A stretch of 64,000 bases of DNA, from assembly GCF_037975245.1 (NCBI RefSeq), contig NC_092579.1:13564678-13628677 (forward strand), in the 5' to 3' direction. The position numbers and the translations under genes are program-made. This document shows, piece after piece, positions 1-64,000 of this stretch. Position 1 is the first letter of the stretch. Every line of letters begins with the position of its first letter. The DNA comes from Apostichopus japonicus (taxonomy: Eukaryota > Echinodermata > Holothuroidea > Aspidochirotida > Stichopodidae). Under the pieces are notes generated by a model. That model was not told the DNA's origin, did no database searches, and worked only from the letters and a program-made list of their open reading frames with translations.

Positions 1-764
1 GAAGCCATGTAAACGAAAGACAGCTAAATACCTACGGACAAGGAAGTACTTTCAATCTAATCCAGCCTGCTGGTGGCTTTCTTGCAAGCAATTCGGGCGC
101 ATGTATAGATATTTTGCATCTTATCTTTATATATGGCGAACGTCTAAAAATAGAATTCGAAATGGTAGTGCAGCTGTGTCAGTTAAAGAACCAATCACAT
201 GGACTGTTGTTTCCTATCATTTAATACTTGCGTGATGCGCGAGGCACAGCCAATCAAATTCTTTGTCTTACAACAGAACTATTTCCGTTACTTGTTTCAC
301 GCATAAAGCGCATGTGTAACGTAAGCGCTAACACGTTTAGACCTAACTGAGGAAGCATAAAGATCGTACGGTAGCCAGAAGGTCTCCGGGCAGTGCCTGG
401 CAGCGAAGTCCACCAGAACGTCAATCATTGATAAACGTCATTAGGCCCTTCTGCGTAAAGCTAACTTGTTGTAACTGGCATATAACTAAACACTTGGTTA
501 TCATTGAGACAGCAGTGTGACAGGTCTTGCTTTTCTTAAAATTACTTTATGATATAAGAAAACAATTACAAGATAATTATTAAACAAATAATCTGGCATG
601 AATTTATCACTGTGACGAATATTTGTTATTGTATAACTGATCCTCGAAACAAGTGTGAATACGTCGGGAAGATGCTTTCTCTTTAAAACTTTAGTAGAGG
701 TTAAATTCTTATCAAGTAGCCTAGGAGATTGTATTCCAAGTTAAACTCGTCAGATTGTGTTCTT
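1..764. other. no gene seen; two CCAAT motifs
   Basis: No coding pattern. CCAAT occurs at 191-195 and 250-254 in a stretch slightly richer in CG (about 230-460), which could be promoter-like for a gene beyond the left edge. Weak. Confidence 0.2.
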
Positions 765-896
765 GACGTAGTGCGTTCGTTTCGCGTTATTGCCGTAGTG
801 CGTTCGTTTCGCGTTATTTACGCGGTGCGTTCGCTTTGCGGTATTGACGCAGTGCGTTCGTTTTGCGGTATTGACGCAGTTCTTTCATAATGCGTC
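765..896. repeat. 27-bp tandem repeat, four full copies plus decayed fifth
   Basis: Unit gacgtagtgcgttcgtttcg plus cgttatt, starting at 765, 792, 819 and 846 with no length change; a decayed copy runs to about 896. CG-rich compared with its surroundings. Confidence 0.9.
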
Positions 897-1084
897 TTTA
901 GTTCAGTGCGTCCAAATTGCGTCAACTATATTGTACAGAACTATAGCTACCTTAGCTTAGACTGAATAAATAAATAATAAATAACAAATCTAAGATTGAG
1001 ACATATTTAGACTATATCATGGTTTTATAGGTCTATGGAAGTATAGCCATAAATGCAAGGTTTGACTAACAAATACTTTGTGTG

Positions 1085-1296
1085 AGTTTGAAAAAGAGGG
1101 TTGGGGGTACACCCGTAGTAGTGGTCCTATTCTCCCCCCCCCCCTGCAGAATGCAAAGAGGTTGAAAAGGGGAGGGGGATACGACCGTTGTATAGTGGTC
1201 AAATGTTCTTCCTCGGCATAATGCAAAAGAGGTCGAAAACAGGGAGGGGATTCACCCGTTGTAGTGGTCTTATTCTTACCCGGCAGAATGCAAAAA
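1085..1296. repeat. degenerate 70-75 bp tandem repeat, three copies
   Basis: Shared landmarks are a G-rich run, acccgt/gaccgt, gtagtggtc (gtggtc at 1121, 1195 and 1264) and gcagaatgcaaa. Long C runs at 1134-1144 and 1359-1367. It produces overlapping spurious open frames on both strands. Confidence 0.8.
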
Positions 1297-1499
1297 TTCC
1301 CCCGAATGACGGAGGTGGGATGGGGCATGGTCCCGTTCCCTGCCCCTTGCATGGGTGCCCCCCCCCTCCTACCCGCGAGCCGCAGAAAGAGATCACCCAT
1401 CCTCCCTCACTGAACAAAGCAGCCATAAGAGTTATGAATGTAACTAACAGTATAGTTTGCGACAGCGTTTACAAACTCCATATAGAAAGTGGAAGTAGT

Positions 1500-2578
1500 T
1501 CATAGACGTTAATAGATGCCGATGATCCCGATGACAGAATACTATGTGTTAGATGCATGATAATGAGAGTGAAAGTTATACTTCTATCTCGACGTGGTTA
1601 CAATCATGCTTAATGGGCAGGATAATAAAACAGCAAAGTCAAGAGAATAAAAGAACCCAATTCACGAGTTAATTAACGAAAGGATCATTAACCGGTTATC
1701 AAGTGGAAGCCTTGCTGAGTTCCTCGTCCCATACTTAGTACAACTGTGTAATTATATTACTGCCACGTATCAACAAACTGGCTATTCTGTCTTTCGACAT
1801 TTCGATGCGTACAACTCTTATACTGAATATATATCGCTATGTAATCGATAGGAGATCACTGTATCAGCTCACATTTCACCGAGAGACGTCCGTTACATCA
1901 TTGAAGTTTTGTCTACGGCGTCAGCGGAATTTATACTTCGTATACTAATACAGCCTATACCAGTCGATACAACTATTTTTGTGGTCTGTGGTCATTTGTT
2001 TGGTAATTAGCTGCTCATTTCAGTCAAATAACATGGATGCATGCAATAGAGTTGTAAACGGAAATTTTTCATGACAGAGATTTGTGGTTTAAACCTTAAC
2101 ACGACCAAAATGGTACTTTGAAGGGGAACTATTTCAGTCTAGCAGGAGTTTCTATACTTAATTACCGAACAACTTATACTATACACCTCAGTTGATGTAT
2201 ACTTGTTCAACAAACTTGAATGAAGTGGATTTGAAATTTGAAACTCGGTATGGTTGAGTATCACAGGACACTCTGTATATGTCTACCTTTAAATGAGTCT
2301 TGATTCTACATTTGAAACGCCTTAGTATTATGATATAAAATGACACGAGTATATAACAGAATGAACGAGGTTTTCTGTTCTGGTTTTTTGGCAAGGACAT
2401 GACTTTGCGGAGACTCTTAATTTATTGCAGTTCATCATTTTATTTCTGACTTTATGTTCCTCTTAATGCTGATATAAAGGTTTGGAGAAATGAATGAGAG
2501 ATTTTCAGTTGTACATTTGGACTTTGATGTGATATCGCTATAATCATACCGTTGATTACAACGACTCTTTCAACCTGA
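1500..2578. other. no gene seen
   Basis: AT-rich sequence with stops in all frames. No repeat structure noticed. Confidence 0.5.
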
Positions 2579-2602
2579 GACCTAGACGTTTCCAGAGAAT
2601 CG

Positions 2603-2998
2603 ATGAACAACACAACCGATACTGTGAACGCCGTTGTGGGTGAGACGCAGGCATGTGTTTGGTTTCCTTTGTTTTTAGTTTCCTCTATATTGTTATTGGC
2701 TACTATTGGTGGTATTGTCACAGTCCTCGTCAAAAGACGTTGCCCGAACCGGTTGACAAATTCAATACGATATGTGCAAACCACAGTCCGACGACGCGAT
2801 AAAAAGGGCAAGGTCCCCGCGAGACAAAATTTGGACACTTATATTAGCATCTTCGATCCACCTAAGACAGATCCTGACATAAGACCGCCATTACGGACTC
2901 CCGAAGAGGAACGAAATAACTGTAACTCTGAATTATACCAGGTGGTCCAAGACGATATTAACCCGGTTAATTGGATTGATACCGGTACATCGCCGTAA
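2603..2998 (+). CDS. putative single-pass membrane protein or its last exon
   Basis: Open frame of 131 codons, not recognised. Residues 1-20 hold two overlapping N-glycosylation sequons (NNT, NTT). Residues 21-43 form one strongly hydrophobic segment (FPLFLVSSILLLATIGGIVT...), followed at once by KRR, a stop-transfer pattern that puts the remaining 85 residues in the cytoplasm. That tail has tyrosines in YISIF and YQVV contexts and many D/E/P residues. There is no signal peptide, and an in-frame TGA lies at 2576-2578. The acceptor-like tttccag at 2589-2595, just before the ATG, fits a terminal exon encoding membrane span plus tail, whose upstream exons I could not find. The ATG context is weak (T at -3). 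It could also be a small single-exon gene or chance. Confidence 0.45.
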   Translation: MNNTTDTVNAVVGETQACVWFPLFLVSSILLLATIGGIVTVLVKRRCPNRLTNSIRYVQTTVRRRDKKGKVPARQNLDTYISIFDPPKTDPDIRPPLRTPEEERNNCNSELYQVVQDDINPVNWIDTGTSP

Positions 2999-3470
2999 AC
3001 ACAGGAGGAAGGATCTACTTGGGCACAAGCGGATGATTAGGAGTGACACGGTGATGTTACACATACGTATACTAGACTTCACAAACCTATACCTGTGAAG
3101 AAAACAGGATAGACCACTTAATTAAAGCATTATTTGCTCCCCTTTCTGCTTATGGTATAGGAAGTTTAACCAGATCTAACGCGAGTATTACTCAAAATAT
3201 GATTGTAATTGGTTAAACCATAACTCGGTTCAATTCAACCTTATTTCTCATATTTATCGTTCTCAGTATATTGATACATCGTTTATATTGTATGTTATTA
3301 ATTATTCCTTATTAAGACATTAACTATATTTTCATGTATGTATATATGTATTTTTTTCTTTCTTTCTTGGGAGTCCTTTACCTTGTTAAGCCTGAATTGG
3401 CTCTTTAGAGGACTTCCCTCCACATGTATATATTTATTATCTGTGGAAAATCAAATAAATCTAATCAAAT
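2999..3470 (+). other. candidate 3' UTR of the membrane-protein frame, with AATAAA at 3454-3459
   Basis: AT-rich tail downstream of the 2998 stop. A hairpin pairs gggagtcct (3369-3377) with aggacttccc (3409-3418), one base bulged, 36 nt before AATAAA. This could be an ordinary 3' UTR or the 3' tail of a retroelement; the sequence does not decide. Confidence 0.35.
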
Positions 3471-5423
3471 CGTTCAGAAAAAAAGCATAGCAGGCTACAC
3501 AGTAAGTAGAAAAAACAATAGATACTGTTAACAAGGTTATAGTGACCATAGAGGATACCAAAAACAAAAAGGTTCAATTTAAGGAAGGGATTTACAAAAC
3601 AGGAGATAAGAAAGGGATAGAGAGGAAGAAAACTGAAAAGAGAAGAAACGGAAAGGAGAAATAACAATGGGATAGACAGGGATGAGCAAAGATTACATTA
3701 AAGGAGGAGGGGTGGGGGGGGGGGGAGAAAGAAAGAGAGAACCAATTAACATTTGAAACTAAGATTACCACCGGGCCAAGTTTTTTTCACCAATATAGCT
3801 AACTCAGAAAATTAAGCTAAAACTACCACATGTTCATATAGCAACTGTACTTATGGCTACCATGCTTACAAGAATCGAGACGGTATTTTTTAATTGAATT
3901 TTTTAGGGACTGCTTAGAATAACAATCAGCTATTATAACCATTTAAAGGCAAGAAGAAATACTTTATATTGACAGTTCACGTATATAGATCACTGCACTA
4001 GTAGCTTTAAGTGAATGTGGTTGGAAGGACAATATTGTTTTTGAATAGTAATTATCTGTATATATGCTCTAAGCAATGATTGGGATGGGTAGGGGGTAGA
4101 GTGGTAGGGGGTGGCCAATGGGGAAAGTGCTTTACCATCTACTATGCAAAGGTGTCATCTTTTAAACCTTGAACGCAGCCCTGCAGAGTGCAAGCAAAGT
4201 TAACGTAGCCTATAGGTAAGGGAGAGAGAGAGGTGGATGGGAGGGGGAGGGGAGGGGGGAGGAGGGAGGAGGAGTAAGGGGACCGGAAAAGTTAACTTCA
4301 TTGACCAAATTGGGTAATTAATACAATAGGTCTACATTAAAGTTTCTCAGAGAGCATGTGCAGTTGGAGGAATTTGGATAGACATTTCGCAGTAGTCAAT
4401 ATCGTTATTTAGTAGTGATGTCACTGGTGCTATGGCCAATGAACGTATTTGATCCAACAATACAGAAACCCCACAATACTATGATTGTATGCGGGAGGGA
4501 GGAGGGGATTAATGGGTCCTAATTTCCCCATACATGGGGAGCACATGAAGAACCAGACCCACAAGTTACTCAGTAACTCGGTCTTGTGAGGGTTATGAAT
4601 CAACATGTATGGGTTTGAGATTTGAATCATATGTGTCTGTATTTCCAAATAGTTTTTTATTTCAAATACAAAGTGTTATGTTAGTTTATCTAGGATTTTA
4701 TACTCTGTTACTCTTTATTCACTTTAACGACACAGTCATTGTCAAATTTACATTATGAACTGCGTTTGAAATATATAGACATTCCATCAAATAGTTCTTT
4801 TTCTGATTTTTTGTTGTTGGGGTGGAAGGGGTTGTTTTTTCGGGGGGGGGGGGGGGGGTTAGCGATGACTCAAAGTTATAAAGGAACTTGCCCTGAGTAG
4901 TTTTGTGGGGTTTTCCCACCTTACGTAAAAGTGTAATCCAAGAAATCAGGGCAATATAACCGCACAATCATTGTCAAATTTACATTATGGACTGTTTTTC
5001 AAATTTCGGCTAAATTTTACATCAAATAGTTTGTTTTCTGAGGTATTTTGTTTGCGATCACTGACACCGACAAAGGAATTTACGCTGATTAGTTTTGTGG
5101 GACCTTTCCTCTTCTATAATTGACAGAAAAACAAAGCAGGAAGATCTTTTGACGTCAACGGGCGGGGGAGGAAGATGGAATGTTTCCAAGAAAGTTCATT
5201 GGAAGGGAATATTGGCCCATACAATTACTATGTTATAAACCCCCCTCCAACCTCCCCCCCCCTTCTACTCGTCTTGCACATAGCTGGACATGATTTCAAG
5301 TATTAAGGCAAACCCAATTTCCACAGAAATATACTCGTTGAAGTAAATGCACTGTCGAGAAAATATATATAAAGATATATATTTCATCCATGTATTTAAA
5401 AAAAAAATTGATTAGAGAACCCA
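3471..5423. other. low-complexity region without a gene
   Basis: Contains G homopolymer runs (3713-3726, 4842-4858), a purine-rich G/A tract (about 4220-4280) and the degenerate 231-bp duplication listed separately. Short open frames here follow the low-complexity tracts and are not supported as genes. Confidence 0.6.
4738..5113. repeat. degenerate direct duplication, offset 231 bp
   Basis: The segment starting cattgtcaaatttacattatg at 4738 recurs at 4969, followed in both by catcaaatagtt and, further on, by gagtagttttgtggg / gattagttttgtggg. The second copy is more diverged. Confidence 0.75.
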
Positions 5424-5431
5424 ATTTTCAC

Positions 5432-5469
5432 CATAGGCGTACGAGGCGGGGGGCAGACTGCCCCCCCCC

Positions 5470-5505
<36 letters not shown>

Positions 5506-5807
5506 CCCTATATATATTTTCCCTTTCAAAGTGATGTAACCATTTTTTCTTCTTCTAATTTACCAAATTTTTGGAAAAGTGTAAATTTCTAAAACGTGAG
5601 ATTATAAAATAAAGAATGTTTAGATGCAACTTGCAAGGCCTCAGATGTGCCGTTTCCGGCAATCTGAAGGGCATTTCTTGCCAAAAATTTTCTTTTACGC
5701 TACGCGCCAACCGATGGTGGCGCTCCGCTTAGATAGTGTCACGGGAACTTTCGGGCACAAAGATTTCTCCCCCCCCCCCCAAACTGAAATGGTCCCGTAC
5801 GCCTATG
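5432..5807. mobile_element. hAT-like non-autonomous DNA transposon (376 bp)
   Basis: Terminal inverted repeats CATAGGCGTACG ... CGTACGCCTATG, flanked by a perfect 8-bp duplication ATTTTCAC at 5424-5431 and 5808-5815. TIR start (CA), 8-bp target duplication and small size point to hAT. The interior has C runs and a (TA)n tract (5472-5502) and no transposase. Confidence 0.88.
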
Positions 5808-5815
5808 ATTTTCAC

Positions 5816-6568
5816 CATCATCTACCTAAGACCCTCTAATGACGGTTGCTTTGGCCCGGAGAAGAGGTATACAACATTGCCTACACCATTTTTATTCACA
5901 ATTTTATGTTTCATTTGTACAGAATATAAGACTAAAATTAACTCATTTTTTATTTTTTATTTTTAAATATCGATATTCTGGTAGGTGAAGGTGATTTCTT
6001 AACAGAATTAAATGAATGTTTCTGCCGATCATTAGGTAAAAACCACTTTCTCATAGAGCCTCGTCTGGCAAAGATACTATTTTGTATATTTTGTGATATT
6101 TGTTGAAGGCATCTGGCAACAGCAGAACGATTGATGTCATAATGGCAGTTGAGATGTAAATGTTTTTGTATTTCTTTATCAATATTCAAATGATTTAAAC
6201 ATCCGTTAAAGAAAATAATGTGTCTACATAAAAGAAACAAGAATCGAAAAGTAACGTTTTGATGCAAGACAAAAAAAGAAAAGAAAAAAGAGAAAGTATT
6301 GACAGGTAGCAAACATTCCAAAACTTAAACACATCCCAAGTATAAATCAATGAGGAGCAAAATGTGATAGAAAAATCACAGCTTTTGAAGAACGCCTGTA
6401 TACTATGACGTCATCATCATATACCACTTACTAGCGATCTGCTTCCTGGAGAAAAATAGGATTTAGACAATTCAAAGGTTATCATTCAATCAACCATGTC
6501 TTGATTTATAGGGATAAGCTAATGCAGGAGGTCTGGTTTTAATTAACGGCGTGGAATAATATTTCTGT
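5816..6568. other. no gene seen
   Basis: AT-rich, with a T/A-rich tract near 5940-5965. Nothing supported. Confidence 0.5.
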
Positions 6569-6572
6569 TTAA

Positions 6573-6815
6573 AGGTATGCTGTATTGGCTCCAAATATGC
6601 CAGATATTCAGATATGGTCACATTTGGTCAAAAATTCTTAAACTGGTTTTATTACCACTTTGGAAGCAATGTACCTCACTGGGACATTCAGTCATCTTGT
6701 GTGTTCATTTAGAATGTCTGGGAACAATTTGGAGAACAAAGACCTCCAGGAAGTACTTTTTGAAAACTTCTAGCAGTTATGGCGTGCTATTATTTGGGAC
6801 TTATACATGCTACCT
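6573..6815. mobile_element. Kolobok/T2-like MITE (243 bp) with TTAA duplication
   Basis: Ends AGGTATGCTGTAT and, in reverse complement, AGGTAGCATGTATAAG, bounded by TTAA at 6569-6572 and 6816-6819. The TTAA-AGG end resembles the T2/Kolobok group known from Xenopus and other animals. The 80-codon frame inside is not coding. Confidence 0.7.
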
Positions 6816-6819
6816 TTAA

Positions 6820-7395
6820 GGTGAGTGGTGCAAAGTCTTCAACTTAGAATATTCCTTTAAAATCAACACACACACGAAAAAAAGAAAAGAAAAGCTGCAT
6901 CCAAGTTGTTAAGCTGTATTGTAGGTAAATTACACTGCTTGACTTATAAATGAGTCTTCAACATACAGTAAACACACTGCATTCATGAATTACCATAGAA
7001 TCAATTTACCGGCATAACAATTGGTAAAATAATGAAAGTAATAAATAATAATAGTAAAGTCATAACACGATCATGCAAAACTGACAAGCACTCCAAATAA
7101 TGTTTTTGTAATGCCAAGCATATATGTTTGTTAAAAGAACATAGAATTTTCAGGGATCATATTCTGTCCCCTTTCACATGAAGGGAAAGCATCAAATAAT
7201 TAACGAATGCTTTTTTTTCAAGGGTGAGGTGATGGGAGAGTTTGGACGGATTTAGTTGAGGTGACCATCATCCATACATGATAGCAACCAAAGAGAGTAG
7301 AGAGTGTTGCAATAGGCCTCTCTCCACCCACCTCTCTCCATCCTCTCTCTCTCTCTCTTCCCTTGAAGGTCACCTTGACCTCAAATACCTTCGTC
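6820..7395. other. no gene seen
   Basis: AT-rich sequence, then a CT-rich tract at about 7318-7362. Nothing supported. Confidence 0.5.
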
Positions 7396-7403
7396 ATTTG
7401 CAG

Positions 7404-7766
7404 CAAGGGCGTAGGAACCGGGGGGCTGGGGGGCGCCAGCCCCCCAGTGAAAAATGTGGAGGGGCGGAAGTATCATTCCGCCCCCCCCCGCTTCGCAAGT
7501 CAGAAAACCCCTTTTTCATTTCCAAATGAGAAAAAAAATCTCATTTGGAGCACCAAATTGCATCTAAGGCCAGGTGAAAATACAAAATTAAGTTTACAGA
7601 ATGGAGTGGGTGTGAAAGTGTGCTATATTGCACCAAATTGCATCTGAGGCCACCTGGAAATGCAAAAGAATCAAAAGGGGAGGGGGCACCCCCTCCCCTT
7701 AGACCGCTCCCCCAGGCCGGCCATCAGTTTTCAGCCCCCACTTAAAAGTACCTTTCTACGCCACTG
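7404..7766. mobile_element. hAT-like non-autonomous DNA transposon (363 bp)
   Basis: Perfect 8-bp duplication ATTTGCAG at 7396-7403 and 7767-7774. Ends CAAGGGCGTAGGAA and, in reverse complement, CAGTGGCGTAGAAA; CAGTGGCGTA is a frequent hAT terminus. Inside, caccaaattgcatct occurs twice (about 7550 and 7631), an internal duplication. Very G- and C-rich subterminal runs, no transposase. Confidence 0.9.
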
Positions 7767-7774
7767 ATTTGCAG

Positions 7775-10700
7775 TATCCTCTTAGAAGATAATCTGGCAG
7801 TGAAATATTGAATAAATGTCAATGAAAACATTATACCATCTGACAAGTAACTTTCATTCGAAATACTGTATTTCATTCTTTCTCTCGCATAAAAGGGACA
7901 CAAAAGTTAAACTGAAAGGCAAATAACATATGTCGTTCGTTTTACATGTATATAGAACTTTAAAACTAAGAAGGACAAAAAAGAAAAAAAAAAGAAACAA
8001 GGCAGAGTCATTAGAAAACAAGAATGAAAACCAGCATCCTGTTATTTGAAACAATGTCCTCTAAATATATCTCGACAATTTCCGCTAAATACACCTCGAC
8101 ATTTTTCTCTAAATATATCTCGACAATTTCCTCTAAAATTTATCCCGACACAAACCAACATTAAAAGGGTCAACCCATTAAACTGTTATTCAACTTTATT
8201 GCATAGATGGTATTTTCTTAAGGCTAACGTTAACTTTATAAAAATAGCTGAAAAAGAAAAGCATTAGTGACATAATCAAAGAAAATGGTTTTAAAAACAA
8301 CACAATTCATTTCAAAACAGTCACATTTGGAGTAAAGGAAACTGGAACATACTGAAATATGATTCAGTATGGAAAGAATGACTCCCCATCATCCTTGCAG
8401 GAATTACTCACCATCCCCAATCGAATCATTTTCATAAGACGTTGGTCCAGTCTTTGTTGACTGGACTACCATATCCCCCACCCACCCACCCCCTCTTATG
8501 ACAGTCAGCAAAAAAGCCTATCTTTGGATATATATATATATATATATATATTCTTTTTACTAAAAGTTTACTAGCATTTTCAAACATGTATACTTCTTTT
8601 TTTCTAGTGTCATTTCTACTACTTTCTATACAATCATTATATCATTCTTAGTTTTTCTTTATGACTTGCAATGTGAGTAATAAAATCCTGAACTGAATTC
8701 AACTCAAGGACAGGTATCTCTATCTATCATATGCAACAACACTGTTTATAAAACAATTGTCTAGATCTAGCCCCAAGAAAAATCATCTATAAGGATTCTT
8801 TAGGAGACATATTTTCCACCAAATATGGCTCACAACTTAACTGTTTATAAAGGGTATCACCGCCTGGATGAAGATTCTTCTGTGCAGTTTGTGCGGCTTT
8901 CAGTTTATGTAACATTTTGCTTGGGTATGTGCTACAATCTGTTACCAAACTTCACCACGAAAGGGAATGTCGATCCAACACACGATTTGTTACTTAAGTC
9001 CACGAAAAACCAAACCAGAAACAATAAAAGAAAAATCTCATAATAAGGCGTAAACTTTATTTCAGGTTTTATACAAATGAATAAATAAAAAACATTACTT
9101 TAAAAGCTTTATTGGTTACAATGTTACATACTACTACCACAAAAAGATTCAGGCTGATAAAACCTTGAGGGATTGAATCAAATTCATAGATTAAATATAC
9201 TTACTCAATTCCATTCATTTGGTGAGAATATATTAGAAGGATGTCTTAGTTTGATTAACCGCAATCTTACTTAAGAAATAACAATTATGCTTGGAAAAAC
9301 TGCCATTCCATGTACACTAAAGGTATACTATGTCTAAAGCAGGTCGCTGAAATGGCAACAGTGTCTAGCAGCCAGGCTGTTGTACTGAGAAGACAATATT
9401 TTATGCTCTGCAGTTTCACGCAGTAAGCAATGCTGGCCTGCCAAGATTACCGCTGTTGTTTCACGTTGATTCAGCCTTGCTGGGTGTGGGGGGGGGGGGT
9501 GGGGGTGGCATTTGTAGCTGATGTAGCCCTTCCATCTTCCCATGGTACCTTACTGTTATGAGAACAAAATCATGCCCATTAGGAGGGACCCAGAGCCGTA
9601 TCTAAGGCTCTGTTAGGCCCGATATGATAGCGCCCTCTTCGAAATCGCTAAAGATCCCAATTGTCTATTTACAGAAAGTAACTGTATGCTAATTGCTCAT
9701 GTTTATGCATGATGAGAGCACGTCATGGTAGTCGAACGCTACACCAAAAAACAACTGGAAATTCAACAGGCAGAACTTCTTACCTAAACAAAGGTACAAG
9801 TTAAATGATATGGATACCGATCTGTAATAGAAACTTCCATTTGAAAAAAAACTTGCTCGGCAGTGATTATCGACAACAAAGAGGTGAAACTGAAGAATCG
9901 AAACCTTTCGAGAGATGTCCTTTTAGTGAGATGCATCAAAATTAATATTGTTATAGACCTTAAATCTATGAAAACCGAGAGAGTTTTGTTGTCAAACGAG
10001 GCACAAGAAAATGGGGAGCTTCCTGTAACCAATCTGTTCTTTATGAAAACAACAAATATGCAGAAGCAACACATATTGTCATTATGTTTCACATAATACA
10101 ACATTAGAGACTGAAAGTTTGACAACTTGTTAATTATTTGCTCGATTTGTTTTACCTTGTACATCGGGAAGAAACCGATTCTGTTTATAAGAGCACAACA
10201 GCATTAGTTGGCTGACAGAACCAATCAAGTATTAAATATTAACCAAACACTATCCACAGTACTCTTCAAAACTTTTATGACAAAGTGAAATTTAAATACA
10301 CTGAAATGTAAGTCTGATTCCTTCAAACAACCTTGCTTTTCATTTCATAGATTTCGTAAAATTAAATAATCATCATATACTTCTTCCATAGAGAAATTTT
10401 GGTACTGTTGTTACTAGTTACTACAAATCGTCAGTAAAAGAAGCCCGATGATATATATATTTCTTCCAGGCTCAAAAACTGTAAATTAGCTATGGAAACA
10501 TAAGGTGCGATTGAAATGTTAAATTCAATGTTCACTTAATTACACCAATGATTTTCTGCTGAATGTCAAATTCCTCAGTAATATGATATCTAAAAAAATT
10601 GTAGCAAAATTGGTGAATAACTCCCTTTGTAATGCACTTTGAAGTTCAACACACTCCTATAAATGTATATATTTCTTTCTGGTAAATGTAAAATTTTGCA

Positions 10701-10978
10701 ACTTGACATTTCGCAGAAAATTGATCACTTGATTGTTACATTTGAATCTAATATTGCAAAGTGATAAATTACATAGGAGTATCTTAACATTTGTCCCAAA
10801 TTGTCAAAATAATAAGATTCAATGTCATCTTTTCAGTGTTTGTCAAGTTTGTTTTTAAATTGCTCACTTAAAAAATGTTTTTTTTTTTTTAAATGTTCAT
10901 TTTTAAATGAACATTCATCAGTTTGCTGAAAAAAGATGAAATTGCTAAAATTTGAAAAATATGATTATTTTAGCAACT
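7775..10978. other. long non-genic stretch
   Basis: Holds a 24-bp tandem repeat (8057-8152), an (AT)n tract (about 8530-8551), a G run (9488-9499) and short open frames at 8825-9043 and 9863-10096 without recognisable features. An 11-bp-arm palindrome (aatgttcattt/aaatgaacatt) lies at 10892-10915. Confidence 0.5.
8057..8152. repeat. 24-bp tandem repeat, four copies
   Basis: Unit tcctctaaatatatctcgac plus aatt, in register at 8057, 8081, 8105 and 8129. As a multiple of three it creates a repetitive open frame that should not be taken as a gene. Confidence 0.9.
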
Positions 10979-11319
10979 AGTAATTTATCCGGTAACAGTA
11001 ATTTTAACAGTAATTTATCCGGTAACACTTATTTATCCGGTACCAGTAATTTAACAGTAATTTATAGGGTCGCAGTAATTTATCCAGTAACAATAACCTA
11101 ACAGTAATTTATCCCATAACAGTAATTTATCCCATAACAGTAATTTATCCGCTAACAGTAATTCATCCGGTAACAGTAATTTATCCAGTAACAGTGATTT
11201 AACAGTAATTTATCCGGTAACAGTTATTTATCTGGTAACAGCAATTTAACAGTAATTTATCTGGTAACAGCAATTTAACAGTAATTTATCCGGTAACAGT
11301 TATTTAACAGTAATTTATG
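10979..11319. repeat. minisatellite of cagtaatttatccggtaa units
   Basis: About 18-bp units (cagtaatttatccggtaa) interleaved with shorter cagtaatttaa units, roughly 20 in all. It runs directly into the dispersed repeat at 11320, whose first bases resemble the unit. Confidence 0.9.
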
Positions 11320-11478
11320 AAGTATCACATCGCAAAATGCTACACAAAAATGGGCAAATTGCTATACAAGTGCAAAGATATATAGCATTTTTTTTGTACA
11401 CAAGAACGATAGTGTTTTATAAGAGACAGGCTCAAAGGCTTTAGAGTTGCTACACAAAATTTGATTGTAAACTATTCC
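11311..11478. repeat. dispersed repeat, copy A
   Basis: Shares agtatcacatc, aaatgcta, gcaaattgctatacaagtgc and gctacacaaaatttga...attcc with 19543-19681. Likely a non-autonomous DNA element of unknown class. Confidence 0.7.
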
Positions 11479-12381
11479 ATGGACTATGTACAGCTGCAAT
11501 GAAAGTACTGTAGATCAAGGCCTACCATTGTTGATACTGATAAGCAAAAGGCAGTTGCTTTTCTTGTAGGGTTTCTATAAACTGTAATTTTTAAAATTAA
11601 TACGACAAAACTTAACAGAGAGTTTTTGCTGAAAATTCTTCATTTACCCCTAAAATACCCCTATTAAATGCAGGTAACTGCATGGTTATGCATAATAATG
11701 TTTCATAACCTCAACAAATTTCAATCAAGGTTGGGTATATAGGTTAATAACAACTATGATACCAAAACTGAAATGCCTAAACCGAAATTACAAAAAGGAC
11801 AAAGAAAAAAAATTAACAATCTTGTCAAAGATTAATTATATTCATCGTTAGGTGAAGTGTGCTTTTCAAAAGCCTTTTAGTCACTGGTTTCATTTTATGA
11901 TCAGCCTCCAAAGATAATCTCACTGAATGAGTTTTCCATGCAGCTTCTTAAGCTGGGTGCAGGAATTCAATATATAGCATTCTCAACTTCCCACTGGCCC
12001 ATAGCCAGCTTGTCAAATTTGGAGGGGCAGAATTTTTGTTTGGGGGTGAGGGATGGGGCATCTGACATAAATTTGAAAAAATATATTAGTGAGGGGGGGA
12101 GGTCATAATTGAAAGTTCATTGCCACATAATGCCCTGTGACTACAGGCCTGATGGTCCAAGACTTTGGCTTTGATAAATACCAGGCACCTTAACGAGGTT
12201 GATTTCATCACTTCCTCCTTCAATTCATGAATAGATCGTTCAGCGAATAGGTTGCATTTTTGTCACCTCTGTAATATGAGGGTGAGTAGATTCCATTATT
12301 GTTTACCTCTGTAAGAATGACATCCTATTGCTGCTTTGTTCGAGTCTTTTCGGCATTAATTAATTCATCGAGGCGGCTCGT
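11479..12381. other. region downstream of SLC25A38 stop (3' UTR side)
   Basis: Presumably contains the carrier gene's 3' UTR on the minus strand. I found no clear AATAAA on that strand close to the stop. Nothing else seen. Confidence 0.4.
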
Positions 12382-12408
12382 TCATTCGAGTCCTAGTTTC
12401 AGCGACAT
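12382..12408 (-). other. SLC25A38: SLC25A38 tiny terminal coding exon (27 nt)
   Basis: After the strong acceptor cttcttttacag, nine codons read MSLKLGLE plus stop. They complete the carrier C-terminus after WTVFEQ at exactly the position where the vertebrate protein ends with a similar Met-rich then MGL-type tail. The penultimate exon could read through its weak donor (CAG/GTTAGC) to a stop at 13086-13088, giving [12 protein letters not shown] instead. The spliced version fits the family much better. Confidence 0.85.
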
Positions 12409-15400
12409 CTGTAAAAGAAGCAAGAAGGGATGCACACTCAATAGTAATTATTAAATTTTTGCTCTCTGTAAATATAACTTCAGTTACCAAAATTTAACAA
12501 ACAGTTCTATCTTTCATCTGCATGGGAATAATTTATTCTTTCCATCATGGTTCCCCAACTTTTTGAACAAAACAAATTTTACAGAACTTTTATCTAGACC
12601 AAAACATGTTTTACAGTTTACTATGAGGCCTACACACTTAAATGAGGATGTAATGTTAAAGCTAGCTATTGAAGGCTTCAAAGGTTTTTTTAAATCTCGC
12701 CAAATGTCCTGTATGCAGTAAGACCTATTATTAAATTCCAGATTTAACAGAAAAATAGCAAATCACAGGAGAGTACAAATTCTAAGATGGAAGACTTGGA
12801 CAAACACATATCTTTTCCACAAACAAGAAAACCGTTTAATAAAGTAGTCAAGTGTTCAAGTAAAAGGATTTTCCTCATGTTTCCAGATGAAGACTCTAAA
12901 TATTCAAGGACTTTCAAGACCTAGAAACCTCCCCCCCCTTCCTCTTCCCCAACCCATCCTAATCCCTGGCTGTTCTGCAGATGAACTAGGACGCTTGATT
13001 GAACAGTCTTGGATTCTATTGTAAATGCTGCATAAAACCTGTGTACGTTAAGGATGTATGAAGGAATTACAAAGGCTGTATAAACTTAAAGATCGTTACG
13101 TGAGAACAAAACGAGGAAGCTAACCTGTTCAAAGACTGTCCATGATAAAGCAGACATCAGGGTTCTCCTCAAGCATCGAGGTAGCATGCCAGTATAGAGA
13201 CTTCTAACGCCTCCATGCTGTCGAGAAATACAGCACAAACAAATATTGATCATGCACATGCAATGACTCTTTCAAAGAATTACTCTTCAAGTCATGGGGG
13301 TATAACTGACAGAACTTGTTACGCATGTTCACCTTGTCCCGAAAGAGGTACCTTCCAATCGCTTGCATACAAGCGATTCTGTGAAAGGTGAGCAGCTGCC
13401 AATTGGGTGTTATTCACACGGGTAGTTAAACAGGCAGTTTAATAAAAAATCTAAATATATCTATTAGACCAAATGCTTAAAAGTAGTTGTCAGACATCCT
13501 CTTACACTTGGTCAGCTCAGTCACCTGGCTATTACCAAGCTGACTTTTCCTCCCCCACCCATCTAACCCCTCTCCCCCTCCCCATTCCTCCTCCCTATAA
13601 TTGCCTTGTGGAAACCTCTTTTCTACAGTCCAGTTTTTTTTTCCTGGTAGTCTGCAACTGATTTTAGCCAATAATTCAGCTGGTGACACACAGCAAACTG
13701 CTAAGTAAATGGACTGATTCACTGCATCAATACCACAATAGTTTGTGAATGAAACAGCATTTGTTTCTCATTATAGACATCTCAAAACTGATATTAAAAA
13801 ATGAACAAATCGTGAAGTAAAACAAATGTTTTAATTATTCCCTAAATTCTCTTCATACCTGATCAGGAATGCCATGATTAAAAATGTACGAAGCATAGTG
13901 CTGCACTTTTCAAATTTGTGACCCTAACCATACCACAAAAACCAGGAGGCCTAATTACATGAGAGTAAAATTGAGTCATTATTTCTCCAAAGCGAATCTT
14001 TCAAAAGATCACATGTACAGTCATCTGTTGCCCAGATATTGAAACTGTTTTGTTAGGTGACCCCAATTTTCACTATCATCATCATCATTATCCCCATGGC
14101 AACCCTCAAGTGGCTGATGTTGCAGTCTGGGGAAGGGGTCTGCTGAGAGGAGATATCCCCTCCCCTTTAATTTGTTATATTTTGCAACTTTTGAAGTAAA
14201 TTCTGTGTTCAAGGTTTTTTCAACCTTTTCATACAAATATCAGCAATTTCTTTTTTTCTTTGATATCTTTTTGGCACCCTCTAAAAACATTTTGGCCACC
14301 CTAAAATGAATTGCAACCTCCCCCACCCCCCCCTCTTTAATACCAGTGATTTTGGTGGATGGTGTACCAGGAAGCAACAACAGCTTGATAACTCAGTGTT
14401 CCCAGAGTATTTCAAAGGAAGGGTTAACAGCATGAGTATCACCTAAGCATCATAAAATTAACAAGATGGCTCCATTCAGGAAGTAACAAAAGCAGTTAAA
14501 TTATATCTGCCCTGTATAGAGTTTGAAAAGGATCATAGAAAGTCCTCTAATGCAGTTAAGTTACCACCAAAATAGCTACTGTTTTTTACGTTTAACAATT
14601 TATTATCCAAAGCCATTGTTTCTTCATAAAAAGTTTCATCCATGAAAGTCATCGATACCGAGCTCTAATCATAGAAACTATGAATCATAACAAAATCCAA
14701 CAAAAGCATTGAAACTGATCGTTGAAACTGATCTAACAAAACAATGCAATTGACTTCTGGCTTGTACTTTGACAGATAATCTATGTATAAGCTATAAATC
14801 CATTCTGCACACAAAAGTAAAATTATGCCAAAAATTCATAGAAAACAGGGATAAAAATAGTTATTTAAAGAGGCGTGAAAATCGACAGAGAATGTAACAA
14901 TATTTTAATGTTTTCTTGGTTGAGATGTGCCCCCATGACTTGACTGCATTATGAACCTAAAAATCATAACAAAATGTTAAAGTTTGTTAGTTATAAATCA
15001 AAGGGGGAGAATATTCGATCAATTCACTTCAAGTTTGGTTTATTGACAGACTCACTTACCGAGACAAGATGTTGCACAGTTGAGGTGAAGGAGTTGTGTT
15101 TCTTGGGGTTCAGCTGCATATGTGTTTTAGTCGTGTCAAATGGTTGAGTAATAACAGCTGCTAAAAGTCCTGCCGCGAGGCCTCTGCAAAAGTTGATGGT
15201 GGGCATCACAGCAGGTGACATAGTCTCTGGATTCAAAGATATTAAACCAAACACTGATTATAGTCATAAACACACATTTGGTGTTGGCACTTTTTTCTTT
15301 CAAAATAAAAAACTGAAAAAAAATCAGTTAACAGTCCAAAATGGTTATCAGATCAAAGATATGAAAGAGTGGGGGTGGGGAGGACGGGGTCAGGGTAAGG

Positions 15401-18400
15401 TTATCTACAAACAAGACATACAGTAAACCTAGTGTTATCATATTTAATTTAGTAAGAAATTAGTGCTCAAATTACTGTAACTTTTTGGCAGAATAATGGA
15501 GAAATTGAGCTTTTCCACTCTATTCACTCACACTTTTGTTAAAACTACATCGACATGCGGACATTTGCTTAAATTTTATGAATCCATCCAGAGACTCATG
15601 TACAACAAGCTAAAGAGGACAAGTTTACAAAAGTCTGTAGGTCTCGGAAACCCTAAGCAGACTGTAAGTAAAGTTATGCAGTAACATTAAACATATTACT
15701 GCTACAAGGGACAGTAGCCCCCATGAATTCGTTGACAGGGAATTAAGCAGAGGAAACACCAAGCTTGCTGGGTGAATCTTTACAATGATCAATTAGAATT
15801 ATTTATTATTATTATTATAGTTATTATTATTATTATAATTATTATTATAATTATTATAATCATTATTATTATTATTATAATAATAATTATTATTATTGTT
15901 CTTATTATGACTTATAAAATTAGTGATGTATTCACTCACCTTGTGGAATGAACTTCTTACTTTGCGAATAAAACATAAAATAGATGCCAGAGAATGGGGC
16001 ATCTCTTAATAGTGTCGCAGAGAACCCGCTAAACAAACCTGCGAAAGCAAATAAGAGAACACCTTAAAAAAGGATAAGCACTTTGTATTTAATTGATCTA
16101 TCCAACAATCAAGACGTAAATCTCTGACCACAGCAGGCGGACCATTTGTTAAGTTTTTTTTATCTTCAGCATCAAATCATCAAAAGAAACAAAATCAGTG
16201 CTATCTTTAGAGAAATTACTTCTCTGCAAGAAACAGCATTTCTAACATGTCAGCAGACCTGATGTTTGGGTGGGGGAGGGGGGCAGGGAGGGGACGGAAG
16301 TATGGAGAATTTTGTTGTATGTAGTAGGCAAATGTATTACATCTCAAATTTGAGAGGCCACCTTCACACAAGCTGGGGCATGATAATGCTAAAAAAATAA
16401 CAGTTCTAGGGGGCATAGTATCTTCTGTCTCTCTATCCCCACCCTTCCCCACCCCCTTCCCCACCCCCAGCTCCACTCTCACCTTCTGCTACAACATTAA
16501 ACTTCCTAAACACACCTCATGGATCTTTAATTACAAACCATCAAGGAATGTTTAATTTTTTTTAACCTCGGCTGTCATGAATGAATGAATTATAGAAGTG
16601 AAACAAGTATTTTTCAATAACTTTCATATGTATACAATGACTTCATTTGTTTCTTTAACTGATTCGTGTTCTAAATTGTAGGCAGGGAAGCTCTGACTCT
16701 TTGTATCTAATTATTAAAATAGAGATTCAATTACTAAAATATTACAAAAGGATGGCACCCAATGATCGTGTGAACAGGAACGTTAATACTGAAAGTCGTT
16801 TCTTTAAATGTTGATGAAAAAAACAAAAATGTGGCTATGCTTTCTTTATACTTAAAATCACACAGCACCATAGGTCACAAGCTTGGCCTATTTATAGTGA
16901 ATTAAACAGTCACAGATTTTGAAATATTTTAAGCATAAACTTGGGTCAATGGAAAACTGCCGGGAAATCATTAAAAGCAAACTATACTTATGTAGCCTAT
17001 TTGTTTGCTGGGAATACTGTCATTAATGAACTTCATAGAAAGCCAAAACCTCTCTGGAAAACCCTCCCTTGGTAACTCTCTGACCCTTCCCTGCAACTTT
17101 CTGATCTTCCTTTGACCCTTTCCCTGCCATTTTCTGAGCCTTACCCTACCACTTTCTGACCCTTTCTCTGCCACTTTCCGACCCTTCCCCACTTTCTGAC
17201 CCTTCCCCTGCCTGCCACTTTCTGACCTTCTTCTGACCCTTCCCCTGTCATTTTCTTACCCTTCCCTTGTCACTTTCTCACCCCTCTCCTGCCACTTTCT
17301 GACCTTCCCCTGTCACTTTCTGACCCTTCCCCTGCCACTTTCTCACCCTTTCCTTGTAACTTTCTCACCCTTCCCTGCCACTTTCTCAACCTGCCACTTT
17401 CTCACCCTGTCACTCTCTCCCCCTTCCCCTGCCACTTTCTGGACTGTATCAATTGATGTTAGATGGTACTCCCTGGATACATGGTATGCAAGGTACTGCA
17501 GCTTTGAACTGGCGACCTCCAGGAGAGAAATGTCTATAAACAGAAATCGCTACCAACTCAATTGGGCTGAAGAAAGCTCATTTGTTAGAGAATAGACCTT
17601 GTAGTCTTGAGGTCAACTGTTTGAATCGCACTCTAAACAAACAAAATCTTTTCTCTTTTCGAGTACTTTCTAAAATGTGCCTAAAACTGTTTAGTGTAAA
17701 ATATCCAGTTGACCAAATGATTAAGATTCGAACAGAATTCAATCATTCTCACTTTCTTAATTTTACATCATGAAGAATGTTAGGTGTCTTATGCAATATG
17801 TGTGATCAAATTTATCATTTTTCCCCCTGCTTGTTAAGAATTTAAAGAATAGAAAATTATGAATTTAAAAATGAGTCATTGATCGTTTTACCTTTATAGC
17901 CCTCTTTTATATAAATTTCCTTGAAAGCACCAGTCACACTTCTGTACTTGTACACTGTACTCTGTCAATTAAAAGAATATGAGTTCATTCATGACATTAA
18001 TAAACAAAAATATGTTAATCTGCTGGTTTGGTGTTAATTGGAGAACAACGTTTAAACTTAACAACACACACACACGCACACATATATATATATATATATT
18101 TATATATTACAGAGCAAAACAGCTTGATAAATTATTCATGCATTAAATTAACAAACTACGAAATGGTTTCCTTTTTTCTTTTTAATTATAATAGTAATAT
18201 TAATGAGGATTTATAAAGCACAGACATATCTACTGATAACGGTGCTCAAGGCGAAGTATAAATCTGGTCAACGATAACCTGTCAAGCATAGAGACAATTC
18301 CTTCACATGGCAGCAGCTAAGCAGAGCCCAGGTGACAGTTTTATTTTGAGTTTTAATATCTCACAGGTCCCAATTTATACACCTGGGTGAAGAGAGGCAA

Positions 18401-21400
18401 TGGAGATAAAGTGCCTTGCCCAAAGACACAATGTAATGATTTGGCCTTAGATTACAACTCCACCGCCTTAACTAACAGAACACAATGCTCTCAAATTTAA
18501 TTTTACAACAAAGTCTGTATTAAACCTCCAAAACAAAAGTCATAGTTTCAAAAGAAAGATGTTTTTACATCTTTTGTACAACGAGATTCCTTCATAACTT
18601 AAACAGCCAAACTGCATATGACCACGGATTGATTTCTCTTTGCCTCAAAAGTCCTGGTCTTCAAAATAAAAGTGCATCCTCTCCTTTTCCTTCGTTTGGA
18701 ACAGGCTACTACCTCGGTAGTAGTCTACTACCTCAGTAGTAGTCTACTACCTCAGTAGTAGGTACCCAAGTATGGAACAACAATATTTATAGCACAAAAA
18801 TGGTTTTATTAACAACAAGGCCATGCAGTGTCAACTCTGAAATGCTTCAAATGATAACTTCCAGGATGTACCAGAGTGAAAGCTAAAAGAATCACCTCAA
18901 ATCTTGTTTTGATTACTGTAAGTGGAAGTAAAATCACTCCTACAAAACTTCTGGATGTAATGCCCAATGTGATTGCCTGAAGCGGGGAAGGGTTAGACCA
19001 TCTGTTATACGAAAGCAAAATCATAAATAATAAAGACATAAATGAAGACATAAATAAACTGAGTTAACAGAATTGGGACAAAGGAACAATGTATTCTCAT
19101 TTCTAATGGTTTTTATTAATCATTATGAAGGAAAAGCTAACACTCAAATATAGAGGGCCCGGTGACATAATTGTCCATGTGACCTGACCTGGATGTCAAC
19201 ACCACTGCATATTCATTAGTGGTACATCTGCACTATACATGATCAGAACACAAGAAGTGAAAGAAAGTACACTGTTCGGGGAGTAGGCAATAGAATGTGG
19301 CCAAACTGGCCAAATTGGTTGTGATCATTCCCAAAAGAACAGACATATTGTAAATTCTATAGTAATTATTTTCAATTAATTGTTGAGTTATGTATTAATC
19401 AAGGACACCATTTTGGAGGAACAGAATGACCTTGCAATGGCTTCAACAAGTCATGGCTGTATCCTATCCATAGAGTACTGTATATATACATGAGTGGTCC
19501 AGATCAAATTGTCTGTCATGCAACTACTACTACATACAGTCAGGGAATAATTTGTCCAGTATCACATCACAAAATGCTATGCAAACCTGGACAAATTGCT
19601 ATACAAGTGCAAATATGTACAGCAGTAGTAACAAACTTCTTTCAAAACTGCTACACAAAATTTAAATTATAAATTATTCCCAGACAGTATCTCCGTGACA
19701 GAGAGGGTGCAAGCAGCTAGTTATAACACCTAAATCACTTGACTCTTATAAGTTTGTGTGATGATCATAATAATAACAAAATAATTAAATCAAGTATTTG
19801 TGTCGTTGAAGATATTACGTTGCAAAGGCAACCAGCTTCAGCTTTTAACATTTATTGAACTTACTTGAGTTGACCTTGCAGGTTATGAAGACAGCAAAAG
19901 TAGAGTCCAACTCCAGGAACTGTTCTCGCTAAAGACTAAACCAGAAAAGAAGAAGAAACAAGAAGAGGAAAATTAACTGTAACATTTGGAATCGGAATAC
20001 ATTGTATCATAATTGACACTGGAGATGAGAGTTTTGTACAGTGAAGAAATTAAGCAGAATATTGTTTGAATCAGAGCTTCAAAAGAAGATGAATTAATTT
20101 CACAATTTTAATCCTCAGGAATGGAACATGCAATGGAGACAGGAGTTGAACCAAGTTTCTACCTCAGCATTTATTCTCTGCATTAGATACGCTTTTTTTT
20201 TGAGAGACAGAGTGAGGTGGATATACTGTAGGTGATTTGATATTTCTTTAAGAAAAGAAAAATTTGTGTTTCATAGCTGGAGAGAGAAAAAATAAGAGCC
20301 CATCCAACATTTCATTTCTGACAAATGCGAATGTTTCCATTATGTGTTGATCATTTGTAAACACTCAATCCATATTTTGAGAATACTTCAAGCACATATT
20401 TTAATGTCATCAAGAAAGGGCTGGTTTAAGGACATAAATATTCATTATTCAATTTCATGACCAGCCAGTTGGGACAGATTTCTGAAGCTAACACCACTCT
20501 ATATTCTCACTCATACTTATAATATGGACAGTTGCTTACCTTTAAAGCTGATAGAAAAATGATATTTCATGTCCACTTATACTGACAGTACAAGTGCTGT
20601 GAAGCATGACATGAAGGCACAGTTTATACAAAATTGTACCAACTGGGTGTCCATGATAATTTCAGTTTTTTTCTCTCCACAAAACATGTTTTTTTAAAGG
20701 GTCAACTGGCCTCATCAGTCTAGAGTTGTATTTTCAGATGTTAACATTGCATTATTTGGTCCCATTTACTCATGTAATATTCATATATTAAAGCTTTGTG
20801 AAATTAAAGCTTTGTGAAAGCAATTTCTTGAGAACTCGGACATATTAGTGCAGAGACCTGGTCAAAGACACAGAGCTGATCACTGTGGGATAGATTGTGA
20901 TGAAAATTTATCAGGGCCTATCATGACTTGTAATGACATATATATTCTTACTTACTTTGCAAGCCAAACTAGAATAGAAATGCTTATAATTTCTCTTTGT
21001 ACTTTAATAAATGTATCTAAGCAAACATTTGCAGGTATGGTTTTTCTCATATTGGAGGTATAAATATGTTTTCTACAGCTGCAATCTGTAGACAGTTGAA
21101 GAGACTAAAATGGACTAAGAACAGTTGGAAGGACCAAACTGTTTTGTTAAGTGTGCAGGTAGTGTATAACATACTATGGCATGGATGAATGGACATTAAT
21201 CATTCTAAGGACAACTTACGGGTGTTAATCCCTTCCACAATCCAAAGACGCCATGGTTACGGTAAATATCCGCAAAAATCAGAGTTATCCCTCTCTGACT
21301 TGGAGAAGATCTCGACGACTGGATTCTGGTTTTCAGAAGATCTAACGGCTGAAGGATCAGAGTTGACAACGTTCCACTCAAAGAACCAGCCAAGAAAGAC

Positions 21401-22006
21401 TTCACTATAGGATTCTGAAAGATGAGAGCATGATGATAAACTGGTAAGATAGGATTTAGTGACTAAAATGCTTTATGACGACAGAATACCTTAAACTTCA
21501 CAATTTGATCCTTACATCCATCAATGGGTTAGCATTTATATTCAGAACGCACTTCACCCACCGGGCTTGCCAAATTGCCACACCTACATTAGATGACATT
21601 TGACAATTACATTTAAAGCAAAGACTATGTATTTATACTTGTGGTTTGCAAAATTCATTCTGAACATTAATATTGTATAAGTATTACACTGTCTAATTTG
21701 ATGGTCCTCAATGTCTGAGATCAATACATCTAGAACAATACATCTGATCGAGAACTAAATAACTTTGTTTTCATTTAGAGGTAACACCCACGATTTCTAA
21801 TTCATCATTTTGAATACAATTACATATAGGATATGCAATTCCTTTTGACATTATTTAGATAAGAACTTTGCGACACTGATTCCCAGATTAATGCTATTAA
21901 GTACTAAGGAACATTTTTATGGTACTACCTGGATCCTGATTAGAGACTCTGCTTTAATGTCATCTTTCGATACTCTCGAGTCTGACATAGCGTTGCCAGG
22001 TAACAT
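12382..22006 (-). CDS. SLC25A38: mitochondrial glycine transporter SLC25A38 (Hem25-type), 9 coding exons
   Basis: Complete mitochondrial carrier family gene. SLC25A38/Hem25 imports glycine across the inner mitochondrial membrane for 5-aminolevulinate synthesis, the first step of haem production (established knowledge). Exons in transcript order: 22006-21929, 21414-21220, 19935-19865, 19001-18896, 17961-17892, 16038-15940, 15226-15060, 13217-13125 and 12408-12382. Total 906 nt, 301 residues plus stop, close to the family length of about 300. Three carrier signatures are present: QPLDLLKTR (PxD at 49-54), LPLTVIKTR (141-146) and QPFDTTKTH (235-240). Thr instead of Asp/Glu in the second is usual in this subfamily. 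Other diagnostic strings are [33 protein letters not shown] and [19 protein letters not shown]. An in-frame upstream ATG at 22006 is chosen; a second Met lies at 21988, and an in-frame TGA lies further upstream. All introns are GT-AG and in phase. Confidence 0.96.
12409..13124 (-). other. SLC25A38 intron 8
   Basis: GT-AG intron with weak donor GTTAGC and strong acceptor. At about 12547 catggttccccaactttttgaac resembles one end of a hAT element, but no partner end was found. Confidence 0.7.
13218..15059 (-). other. SLC25A38 intron 7
   Basis: No internal exon is needed: the flanking exons join VQHLVS to [10 protein letters not shown] with the family spacing. Contains C-rich low-complexity tracts (about 13540-13595 and 14318-14335). 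Confidence 0.7.
17055..17445. repeat. pyrimidine-rich tandem array, about 22-bp unit
   Basis: Repeated ccactttctgacccttcccc with variants, around 15-18 copies, irregular length. One strand is almost pure pyrimidine with periodic purines, the other reads as a basic pseudo-peptide. Lies in a SLC25A38 intron. Confidence 0.9.
17572..17640 (+). repeat. degenerate tRNA-related segment
   Basis: gctcatttgttagagaatag followed by ctgtttgaatcgca resembles the A- and B-box halves of a tRNA. No intact acceptor stem is seen, so it is most likely an old SINE head. Confidence 0.35.
18063..18108. repeat. (CA)n/(TA)n microsatellite
   Basis: acacacacac followed by tatatatata in SLC25A38 intron 4. Confidence 0.95.
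18208..18494 (-). mobile_element. tRNA-derived SINE, minus-strand copy
   Basis: On the minus strand it matches the copy at 41359-41649 over most of its length: ttgggcaaggcactttatct, attgcctctcttcacccagg, gacctgtgag, a central gacaggttatcgt and the end tgctttataaa. The tRNA-like head (ctgttagttaaggcggtgga) is decayed. Inserted in SLC25A38 intron 4. Confidence 0.85.
18712..18764. repeat. 21-bp palindromic tandem repeat containing CTACTACCTCA
   Basis: Three copies of ctactacctcagtagtagt (the first reads ctcgg), each a near-perfect palindrome. On the minus strand each gives TGAGGTAGTAG, identical to the let-7 5' end. It lies in SLC25A38 intron 4. Confidence 0.9.
19543..19681. repeat. dispersed repeat, copy B, with 11-bp inverted ends
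   Basis: Begins GGGAATAATTT and ends AAATTATTCCC, a perfect 11-bp inverted repeat. Flanks read cagtcag / cagacag (overlapping the first and last G/C), so a target duplication is only suggestive. A remnant with the same 3' end lies at 28805-28839. Confidence 0.75.
19936..21219 (-). other. SLC25A38 intron 2
   Basis: GT-AG intron (donor GTAAGT, acceptor ctggtttag). No element recognised. Confidence 0.7.
21415..21928 (-). other. SLC25A38 intron 1
   Basis: GT-AG intron between the N-terminal exon and the exon with [10 protein letters not shown]. Nothing recognised inside. Confidence 0.7.
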
Positions 22007-22063
22007 CCTAGGTCGCAACTGATGATTTACATAATTTCTGCATTGACTGTGTCAAAGGTTCAA
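21929..22063 (-). other. SLC25A38: SLC25A38 first coding exon with upstream acceptor
   Basis: Coding part 22006-21929 ([20 protein letters not shown] and on to IRIQ) joins in phase 0 to [10 protein letters not shown] of exon 2. A good polypyrimidine acceptor (ccttctgtttttag) ends at 22064, so 22063-22007 is probably 5' UTR spliced from a further non-coding exon. The N-terminus is variable in the family; the exon rests on frame, length (26 residues) and splice sites. Confidence 0.75.
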
Positions 22064-24380
22064 CTAAAAACAGAAGGGGAAAAATTTGCATTATTGTGAA
22101 ATATACAAACATCCACAACACTCTTTATCATTATGACGTAAAAAATATCGAAATGTATGTTATATGGATATGCAATTTACATGTTTGTAACATGATAGGC
22201 TTAATGTCATAGGTATTAACCTTTAGATATGCTAGAAAATCAGATAATGGTTACCCATGCTCAAATTTCAACAAGCATTTACTGCCACTTTAAAAGTAAT
22301 TATCCACACTGAGACATTTAATTTTCTATTCTAACGATCCTCAACATCTTTGAATTCAAAATTTTAATTAAAATGTTGAATTGGAAGCCATCCGATGGGT
22401 AAGTTGTAATTCATAAGCCCTTGCGAGCTTCTCCCACATTTGTAGTCGCTTAAGTGTCGTCAAAATAACTGATGATTATTAATTATATAATTGGACCAGA
22501 GCCTTTAGGATTGAAATTTTTAAACTACTAGTTATTTTTAATATATTAACATTTGGGGCCAATATCAATGATCTTTCAAGGAGAATAGAAAATGTATAAG
22601 AACTCTAATCTGCAGCAGTGCTGAAGAATTACATCATTGACAATTGTCGGTAAACATCATTAACAATTATGATGTGACCAATAGCTGGTTTGCCAAAAGC
22701 ATTCTTAAATTGTGTTCTGGATACTTGTAGAGTACTAAATTCCTCTCACTAACTTAACAGTTAATTTAGTGTAGGTTGCATTTGTTATGTTTGTTCTTGC
22801 CTATTTAGTTTAATAAGGAAATATCAAATAATTCCCTTAACTAGTCACCTAGCTTGCTATTGCTAGTCAAGTAAGTCACCGATTTAGAATTTCATTCACT
22901 CAGCAATTGGACATCTAGATGGAATCTCATATTGCGTTATGTAGTCAAAATAACACCAGAAGCAAACGATACACTTTAAAACTATAAAAGGCATTTGTAG
23001 GTTCAGGAGGCAGAGGGATGGACAGGGAGGATCAGGAGGGCTTTGATGGGAGTAATAATACATAGTAATTGCTCTTCAAGGAATAAAACTTTCCCTACAT
23101 CCTATTCCCGCCCACAAAAATCTTCCCTATCCCAAAAGATGTCAAGCTGGGAGAGTTATCACCCATCGCATTGAACATGTGTTTGCACTGTGCAATTAGG
23201 TGTATGTGTATCCTGTATTTTAACCGGTTAAGCAACTGCTGACAGTGCTGTGTGAACAGCAATTATTGCTATTCACAAAATGTACAAACAAGGATTGGCA
23301 TCGGCCTATATCCATTTGTCTGCATTAAACTATTTCATATTACTTTCTTTTTCTCAATACGTGTCGTTGGAGCATAGAATTAGAAATAAGATTAAATGAA
23401 TAGTGTTGTAAAATAGTTGTTGTGCAGTATTCGCATGTATTATGGTTTCGTGGATATGGTACCTGTAGAGAAACTTTGCTGTCAAACTCACGTATTTAAC
23501 GGTGATCTGTACGGCTATTCTGGTACCTACTAGTTGACAGTTAGACTGCAAAATGTGACTTACCTTAATACGATTGAATAGTTACTTGGCATTGCTGGCA
23601 TCTTAAAACTAGTAAAAACTACTTTGTAGCGGCAGCAAATTTACGAGTCCTGATTCCTTCACGCTAGCCTACAGAGCAAGCTCCAGATTGACAGCTACTA
23701 GACCGCGCCCATAACTGCTCACTAGCCAATTTAATCATTTAATTTACAGTAAATTTATATAGCCGCGCCTATATTTGTGATGGACCGCCTCCTTAAACCC
23801 GAAAAGTGGTAGATCCCATCCTAAGTGTTTCGTGTCTAGGCGTCACTATTAAACGTAGTTCAACATGCCGAATAATCGGCTCTTTACACCCAGGTTAGCA
23901 CCGTAGCTACGTGGGTCATCCAAATGGCTTACATTTTGAAACACATGCACGCAAAGTCGAATGCCTACATACACTGGCTTCCTGTAGCCTAACAACAGAA
24001 ATGCATATAACTACTGTTGAAACGATATACACTATTTTGCATCTAAACCCCGGCGCTAATCCAAACGAAAATTTCCCATTGGGTTATCCCTCCTCTTATA
24101 TACCCCTCCCCCAGGATGGCCATTAGTCAACAAAGAAAGAATAGAACCCTTGGTACGGGCCTGTACACCTAGTACCAAGGATTTTACAAACGATTGTTTC
24201 AATGCTTCTGATGAAAAGGGTTGTGACATATGACAGACTCAACGCCAAGCCTGAGTGTTTCATGAACATATCCTTCACTATATACTTGAAGGACAAATAT
24301 TGTAGAGTATTCCAGCTGCAAGGATTCAACGATCGGATGCTATGTTTATTATTTCATGACCAATCAGGTGATATGTACAC
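22064..24380. promoter_or_regulatory. probable 5' flank and promoter side of SLC25A38
   Basis: No open frame with gene character. The stretch 23640-23900 has the local concentration of CG dinucleotides and CCAAT (about 23725) that one might expect near a transcription start for the minus-strand carrier gene. This is inference only, and no core promoter is identified. Confidence 0.25.
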
Positions 24381-24415
24381 ACCTTCTCAGCCTTTTGGCT
24401 AAGATCATGTGTAAT
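24381..24415 (+). pseudogene. U2 snRNA 5'-end fragment
   Basis: The run cttctcagccttttggct followed by aagatcatgtgtaa matches the first ~35 nt of U2 snRNA with about three differences. Similarity stops at the branch-point recognition element, which is not GTAGTA here, and nothing of stem-loop II or the Sm site follows. Therefore a truncated pseudogene, not a functional U2. Confidence 0.8.
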
Positions 24416-24810
24416 TTCATATTCCCCTTCTACTAGGAGAATCGTCACTGATGACACTTGACGATGATCACATTCACAGTCTCGATGAAGGGGGAGTGGG
24501 GAGGGGATTGAGAGCGGATCAGTCGGTTCATTGTTTGGTTTTTCGTGCCCAGATTCTTTCCCGGGTGACTTTTCTTAAAAGTATCTTGCTACACTGAGCA
24601 TGCAATCGTTTTACTAAAGGCCAAGTAATTTGCCCATGGTGTAAATTATGTCAAATAACTTGATTCAATGAGAAAGGTAACTCAATTCCAGCAACCTGTC
24701 TGATTCGTGAACGAACGTTACCTAATATTTTAATTTGGTCACAAAAAACACATGAATACTAGAATTTGTGGTACAGAATGTTCAGAGGATCCAAGTTTAG
24801 GCGTTTACAC

Positions 24811-25454
24811 GGGACAAACTAAAACGAATGACAGCGAATGACCGAATGACAATTGACTTTGTACAGTGTTAATTATCATTCGCGAATGACAGCGAATGAC
24901 AACGAATGACAGCGAATGACAACGAATGACAACAACTTGGACAACGAATGACAGTGTTGAGAAGTGCTGGAATGATTAACGGAGTGGAGTAAATGCGGTT
25001 ATTGGTTTTCTGCGCAAAAATGATTTGGGGAAAATCGCATCACGTGGTTGCAGGGTGTTGGTGTAATTTACGGATAGAAACCACAGGGAAAGTTTTTGTG
25101 TGAGATTGCGCTTGCGTGCTGTGCTTTTTACCTCTGTAGATTTATATAGAAAGATAACTGAAGCCATTTCAAGATTATGGTATTGTTAGTTTCTAACAAT
25201 TAATATCGAAAAAGTGACGTTAAATTTACTTTTTAAAATCACTTACAATTTCGCTTACTATAAGGTGCGTTTTTATCTTGTCCGTACTTTACTAGATCTA
25301 GATACCCACGAAGTATGAACTGTGATATCCGGTTGAAGCAAATGTCTGTGTTGTCATTACTGTCATTCGTTTTAGTCAACGAAATTTTTTAGTGTGTACA
25401 ACATATTGTCATTCGTTATGTGTAACGCAATTGTCATTCGTTTTAGTAACACCC
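24811..25454. mobile_element. 644-bp non-autonomous DNA transposon with ACGAATGACA subterminal repeats
   Basis: Flanked by a perfect 8-bp duplication GTTTACAC at 24803-24810 and 25455-25462 (9 bp if the preceding C is counted). Ends GGGACAAACTAAAACGAATG and, in reverse complement, GGGTGTTACTAAAACGAATG. The left subterminal region carries about eight copies of a 10-bp acgaatgaca/gcgaatgaca motif; the right carries three in inverse orientation. GGG ends with 8-9 bp duplications are compatible with Merlin or Mutator; superfamily not assigned. Confidence 0.85.
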
Positions 25455-25462
25455 GTTTACAC

Positions 25463-26244
25463 TTTGTGGTGTACCCCTCTCACTGAAGTCACATTCCCCG
25501 TTATCTCTCCACGTTTGTGCAACAATTTGTTCCCCTCTAACCGTCTGATTTTGTTGAACGATGACAGCGATCCACTTTTTATATGAACTGAAAGATCAAA
25601 AATAAAATACGGCTATTTCACATTATGTTAGCCAAAGGAGCAGAAGGCCGAGTAGGAAAAAGAATGCAAAGATGTGGAACCAACGGATTCGTTCGATCTG
25701 GGATCTTGGCTTACTATAGCAATGGCCTGGGCAAGCTGAAGGACTCAGACTGAAGACGAAGTAAAATGCTGCCACCAATTTGGAAAGGTCGGGCTTGTTT
25801 AAAAAAATGGCGGCCTTCAGGTTTTATGGACAATTCTTGTTGAGAGTGGACCGGGGCACTTTGTAACCTGATCAAAGTCTTATTTTTATGGTGAGATTAC
25901 TCTAAAAATATTTAGTCCCTAAAATGAATGTACACCCTTATGACAAATTTCTGTCAGGTTCTGCTTGGTTTATTCAAGCAAAGGACGGCCTAGGCCTTAT
26001 TTTAGGACTACTTTAGTGTAAGTTAGGCTAGTCAAGCCTAATACAAGGCAGACCTAACTTGAATTGCAAGTGAATTCGTTACCTGGTTATCATAGATACG
26101 TATAAATAACGTTTCGAAAATAGTTTAGTCCGTGGCGCCTATAGCCAAACGTTAGGCATACATTATTGTAAACAAAATTACAAACATGATTTGCTTGGAC
26201 TTGATGCGGTGGCTATTTGTCACATCAAAATATGCATAGCCAAC
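25463..26244. other. intergenic, no gene seen
   Basis: Only the YY1-like motif is notable. No coding pattern. Confidence 0.5.
25805..25816 (+). promoter_or_regulatory. YY1-like motif AAATGGCGGCC
   Basis: Matches the AANATGGCGGC YY1 consensus that often sits at animal promoter starts. It lies 3.3 kb upstream of the WDR90 ATG and could mark a non-coding first exon. Single motif, so weak. Confidence 0.25.
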
Positions 26245-26255
26245 GCTAGTCCTAG

Positions 26256-27447
26256 GGTCACAGTAATTAGCGTCAACAGGCCGATTTCACGACAACTCAC
26301 GACAACTCAAGACAACTCAAGACAACTCAAGACAACAAGTTTAAAATACTATCAAATACAATTGATGTTATCAGAGTATATCTGGAAACACGTTTAAAAC
26401 TGTCTTGAACCAGCGTGCATACATATTTTTCACGGGGAAAAAAATGTTTTTGTCGTAAAAATCGTCAACTTTTTCCTAACGTTGAATTGGACGACGTGAT
26501 GCTATTGCGCTTGCGCAATGACATTGGACGAACCGTTACACTACAGGTAAAAGCAATTTTTTGACGGAGAGAATAATAAAACCAGGCAAAATGATAGTAA
26601 GCAAGACTCTGTAAAGTTGATAATAACATATGTAAATTACAATGGAAAAACAATAAGAAATATTCATTAAACTAAAAACATTCAATGATTTGACGGAGAG
26701 AATAATAAAACCAGGCAAAATGATAGTAAGCAAGACTCTGTTAAATTAATAATAACATATGTAAATTACAATAGAAAAACAAAAAGAAATATTCATTAAA
26801 CTAAAAACATTCAATGATTTGACGGAGAGAATAATAAAACCAGGCAAAATGATAGTAAGCAAGACTCTGTAAAGTTGATAATAACATTTGTAAATTACAA
26901 TGGAAAAACAATAAGAAATATTCATTAAACTAAAAACATTCAATGATTTGACGGAGAGAATAATAAAACCAGGAAAAATGATAGTAAGCAAGACTATGTT
27001 AAATTAATAATAACATGTAAATTACAATAGAAAAACAAAAAGAAATATTCATTATTTTAAAAACGTTAAATAATTTGATTTGGAGTTCATTCACCATACT
27101 TTGGTGCTTTATTACTACGTCAACCCACCTTACCGACACTGTACACAAGGCAGTTCCCAAACCTAGCACAAACCCACCCATATTATAATGGTTCGGTCCG
27201 ATGGCATTGGGCAAGCGCAATAGCATCAAGTCGACCAATTCAACGTTAGGAAAAAGTTGGCGAATTTTACGACAAAAACATTTTTTCCCGTGAAAAATAT
27301 GTATGCACGCTGGTTCCAGTCAGTTTTAAACGTGTTTCCAGATATACTCTGATAACATCAATTGTATTTGATGGTATTTTAAACTTGTTGTCTTGAGTTG
27401 TCGTGAGTTGTCGTGAAATCGGCCTGTTGACGCTAATTAGTGTGACC
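26256..27447. mobile_element. 1.19-kb fold-back (possibly MULE-type) element with long inverted arms
   Basis: Arms of about 260-300 bp at 26256-26550 and 27190-27447 are inverted repeats of each other, beginning GGTCACAgTAATTAGCGTCA and GGTCACACTAATTAGCGTCA. The direct flank GCTAGTCCTAG (11 bp) occurs at 26245-26255 and 27448-27458. Both arms contain a 10-bp repeat acaactcaag/acaactcacg, with more units on the left. Long TIRs and a 9-11 bp target duplication suggest a Mutator-like or fold-back element. No transposase is encoded. Confidence 0.9.
26562..27075. repeat. 129-bp tandem repeat in A-B-A-B order inside the fold-back element
   Basis: Units begin tgacggagagaataataaaa at 26562, 26691, 26820 and 26949, exactly 129 bp apart. 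Units 1 and 3 share gtaaagttgataataac and caatggaaaaacaataag; units 2 and 4 share gttaaattaataataac and caatagaaaaacaaaaag. The repeat therefore has a 258-bp higher-order period. Confidence 0.93.
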
Positions 27448-27499
27448 GCTAGTCCTAGGCTAAATTGGAAGTCTGACTCCCACAGTAGTATAACGCCGG

Positions 27500-28008
27500 A
27501 CCAACCATGGAGGGTCATGTGACGTGACCCAGATATGCCACTTACATGTTACTTAACCCTTTGTCACTTGAAAGCAATAAGAGTTTCATAGACCAAACCT
27601 CTTCACAAATTAGTATATACTTAACAGGCAGTTACAGTAATTGTGAGACAAAAATGCTTGGTTTTGCCATTTTTGGATGATTGTGGTCACACCTATCTTG
27701 TTACACGCTTGTTACTTGTAGATACAGCTAGGATAGTCGTGTCGCTAAGGGACAGCAAATCCTGTCTTCTGCTAGTTATAGCTATGTTCATTGCGTATAG
27801 TCATGATATGCATTCCATCTGCTGTTTGATTGTTTGAAAGAAATAGCAATGTTGTGATTGAAAATCACAGTACACATTGAAAAATGCACTAGTTAGCTAA
27901 GTAATGTAGATTCCTTTATTAACTTCAGCTTCAGCAGGAAATGTGCATGGAAACTATGAGCTCATGACATCGGCTGTTTATGGAATAAACATTACCCTCC
28001 ATGGTTGG
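27500..28008. repeat. inverted repeat pair CCAACCATGGAGGG
   Basis: Perfect 14-bp inverted pair at 27500-27513 and 27995-28008, with weaker similarity extending outward (taacgc, gactc..ca). Possibly the ends of another old element next to the fold-back insertion. Confidence 0.6.
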
Positions 28009-28216
28009 TGCGTTAATTTTTCTTTTGTGAGTCTGCTAATTGACGTAGTGGGTCCAGACTTTTTAGATATGCCCAGGGTGAATAATAATGTATATCCCAG
28101 GATTTGTTTGGCAGTTAGTCAACAGAGTTTAGAACTTAGAATGTGCAGAGTAAGACAAAATTGATGCAAGTCCAAAGATGTATACAGTATCTGAATTATG
28201 TACACAGGAACCATAG

Positions 28217-28765
28217 GCAGACCTGTCAACCTGTTTGACCCCAAAATAGGGAGAATAACATTTTTCAGGGCCAAAAAATAGGGAGAACAAGGGGAAAATA
28301 AGGAGGTTGGTAATTTTCAACTGAAATGATCTAAATACTCCTAAATAAGTAAGTCTACTTATGCAATACAGTGAGAGAATCATCCAATCAGTGTTTCTTG
28401 TTGTAGTTTACAGCAGCTTGCTTCGCTTTCTACAGGGTTTCTTTAGTAGGATTCCATTTGAAACAGGGAACAGTGGGCTCTGGGTACTGTGACTACATGG
28501 CTTATATGCTAGATAGAGCCCCATCAAGCTTGAGACTTGACCGACTGTCTGTCTTGTTCTTGCGAACTACACTGAATAGCCTTTCCTGTTCAGCGTTACT
28601 GTGGGGAATTACTAAGCATAGGACTAATTGTTGGCTATTTTCAGAAATGTCGCAAGTGATGAAACATTAAAAAACCGGGAGAATAGAATATGAAACCGGG
28701 AGGCCGGGAGATTCGGGTAAAAACCGGGAGTCTCCCGGTAAAACCGGGAGAGTTGACAGGTCTGC
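28217..28765. mobile_element. inverted-repeat DNA element with GCAGACCTGTCAAC ends (549 bp)
   Basis: Ends GCAGACCTGTCAAC ... GTTGACAGGTCTGC, directly flanked by ATAG on both sides (28213-28216, 28766-28769). The right subterminal part has a ccgggag/ctcccgg palindromic cluster, the left has tagggagaa repeats. CAGACCTGTCAAC-type ends are common among hAT elements, but an 8-bp duplication is not seen, so class is uncertain. Confidence 0.75.
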
Positions 28766-28804
28766 ATAGTATATTATTAGAGATGAAATATCAGAGTCTT
28801 TTCA

Positions 28805-28839
28805 ACTGCTACACAAAAGGTTGAAAACTAAATTATTCT
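28805..28839. repeat. dispersed repeat, copy C remnant
   Basis: Reads ctgctacacaaaa...aaactaaattattc, matching the 3' ends of copies A and B; the remainder is too decayed to delimit. Confidence 0.5.
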
Positions 28840-29161
28840 GTGTATTTAACTTATCTGCATTTACAAATTATTTTTGGGGTGGGGGGGGGGGAATTGATCA
28901 CCAGTGGTTGAATTTTTATATAGTAATGTGTCGATGCAGTTTTTGTTTTCTTTCAAAATCACATCCTTCTACAGTATCTACTGTAAACTAAATTTGGCTT
29001 ATTTGATACGATATATGATTATCTGTGAAAACAGTATTTCACTCTGTGCAAAGTCTTTCCCTGAGAAAACTAATTTTGCAACGTGATTGATGATTCCTTA
29101 GCTTTGATGTGTAGATTCAACTGACCACTTGTTATATAACTTTCCTACTTCAGAAAGAACA

Positions 29162-31388
29162 ATGTGGCAACATCCTTTTGTGAATGTGTTCAAACACTTC
29201 AGAGTTGGAGAATGGAAGAAATGCAGCAAACAAGGGGAGGTTTTGTCTGTTATGGTAAGTTAATAATTCAATGAGTATTTGGTAACAGTCATAAATTGAC
29301 AGTACTTAGAGTACTGTACGACTCTGATTTCCATGCTGACAATTTTTTTTTTGGTGGGGGGTGAGGGGGGAGGCTTCAACATAGGAACCTGAGAAAGATT
29401 AAGTTGGAAAATAGCCATCATAGTTGGAAATTCTCTAGCACGTATGTTATTTATATGTCAAAAGGACCACGGTGTATGAATTGATGATGTTCTAACTTTT
29501 GACAGTACTGTTACTAGTACTTTCTTTAGCAGATGATGTACATATTCAATATGCATGATGAACATGTAAATTTGTAACAATTGACAAATATGCTAATTTG
29601 CATATTAAATATGAGACCAGCATTTAGCAGTTACTAGTAAAACTTGCTTGATTGTTTGCTCTGTACCACTGTATACCCCCAGGAGAATGTCTCCCCTCCC
29701 AATTACTAAAGGATCTGTGACCTTTTCTCCGATGGAGGAGGAGAACAGACCAGACATGAAATGCCATTGTTGGAGAAATACAATTCTTTAATTACTGTTT
29801 TCAACAATCTTTGTAGAATATTCTTTTCCATTTATTGAATTGCTTTCTTGAAAAATTCAAACATTGCCAATAGCAGCTTGCTTGGACAAGTTAACCTCAC
29901 TTTGATTTGTTTTCACAAAAGCCCCAAAAATTTAAGAAATGATTAGCTGTCAGCTGTCAACCTCAATGATAGCAGATTAAGGAGAAATTTAGTTTTTGTC
30001 AGACCACCAGAACGCCCATGTAACTCGTCCTTGAGTTTCATTGTATTAACCAGGGATGAAGATGAAAGTACTTTCAATTTCCTCACAGGACAAAAGTTTA
30101 AAGTGCACTGTTTATCGAGTGACTGGGTCCATACCATCCAACAATTACGTACAAATTCCTAAGACGAAGACACAATCTTTGGGTTTGACAGGACGCTACC
30201 TGTACCTTCTCTTCAAGCCCATTGCTGGCAAGTACTTTGTCGTTCACATGGACCTTGCAACAGATGAAGGCCTCATCATTCGGATCTCATTCTCAAATCT
30301 GTTCAAAGAATTTAAATCCACCTCCACTTGGTTGCAGTTTCCATTTGTCTGTCCGGCAGGCAAAGGAACAGTCGAAGATCTCACGTCCAAATCATCGAAG
30401 AAAGGTACCGTAAAACTTTTTAATAAAGTTGATTAATCTGCTGTGTATTTGTCATTTTAATAGACTTGAATGGTGTAATACACAGTTTTGGAATAAACAT
30501 CAGACTGGGGTGCAAATCAGAGTTGCAACAATCCCCAAACCTCCCTGTCCTCTCAATTAAGAACAAATATGAAATGAAATGATTTATTGGAATGAAATGA
30601 AAGAAATGCTGTTAAAATTGAGTGTCCTTGTTTACTGCTTCAGGATACTCAGGACTCTTTACGACTTATTCAATGTTGATTGTTTTGCAATGTGACCATC
30701 AAAGTTTCTTACACTACTCACCAGACTAACAGTGTGAGAACAGCAGCATGAGTATGAGAACAAGGCTCTAAGCTTGACTATGAGTACATAATTTGGCTTT
30801 AACTCCATACTGATATTCAAAATGCCGAGAGTTCACTTCCGAGTACCAGTACCGGTTACTCTGCTAGAATACAAGTTCAAGTACAAACTCCCTACAAATC
30901 TGCTAATTACTAAGACCGTTAAAAAGTGAGACAGGAAACCTGAGAAAAGTCATTACAAAATGAGTACAACAGCATCAGTACGAGTACAAGGCTCTTAAGC
31001 TATAACGGTCAATTACAAAACCAACGAATGGAAACAGATTCAAATGAATGAAAATTGCCTATTTGCTTTGAAATTTCTTCTCTCTCTAAACAGATCTGCC
31101 CGGACCTGCTCCGCCTACCTCTCGATGGACGCTTCTCTTGTTGGATTTTCAGTACATTCTGTCCATGTACCTCAATCGGAAGTTCTCCTATCTGAAATCC
31201 ATTCAGCTCTGTTCCAGTCTGTTTGTGAAAAATGTCTTCACCAGTGATATACAGTATGAACCAGGCATTACAGTGCAAGAAGCTAGAGACCTTGGGCTCC
31301 TCACCTCTGGTATCCAACCACTCCCCAGGGAGATGTCATTCCCAAAGCCAAAAGGACAGGAATGGGAAGTACTCTATAATTTATTAAG
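29162..31388 (+). other. WDR90: WDR90 exons 1-3: CFA20-like (DUF667) microtubule-binding domain
   Basis: Exons 29162-29254, 30089-30404 and 31094-31388 encode residues 1-234. Landmarks are WQHPFVNVFKHFRVGEWKK, QSLGLTGRYLYLLFKP, ISFSNLFKEFKSTSTWLQFP, RWTLLLLDFQYILSMYLNR and PREMSFPKPKG, all family-typical. Exon 3 must begin with the two bases that complete the G left by exon 2 (donor AAAG/GTACCG); only this junction gives the frame that continues into RWTLLLLDFQ. The exon 3 donor is a weak GTCAGT. Intron 1 (29255-30088) and intron 2 (30405-31093) hold no recognised element apart from a G-rich run near 29354. Confidence 0.95.
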
Positions 31389-34300
31389 GTCAGTAGGTCA
31401 GAAACGTTGTTAACAAGAGGCAACGTAGCAGTTTGATATAATTGAAGTGAATGTGATTTTTGCTGAATACTGAATCTAAGTGAAATAAAAGTTAAATGAC
31501 TTGTGGACTGTTTGACAGAGCACATTTAATCCTTGAAACAAGGTCTGCAAGTCCTGTCCATGTTGATAGAAAGACATGCTATAGATGAAATACATTCACA
31601 GAACATGTGTGTGATTTTTAGTTAGAGTGCCTTCAAGACTCTGAAGAAGGTTCTCTGTGATCAGGCTGTCAAACGTATTTATATAACAGAGAGAGGCCCT
31701 GATGTTTGGATCCCACCAGGGTCTTCTGTATGATTGAAACATCAGGCAGTCAAACTTATTATATAAGAGAGAGAGGCCCTGATGTTTGGATCCCACCAGG
31801 ATCTTCGGTATGATTGAAACATCAGGCAGTCAAACTTATGATATTATAGAGAGGCCCTGATGTTTGGATCCCATCAGGATCTTCTGTATGGTTGAAACAT
31901 CAGGCAGTCAAACTTATTATATTAGAGAGAGGCCCTTAGGTTTGGATCCCACCAGGGTCTTATGTATAATTGAGACATCAGGCAGTCAAACTTATTATAT
32001 AAGAGAGAGAGGCCCTGATGTTTGGATCCTACCAGGATCTTCTTCAAATTTCTTTCTTTGTTTTGTCAGGTTTCCCAACTCTGCTAGTAGAGTTCCATTC
32101 GATTCAATCCAAAGAAGTTCACCTCATGCAAAGAAGACGAGGGAGACGAGTAGAAAGCAGGCCCCCGGCGAAATTAGCCCTCAAAGAACTTCAATCAGAG
32201 AGGTTAATGTGAGTATTGAAATGTACCAAAAAAAAGGTGTAATTCCAAGAAGGTCCCTATCACTAGAATGCAAGATGTGAATGTGGAACAGAATGGTATG
32301 ATTCAATGATGAAATTTAATAAATTTAATAAATAAATTCTTTTAGTTCAACCACTTTACTGTAGAATGTCAGTCATTTAGGACAGTGGTCCACAAACGTT
32401 AATACCCCTGACGCAGGATTTAAAATGAACAAAGAGCGGCCACCACCCACCAAAACGGCGACCCCCACCCCCTCAGAATCTCTGCTCGTAATGCACGAAA
32501 GCGAGGTTGGACTGTGGACGTGATGGTTTACTTATCCCTTTCCTTGTCTACATTTGCTAAGAGAACTTTGAGCAGGCTGTTATCTGTGGTTTGTATTTCC
32601 AGTCCAAGATATAGCCTTAAGCAGTCCCAATCTGATGGACCAAAGTGTCCCCCAGTATCTGCCTTCTGTAATCAAATACTATAAATCAAGATGGTGAAGG
32701 CCATCCCACTTAACATCACTGCCATGCAGCTGCATCAATCTTAGTTTGTTTTTGAACGGTCAAAAGAAACAGATTCAGAAATCAGAGATATTCCATGTCC
32801 ACCAAAAGAGTCCACTCATTAATGATGCCTACAAGCAAGGTTGTTAAAAGAATCTGGACTCCTGCCGGAACAAAATACACTTGGAGGTAGACTCTTTGAC
32901 AACTCCACTACAGAGTTGCTTCAAATGCTCTTCAGTAACTTCCGTAAGGCAGATGTGGGTCGGCATTGATATGCAGTAAGCAAGTGAGACCAAAAAAAAA
33001 AAATGAACAAGATTAGTAAGATGACTGTAACTGTAATTGTTTCCCAGAGAGATGCTCGATTAAAATGATAATCTGAATATTCTATTTATGTGGCAGGTAA
33101 ACAAATCTGGCGGGTCCAATTCAACATCAATGGATGCTCTGACAAGATCAAGAAAGGTGAGATTGTTCATTAGACTTTTAAGAGATTTTGAGAGGAAACA
33201 AGCAGATCTCCACTTTGTTCATAACAGCTAGCCCAGGGTTGTCCAACCTACGGCCCGCGGGCCACAGTCCGGCCCGCCGCAGGGTTGCGTCCGGCCCACC
33301 AGAGATGCTCTACGGTGCGAAATTTTAGTGAGCAGATTTATTGATAACAATTTGAAGCTATATAATCAATCATTCGAACCTTCTGGGTCCCAAAAACTGC
33401 ATACAGGTCAGTTTGTGTGACACTCTCTCAGCGGAGGAGGGGGCGGCTGAACTTTATTCATCTGTTTTATCAGGAAGGAAAATAAATCAGTGCGCTCCGC
33501 GCGCAGTGCTCACATTTTGTTGCCTTGGGCATCGGGCAAAAAATCGAAAAATCGAGCGTAGGGTTCATGCGGCCCCCTCCTTCATCATAATCATTCCATG
33601 TGGCCCTCCTCTGCAAAAGGTTGGACAACCCTGAGCTAGCCTTTCTAGTCCAAATGTGCATATAAAGCTATAGCATCTGAGTTTTCAGTTCTGGTTTGTT
33701 CGTATTTTGGCCATCCAGTGATTTATAACACTTCAAATTGTTTTCAAGGATCCGAGCACTAGCTTATACCAAAAACACAAGTTGATCTATTGAACCATGC
33801 TCATATAAACAGAAAAAGTTAGTAATAAAACACATTCTCATTTTTATCTTAGTGTCATTCACCTTGCTGAAAGCACAGCCAATCCTCATGTGACAGTACA
33901 GTATTTCTCAAGTGAACCGTTTTGTACACAGTTTAATATGTTGAGCAATGCCATCATGCATGATACAGCCCAATGAATGATGTATCTTGTGGACCGGGGA
34001 AACCCTATGGTTAGGGTTAACCCCTAGGATGTACCCTAACCCTAGCCCGAGAAATACTGCATCACATGTAGTATCATACAATACCGTACTTCTTGAGGCA
34101 ATGCAACTTGCCACATTATAACTTGTCTTGAGAGATGGTGAGGAAGCATAACATTGTGATGAATATTCATAAGTTTTGTCCACCTCCAACTCAATTATTC
34201 AATTTATGAGGCACTCTATTATTGACCATTGATTAACCGTTTTTAACAGTCCATGAGAGAATAAAGATCTTTCACATCCATGAACTTGTTTTAAAAGTGC

Positions 34301-37300
34301 CAACATTTTTTAAAATGTTTTTCAGTGAAATGTTCTCAAATGTTTTCCATAGTGCAATACTATATATTTTTCAATCCACAGCCGAAGAAATCCAAACCTA
34401 AAGTGGTTAAAGAGCTGCCAGAGGTTGGGTTAGATTCAGTTGGTGATATTTCCATCCTCCAAGGTTCACAGGGTGAAGTCCATGTCTTTGCCGATCCAGA
34501 CGACAATGTAACGATTCATCGACGCGATAAGAAAAGTGGAGTGGTGAGCGGAAAAAACAGGGCGGGGCAAAGCAAAATTCAGGTTTTCAAAAACCTGATG
34601 ACAGTCCAAAGAAATGACCAATTAAAACAGTTTAAAATAAAACAAAGAATTAATCTGTAGACTGGATTACAGGCAAAATTGAGCTGTTGAACACCAATTT
34701 GTTTCTTTTAACTAGTTTGATTTTCAAGAGGGATAGGAAGCAAGTGCCTCACCTTGCCTCCCCCCTCCCCCCCCCGACCATCTGTAGATGCCCATGAATG
34801 GTGGTGATGATTGCAAAATTGAGTACACAAATATTGACACAAAGAAGAAGAGTAGCTAAAGATGTTATTAACATCATTTTTGTGTGAGAAGAACTCGACG
34901 GTCTTTCTACATGGTAAACTTGTTTCATGAGTTAATTTGTGAAAGGCAAATTTAATTTGGTGAGAAATACTGAAGGAGTTATGCAATAATTTAAGTAATG
35001 AAACCTGCAGCAGCCAACCGACCAGCTAGTTGAAGGTGTTCTGATGTTACTTCATGTTTGTTGTGTCTATCTGTAAGATGCCCTCATGAGCAGTCCTCCT
35101 AACCACTGGGATTTATGCTGTGATTTGTGAACGAAAAATGAAAATATTTTAAAGGTTCACTTTTTATGTTTCTTTTACTTTTCAGACAAAGTCGTCAAAA
35201 GTGGTCCCCTCCTCTTCGTCAAAGAAACATGGCACATACACGGTAAAGTGGTCTTAACCTTTGACCCACCCGTAAAGAGACATGCTTGGTCTGCAGTTTT
35301 TGTTTATGATTCTCAGAGATTGAATTACCTTTCTGTTATTGAAAGAGAATAGAAGGGATAGGCTAGAAGGATATTTGAGTCAGTGGACCACAAATATAAT
35401 AATTCTTGTTCTTAAACTACCGAGCTAGATCCAATTTGTTGCCAGTTGTCAGGAATTCCTATTGTCTTCTTGGGTACCTTTGCATGTAAAATAAAGAAGA
35501 AGTAGATACACATAAACTCAGAAAGTCGTTAGGGAAGGGATTTTGGGAAATTAAAGCTTTTAATGTTCAAATGTAAGCAAAACAAGAGGGGGGAAAATTG
35601 ACATAACAATTTTAAAAAACGAAACTTTTTTGAAGTTATCTAAATATCTTGTCTTGTATGTGCAGAGTCTGTTACCTGATCCCATACTCTCCCTGCGGAA
35701 GATTGTCGGTTTCGGTGGATGCACTACTAAGGAAGCCCTTTGGGATCATACAGGTTCACATCTCGTGTATCCTTGCCATGCGGTGATCGTCACAATGAAC
35801 ATATCTAACGGTCACCAGAGGTTTTTCATTGGACACACTGACAAGGTAGGATGGGAATTGATAACTTTGTGATGCAAAGGGCACTAGATGTTCCATTTGA
35901 AAACAACAGTAATGATGGTTTGTCTGTTGTCCCTTTTTGGTTTAGTTTTGTCCTTCAAACGATGTGATTTCATCGATGGTTTGATCAGATTTCACCAGAA
36001 TGATTTTGTATAAATCCATTAAATGGGTGAAATAATTTATGACAGTGGCTCAAAATACAAAATCAATGTTTCTTCCTTTCACTGCATCAATAATAGCCAT
36101 CTTGTTGAAGGTGTATGAATAAAAATTTGCATTTGAAAAAAAAAAGTTTTGACAATTTGACTTTCAAACATGGCATTTTCTTAGTGTCTATCTGCAGCTA
36201 TATAAGTATAACATAGTGTGTGATGTTACAGAACTTGTGAAATTGCTGTATTCAATTTATAGTTTTCAGTCTGTAGAGAACCTTTACATCAAATGTAATT
36301 CGTTATTGTACAATCAAAACTACACAATATCATCATGTCCTATTCTATAACGGATCATGTGGGTACAAATCTAGGTAATTTTACCCCCAAAATTTTCAAA
36401 GTGTTCACTCATAATTTTCCATAATCTACCTTATTCCAAAAATATCTCCTTTTTGTTTCATTGCTGTTTTTAATTCAGTAATCATACCTCTAGGGGGGCA
36501 ATATTCTAGCTTTGTCATCCAAACTCAATATTTAAAACAGGAACAAAACAGTTGCCTGCATCAGTAGTCACATTTCACAAGAATACACCTTTAGTTAATA
36601 TGTAAATGAGAACCATGATGGTTTTCTTTCAAGGCTAAGGATATGTTTCTCTTACCATGGTTTTCCTTTCCTGACATTTATAGAGACACTTTGCCAAATA
36701 TAATGTTGGCATTTGAGTGTGTAATGACAGTTGGAGCTTCACCCAGAGCTAGCAGCTTGGAAGTCTTTATAATTCACACTGTTTCTCAATATTTTGTATT
36801 CCCTTCAATGCCAGGTTTGGGTCAAGCATCTGCTCCCCTCCTCAGCCCTCCACATGTGGCTAAACACTTATCCAATCAGATGCATAGCCTGCTTGTTAAC
36901 AACCTTTCTTCAATTGAAAAAATTTATTTGAATGCATGTTTCGTTCACGGCATAGCAGAATCAACAAAGGATATAAAAAATAAAAAATTCAATCTCTCGT
37001 AGGTTTCAGCATTGAGCTTTAACAGTTCCTGTACACTGTTAGCGTCAGCACAGACTGGAGCCCAGAGTGTGGTTCGTGTCTGGAGTTACCAGTCTGGGGA
37101 ATGCCTGGCTATGTTCAGAGCTGAGGCTCATTCACTTCATTGTTTAAGGTAAGACCAACTCTTCATCCAATTGAGTGGTGTGGTGGACTTAAAATCCTTC
37201 TCTAAAGGATTGTAATAATCAAGGAGCAAGATTAGATTCAAATTACCATAATTCCAATCATTCAATTTTGCCCTCTTCCCCGCCCTACCCTGCTTCTTCC

Positions 37301-40300
37301 CCCCTCCACTCCTTCCCTTTCTCCTTCCCCTCCTTTCCCCTCCCTTTCCCCCTCCTGCCTGTACTTCTTCCCCTGCTTCTCGCCTATCTTCTCCCCTCTT
37401 ACCCCTCCTTTCCCTGTTTCTCCCCCTCCTTTTCCCCCACCTTTTCTCCATCAGCAACATTGGTCACCTGCAGAGAAATGTTTGATTTACTGATATTGTT
37501 AGCCATGCTTTTACTTCGAACCTTGATATTGTGCTTCACAATAGTGTGTTTAAAATATGCCATTCTCAAACCAAGGAAAGAGACAATTGCAGCAGTTTTC
37601 TCTTTCTTCATAATCAGACATAAATTATACAATTTTATGCATCTTTTCTTGTACCATTGCTCAAAGGATGAATCATTCTCAAGGGAAACTTGGGGGGGGG
37701 GGGAGGGAGAGAGAGAAACTTTAATCTTTGTCTTCACTATTTGTTCCTCTCAGATATTGTTTTTGTGATTAAATACTAATTAATTTTTTTCTGTCAATTT
37801 TTGTAGTTTTTCCCGGTCTGGTGCTGTCTTGTGTGGAGTCGGTAAAGACAATCATGGTAAAAATGTGAGTATTTTAACCGCTGGATTACTTGTGCAGTGG
37901 AGCTCTGTCTTTTCTTTCATCAATTTAATTTCTCTTTGGTTTTTGGGATGCCGATCTGCTGGATTCAAACAGTGCACTTTAGGTTTTACTTACAAGAGAT
38001 AACTTTTAAATAAGATAATGTGGTTACACTTTACAGTGAAAGGATCATGTGGTATCATAGTGAAATGTTCTATGGGTAAATAATCTATTTCAAAAGAACA
38101 AAAAGGGAACAAATAGCATTTACTTATTTTGTGTTGAATTCTATTGTTGTTGCACATGTGGAGTTTCTACAAAGATAGGCTACATTAACTTACCCACACC
38201 TAACCATGTTTCAATTACATGTTATTATAAAAAATAAGAATAAATTTAAGTTTGTAAACGTTCAGCTTTTGTCAGACAATCCTTGTTTTTTTTTTTAATT
38301 GAATGTGATTAATAATGTTGACAATTGTCTGAGTTTAGCAAAGTTGCTTATGTGGGATGTACAATCACTCATCATGTTTTTAGTTAATGTTTGTGGAATG
38401 TAACCGCATAAATAAACAGGTAAAGATCCATGAAGGACCACAACATGTCTGTCTTCACTATGAAATAATAGGTTCCCCAAAAACAAATGGTACCAATTAA
38501 TTGTATGTGTTTGGTCTTAAGGTGATAATAGTTTTAAGAATACTGAAAAGAAGTACGTTTTTGATGCAGTCGGAATTAACAATTTTTTGTTGGTCCATGT
38601 TGTTCTTGAAGGCGCCATCTTGGTCCTTTTCTTCAACTCAGATAAAACAAACTGAGCTTAATATACATTTGTGAAGTACTTTATTATATGGTGTGTGTCA
38701 GAAGAAATAAACTCTGTTAATGGTATATCTTCCACAGCTGAAATCAAGATTAAATATTTTAAATGGTTCCTCTTGTCTCCTGTTGACAAATTAGGCAGAA
38801 CATTTTCATTCATAAGACAATGCAGGTACTTTGAATTTTGCAGCTCGTAATCGCCTGGCGTACGGCAAGAGTTCACAAAGGAGGGGAAGTGTCCGTCGTC
38901 GCTAAGGCCCATACAGATGTCGAAATCATCAGAATGAAAGTGACCCCTTTTGATGAATCCAGGTAATACTAATTTTGAATAGACGTTTAATAATTAATGT
39001 TGCCATGGCTTTATGGCTTTATTTTAATTAACCTTTTTTTTTGTTGTATTAATATTGGTGATGTGATTAAGAAATGTTATTTTAAAAATTTTGTGGAATT
39101 TGTTTGGTGCTAATATTCTATACTTTTGCTGGACATTCCAATGTCTAATTCCAATTTGTCTAACTTAAAATATGGTTGTCTAAGGCATATGTAATAAATT
39201 ATAAGTAATTTAGTTTTGCCAGACAAAAAACATCACTCATCTGCACCAAGTGGTGGTTTAAACATGTAATCTGGGCAAATGTCCCACAAAGCTGTTGTTA
39301 GGATTTATTATTTTGTTTAGGATAAACCATGTTCATATTTCATGTAAGATATGCTAGATTTTAACTGAGAAAAAGGCTTTAACCTAAGTTTTGCAAAATG
39401 AGAACAGAAATTGCTTTGAAGCATGTTACCACTACTAAATGTAAAGTAAAACCCCTTGAAATATTTCATTTAGAGCTATTACTGAGTCCCTGGAGTATAG
39501 ATGGAAGTTAATGAATTACCAGACTATCGTCAAATATCTCATTTGTGACACTGATTTTCTTCAGAATGGTTTCCTGTGGCCGAGATAATATTAGAATCTG
39601 GCGTTTGAGGAATGGTTCGTTACGATCAGCTCCTGTCAATGTTGGAGAATTCAATAGCACTGAATTTACAGATATATGCTTTGAAGCCGTTCCCCTCCAT
39701 GGACTTCAACCAGCTGATAAAATGTTGTAAGTACAACCTACTATGAGAAAGCATGTGATGTTCATGTGTTGTCCATGTGATGAACTTGTGATGTTCAATA
39801 AAAAGCAATAGAATTCATTACAGTTTTACTCGCCTCACTTGACAAGTATTAACCAGACTAGCAAAAGTGTCTTTGTTCAACCGTATGTAATGGTGAGAGA
39901 AAGTAATATTCCAGTGCCACCTATTTCCCGGATTAGCTGTTAATCTTGAAAGCTGTTTAATAGCCTTGAAAAAGAGAAAACTAAAGCAGTTATGCCAAAA
40001 CATAAGCTCAGTATCTTGAAATATTATAATTTAATATAATACACACACATTTGGTTGAGTACATGTTTTCTGGCATATCCATTTTTTTTTCTTCAGTTAT
40101 GCCTGCTCCAAGTCTGGTCACATATTTCAGATTGATTTTGCTAGAGTATCTGTGGTTCACATCAGGAGACTACTGCCATCTGGGAAACATGTTCAAGAAA
40201 AAAGCACATTTGGATCGGGTAAGAAATTCATCCAGTGGAAAATCATCTCACGTCAACAATGTTTATTTGTATATTTTCTAACAATCAAGAGGGATTGAAG

Positions 40301-43300
40301 ATATTCTTGTTTATCCTCACCAAAACAGCCTATTCTTTGGAATTGGTTGAAATATTAGGTCATCATAGGGAGAAATAAAGTTGTAAATTTTACCTTTTTG
40401 CTGAAGTTAAGACAGGATATATGCATACATATTTATGTAGAGTTGGCATGATTATGACTATACAAACTGCCTATCTACATGAAGAAAAAAAAAACTGTGT
40501 AAAGATATGTATACCACTGAGTACTGATCATTTATTATATGGCTTTTTGTTTAGCAGATAGGCTGACTTTTTGAAGCCAAGGGGAAAGTTGTAGAATTAC
40601 TTTATAAGGATAATAGATATATTAGATATGATATGAAGAGAAAAAGTTCTAGCAAATGAATTACAGACTCTTGTTTTAATTTTGACAGGTCCTGGTATTG
40701 CTATTAACTCTATGGCAATGAGCGAGGCTTTCTGCGTCACAGGATCAGATGATGGATTCCTTCGTCTTTGGCCTCTAGACTTTTCAAGCATTTTCTTGGA
40801 AGCAGGTGAATGATATTTATTTCTGGGATTGTAACAACAAAATTGCTTAAAAGCAATGCATTATTGGACAGGTATATGAAAAAATGTAAATTTGACTGTA
40901 CATTATTAGACAATTACCTCCATATCCAATTAAGAAGCTTCAGCTTGAGTGAAATCAATGATTTGTTTAATCACCTAAAGTCAGTCAATTGACTTTCAAA
41001 ATGAAGGATAGCTGTGTAAAACACTTTAATGACATTAATGATTTTAATTATTGAAAAATCTTAGAATACTTATGAATTGTTCGTAACTGGATGTCATCGA
41101 CAACTTGTATCAAGGATTTCACTGAAACCATATTTCAATTTTAGTTTACATATTTAAGTTTATTTAAGCACAAAATTAATTTTTTTCACTGAGAAACCTT
41201 TAGTCTTAGAAGAGCATTTCAATTGTTGAGCATATTTTAAAGGCTATTGTCTTGTAAATTGGCAAAGGTGTGGAAAATTCACTCTGTTATTTCATTTTTG
41301 TTGGCTTATGGCATCCATTCATTGGGATTTGGTTTCATATATGACTGATATCGTCAAGAGTGTGGTGGCCAATTGGCTAAGGCGTCGGACACGTGATCCA
41401 AGGATTGCTGGTTCGATTCCTGCCTAGTTCATTAGGTTGTGTCCTTGGGCAAGATGCTTTATCTCAATTGCCTCTCTCCACCCAGGGGTTAAATGGGTAC
41501 CTGTGAGGTAACTTGTCATTGGGCGCATTTATAACTGTAGCCGATTGGAGGGATTGTCTCTGGGACAGGTAATCATCGACCAGGGGTAATATAACGTCTG
41601 TAAAGTGCTTTGAGACCTATCGCTGGTATAAAGCACTATATAAAAATCAAATATCATTATCTGTTACTGTACTAACTATAGAATACTGTTGTGACATCAT
41701 AGCAGCATCCCCAGATGTAAATCATACGTTGAATATTCATAAGGGTTCTTACCATATCCTTACAGAACACGAAGGCCCAGTTACGGTGGTCGGTATCACA
41801 GTGGATGGCCTGAACATGCTGGCCGGTACCAGCACCGGTAATCTGGGCTACCTAGATGTCTCCACGAGGAACTACACAACTGTTATGAGATCTCATACAG
41901 GAAGAGTGCTCTGCATGTCGTTGGACCCGGTCAGACGACAGATGGCCACGGTGTCCGAGGACCACACCATCAGATTGTGGGATCTGGATTCATTACAGCA
42001 GGTGAGGGAGAGATGACAATGTTAATTAGGAAATCTAACTTGCTTTCTCTGTTGTATTCACCCTATCTGTGGCAATTAGCATCACATACAGTGGAGGAGC
42101 TTGGTGGTTTTCATGTTTCTGTTTCCAAACCCCTCAGGTAGTTAGATCATTATATCATGAAAAGAATATCTTTTGTACGAGAAAAGTTGGTGGCCTGATG
42201 TATGAATCCTTTCAGAGCCTTGAAGGTACTCTCTAACTTTTTTATATCTTCCTACATAGACCTTTTGTAGTAGATAAAGAGGAGGATTTCTAACAGTTCA
42301 TTCAATCATTCTGCTTTACAACAAGTGTTCCTTTACCTTAACATAAACAAGATGGCATCAATATTGTTCGTCAAAAACTGATAATTCATTGATCACATGT
42401 TTTGAGAAATTTTTCCTACTCTCCTATATATTTTTGTTGACTTACCTCTCAGATATAGTGTTATTAGAATGTAGCCTGCACTGCATTATCATTCATAACA
42501 TCATAGAAGTGGATTGTTTGCAAGTGGGTTTATCTTGAAACTGCTTTATATGGAGCTTAGGAGGTTACCTGGGGACTTGATTCAGGTTTTCAAGATTGTG
42601 TATGGTTTTGACAATTTATCCTTTACCGACTTTTTCATGTTTGCTAATAGTAGTTGTACTAGAGGTCATTGTCTTAAACTCCAAAAGTCACAAAGTCTCA
42701 CAGGTCTGAGTGTTTGTGTCTTCAGTTTTTTTTCTCTCTCCTATAGGGTCCTTGATGGGGACTTGAGTGTCCCTCCTGATCCTTTTTTGCTACTAAACTA
42801 AACTATATATTTACAGTCTTTTAAAATGTCTCCATGTTTATTTTTTTACTCTGTTCAGCTGTTTGATTTCCATTCACCTGTGGAGTGTCCAGTCTCGGTC
42901 TGCTACCATCCTACCATACAATCCTTCGCCTGTGGATTCGATAACGGTGTTGTCAGAATCTTCAGTGTCCAATCAACCAGTCTTATAGCAGAACTTAAGT
43001 GAGTGTTTGCTGTTGTTTTCATTGAAAGTTTACTTTGAATTTAGATATATAATGAAAATGTAGTTTATAGCTATTTTTGTAACTTAACTAGCAAGTAAAA
43101 TGCCATTTTGTGTCAACACTCATTTCATTTTGTTTATTTTATTTGTTCCATAACGATAGTACATAAATATATACTTGAATCAGTGAAAGTAGTACAACAT
43201 TTGTGTAAGGCAGTCTTTGAGGAAGCTTTCTGGCTTTAATAATGTAGAAAACTGCCATACAGGAAAGGAATTCGATATGAAAACAAACAAAAGACAAATT

Positions 43301-46300
43301 GTGTGTACTTCATAACACACAATAACATTTCAAAAAGTAATAACAAGATAAGATAAGATAAACTAAGAAGGATAAGTAGACGTTAATATAACATAGTAAC
43401 GTTATTACACACTCAATTCATTGCATGATTCATGCTGTCTTTACTCACCTGCTGCACCTTTCATTAAGATGCTAGCATAATGCACAATTAACATCCTTTG
43501 TTTCAGAAAGTTGATATGTTTTCAACTTATTTTTATTCTCTTAATTTATCTTCCCCTAAATTCCCCTGAATTCATATAAAATTGTAATCATTGTTGTATT
43601 TTTTTCCCTTTCTTTTTAAAATCTTGATCAGCTATTGCTGCCGGTTAGACTAGTTTTCTTTATAATTGATTGGCCTTTTGTATTCTCTAATCTCACAGAC
43701 AACACAAGGGATCGATTACCGGTCTCTTGTTCTCTCCCAACGGTGCCCGTCTCTGCTCCAGCTCATCCTCGGGTACGCTCGCTCTCTACGACGCCTCCGA
43801 CGATAGATACCCAGTGATGCGTCTCCTTGGTAACATGGTCGCTCGAGGGGAGGACAAGTTTGGACCCGATGCCCTGTCCGGGAGTGAAGATGGACGCCAT
43901 GTAGCGTTTGTCGGTCCATCTGAATTTGCAGTTACTGTGGTTGATGGCAAGAACCTGAATGAAGTAAGTTATATATTTCAATATTTTTTCATTTGTTTAA
44001 TTTTTGCTGTGAAGTACTGTGGATGTTATGAAACCTTGAAGGAATGATTCTCTGGGAAAGAAGAAAAGTTATATAATTTTTTTTTTTTTTATTGGAAGCT
44101 GGTGGATTGGTTTTGATGTGAAACTAACAGAGTTGCTTGCTGTGGTCATTTTAAGGGATGACTCATGTGTAACACTCAGATTTACGAAGATGGCATCTCG
44201 CTAAGGTAGTTTTTGCCTTTGAGATTTTTGAGGCTTACTAAGCCGTTGCTTGAAATGCTTATAAGTGTATCTGTTGATGCCATACGTAAGCTCTTTTATC
44301 TCTCTCTGTTAGTTTAATACTGGGGTGGGCAACCTACGTCCCGCGGGCCACATGCAGCCCGCCAGTGATTTTTTTGCGGCTAGTGAGATGTCTCAAGAAA
44401 AAGAAAAAAATTAATCTATTTTACATAATCACAAAAAACGAGCTAGCTACTTAAATTTATCGGCACTATAATGCTATCAGGTAGGCCAATTATCCCCATT
44501 AATTATCAACTGTACTGGATTGACATTATGTTTTTGTGAATACAGATTAAGTACACACACCTATTGCTTGAAAGTCCTCGGAATGAAAGGTTTGAAATCA
44601 ACAGCAGGTCGTTGGTTAGGTGCGGCCCAGTCAATTTTTTCACTCCTTATATCTGGCCCATTCATTCAAAAAGGTTGACCACCCCTGGTTTAATAGGATA
44701 AGTTACAGTCATTAAGGTTGTGTGAATAACAGGTCACTTTCTTCTGACCAAAATGAACTCTCTGACCACTTTACGTTACTGACTAGCACCATCCCGTCTT
44801 TCATCAGCCATTCTATTGACTCCTGTTTTACTCTTGCCATTATTTATCCAAGAATTACACTACTGGCAGTGTCTCCATTCAGATTAATCCTTTAGTTATT
44901 AACTTTATCATCCTGGCTCTAAATTGTTTTGTTTGCTAATCTGTTAAGTTTGTAGTTGTAAGATTCTGGAAAGTTCCAGGAGCAGCTGTGAAAATGTTCT
45001 CTTATGAATTTAATTCAAAAACTTTTCTCAGTACAGGCTTAATGATGGACATTTTCAATAATGTTCCTTTGTTGTTTTTTTTGGTTTGAAAAATTTCTTA
45101 GTGCAATTATTTTGTGATAGACATAAACACCCAATTTGAATATCTATTTAATATTTACATTTTCCTGTTTGAAATTACAGATATTAAGAATAGACATTTC
45201 TTCGATGGCTCCCGACTCAGATTCGCATGTTGTAGATTCTGCCATCAAGGTTCACTTCGCACCTGAAAAGACAAAGCAGTTATTAGTAGCCACTGCTAAC
45301 TGTAATCTGCTGAGGTTTGACGCTAAATCAGGAAGATTGTTAAATAAGGTAAGAAAAATGTATCACAGATGGAAATAATTTATAAAATCATTTGGTTACA
45401 AAGGGAAGAAAATAATAGATTGCAAGGAAAAACTTTATTCAACAAAGGGTCTTGGAAGGGGAGGAGGAGGGGGATTTGGGACTATATTACCCTTTCCAGG
45501 ATTGTAGCATTCTTGGTGGTCTTGTTACAAATTGAAGTGTTTAGCTTTAATGACTGGAACAGCTCTCACATAAAGGGGCAACAAATATGAATGTTGTTGC
45601 TCAGAAAGTGTTAATATCATACTTTAAAATATGAACATCTTGTTACCTAAAGCACTGTTGACAGAAATGAAATGTAATGATGTAATTTTGTTTCTCCATA
45701 TCTATGCATCACTGTATAGAAAGAGAATGCTGAGCTGCTTAAACCTGTCATTTTTGCTGAAGAAAAAGAGTCTTCTGCTTTGACTTATGTTATGCCAGCT
45801 TGTAGAATGAATGCCTGTTTTGCTGTACACGAAATAAAGTGATTTAAGAACCTGTTGAATTCATCTCCACCAGATATCTGGAGTTCATCGTTCAGGAATC
45901 ACAGGAGTTGATGTTTGTCACGACTGCAGACATCTCGCAACTGCTGGGGACAGGGTCGTCAAAATATGGGATTATCACATGAGATTGGATCTCAACTTTC
46001 AGGTGAGACTGAGTTTTTGTTTTTTTTCCCTTCATTCTGTGTGTGGAATTTTAGATCTCTACAGAAGAATGTAGTTGCTAGTTATTGCTTGAGCAGGTAA
46101 AAAATATATGTATATATAGATATTTATTCTTGAAAGGCTTCCAATATGTTATAAACGAACATGATGAGTTGAAATTTTGATTTATTTTAGAATATCTTGT
46201 AAACAGAATTGGATAAGTTTTTGTATTTTAAAAAAAGAAATAGAAGGGAGGAAAAATCTTAAAATAATGAACTGTGATTCAGCAGTGATCTGGTGGTGAT

Positions 46301-49300
46301 CTTTCAGATGAGAAAGAAAAAAAGTTGTAGAGTTTTGTCAGGAATAACAATCATCAAGATTTTTGTTTTGCTCCTTTTATGGATTTACTGTTAAAAATGT
46401 GTTCACATTTTGCAGTAGGGCTCATGGTTACCACATTGTAATAACCAATCAGAAGAAAGCATTGATGGTTGCTTCACTTATGCATTTTGTTTCAGTAAAA
46501 TTACAAAGTTATTATTTTTGAATTTCATACTTCAGGTGTCAATTGGTCACTCAGAGGTCATCCAGCAGGTCAAATTCACTCCTGATTCCTTAGGTCTGAT
46601 AAGCATCGGAGAAGGGATCTTTCTCTGGGACTTTTACGGAGTAAACAAAGATAAGGAAACCATAAGGTAGGTGGAATAAAAACAGACGTCACAGCCAACC
46701 CAAGCATTACCTTATAAGGAAGTATTACTAACCATGGACGATACCCAACCCCTCCCCTTCCCCCACCCCTACGCAGCTGAGCAAGTTCTCTACCTTCTTG
46801 GAGTAACAATTTAAAGGATTCAAATCAGCTGGTCATATTTTGTTTATACCATATTACATTTAGCACCAGCTTCATTGAAGTTACTAGTTTCATCATTCAA
46901 TAGGGACCCCTTGAAATCAATCTTAATCTTTTGATAATTAGTCTTAAGTAATTAATATCAATATAGACTTCAGCTCCGATTCTTAAATGCAAAACAGGTT
47001 AGGCTAGGTAAAATTTAGCTGTATAAGTGATGGCTCAGGCATCTGTGATTTGTTTTGGAAGATAAAAGACTTTTTTTCAAGATTTGATATATGTGTTGTG
47101 ACATTAATTGTGCATTAGGATAAATAGATATCTTTATGAAGTTCATTTGAAGCTGAGAAAAAGTTTGATAAAAGCTCAGTTGTTTGTTTTAAACAAGTCT
47201 AAAAGTTACATCTCAAAGTTGCTAGGGTTTGGATTTTTCATGTTTACCCTTTACTGTGTTTACTTTCCTCAATGGAAGTGTTTGTTTTAAACAAAAATTA
47301 AAATTTCATTGATTTCAATAGCAACCATCTTATTAATATGAAATTGTGAAAAGAAAGCCTATGGGAATCTTATGGTGGCTGAAATGAACTTTAAACTTCC
47401 AATTCTTTGCAACATAATTAGTTTTCTCTCATCTGTACTGGTAGGATGTCAATCTTAATGCTTTGATGCAGAATTCCACAAAATGTTTTCAACAAAAACT
47501 TCATGATTTTGGTTTGAATTAATTTCTTTTCAATACTTTAGCATAGCCTTTTCATGTTTTTCAGTTATTTTAAACTTAGTTTGAATCATTCTTATTTCAT
47601 TATAACTGATAAAACATATAAAATCAGAAGTTTATGAGGAGTACTTGATTGATTTTCTGTAAGATTCCTTGATTGTGGTTATGTGATCGCCTTATCAAGA
47701 ATGTTTACCCTGGAAGTTTCATGGAATAAACATATTGCTTGCTGAAGCTCACTGGTCTAGATCGGTCATATTGTCAAACAGCCATAATATGAAGAATTTA
47801 TTACGAGGTATAACAGTGCTTTAACATACAACCAAATTTAATTTCCATTTCAGGTCTGGTTACAAACCTCTCTCAAAGTCAGGTATGTAACTACAAAATC
47901 AAACCATTTTGATAATTACAACAGCTCAAGGCTCTTGTTCTTACAACATTTGCCGATGACAAGTATCGTTAGGTGTCATGAAGCAGTCCAAGTTATAATC
48001 TAAACTTATTTGGAATTGTTGTAATTTGTAGACCATTCCATGTATGTAGATTACTCGTGGAGGAAATTGTCCATTTGATTTTTGCTTGGCCATGGCCTGA
48101 TTCCATGATTCTGTAGACATTGAGCAGCATCAATTAGAATGGTGTCTCTTTAAGAATCCAATCAACTGTAATGCAAACAAAATTTATGGTGATATCTTTA
48201 TTATTCTTTTTCCCTTATAATAAAAAGATCTGTGTGACATGTATACACTCTCTAGGCTAAACTTGCTGACTATTTAGATTAAGTTATATTAATAAGTTTT
48301 CCCAAATGTTGGTGATACCTTATGCTTATGTATGTTTGGGTTTGTTACTATTTTAGTGCCTCTAGATTCACCAATGTTGGTGATACCTGATGCCTATTTA
48401 TGTAAGGTTTAACAACTTTCATAGAACATCTATCTTATTTCTTCTAGATCACTCCTTTCAAAGTCCAGTTCGACGTAGTCTGGAATTCAGTCAGAGCCTT
48501 CAGCCTAGGACCAATGTCCCTAAACCGACCACACCAACTGATATGAGTGATGTTAGCAGAGTACAACCACTAGGTTAGTAGCTATAACCTGGCATGTAAC
48601 CTAGCTACTCTTCTTAAGCAAACAATTATGAGATCAGTAAATATGTGATCAGCATCTAAACTTTGCTGGTAGAACTCTAAACCTCAGCCCGTCTATTTCA
48701 AAATCAAGTTAAGGTTGATATGGATGAAGTAAGTAAAGTACAACCAATAGGTTAGTACTAATCACTTAAATTTATATACCTTGGTTACTTTTTCCTGGCC
48801 AGTTGAATTGCTGCACCTATGCATAATATGTGCTGTAAATGAGTTCAGCAAAGTACAGCAGTCGGTTTAATATTTATACCATCGCCACAGCACCGTTCTT
48901 CTACCTTCCTTCTTCACCACTTCATTAACATGTTTCAACTGAACCAGCAGGTGTCATGGTGCTAGTAGAACACTAGCACCATGACACCGTTTCGTGCCAT
49001 CTCCAAGGATGCCAACACCAAGGATGCATTAAGAGTACATATTCACATCGCAATCCTAGATGAACCATCTTGGATGATTTCTCTCTCTTCCAGATGAGAT
49101 GGAAGATACTCCCGACAGAGATGAGGAAGTCCTGGTCGGCCCAGAGTTGGAGAGCAGGAGTGAAATATCTTCAATTGCTGAAGAGGTAAAAACTTATTCA
49201 GTGATGTACAGATTTGAACAATTGTTCCTTCTCTCATGCTTGTTTTCAGTATTTCTGCATGGAAAAGCATGACAGCATTGAGATTAAAATATAGTTTTCC

Positions 49301-52300
49301 ATATTTTTGATCAAATTGATGTAAACAAAGTCTTGGATTCAGTAACATCTTCATTTTCCGCATATTCAATGGATTTCAAAAATAAATAAATGTGGAGTAC
49401 CATTAAATATTCATGTGGGTCATCAATTTGACATTTTTTGCTTTAAAAAGTGAAATTATGATTTTTAATTTACTGTTCTTAATATTTTTCCTTGTATATA
49501 TATTTTATTTAAGGTTTTTTACTGGATGTTTTTTTTTGAGTTAATGATGATATAAAATGTTACAAAATCCTAGCATACCAAATGTGCAAAGAAAATGTGT
49601 CTGAAAAGTTGGCTGATGTTATTAACACCCCCATACCTGTTAAGTACCTCACCCCGCCCCCGAAGGTCATTAAAAGGACAAGTTAACGCCTGTTGAACAT
49701 GAATGAAAATGTGTTGGAAGTGACTTTCAGTTGTTTGACATTTCATTAAGACTGCCTCTCTTTCCTACGCATCAGCTTTGGTGAGAATATTTTATCAAAA
49801 TGACAAAGTAATTCACAAAGCTGCATTGTAAAGAAACAGCTAAAGTATAAATATTTGAGATTTTCCCCTGCCTTTGCACCTTTATTAAGCACTTCCTTTA
49901 AATATCGGACTCATTATTATTTTAGGACACCGCAGGAACAATGGAAACCCTCGGTAGAAGTCGTCAGACTAGATCTCATCAGAGACCTCCATCAGGACTG
50001 GAAGACAGACATCCATCTCCTCCTGAGAAGCTGGATGAGGCGGGTGGTGATGACGAAGATGAAAGTGAAAACAGGAAGCAGAAGAAACCTTCGTGTTTAA
50101 AACACTTCATACCAAAACAGAACAATTCTCAAATGGCACAGGTGAAAACTAAATCAGGCTTAACTTGTTTTGTAATATTTTCCTTTCTGTTTAATTTTAT
50201 ACTTTCGATGAATAGTCAGAGTAAACAGATATAAAAGGTATTGTCTTTGGTTTGCATTTATTAAAAGTACAAATCATTTTTCCAAACTACCCAACAGATT
50301 CTCTCAAGTAGGTAGCTATTGCCATGGTCTGTGTAATTTCTCGGTAGTGTTAGTTCTTGCCATTGAAGACCTTAACATGACCTTAACATGACCTTAACAT
50401 GACCTTAACATGACTAAATTAGATGATATTCACTGTAATCGATTGCAATATTTAGCCAGTACTTTTACATTCAAATTAAGCAAGGCCTACATTCATATAC
50501 TTATACTGCTAGGAAAGGCTGTATTTATGATCTTCAGCCATATGACAACAACTCCGCCCAGATTCTCATATGCAAATTAGGTAAGGCCCTACGGCACATC
50601 CGACTGTTCTTACTTACATCTAAAAATTTGCTGCATAGTCAATATCACTACAAGCTTCATATGTTTTCATCTTGCTCTGCCCTTGTCAACTGGTGTTAAC
50701 AGGAACCACAGAAAATGATTCTTTTTTGCTAACTTACTGCTTTCATATTCATAATCATCTCCAGAGAAGGTACACCGCTCCTCCCAACCAAGCTGGTCTC
50801 AGGCTGAAGTCGGTCTTAGGGTTCAACGGGAATGGAAGAGGTAACGTCATCTGGCACCCGGAGACCGGACTGTTTGTTTACACCAGCGGATGCATCGTGG
50901 TCATCGAAGATCTTAACGATAACTCCCAGAGACATCTACTGGGTAAGAGATACCCCACCTATCCATGCCCTGGGTGATTTGATATTCAAAACATAGAATG
51001 ATTACATATATATTCAAAGACCTTAACGATAACTCCCAGAGACATCTACTGGGTAAGAGATACCCCACCTATCCATGCCCTGGGTGATTTGATATTCAAA
51101 ACATAGAATGATTACATATATATTCAAAGACCTTAACGATAACTCCCAGAGACATCTACTGGGTAAGAGATACCCCACCTATCCATGCCCTGGGTGATTT
51201 GATGTTCAAAACATAGAATGATTACATATATATTCAAAGACCTTAACGATAACTCCCAGAGACATCTACTGGGTAAGAGATAACCCACACATCCATGCCC
51301 TGGGTGATTTGATATTCAAAACATAGAATGATTACATATATATTCAAAGACCTTAACGATAACTCCCAGAGACATCTACTGGGTAAGAGATACCCCACAC
51401 ATCCATGCCCTGGGTGATTTGATGTCCAAAACATAGAATGATTACATATATATTCAAAGACCTTAACGATAACTCCCAGAGACATCTACTGGGTAAGAGA
51501 TACCCCACCCATCCATACCCTGGGTGATTTGATGTTCAAAACATAGAATGATTACATATATATTCAAAGACCTTAACGATAACTCCCAGAGACATCTACT
51601 GGGTAAGAGATACCCCACCCATCCATGCCCTGGGTGATTTGATGTTCAAAACATAGAATGATTACATATATATTCCAAGACCTTAACGATAACTCCCAGA
51701 GACATCTGCAGGGTAAGAGATACCCCACCCATCCATGCCCTGGGTGATTTGATGTTCAAAACATAGAATGTTGTATTATTTATATCACCTACCTGTCTCC
51801 ACACAACCCCTGCACTCTGGTTTGTATCATGTCAAGACTGTTCTTGTAAACATTTAGCGATAGCCTTCCACCATGGATGGATGTTTGTACTTCATATTGT
51901 ATTAGATGAATATGTAAATAGCACTTTTGTCCTTTGTTCTTCTGATACTTTGGCCTTAGATTCTCTAGAAGTTGTCAATGTTAAATCTCAAAGTCCTTTC
52001 TGGTATCTATTACACAAGTACTCTGTCCTTCTATTCCCTGGTAACCATGGAGATCACATGTAAATACCCGTTCCAATTTCTGATTCCCCAAGTACTTTTG
52101 TCAATTGGTTTGAAAAACTGTGGTGGTAGAGAATTCATTAGTTGGCCAATTGATGAAGAACGATTAACTCTCATACTAGCAAAATTAATAGCAAAGACAC
52201 TTTGTGAGTTTACTTAAAGATCTTGCAATGCTCATGCATCTATCATTGTAAGGATCTGTCTTATATTAAAGGTCAGTATGAATCTATTGACAGTTCCAGT

Positions 52301-55300
52301 CACTCCAAGATTAATGTATGTCGTCCAGTTACAGAGTTGTTGACAATTCATAATCATGGACATTAAATATGAATCTAAGAGACTGACTTTGGTCAGCTTG
52401 CGGCTTTGATAAGCCAATGATGGCTTCTTCGCGAGTTCCTGCTTGCAGGAGGATCTAAAATACATACATTCATAAGTGTCTGATGTATTATTTTTTCAGG
52501 ACATGTGGAGGAGATTTCATTCCTGACCCTGCAGCATGACGGTCAGCTGTTGGCTTCAGCGTCTGGATCCAGAGGTCTTACCGGCAGTCAGATCTGTCTC
52601 TGGGATGTTTCCAGTGGTATTTCCACCAAGGTTCTGTCCTACCACGAGCACCAGATTGTCTGTCTAGCTTATTCCAGAGATGACAGGTTTCTGATATCAG
52701 TAGGTGTGTAACCAGTCGGATCAGGCCACAGTACATCACTGCTGTCTATTGTTCTATTGTTTCTATTGTTCTTTTGTTCTATTGTTTCTTGTGTGTGAGT
52801 GTGTAACCTTTGAAGAGGCAAGAGCTCACTGAAACTGAGCAGTATTGACTGTTTAAAGGGCTCTTCCTAATACACTAAAACTGGTATTGGATTGTAGTCT
52901 GCACTGATAGTAGTTGTATTTAATTGTTTGCACATGTCAAAGTAGGTTTTGCCTAAACCATTCTCAAACCAAAACGAAAATGATCATGACCTTATGTGAG
53001 AGAGAGTGTCTGAAGGGGATAGCTGATAAAAGATCTTGTTCCATTGTTAGGTTTAGAAATTTAAAAATTGTGTCACAGGTCGCCTTGTATGTGACCAGTA
53101 TTTCCTATCATGGTCCTGATATGAGTATAATCTCATAGGTTCCCTTTGTTTGTTGTGCTGGAAGTATATTAAATGCTTGATTGACACTGAAAGCTGGAAG
53201 TAATATACATTCTAGTTAATGATGTCTTACATATTTCATATCTGGTATTTAAGAAACACAAGAAAAGAAAATCACCACTGACTCTGTGATGTCATGTTTG
53301 AACTTACTCAAGTCCTTCCTGTAGCACATGAAGGAAGAAAAGAAGGAAACAGATTAAAATTTATCTTACCAATTCATTCTGTTCCTTTTTTGGTGGGGAG
53401 AAGGGTTAAATGTCTTCTCGAAATTCATAACAAGACTGGTTCATCTGTGTGAGTGGACTTTAACGATGTCTTCTTCCTCCTTCTAGAAATAAGAGACCTA
53501 GAAATGAGAGACCTTAACCTCTTGTTCTCTTCTCCATTTGGACCACTTTTGTTGGATATGTTCAGTTTCAAACTGTTTCATATCATATAAAGTCAATAAG
53601 TCAGATAGCTACATTATTTATCCAGTGAATTCTCAGTAAATCTTAAAATGTATAGAAACACATTGAAATCTCCAGAAAATGATCATTATCAGAGACTTAA
53701 TTGTTTTTGGGTGAATTAATGATTCCTATTTCTCTCCCCTTCCAGGAGATTATCGGGACTGTTCTCTGGTCGTCTGGGATACCCACGACTATACCATCCT
53801 AACAGTATCTAGAGCAGCCCTACCCATCCATGAACTGGCCTGGGACCCTCACTCACCGAATGAATTTGCAACCGTCGGTGAAGGGGGAACCGTCTTGTTT
53901 TGGCTGCTGGATGAGACGCATGAGAAATTTTCTCTGAATATCCACGAAGCCGATGTTCCGCAGGACCTTATGGATACAAAAAATATGGTGTGTTAACATT
54001 TTGCTGGTTAATGAAGATATGTATGCTTAATAGTTGAAAGACATATACACTGAGGGTTGTATATCTTACCTGATGCACCTTCATATAGTTAAAATCATAC
54101 ACCTACATACAACTTGATAAAGTTAGGATCACACACTTCATGAAGTTAAGATCATACACTGTCATAAAGTTAAGACCATACACCTTCATACACCTCCATA
54201 TAGTTAAAATCATACACCTTCATATAGTTAAAATCATACACCTTCACAAAGTTAGGATCATGCACCTCCATACAACTTGATAAAGTTAGGATCACACACT
54301 TCATAAAGTGAAAATCATACACCTTGATAAAGTTAAGATCATATACCTTCATAAAGTTAAGATCACACACCTTCATAAAGTTAAGATCATACACCTCCAT
54401 AAACCTTCATAAAGTTAAGATTATCAGACTGGATTGATAAATATTTCCAACGTGTGAGTTCAATGTTTGAAAACTAATGGACCTTTGGTATGGGCTCAAG
54501 AATATGTTCAAAGAGACAGAAAAATGTTAGCAGACTTCTGCAAAGTGTCTGTATAGGTAAGTGGATAGGTTAGAGGGGGTGAGGTTTAAATCCTAGCAGG
54601 ATCTTCTTCAAAGACAAACTGAAACAAAAACAGAGAGGACACATTAAAAACTAGATCTTTTTTGTTCAGTCTATTTTTACTCTATTCAGTGTTCATCGGT
54701 TCAATTTAGTCCGTCTGTCCATCTGTCTAGTTTGAATGTGTCTCTTCTGCTTTCGTTTCAGTTTGCCTTTGAAGAAGATCCTGCTAAGATCAATAAGTCA
54801 GACCCTAAAACTTATGCATTAACATACATGTTGAGATGTTAAATGCAACATGCTAAGAATATGTTGTTTTGCTCAAGTGTATTTCTTTATGAACTATGTT
54901 GAAAGTTCATTTTACAATGCCAAGAAAATGTTGAATGATGGGGATCAAGATGTTCCCCATTTTCCCCCACATTGTTCAAACTTGAATTTGAGCTGGAAAG
55001 AATTGTTCTCAGTAGGTTTCTCATTTCTGTCCTGAGTTAAAATGTGAGGATCGTTCTTTTGACCAACTCCAGATTTTGGGAGACGTAGCATTCACTTGTG
55101 TACAGTACGGTGGAGACAGTGTCCTGTATGTGGGAACCAATACTGGAGTACTTTCAGCTTGGGATACCAGACAGAACTCTTGCTTCATGCACTGGGATGC
55201 AGACTCAGCAGAGATAGGTATGAAGGGAGAAAGGGGACACGATGTCCACATAAGGACTGGTGTCCACATAGGAATGGTGTCTACTTATGAGGTTACACAC

Positions 55301-58300
55301 CAGACACATCTATTATCTCATGCACTGGGAGGCAGCCTCAGCAGAGATAGGGTGAAAGGGGACATGATGTCCACATAAGGACTGGTATCCACATAGGAAT
55401 GGTGTCTACTTATAAGGTTACACACCAGACACATCTATTATCATGCACAGGGAGGCAGCTTCAGGTGCTGTTTTAGTCGTGATCCAACACACACTGATGA
55501 CTGCAAGTCAGGAATACGCTACATGTACAGTTTTCCCGACTGAAGCCGATACGACTTAAAACTGGCAAAACCTTGATCAGTCCTAGTCTTAGCACACACA
55601 CACTGCCCGATTATCCACAGTGTTCCTCGTAATGACTGTCGAGTAATAGGGTTGTGACCAGCCGGGTACAGTACAACAGGCTTATAGCGATCGATAGAGT
55701 AGTATTGCTTGTTGTAGGCAAATGTTATAGAATCTCTCTTGAGAAGAGGTAGTCTGATGTTTTCAATGTGACTGATCTTAGTGATAACACATCCTGATAA
55801 AATATAACATACTAAAGCAATAATAAGAGAGGAATGACTTCAAGTACTATCTGGATGTGGAATCTCACTTTGTCATGTGAATTCTTAACCGTGTTATTTG
55901 TATTGTGGTCTTGTAGATGTTATCGTCTGTAGGTTTGGAAGCAGTCGTCTGATAACAGGAGGTGCTTCCAGGCTCCTGAGACTTTGGTCTGTCTATGGTG
56001 TCGGAGAGATGCGTCTTCTTCCGGGGACACATCAAAGGTAGGACTCACTATGTATACTGTACCTACTTACTTCCTTGAGGAAAAAGGGTATTGATATGTC
56101 TGTGATATAAGAGTGAACGCGGTTCTTTTAATCAGGCGAAAAAAATAAAAGAGGGCGATAATGTTAATACTGACATATGAGTAGCTTGTGTTTTCATGGG
56201 TTTTAAGGTATGTGGCAAATTTTAATTGTGCTGAGGTTGACTACAGAATCTAGTGTTTCAAACCATCTAGATTTGTGTGTGAAAAGAGCTATGATATCCT
56301 AAATACCACTAAAAGAAAATATCTAAGGACTTTACCGACAAACATAATATATAGGATGATTTGATCACTTATGACAGAGGTTGTCATCCCTAGGCAATAT
56401 CCTGTCTGCAAAAATTTTAAAATGAGGCTTGTAAAATAAAATCATGTCAATATCTTGCACTTATCAGGAATGGGGACCTTGAATGCCCTAGGTTGAGAAC
56501 CCTACTGCCCAGAGGACCCCCTTTAATACCTTATCACAAGCACCCTACTGCCAAGATGACCCTTAATGCCCTAGCACAAGCACCCTACTGCCCAGGAGAC
56601 CTTTCATGCCTTAGCACGAGCTTCCTACTGCCAAGGAGACCCTTAATGCCTTAGCTACTGCCAAGGAGACCTTTAATTCCTTAGCACAAGCACCTTACTG
56701 CCCAGGGGACCTTTAATGCCTTAGCACGAGCACCCTACTGCCAACCTGGTATCTTGCTCCATCTACTTATTGTTTTTGGCTCTTCCGGCCCTTTGCTTCA
56801 ACAAATGTTTCTCTCTGACCCTTTGCAATAAGTTAAGTTAGACAACAACCTTTAAACTCAATGATGAATTTTCTTTCAAAGTCTGAATTTAATTGATCTT
56901 ATTATAGAGTCGATGGTCAAGGTTTGGTCATGGAGGATGAGATGACCCTAGATGGCGCTATTACAGCTGCAGAGTTTGACGATATCTTAGACGTGGGTGT
57001 GGTAGCCACTTCAGAGGGGACGCTGTGGTACATCGATTGGGTCAATAGGACCAGCGTACGACTGGTTGGATCTCATTCAAATAAGGTGAGTCGTCATGTC
57101 AAACATGACCATAGCTTTGGACATATTAGGATTACCATAATTATTCAGATGATATTAATGACATATGTTATAACCCACAAGTGAGCAATATGTGAGGACC
57201 TATAAGCTGCATGCACCCAGCGTGCAAGTTTTGTTTTGCATCACAACAAGATTTTCAAACCCTTTAAATGTGGGTTATGGAAACCTATAATATTAGTATA
57301 CTATTTTATCCAACAATGAATCAACTGGCACAATGAGATCCCTAAATGACTGAATGAAGAACAACATTAGTCTTGCGTGATTTCCTATAGATTGCTAAAT
57401 TTGAACACGTTTCTACATCACAGAAGGGAAGTGCATATGTTGATCATTCTGATCGTATAATATTGATTGTTTTGGGAGTTGGTACATACTTAGTTTTTGG
57501 CTGCCTGTGGACAGTTTTGTTTTTAATGGAAGCTCAGAGGGTCAACTTGTGTCCACCATGTATTATAACCATTTGAAATCACCATTGCTTTCCCCATTTG
57601 ATGAGTATTTGAGTAAAAAAACATGGGCCAGTGTTTGAAACAACCCTTGCATGACTGTCCAATCACTTTATTATTGATAGGAAATATTAAAGGGACATAG
57701 ATTGGTGGGACATATTGTTTTGCAGTATCGCTGAAAAACATATTTTTGTTCGAAGGAAAACAGGAAGTTCAACTTTAGATTGATACTTCTCATTATAAAC
57801 CTTTTTTTTTTTAACTATCAAGGTTCATTTGACTCTCAAGTATTGTTATAATTTCAGATCAATGACTTGGCATTCAGTCAAAACGACTTTTTTGCCACGT
57901 CCTGCGACGACGGAAGTCTCAGGATTTTTTCACTCGAGGAAATGGAACCTACAGTTCAGTTTCAAGTCTTGGATCAGGTAGATTTAACAAACTAGAGTCA
58001 TATATTGTAAGATATCTATAGTTATGGACCCTGGGGAGTCTGGAGTGGTGGGAGGACAGTGGTAATCACAGTATTTGTCATTTCAGAAAAGCACACTTCC
58101 ATTCAGTTTCAAGTTTTAGATCAGTTATCAAATTTTGGATCTGAAACTATCTGTAATGATGGGAAGAAAGTTGGGGAGAGCGTAGGAAGGGTAACAATGC
58201 AAAGAAGTGTGTGTAATCATGGCAGTGGGGAGGGGGAGGGGGTGATCTGAGGGTCAATTATTCGATTAAGATGAAGTGCCTGCAGTCTTGGATTAGGTCA

Positions 58301-61300
58301 GGTAACTTTGGTAATGTAATACAAGTCTCTATTAACAAAGATGATCTCAAGACTGATTTGTTTGACTGTGAAAAGAACGTTTTTTTCCTTAAATATTCAA
58401 AGGTTTATATTTCAGTCTTGTGTATAAGAGCTGTCATAAAAAACTTTGCTTGGCAATGCTAGATAGAGCATTAGCTTCACCGATGCCATAGGGCTCAGAG
58501 TTTGAAGACTGCTTGAACTGTAATTTTGTTAGCATTTTTGGTAGTTTTGAATAAAAGAATGCATACCCAATCCAAAGAAAGTTAATATCACCTAAAGCTT
58601 GTAGTACTACCTCTGTAACAAGACATCAGAAATGGAGCTATAAATTCTGGCAAGTGGCTGACACTTGCCTCACATCTTACACAGTAGTAGTATGACAATG
58701 GATTCACTTACATTATCTCTCACTGTTCTCTTCACACACAGGCTAACCTGTATCCTAGGTAACCTTTGAAGGAAAAACGATTTACATGTGTTTAGGTTTT
58801 CAGGAAATTTGTAAATGGGGTTAATTTGGTTTTAATGAATGTGTGAGTATCGGATTCAATGTGTGCTTAAAAGTTGAATGCCCATTTTTTTTTGAATGGA
58901 TTTCAAAACTGTGTTAAATGGTCAGTTGTTTGACCAGCCCAGCACTATATTATTGTTAAGCAGATGTTGCCCTGACTCACATGATAGTATTGAAGTTGTC
59001 TGGTTTTAATCCAATCTAAAGCAGGCTAATTAAAGAAAATGGTTGTCTTTGCAGGGCAAAGTTTTCCTCCAATTAACGACTTTATCGCAAGAATCATTTG
59101 TTTGGATAAGCTTCAGTGCAATTTTTTCTCTCTCAAGAATGTCAGTCTAGCTTTGTGAGAAATTCCTGTTTCAACACGGATATCAATAGTTTGTACGCTC
59201 TCTCAGTAGAAGATGTGTTATCTTTTGTATGATACTCTGAATGAACTTTACTACTACCAGCTAGCTAATAATTAGGTTGTTTCATCAATACAACTATTAA
59301 CTCAACTGTTTATACAAAATGAACTCAAAAGTTGGACTAATGTGCTTTTCTTTCCTTGCCTGTAGTCCACATCAGATTCATCAGATGAGCATCAGATTTT
59401 TTTGTATTTTTTTTACACTTAATGAAATTCCTAAAGTTTCACTTTGTTGACATAAATTTATAATTTGTTTCCTTTGATAGAGTTGTACCTGTTTAGCCTT
59501 CAGTCCACCAGCCTCCAAGGGTAGTCTGAGTCCTTTCACCATCAACGGTGTGGTAGCAGGGTACAGTGACGGCACAGTCCGACTCTTTGACTTATCCAAA
59601 GTCGAAATGGTACTCAAGATGCAACCACAGGCAGTAGCCATCACAAAAATAACGTTTTCTGCTGATGGTGAGTCCTTCACTTTGTATGTAGGTAATGCAC
59701 TTTACTTGAAGAAACCACGCACAGTGTAGGTAGATTTGATATTTTGGCACTGAAATCCAAGCCTCGTTCTCCCTCTAGTGGGACTAACTTTCTTTCTATC
59801 TGTTCGTCTTGTTACCGGTAGATTATGAAAATATTGAATTAAACGACGGGGGTTGATAATATATCTATTAGGATCATATCATGAATAAATAGAAAAAAAT
59901 CAGACACGAATATATCTTTGTCATTCCGTTTTCTGGTCGAGTTCTCAGAGAGTTTTCACTGTGCCTCAAGAAAAACTAATAATCGATGGTTTTGAAATTT
60001 TTGCCAAAATGATAAATATACAGATCATGGTTTGTACAGGCCAGTTTGGTTTGTACTGCAGACAATGAATATTCATTCTACCAGCGAATCATTTACATAT
60101 TCAGGCCATGTCATAATATCCGGGAGTGCGGACGGGATCATCGCCATCAGCAGCCCGACCACCGGCATCACGATGAGGGTGATCGGCGAACATAAAGGAG
60201 CGCCCATCACAGATCTCCACGTCTCCCAGGATGCTGAGCATGTGCCGGGGTTACACTCCCCCCACCTTTGGCTTGCAGCTAGCGCCGACAGGAGAGTCAG
60301 CGTGTGGTCGTCGGATTGGCCGAAAGATTTCTGTGAAATGGTCGACTGGTTGACATTCCCGGCCCCGGCATTTGCCCCCGATGGAACCGCTTTGAAGAAA
60401 AAGGACTTGGTGAGTGATGCAGCTTTAAGGGTTGTAGAATATTATCCAATATGTGAATATATTTACACCTGAAAACTGTTGTGTTCGATGCCCTTGATCT
60501 GATAACATTTTGACAGGTCAGTCACGAATAGTAGAGGTGATGCTAGAAGGTATATTCTGTCAGGTTTCAAGTGATTTGGTGCTCTCTTGTGTGGAAATTG
60601 GTGACATTTTCATGAAAGTCTACCAATGACCTTGGAATGTTGATACGTATTCCTGCAGCCGCCCCAAAATAATTTGTTCCAATTTTACATCCTTTTTTCT
60701 TTTTTCTTGAAAGCATATTTACGAGTCCTAATGATTAAATGATGAAATAGAATTCAGGTTTTTGGAAAAATTAAATGTTGATTTTGAAGAAAAATTTTTT
60801 TATTGGATGGGAATATAATGAAACCATCATCATTAATATATTTGCTGGGCTATGGATTTATCGGGGCCTCATGCAAGTCCGTTATCATTCTGTGATCAAC
60901 TTTCTGTAGATAAAAGACAAAGTTTGATGGTTTTCAAAATAGACTCATACCCACTTTAAGTAAGTATGTTCAAAATAACAATGCAAATATCAACTAATTT
61001 CAGTTGTTCAGGTTGACATGGTAACTAATAATTTTGATCAAGTGTCAAGATGCCTTCATGAACTTAATATAAAACCTTAAATACAATCTGTTGTGTTGGC
61101 AGTATATATCTGCACTGATCAACTATTTCATCATTCCATCCATCTCTGCTCATTCTCCACAGGCTCACTTTCAACTGTTACCGAGCAGTTTGGCTAGATT
61201 CTCTCCATCGGACTCTGACATCATAATTTATGCGGGCTACGGCATGCAGAAAGCGGTTAATTTCTACAGTATATCACAGAAGAAGGTTAGATCACGTAAA

Positions 61301-62779
61301 CTATCATATATATTAAGCCCAGGGTTTTGCCTTTCAGACGCGGAAAGTAGTTTCTTCCGACTTATTCGCTTAGTCCGACTTATTCGCTGGTGTGTTCAGT
61401 GGAGTTAATTTAACAGTAATTGCTCAAAAAAAATACATAGGAAAGTAAGAAAATAGGTACATCAGATGATCATCAAAGGATTATACAGTAGTTTTAATAC
61501 GTTATTCCACAAAATTGTGTTTTTTTTTGTCTGGAAAGAGCAAGGTATCTTACTTTTTATGCTTGGTTGTATTTTTGTGGCCTAAGAAGTAATTGTCTCT
61601 CTCTTTAGATTTATTTACACTTGCATGTTTCCCTGATAAACGCTACTTTACCTCATTATTTGCATACGACAAACATTAAGTCATGTAGGACGTAATTAAA
61701 AAGAACCTAATTACTTTTGTTTTCTAATCTCATCTAACAGGTAGTCAGAAGAGGTGCCCTCACACACTGGGCTACAGCTTTGGATGTTAATTCTCTTGGT
61801 CATCTCTATGCAATTGGAACCAAAGGTATTATACACTATGAACAATTAAATAGCCAACTGTACAGTTATTCATGTTGATGGTGATGGAAGCACCCTAGTA
61901 AAATACAGCCCATTAATGCTCAAGTTATAAGGCTGGAAGGCTGTTTACTTTACGACACTAAGAGGCAAAAGGGCAGGTCAAACAGCTGGTTAATCACACC
62001 ACAGACCCCGCAAACTATGGGGTGTGACCCAAAGACAGTAGGTCATTAAGTTATGTTTTTAACATCCAATTTAATTATCCTAGCAAATCTCATATCCGTT
62101 CCGACCTTCGATTCCGAGGGGGTTGGGGGTCTGGTGGGTCCTTCTGAGGGGGTTGGGGGTCTGGTGGGTCCTGGCTCAGTCCTCAATAGAAGATCCTGGG
62201 CCGTGGGCCGAAATGTTTTTTATGGACCCCCAGCTGACAGTCGATATCAGATGGCAATCAAACGAATGGTTTCAATCCGTTGATTCTATTTTTGTACACT
62301 TGTAAAGATTTTCTTCTGTTTTATGAGGAAACCATGAAGTGGTCTTGGATAAATTATCCCACTTTACCATGGCTGGCTAGATGTCAGAACCACTGCCCTC
62401 ACACATGCTTGACACACCATCACCGTGACCCCACTAAGCTATAACATTGGTTGAGTTTACATATAACAACGAGCAATGTTTATCACCGTTGGGCATGTAC
62501 GATTGATTCTTGTTGCCCATAATCATCATCCTCAATAAACAGCAATAAATTAATCATTCCTTTTGACAGTTTTTTGTTACTGGGTCTCTATTTTACCTTT
62601 TTCTCTCCCTCTTCTCACTTTCAGAACGCCTTGTTAAGTTGATGGACTATTCTGAGGGGAGCTTTCAGGATTTTGTGGGTCATTATAGCGGTATACAGTT
62701 GGTAAAATTCACTCCAACAGGGAAACACCTCTTGACAGTATCTCAGAATGAGATCTTAGTTTGGGAAGTGACAATCTGA
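29162..62779 (+). CDS. WDR90: WDR90/POC16 centriolar CFA20-WD40 protein, 36 coding exons
   Basis: Complete gene for the WDR90/POC16 family. In the family the N-terminal CFA20-like (DUF667) domain binds microtubules, and the protein sits on the inner centriole wall, where it supports centriole integrity and ciliogenesis (established knowledge). The joined exons give 5601 nt, 1866 residues plus stop, slightly longer than the vertebrate protein. Order: CFA20-like domain at about residues 2-235, K/S-rich linker 235-376, WD40 propellers 376-1031, acidic linker 1031-1186, WD40 propellers 1186-1866. WD-type strand ends are visible throughout (IRLWDLDS, VVKIWDY, IFLWDFYG, ICLWDVSS, LVVWDTHD), and the C-terminus NEILVWEVTI matches the family end. 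All 35 introns are GT-AG and every junction keeps phase. The start ATG is in MWQHPFVNVFKHFRV, which aligns with the family N-terminus. A good acceptor (tacttcag) 8 nt before it suggests a 5' non-coding exon upstream. Exon coordinates are in the block entries. Confidence 0.97.
31389..32069 (+). other. WDR90 intron 3
   Basis: Mostly occupied by the 79-81 bp tandem array listed separately, which ends about 20 nt before the exon 4 acceptor. Confidence 0.85.
31662..32047. repeat. 79-81 bp tandem repeat, five copies
   Basis: Unit marked by gaggccctgatgtttggatc, then cc-accagg-tctt, gattgaaacatcaggcagtc and aaacttattata. The gaggccct landmark recurs at about 31693, 31773, 31851, 31929 and 32009. 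Open frames across it are repeat artefacts. Confidence 0.9.
32209..34381 (+). other. WDR90 introns 4 and 5
   Basis: Intron 4 (32209-33096) includes a possible single hAT end cagtggtccacaaacgtt at about 32380 with no partner. Intron 5 (33157-34381) carries the hAT-like element at 33234-33633. Confidence 0.7.
33234..33633. mobile_element. hAT-like non-autonomous element (400 bp), family 1 copy 1
   Basis: TIRs CAGGGTTGTCCAACCT ... AGGTTGGACAACCCTG, perfect 8-bp duplication AGCTAGCC at 33226-33233 and 33634-33641. Subterminal acggcccgcgggccaca is shared with the copy at 44320. No transposase. Lies in WDR90 intron 5. Confidence 0.93.
34544..37002 (+). other. WDR90 introns 6-8
   Basis: Introns 34544-35185, 35243-35665 and 35846-37002. 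Only C/G homopolymer runs (about 34757-34776) noted. The 119-codon open frame at 36643-37002 is intronic and lacks family similarity. Confidence 0.7.
37149..39564 (+). other. WDR90 introns 9-11
   Basis: Intron 9 (37149-37806) contains the pyrimidine tract at 37267-37450. Introns 10 (37865-38843) and 11 (38963-39564) show nothing recognisable. Confidence 0.7.
37267..37450. repeat. polypyrimidine tract (CT-rich low complexity)
   Basis: About 180 bp almost purely C and T on the plus strand. It yields long spurious open frames (Ser/Pro/Phe-rich on plus, Arg/Gly/Glu-rich on minus). Confidence 0.92.
39727..41765 (+). other. WDR90 introns 12-14
   Basis: Introns 39727-40096, 40219-40688 and 40806-41765. 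Intron 14 carries the SINE at 41359-41649; nothing else recognised. Confidence 0.7.
41359..41649 (+). mobile_element. tRNA-derived SINE, plus-strand copy
   Basis: Head has tRNA-like A box (tggccaattggctaaggcg) and a perfect B box (ggttcgattcc). The body is shared with 18208-18494. The tail gtaaagtgctttgagacc and ataaagcactatataaa can fold on itself and resembles the conserved 3' domain seen in several invertebrate SINEs (from memory; specific domain not asserted). Sits in WDR90 intron 14, about 115 bp before exon 15. Confidence 0.9.
42002..43698 (+). other. WDR90 introns 15 and 16
   Basis: Introns 42002-42858 and 42999-43698. AT-rich, no element recognised. Confidence 0.7.
43964..47853 (+). 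other. WDR90 introns 17-20
   Basis: Introns 43964-45180, 45349-45873, 46003-46535 and 46667-47853. Apart from the hAT element in intron 17, only poly-T and C-rich tracts (46748-46768) were noted. Confidence 0.7.
44320..44687. mobile_element. hAT-like non-autonomous element (368 bp), family 1 copy 2
   Basis: Ends CTGGGGTGGGCAACCT ... AGGTTGACCACCCCTG (first A of CAG mutated to T), perfect 8-bp duplication GTTTAATA at 44312-44319 and 44688-44695. Subterminal acgtcccgcgggccaca matches the copy at 33234. Lies in WDR90 intron 17. Confidence 0.92.
47854..50141 (+). other. WDR90: WDR90 exons 21-24: inter-propeller acidic linker
   Basis: Exons 47854-47882, 48448-48573, 49094-49185 and 49926-50141 encode residues 1032-1186. 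Exon 21 is a 29-nt microexon (SGYKPLSKS). The segment is rich in S, P, D and E (DEMEDTPDRDEE, DEAGGDDEDESE) and ends in SCLKHFIPKQ, a short conserved string before the next propeller. Low complexity makes homology weak here. Phase agreement on both sides and good polypyrimidine acceptors support the exons. Confidence 0.82.
48540..48870 (+). repeat. exon 22 3' end plus donor, two decayed extra copies
   Basis: Exon 22 ends gttagcagagtacaaccactag/gttagta (48573). A copy, gtaagtaaagtacaaccaatag/gttagta, ends at 48750, and a more decayed one, ttcagcaaagtacagcagtcg/gttta, at about 48863. The downstream text (gctactc / ggttact, catgt / cctatgc) is loosely repeated as well. Confidence 0.7.
50142..50764 (+). 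other. WDR90 intron 24 with 11-bp tandem repeat
   Basis: accttaacatg repeated four times at about 50369-50413. Otherwise featureless. Confidence 0.8.
50907..51770 (+). repeat. 110-bp tandem array made from the exon 25 3' end, its donor and intron start, eight copies
   Basis: The landmark cttaacgataactcccaga recurs at 50912, 51022, 51132, 51242, 51352, 51462, 51572 and 51682, exactly 110 bp apart. The first copy lies in coding exon 25 and its donor. All eight keep a GGTAAGAG donor-like site; copy 8 reads ctgcagg instead of ctactgg. Copies differ by only a few substitutions, so the expansion looks recent. The array occupies the first half of WDR90 intron 25. Confidence 0.97.
51771..53745 (+). 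other. remainder of WDR90 intron 25, and intron 26
   Basis: 51771-52499 and 52704-53745 flank exon 26. No recognised elements. Confidence 0.6.
53988..55072 (+). other. WDR90 intron 27
   Basis: Contains the cataaagttaagatcatacac array (54075-54420). A candidate exon after the acceptor at 54761 has no donor and is not needed by the protein alignment. Confidence 0.7.
54075..54420. repeat. about 24-28 bp tandem repeat
   Basis: Variants of cataaagttaagatcatacacctt repeated roughly a dozen times, with length changes. Confidence 0.88.
55186..55460 (+). repeat. exon 28 3' end plus donor, partially tandem-duplicated
   Basis: catgcactgggatgcag...cagcagagatag/gtatg at the end of exon 28 (55186-55217) recurs at 55319 as catgcactgggaggcag...cagcagagatag/ggtga and at 55442 as catgcacagggaggcag. 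The intervening cacataaggactggt and ggtgtctactta blocks are also repeated. Offsets are 133 and 123 bp. Confidence 0.92.
56480..56745. repeat. about 40-bp tandem repeat, seven copies
   Basis: Unit caccctactgcccaggagac plus ctttaatgccttagcacaag, landmark ctactgcc at about 56502, 56545, 56585, 56625, 56655, 56696 and 56734. In WDR90 intron 29. Confidence 0.9.
57086..59480 (+). other. WDR90 introns 30 and 31
   Basis: Introns 57086-57857 and 57978-59480. Intron 31 has a second, decayed copy of the exon 31 end at about 58103-58125 and a tRNA-like fragment near 58460-58505 (agagcattagc ... gagtttgaa), weak. Confidence 0.55.
59668..61162 (+). other. WDR90 introns 32 and 33
   Basis: Introns 59668-60104 and 60410-61162 flank exon 33. 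No element recognised. Confidence 0.6.
61286..62624 (+). other. WDR90 introns 34 and 35
   Basis: Introns 61286-61740 and 61826-62624. The second holds a G-rich 30-bp duplication (62116-62175); otherwise nothing recognised. Confidence 0.6.
62116..62175 (+). repeat. 30-bp G-rich direct duplication
   Basis: gagggggttgggggtctggt plus gggtcct, occurring at 62116 and 62146. Several G runs on one strand give quadruplex potential. Confidence 0.85.
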
Positions 62780-62816
62780 AACAAGTATTATTTTTATGTG
62801 GCTCTGTCGTAGCTGA

Positions 62817-62822
62817 AATAAA
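62817..62822 (+). terminator. candidate WDR90 polyadenylation signal AATAAA
   Basis: Canonical AATAAA hexamer 38 nt after the WDR90 stop codon. The spacing would imply a very short 3' UTR. No transcript evidence is available, and downstream A-rich hexamers could serve instead. Confidence 0.5.
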
Positions 62823-64000
62823 CTTTTATAAAATTTTACCTTCTGCACAAGAGAAGATAAGGAAGGGTGTAGTGTCACAGGGGCCTATAGTGTCACAGGG
62901 GATAATAGTGACCTGCGATACAGTGTCTCCAGTCAGGCTTAGGGTTCATGCATAGAATAATATCTTCTTGTTTCATTGCATGTAATGTTATTTATTATTG
63001 CCTGATATTTATTGCATATCATGAAGGAGATTTGCTAAGTAAAACAGGAGTGTACAAAGAAGTGTAAAAGTTGTTTGTAAAAGGATTGTAAATAGTATTG
63101 GCAGATTGCACCAGTTTGTAGAGAAGGATTTGTACCTCAATGTGTGTAGGAAAGAATACACATACAATACACTGCTATTATCAGCATGGATTGTATCGGC
63201 AGGGAGGACGTTTAGTAATGTTAGTAATGCAATCGAACCAGTGGCCTTAAAATAAGTAAAAAATACTACTCCAAGAGCTTTATCAGCTCATAATGATGAC
63301 TGTTATTTATAACATCAGCAGCATTTCTACTTTGCTTTGGCCAACATTTGTCCAGGACACACTTGTTTGTACTGAACTTAGTCGTAAGAATAAACTGGGC
63401 CTTACAACCTGGTACACTATAGCATCCTTTTCATCGTACTGTGAGACATATGAGCTTTCTAAGATAAATAAACGAACATGCAGGAGCAGCATTCATATAA
63501 GTCAATGTAACTTCAATTATCCCTAGTTCTCATTTTATTATATTGATCCACAGTTGTTGAATATAGGATGGACGGAAATCGCATTTGCGGCAGTCTATAA
63601 TTGTTTTCTGGGAGAGGGACCCCAGACCAATCGTATACAAAAGTCTACTTGGATTATTTGTCCCCTGATTTTTTTTTCTGCAGTCGCCCATGTATTTCCC
63701 CAAACTAAATTTCTAAGCCATGAGATCTAAAACTTATACAACAACCAGTTAAAACAACAGTATCGGGCAGTATGTTATCACCCTCTGTTCTATTTTTGAA
63801 GAAAAAATTACGATTAAAACATTGAACGCTTCTATCACTTACGAGGAACAACACAAAACCGGAAAACATTTATGAATAACAAAGGTTTGATTTGACTGCT
63901 TTGAAATCATGTATCACTGGCAAGATGTGTCGAGCGCCCTCTTTTATCGCTTCTATTTCTTAGCATACAACTTCTGAGGAACAATAGAAAACCGAAATAC
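62823..64000. other. 3' flank of WDR90, no gene seen
   Basis: AT-rich sequence with only short open frames that lack codon structure or recognisable similarity. A degenerate direct repeat is visible: cgcttctat plus gaggaacaa...aaaaccg at about 63826-63866 and again at about 63948-63997. Nothing else is supported. Confidence 0.5.

Follow-up and report, generated by a model that had tools for sequence, protein, structure and literature searches.

The 110-bp array at the end of one WDR90 exon in the sea cucumber Apostichopus japonicus is a real case of a little-known, already described type of repeat, the mirage. Mirages are known from lancelets as minisatellite-like tandem duplications of exon-intron boundaries, in Adh3, BflGb6, BflGb9, troponin C and PGBD5 (PMC3087553, PMC3902484). 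The WDR90 array is a tandem repeat of minisatellite size whose unit spans an exon-intron boundary and carries a splice signal in all eight units; copied exon ends are found in several genes (three further modelled WDR90 exons and 12/138 donor ends elsewhere), and the array unit itself is unique to its locus. We consider it likely that the array is close to neutral, that its first donor would be the one used with the others silent, and that it represents one case of a general class. What may be new is the frequency of such structures in an echinoderm genome, together with a possible donor bias. The features concerned, numbered along the window (i.e. the whole stretch of 64,000 nucleotides analysed), are:

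30089..62163, + strand: WDR90/POC16 gene, partial model with 38 predicted exons, one later dropped (own dynamic-programming gene model, Pfam)
50765..50942, + strand: WDR90 exon with the repeated end, phase 0 to 1 (gene model, frame, peptide)
50907..51770, + strand: 110-bp minisatellite, seven full units and a 94-bp last unit (Tandem Repeats Finder, unit table)
50943..50944, + strand: GT of the first donor, the only one that, with no additional splicing, preserves the WDR90 frame into the exon starting at 52500
50943..52499, + strand: host intron of the array, 1557 nt (gene model)
50975..50977, + strand: in-frame TGA, met if donor 1 is unused (translation)
51001..51675, + strand: the 15-bp stretch ATTACATATATATTC, which ends units 1-7 and is missing after unit 8 (seven exact copies within the window)
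51053..51714, + strand: seven further donors, GT at 51053 to 51713 (PWM score, U1 pairing)
52500..52703, + strand: next WDR90 exon after the array (gene model, WD40 match)

Tandem Repeats Finder reports the array as a repeat of period 110 with 7.9 copies, 97% matches, 0% indels and a score of 1623, and each unit comprises the last 36 nt of the WDR90 exon, the donor and 58-74 nt of intron. Together with the unit table this bears out the eight-copy, 110-bp splice-donor minisatellite of the original prediction. The last copy lacks the 15-bp end of the other seven and differs just before its donor, where it reads CTGCAGG and the other copies CTACTGG. Units 1-7 show one to three differences each from their consensus and unit 8 shows 11, nine of them in the tail where the sequence is no longer the same. 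Within the unit, variable columns are about equally frequent in the exon part (3/36) and in the intron part (6/58), and there is therefore no sign that copies were kept for function.

The genome (671,581,487 bases in 35 contigs) was searched with very common words skipped and only the best candidates scored. In these searches the 110-bp unit and its 23-bp junction were present at the WDR90 array only, the array locus was found as a single copy in the assembly, and the two exons flanking the array (50765-50942 and 52500-52703) were found at the WDR90 locus only. The 23-bp context of the 15-bp stretch, searched with up to two mismatches, likewise occurred only at the array, so that no source for it was found elsewhere. 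A mobile element as source of the array was rejected, as further copies of the unit were not found in the genome. Nor were there the dispersed copies that characterise an introner or transposon-borne intron, the unit and its junction lying at the array locus only in a search that skips very common words.

The host gene was identified as WDR90, a gene of the centriole, by Pfam matches, all above the curated cut-off, to the CFA20_dom, the WDR90/POC16 second propeller and the WDR90 fourth propeller. Its model comes from a small gene finder built for this window and trained on conserved peptides; the 5' end is incomplete, and 22 of the 38 modelled exons contain anchor peptides. The longest modelled exon has 316 nt, and 36 of the 37 modelled introns have at least 99 nt.

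All eight units contain GGGTAAGAG, with the GT at 50943, 51053, 51163, 51273, 51383, 51493, 51603 and 51713. Scored with a matrix derived from WDR90 itself, donors 1-7 reach 2.69 and donor 8 reaches 3.9, within the range of 0.1 to 6.0 spanned by the donors modelled for the 22 anchored exons (donor 1 included), 7 of which lie below the array donor. Predicted pairing with U1 agrees (-9.2 kcal/mol for the array donors, -8.9 kcal/mol for copy 8). The proposal that all eight donors look usable thus stands, with the donor of copy 8 scoring slightly higher rather than lower. Because the array donors score alike, donor strength does not favour the first one. The reading frame does distinguish them: translation places the TGA at 50975-50977 in frame, and only the first donor keeps the frame, as had been predicted. 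Use of donor 2 would give an exon of 288 nt, and donors 3 to 8 would give exons of at least 398 nt.

We propose that a short tandem duplication across one WDR90 exon-intron boundary started the array, which would then have grown to eight copies through slippage or unequal exchange. Most probably the spliceosome takes the first donor, from which alone a normal message results. The seven downstream donors would be bystanders, since exon definition or 5'-to-3' commitment gives the advantage to whichever donor lies closest to the exon. With its first donor in use, the array would be tolerated and hence near neutral. Exon length supports the use of the first donor, since donors 3 to 8 would exceed the longest modelled exon. 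Against it, when identical donors are duplicated in vitro the intron-proximal one is often favoured, which would predict use of the late copies.

A different outcome would be expected if the extra donors compete with the first, as suggested in the original prediction: late donors would lead to a premature stop and transcript degradation, and WDR90 output would fall with copy number. In favour of such a decoy-donor cluster, donors 2-7 score equal to donor 1 and donor 8 higher, any later donor runs into the TGA unless further splicing intervenes, and the 288-nt exon made with donor 2 fits the range of modelled exon lengths. We nevertheless consider this unlikely because: (i), the same structures occur at 12/138 sampled donor ends, which equals the matched intronic rate (see below); (ii), the exon and intron parts of the unit are equally variable; and (iii), lancelet mirages are reported to leave regular splicing undisturbed (PMC3087553), and the PGBD5 paper gives the Adh and troponin C mirages as free of aberrant mRNAs (PMC3902484). 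The decoy or regulatory role originally suggested for the array is thus not upheld by the comparison with other exons and with lancelets.

The array is not the only copied exon end in WDR90. Downstream copies of an exon end together with its donor accompany 4 of the 37 modelled exons (48448-48573, 50765-50942, 55073-55217 and 57858-57977), the first and last of which are outside the 22 anchored exons. The three cases besides the array are:

55073..55464, + strand: second case, exon 55073-55217 (donor at 55218); the end of this exon recurs at 55299-55372 and, in part, once more as far as 55464
48448..48760, + strand: third case, modelled unanchored exon 48448-48573, its end and donor copied at 48716-48760 with 83% identity and the donor intact
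57858..58127, + strand: fourth case, modelled unanchored exon 57858-57977, its end copied at 58069-58127 with 72% identity and the GT lost

Among the same 37 exons, no donor copy was found upstream (0/37) and no acceptor copy on either side (0/37). The exon scan reported matches with z above 4, and a recount of all 37 exons in four tests under the later criterion (given below) returned the same four. Ahead of the counts, the predicted exon 55451-55464 was dropped and a donor was moved from 55351 to 55217, both having been placed inside the duplicate. Gene predictors should take warning from this second case, where our own model first put one donor and one false exon inside the copy.

Two further repeats were noted beside WDR90 exons. 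In the intron preceding the array exon, positions 50361-50414 hold CATTGAAGACCTTAAC, which matches the exon end CATCGAAGATCTTAAC at 14 of 16 bases and is followed by four copies of GACCTTAACAT. This element has GACC like array copies 2-8, where the exon has GATC, and the exon scan gave no flag here; it is possibly an old copy of the exon end, or a chance resemblance. Another, at 31660-32043, is a 78-bp tandem repeat of 4.8 copies; it stops some 26 bases short of the modelled WDR90 exon that begins at 32070, immediately ahead of the pyrimidine tract of that exon.

Elsewhere in the genome, exon ends were surveyed at 160 loci around WD40 (121) and helicase (39) exons, hand-picked among the 150 WD40 and 79 helicase matches listed, with most long open frames, close neighbours and most stop-bearing matches left out. 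Several of these loci share a gene, so that not all are independent. Once splice sites scoring 0 or less had been excluded, 138 donors and 135 acceptors remained. A copy was counted when the local alignment score was at least 22 and the alignment crossed the junction and took in 10 nt of exon or more, a criterion fixed after the first 100 loci (set 1) had been seen; for the 60 loci of set 2 the same criterion was noted beforehand. Leaving WDR90 aside, a downstream copy was found at 12/138 donor ends and an upstream copy at 3/135 acceptor ends (two-sided p = 0.03). Copies on the opposite side were absent, both upstream of donors (0/138) and downstream of acceptors (0/135). Shuffled queries gave 0/2,730 (0/1,380 and 0/1,350) and reverse-complement queries 0/273 (0/138 and 0/135).

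The contrast is significant in neither set by itself (7/87 donor against 1/81 acceptor ends in set 1, p = 0.07; 5/51 against 2/54 in set 2, p = 0.26). With WDR90 included it reaches p = 0.003, a value to be read with the fact that the idea came from WDR90. Stricter thresholds on the splice-site score gave one-sided p between 0.013 and 0.067, and a test free of splice-site prediction gave 5/160 against 2/160 (p = 0.45). Inspection left two cases doubtful, L122, where only about 5 nt of exon are copied, and L111, which is weak; without them the counts are 11/138 and 2/135 (p = 0.02). At L122 (C3:30311350-30312450), the exon end seems, by eye from the frame, to have a GC donor, AAAG|GCACGT, with AAAG|GTACGT in the tandem copy. 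An acceptor copy with 1 nt of exon at L055 was excluded under the later criterion. The acceptor copies at L025 and L129 are clear, with 98% identity over 56 and 55 nt and spacings of about 365 and 358 bases; acceptor duplication is therefore not forbidden, which runs counter to a strict donor bias. A modest donor bias of duplications is possible.

At matched pseudo-junctions in the introns of the 160 loci, counted by the same criterion, copies were found at 30/318 donor-like and 22/318 acceptor-like positions. Real donors equal this rate (p = 0.86), so that no enrichment of duplications at donor ends was found against matched intron positions in the 160 loci; real acceptors fall below it (p = 0.045). 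A looser background, in which a nearby copy counted whether or not it crossed the junction, gave 33/312 downstream and 39/326 upstream in WDR90 introns and 62/591 in set 1; the acceptor contrast against this last control (p = 0.001) is no longer relied on. Windows of 40 bases, moved across WDR90 and the 160 loci, showed copies at 12 to 17 of 175 positions between +20 and +140 downstream of donors; upstream of acceptors they showed them at 3 to 8 of 172 between -20 and -100, and at 13-14 further out. Acceptor ends thus look weakly depleted of duplications. Duplications carrying an exon end and its donor would persist at about the intronic rate; loss seems commoner among those that carry the start of an exon with its acceptor, perhaps through selection. 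We put forward only tentatively, as a possibility we would not yet favour, that donor copies persist as if neutral (at about 1/12 donor ends) while acceptor copies are weeded out, leaving a thinned zone of about 100 nt upstream of acceptors. On that reading, a row of identical donors would be used on a strict first-come basis in the animal, and WDR90, with its eight near-identical donors, would be a natural experiment on 5' splice-site choice with position as the main remaining cue.

For 15 of the 16 donor cases a position could be assigned to the copied donor. In every one of these, translation continued up to the copy runs into a stop, so that without further splicing a normal message would come from the first donor only; the GT of the copy is kept in 13/15 and lost in 2/15.

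The array could also be read as a series of in-frame microexons, the junction AG (CAAAG) and the next donor defining a 33-nt unit of phase 1-1 that would lengthen a loop joining WD40 blades by 11 residues, DLNDNSQRHLL. The fit is exact, with 33 nt and equal phase on both sides. Four observations make this very improbable, with the proviso that the model and the matrix both come from WDR90 and do not amount to an outside test: the junction AG scores -2.1 (-2.0 in copy 8), where none of the 22 modelled acceptors with anchored exons is below 1.45; its -3 position is A, where all 38 modelled acceptors have C or T; the internal introns would have 77 nt, against at least 99 nt in 36/37 modelled introns; and the gene model joined donor 1 straight to 52500. 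Intron gain by tandem duplication was rejected in the same way, as the repeat offers no usable acceptor: the best in copies 1, 2 and 8 score 0.24 (CCCAG, giving a 13-nt out-of-frame exon), -0.39 (copy 8 only) and -2.1 (the junction), all below 1.45.

That the units serve as a selected splicing regulator, a binding platform, e.g. for U1, which would protect the first donor or slow the polymerase, could account for the retention of all eight GTAAGAG sites within about 770 nt. It is a poor candidate all the same: the exon and donor part of the unit has no excess conservation, the predicted RNA fold of units 1 and 2 is ordinary and does not go beyond shuffles (z 0.0 and -0.4), and copied donors at other exons are lost in 2/15. 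Least probable of all is an assembly artefact with fewer copies in the animal, which draws on the fact that we infer the link to a named HiFi assembly, since the copies differ by private and shared changes in a mosaic pattern and the genome fits a PacBio HiFi assembly reported at 64x, with a mean read of 14.7 kb and a consensus QV of 48.9 (PMC10344927), so that single reads easily span the 864-bp array.

The near-neutral mirage with its first donor in use, which we prefer, can be set beside several known systems. A human interferon-induced gene (of the IFI6 type) reportedly contains a minisatellite with multiple splice donor sites, whose unit of about 12 bp is itself donor-like and whose distal donors are reportedly used in transcripts. 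There, as in WDR90, a tandem repeat at an exon end yields several donors; the units differ, being 110 bp in WDR90 (36 nt exonic, 74 nt intronic) against the roughly 12 bp said to make up the human one. The lancelet mirages are closer. Like the WDR90 array, they are described as tandem duplications that span an exon-intron boundary and repeat splice signals, with units of about 10-160 bp depending on the gene, and BflGb9 is described as copying the 3' exon boundary, as the WDR90 array does (PMC3087553, PMC3902484). Terminal lancelet units are said to escape homogenisation, and the last WDR90 unit has two private changes in its exon part. Against our preferred reading, the lancelet globin paper allows for repeated signals to serve as cryptic splice sites, and for duplication at either end of an exon (PMC3087553). 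Differences are also evident: BflGb6 is reported to repeat the acceptor, whereas the sea cucumber duplications affect donor ends more often than acceptor ends; two BflGb6 haplotypes are given 3 and 6 copies, against eight in the WDR90 array; splicing of the lancelet genes was, by these accounts, examined by RT-PCR, whereas that of the array is predicted from sequence; and the host is an echinoderm here, a lancelet for the described mirages. No echinoderm mirage was found in the literature searched, of which coverage was partial.

Two other types of duplication resemble the array in part. Human segmental-duplication paralogs are likewise reported to have minisatellites at exon-intron boundaries, some of which form novel introns with alternative transcripts (PMC2812944), whereas the acceptors within the WDR90 unit fall below the gene's own range. 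Intron gain by tandem genomic duplication also starts, as described, from a duplication near splice signals (PMC4974935, PMC2891723); it is said to require that the duplicated proto-splice site act as both acceptor and donor (PMC2891723), whereas the WDR90 junction is a poor acceptor and the array sits inside an existing intron.

How a cell picks one of several 5' splice sites of equal strength has long been asked, mostly with the help of constructed reporters. Should roughly 9% of the donor ends of a single animal carry natural tandem copies, RNA-seq data that already exist could settle at many loci in what order donors are chosen, and the eight near-identical donors of WDR90 would provide a sharp test case.

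The 64-kb window is rich in minisatellites in general: Tandem Repeats Finder returned 62 rows, many of them overlapping, and further minisatellites, several with long units, are at 26560-27078, 10979-11318, 17090-17424, 54077-54421 and 56499-56744. Finally, COX1 of this genome gives a full-length frame under the echinoderm mitochondrial code (table 9), and the Asn and Ile readings of that code suit the known COX1 protein. Several pieces of COX1 are present on contig C29 (14745-31219), besides the mitochondrial contig C35; these are perhaps nuclear mitochondrial DNA or misassembled mitochondrial sequence.
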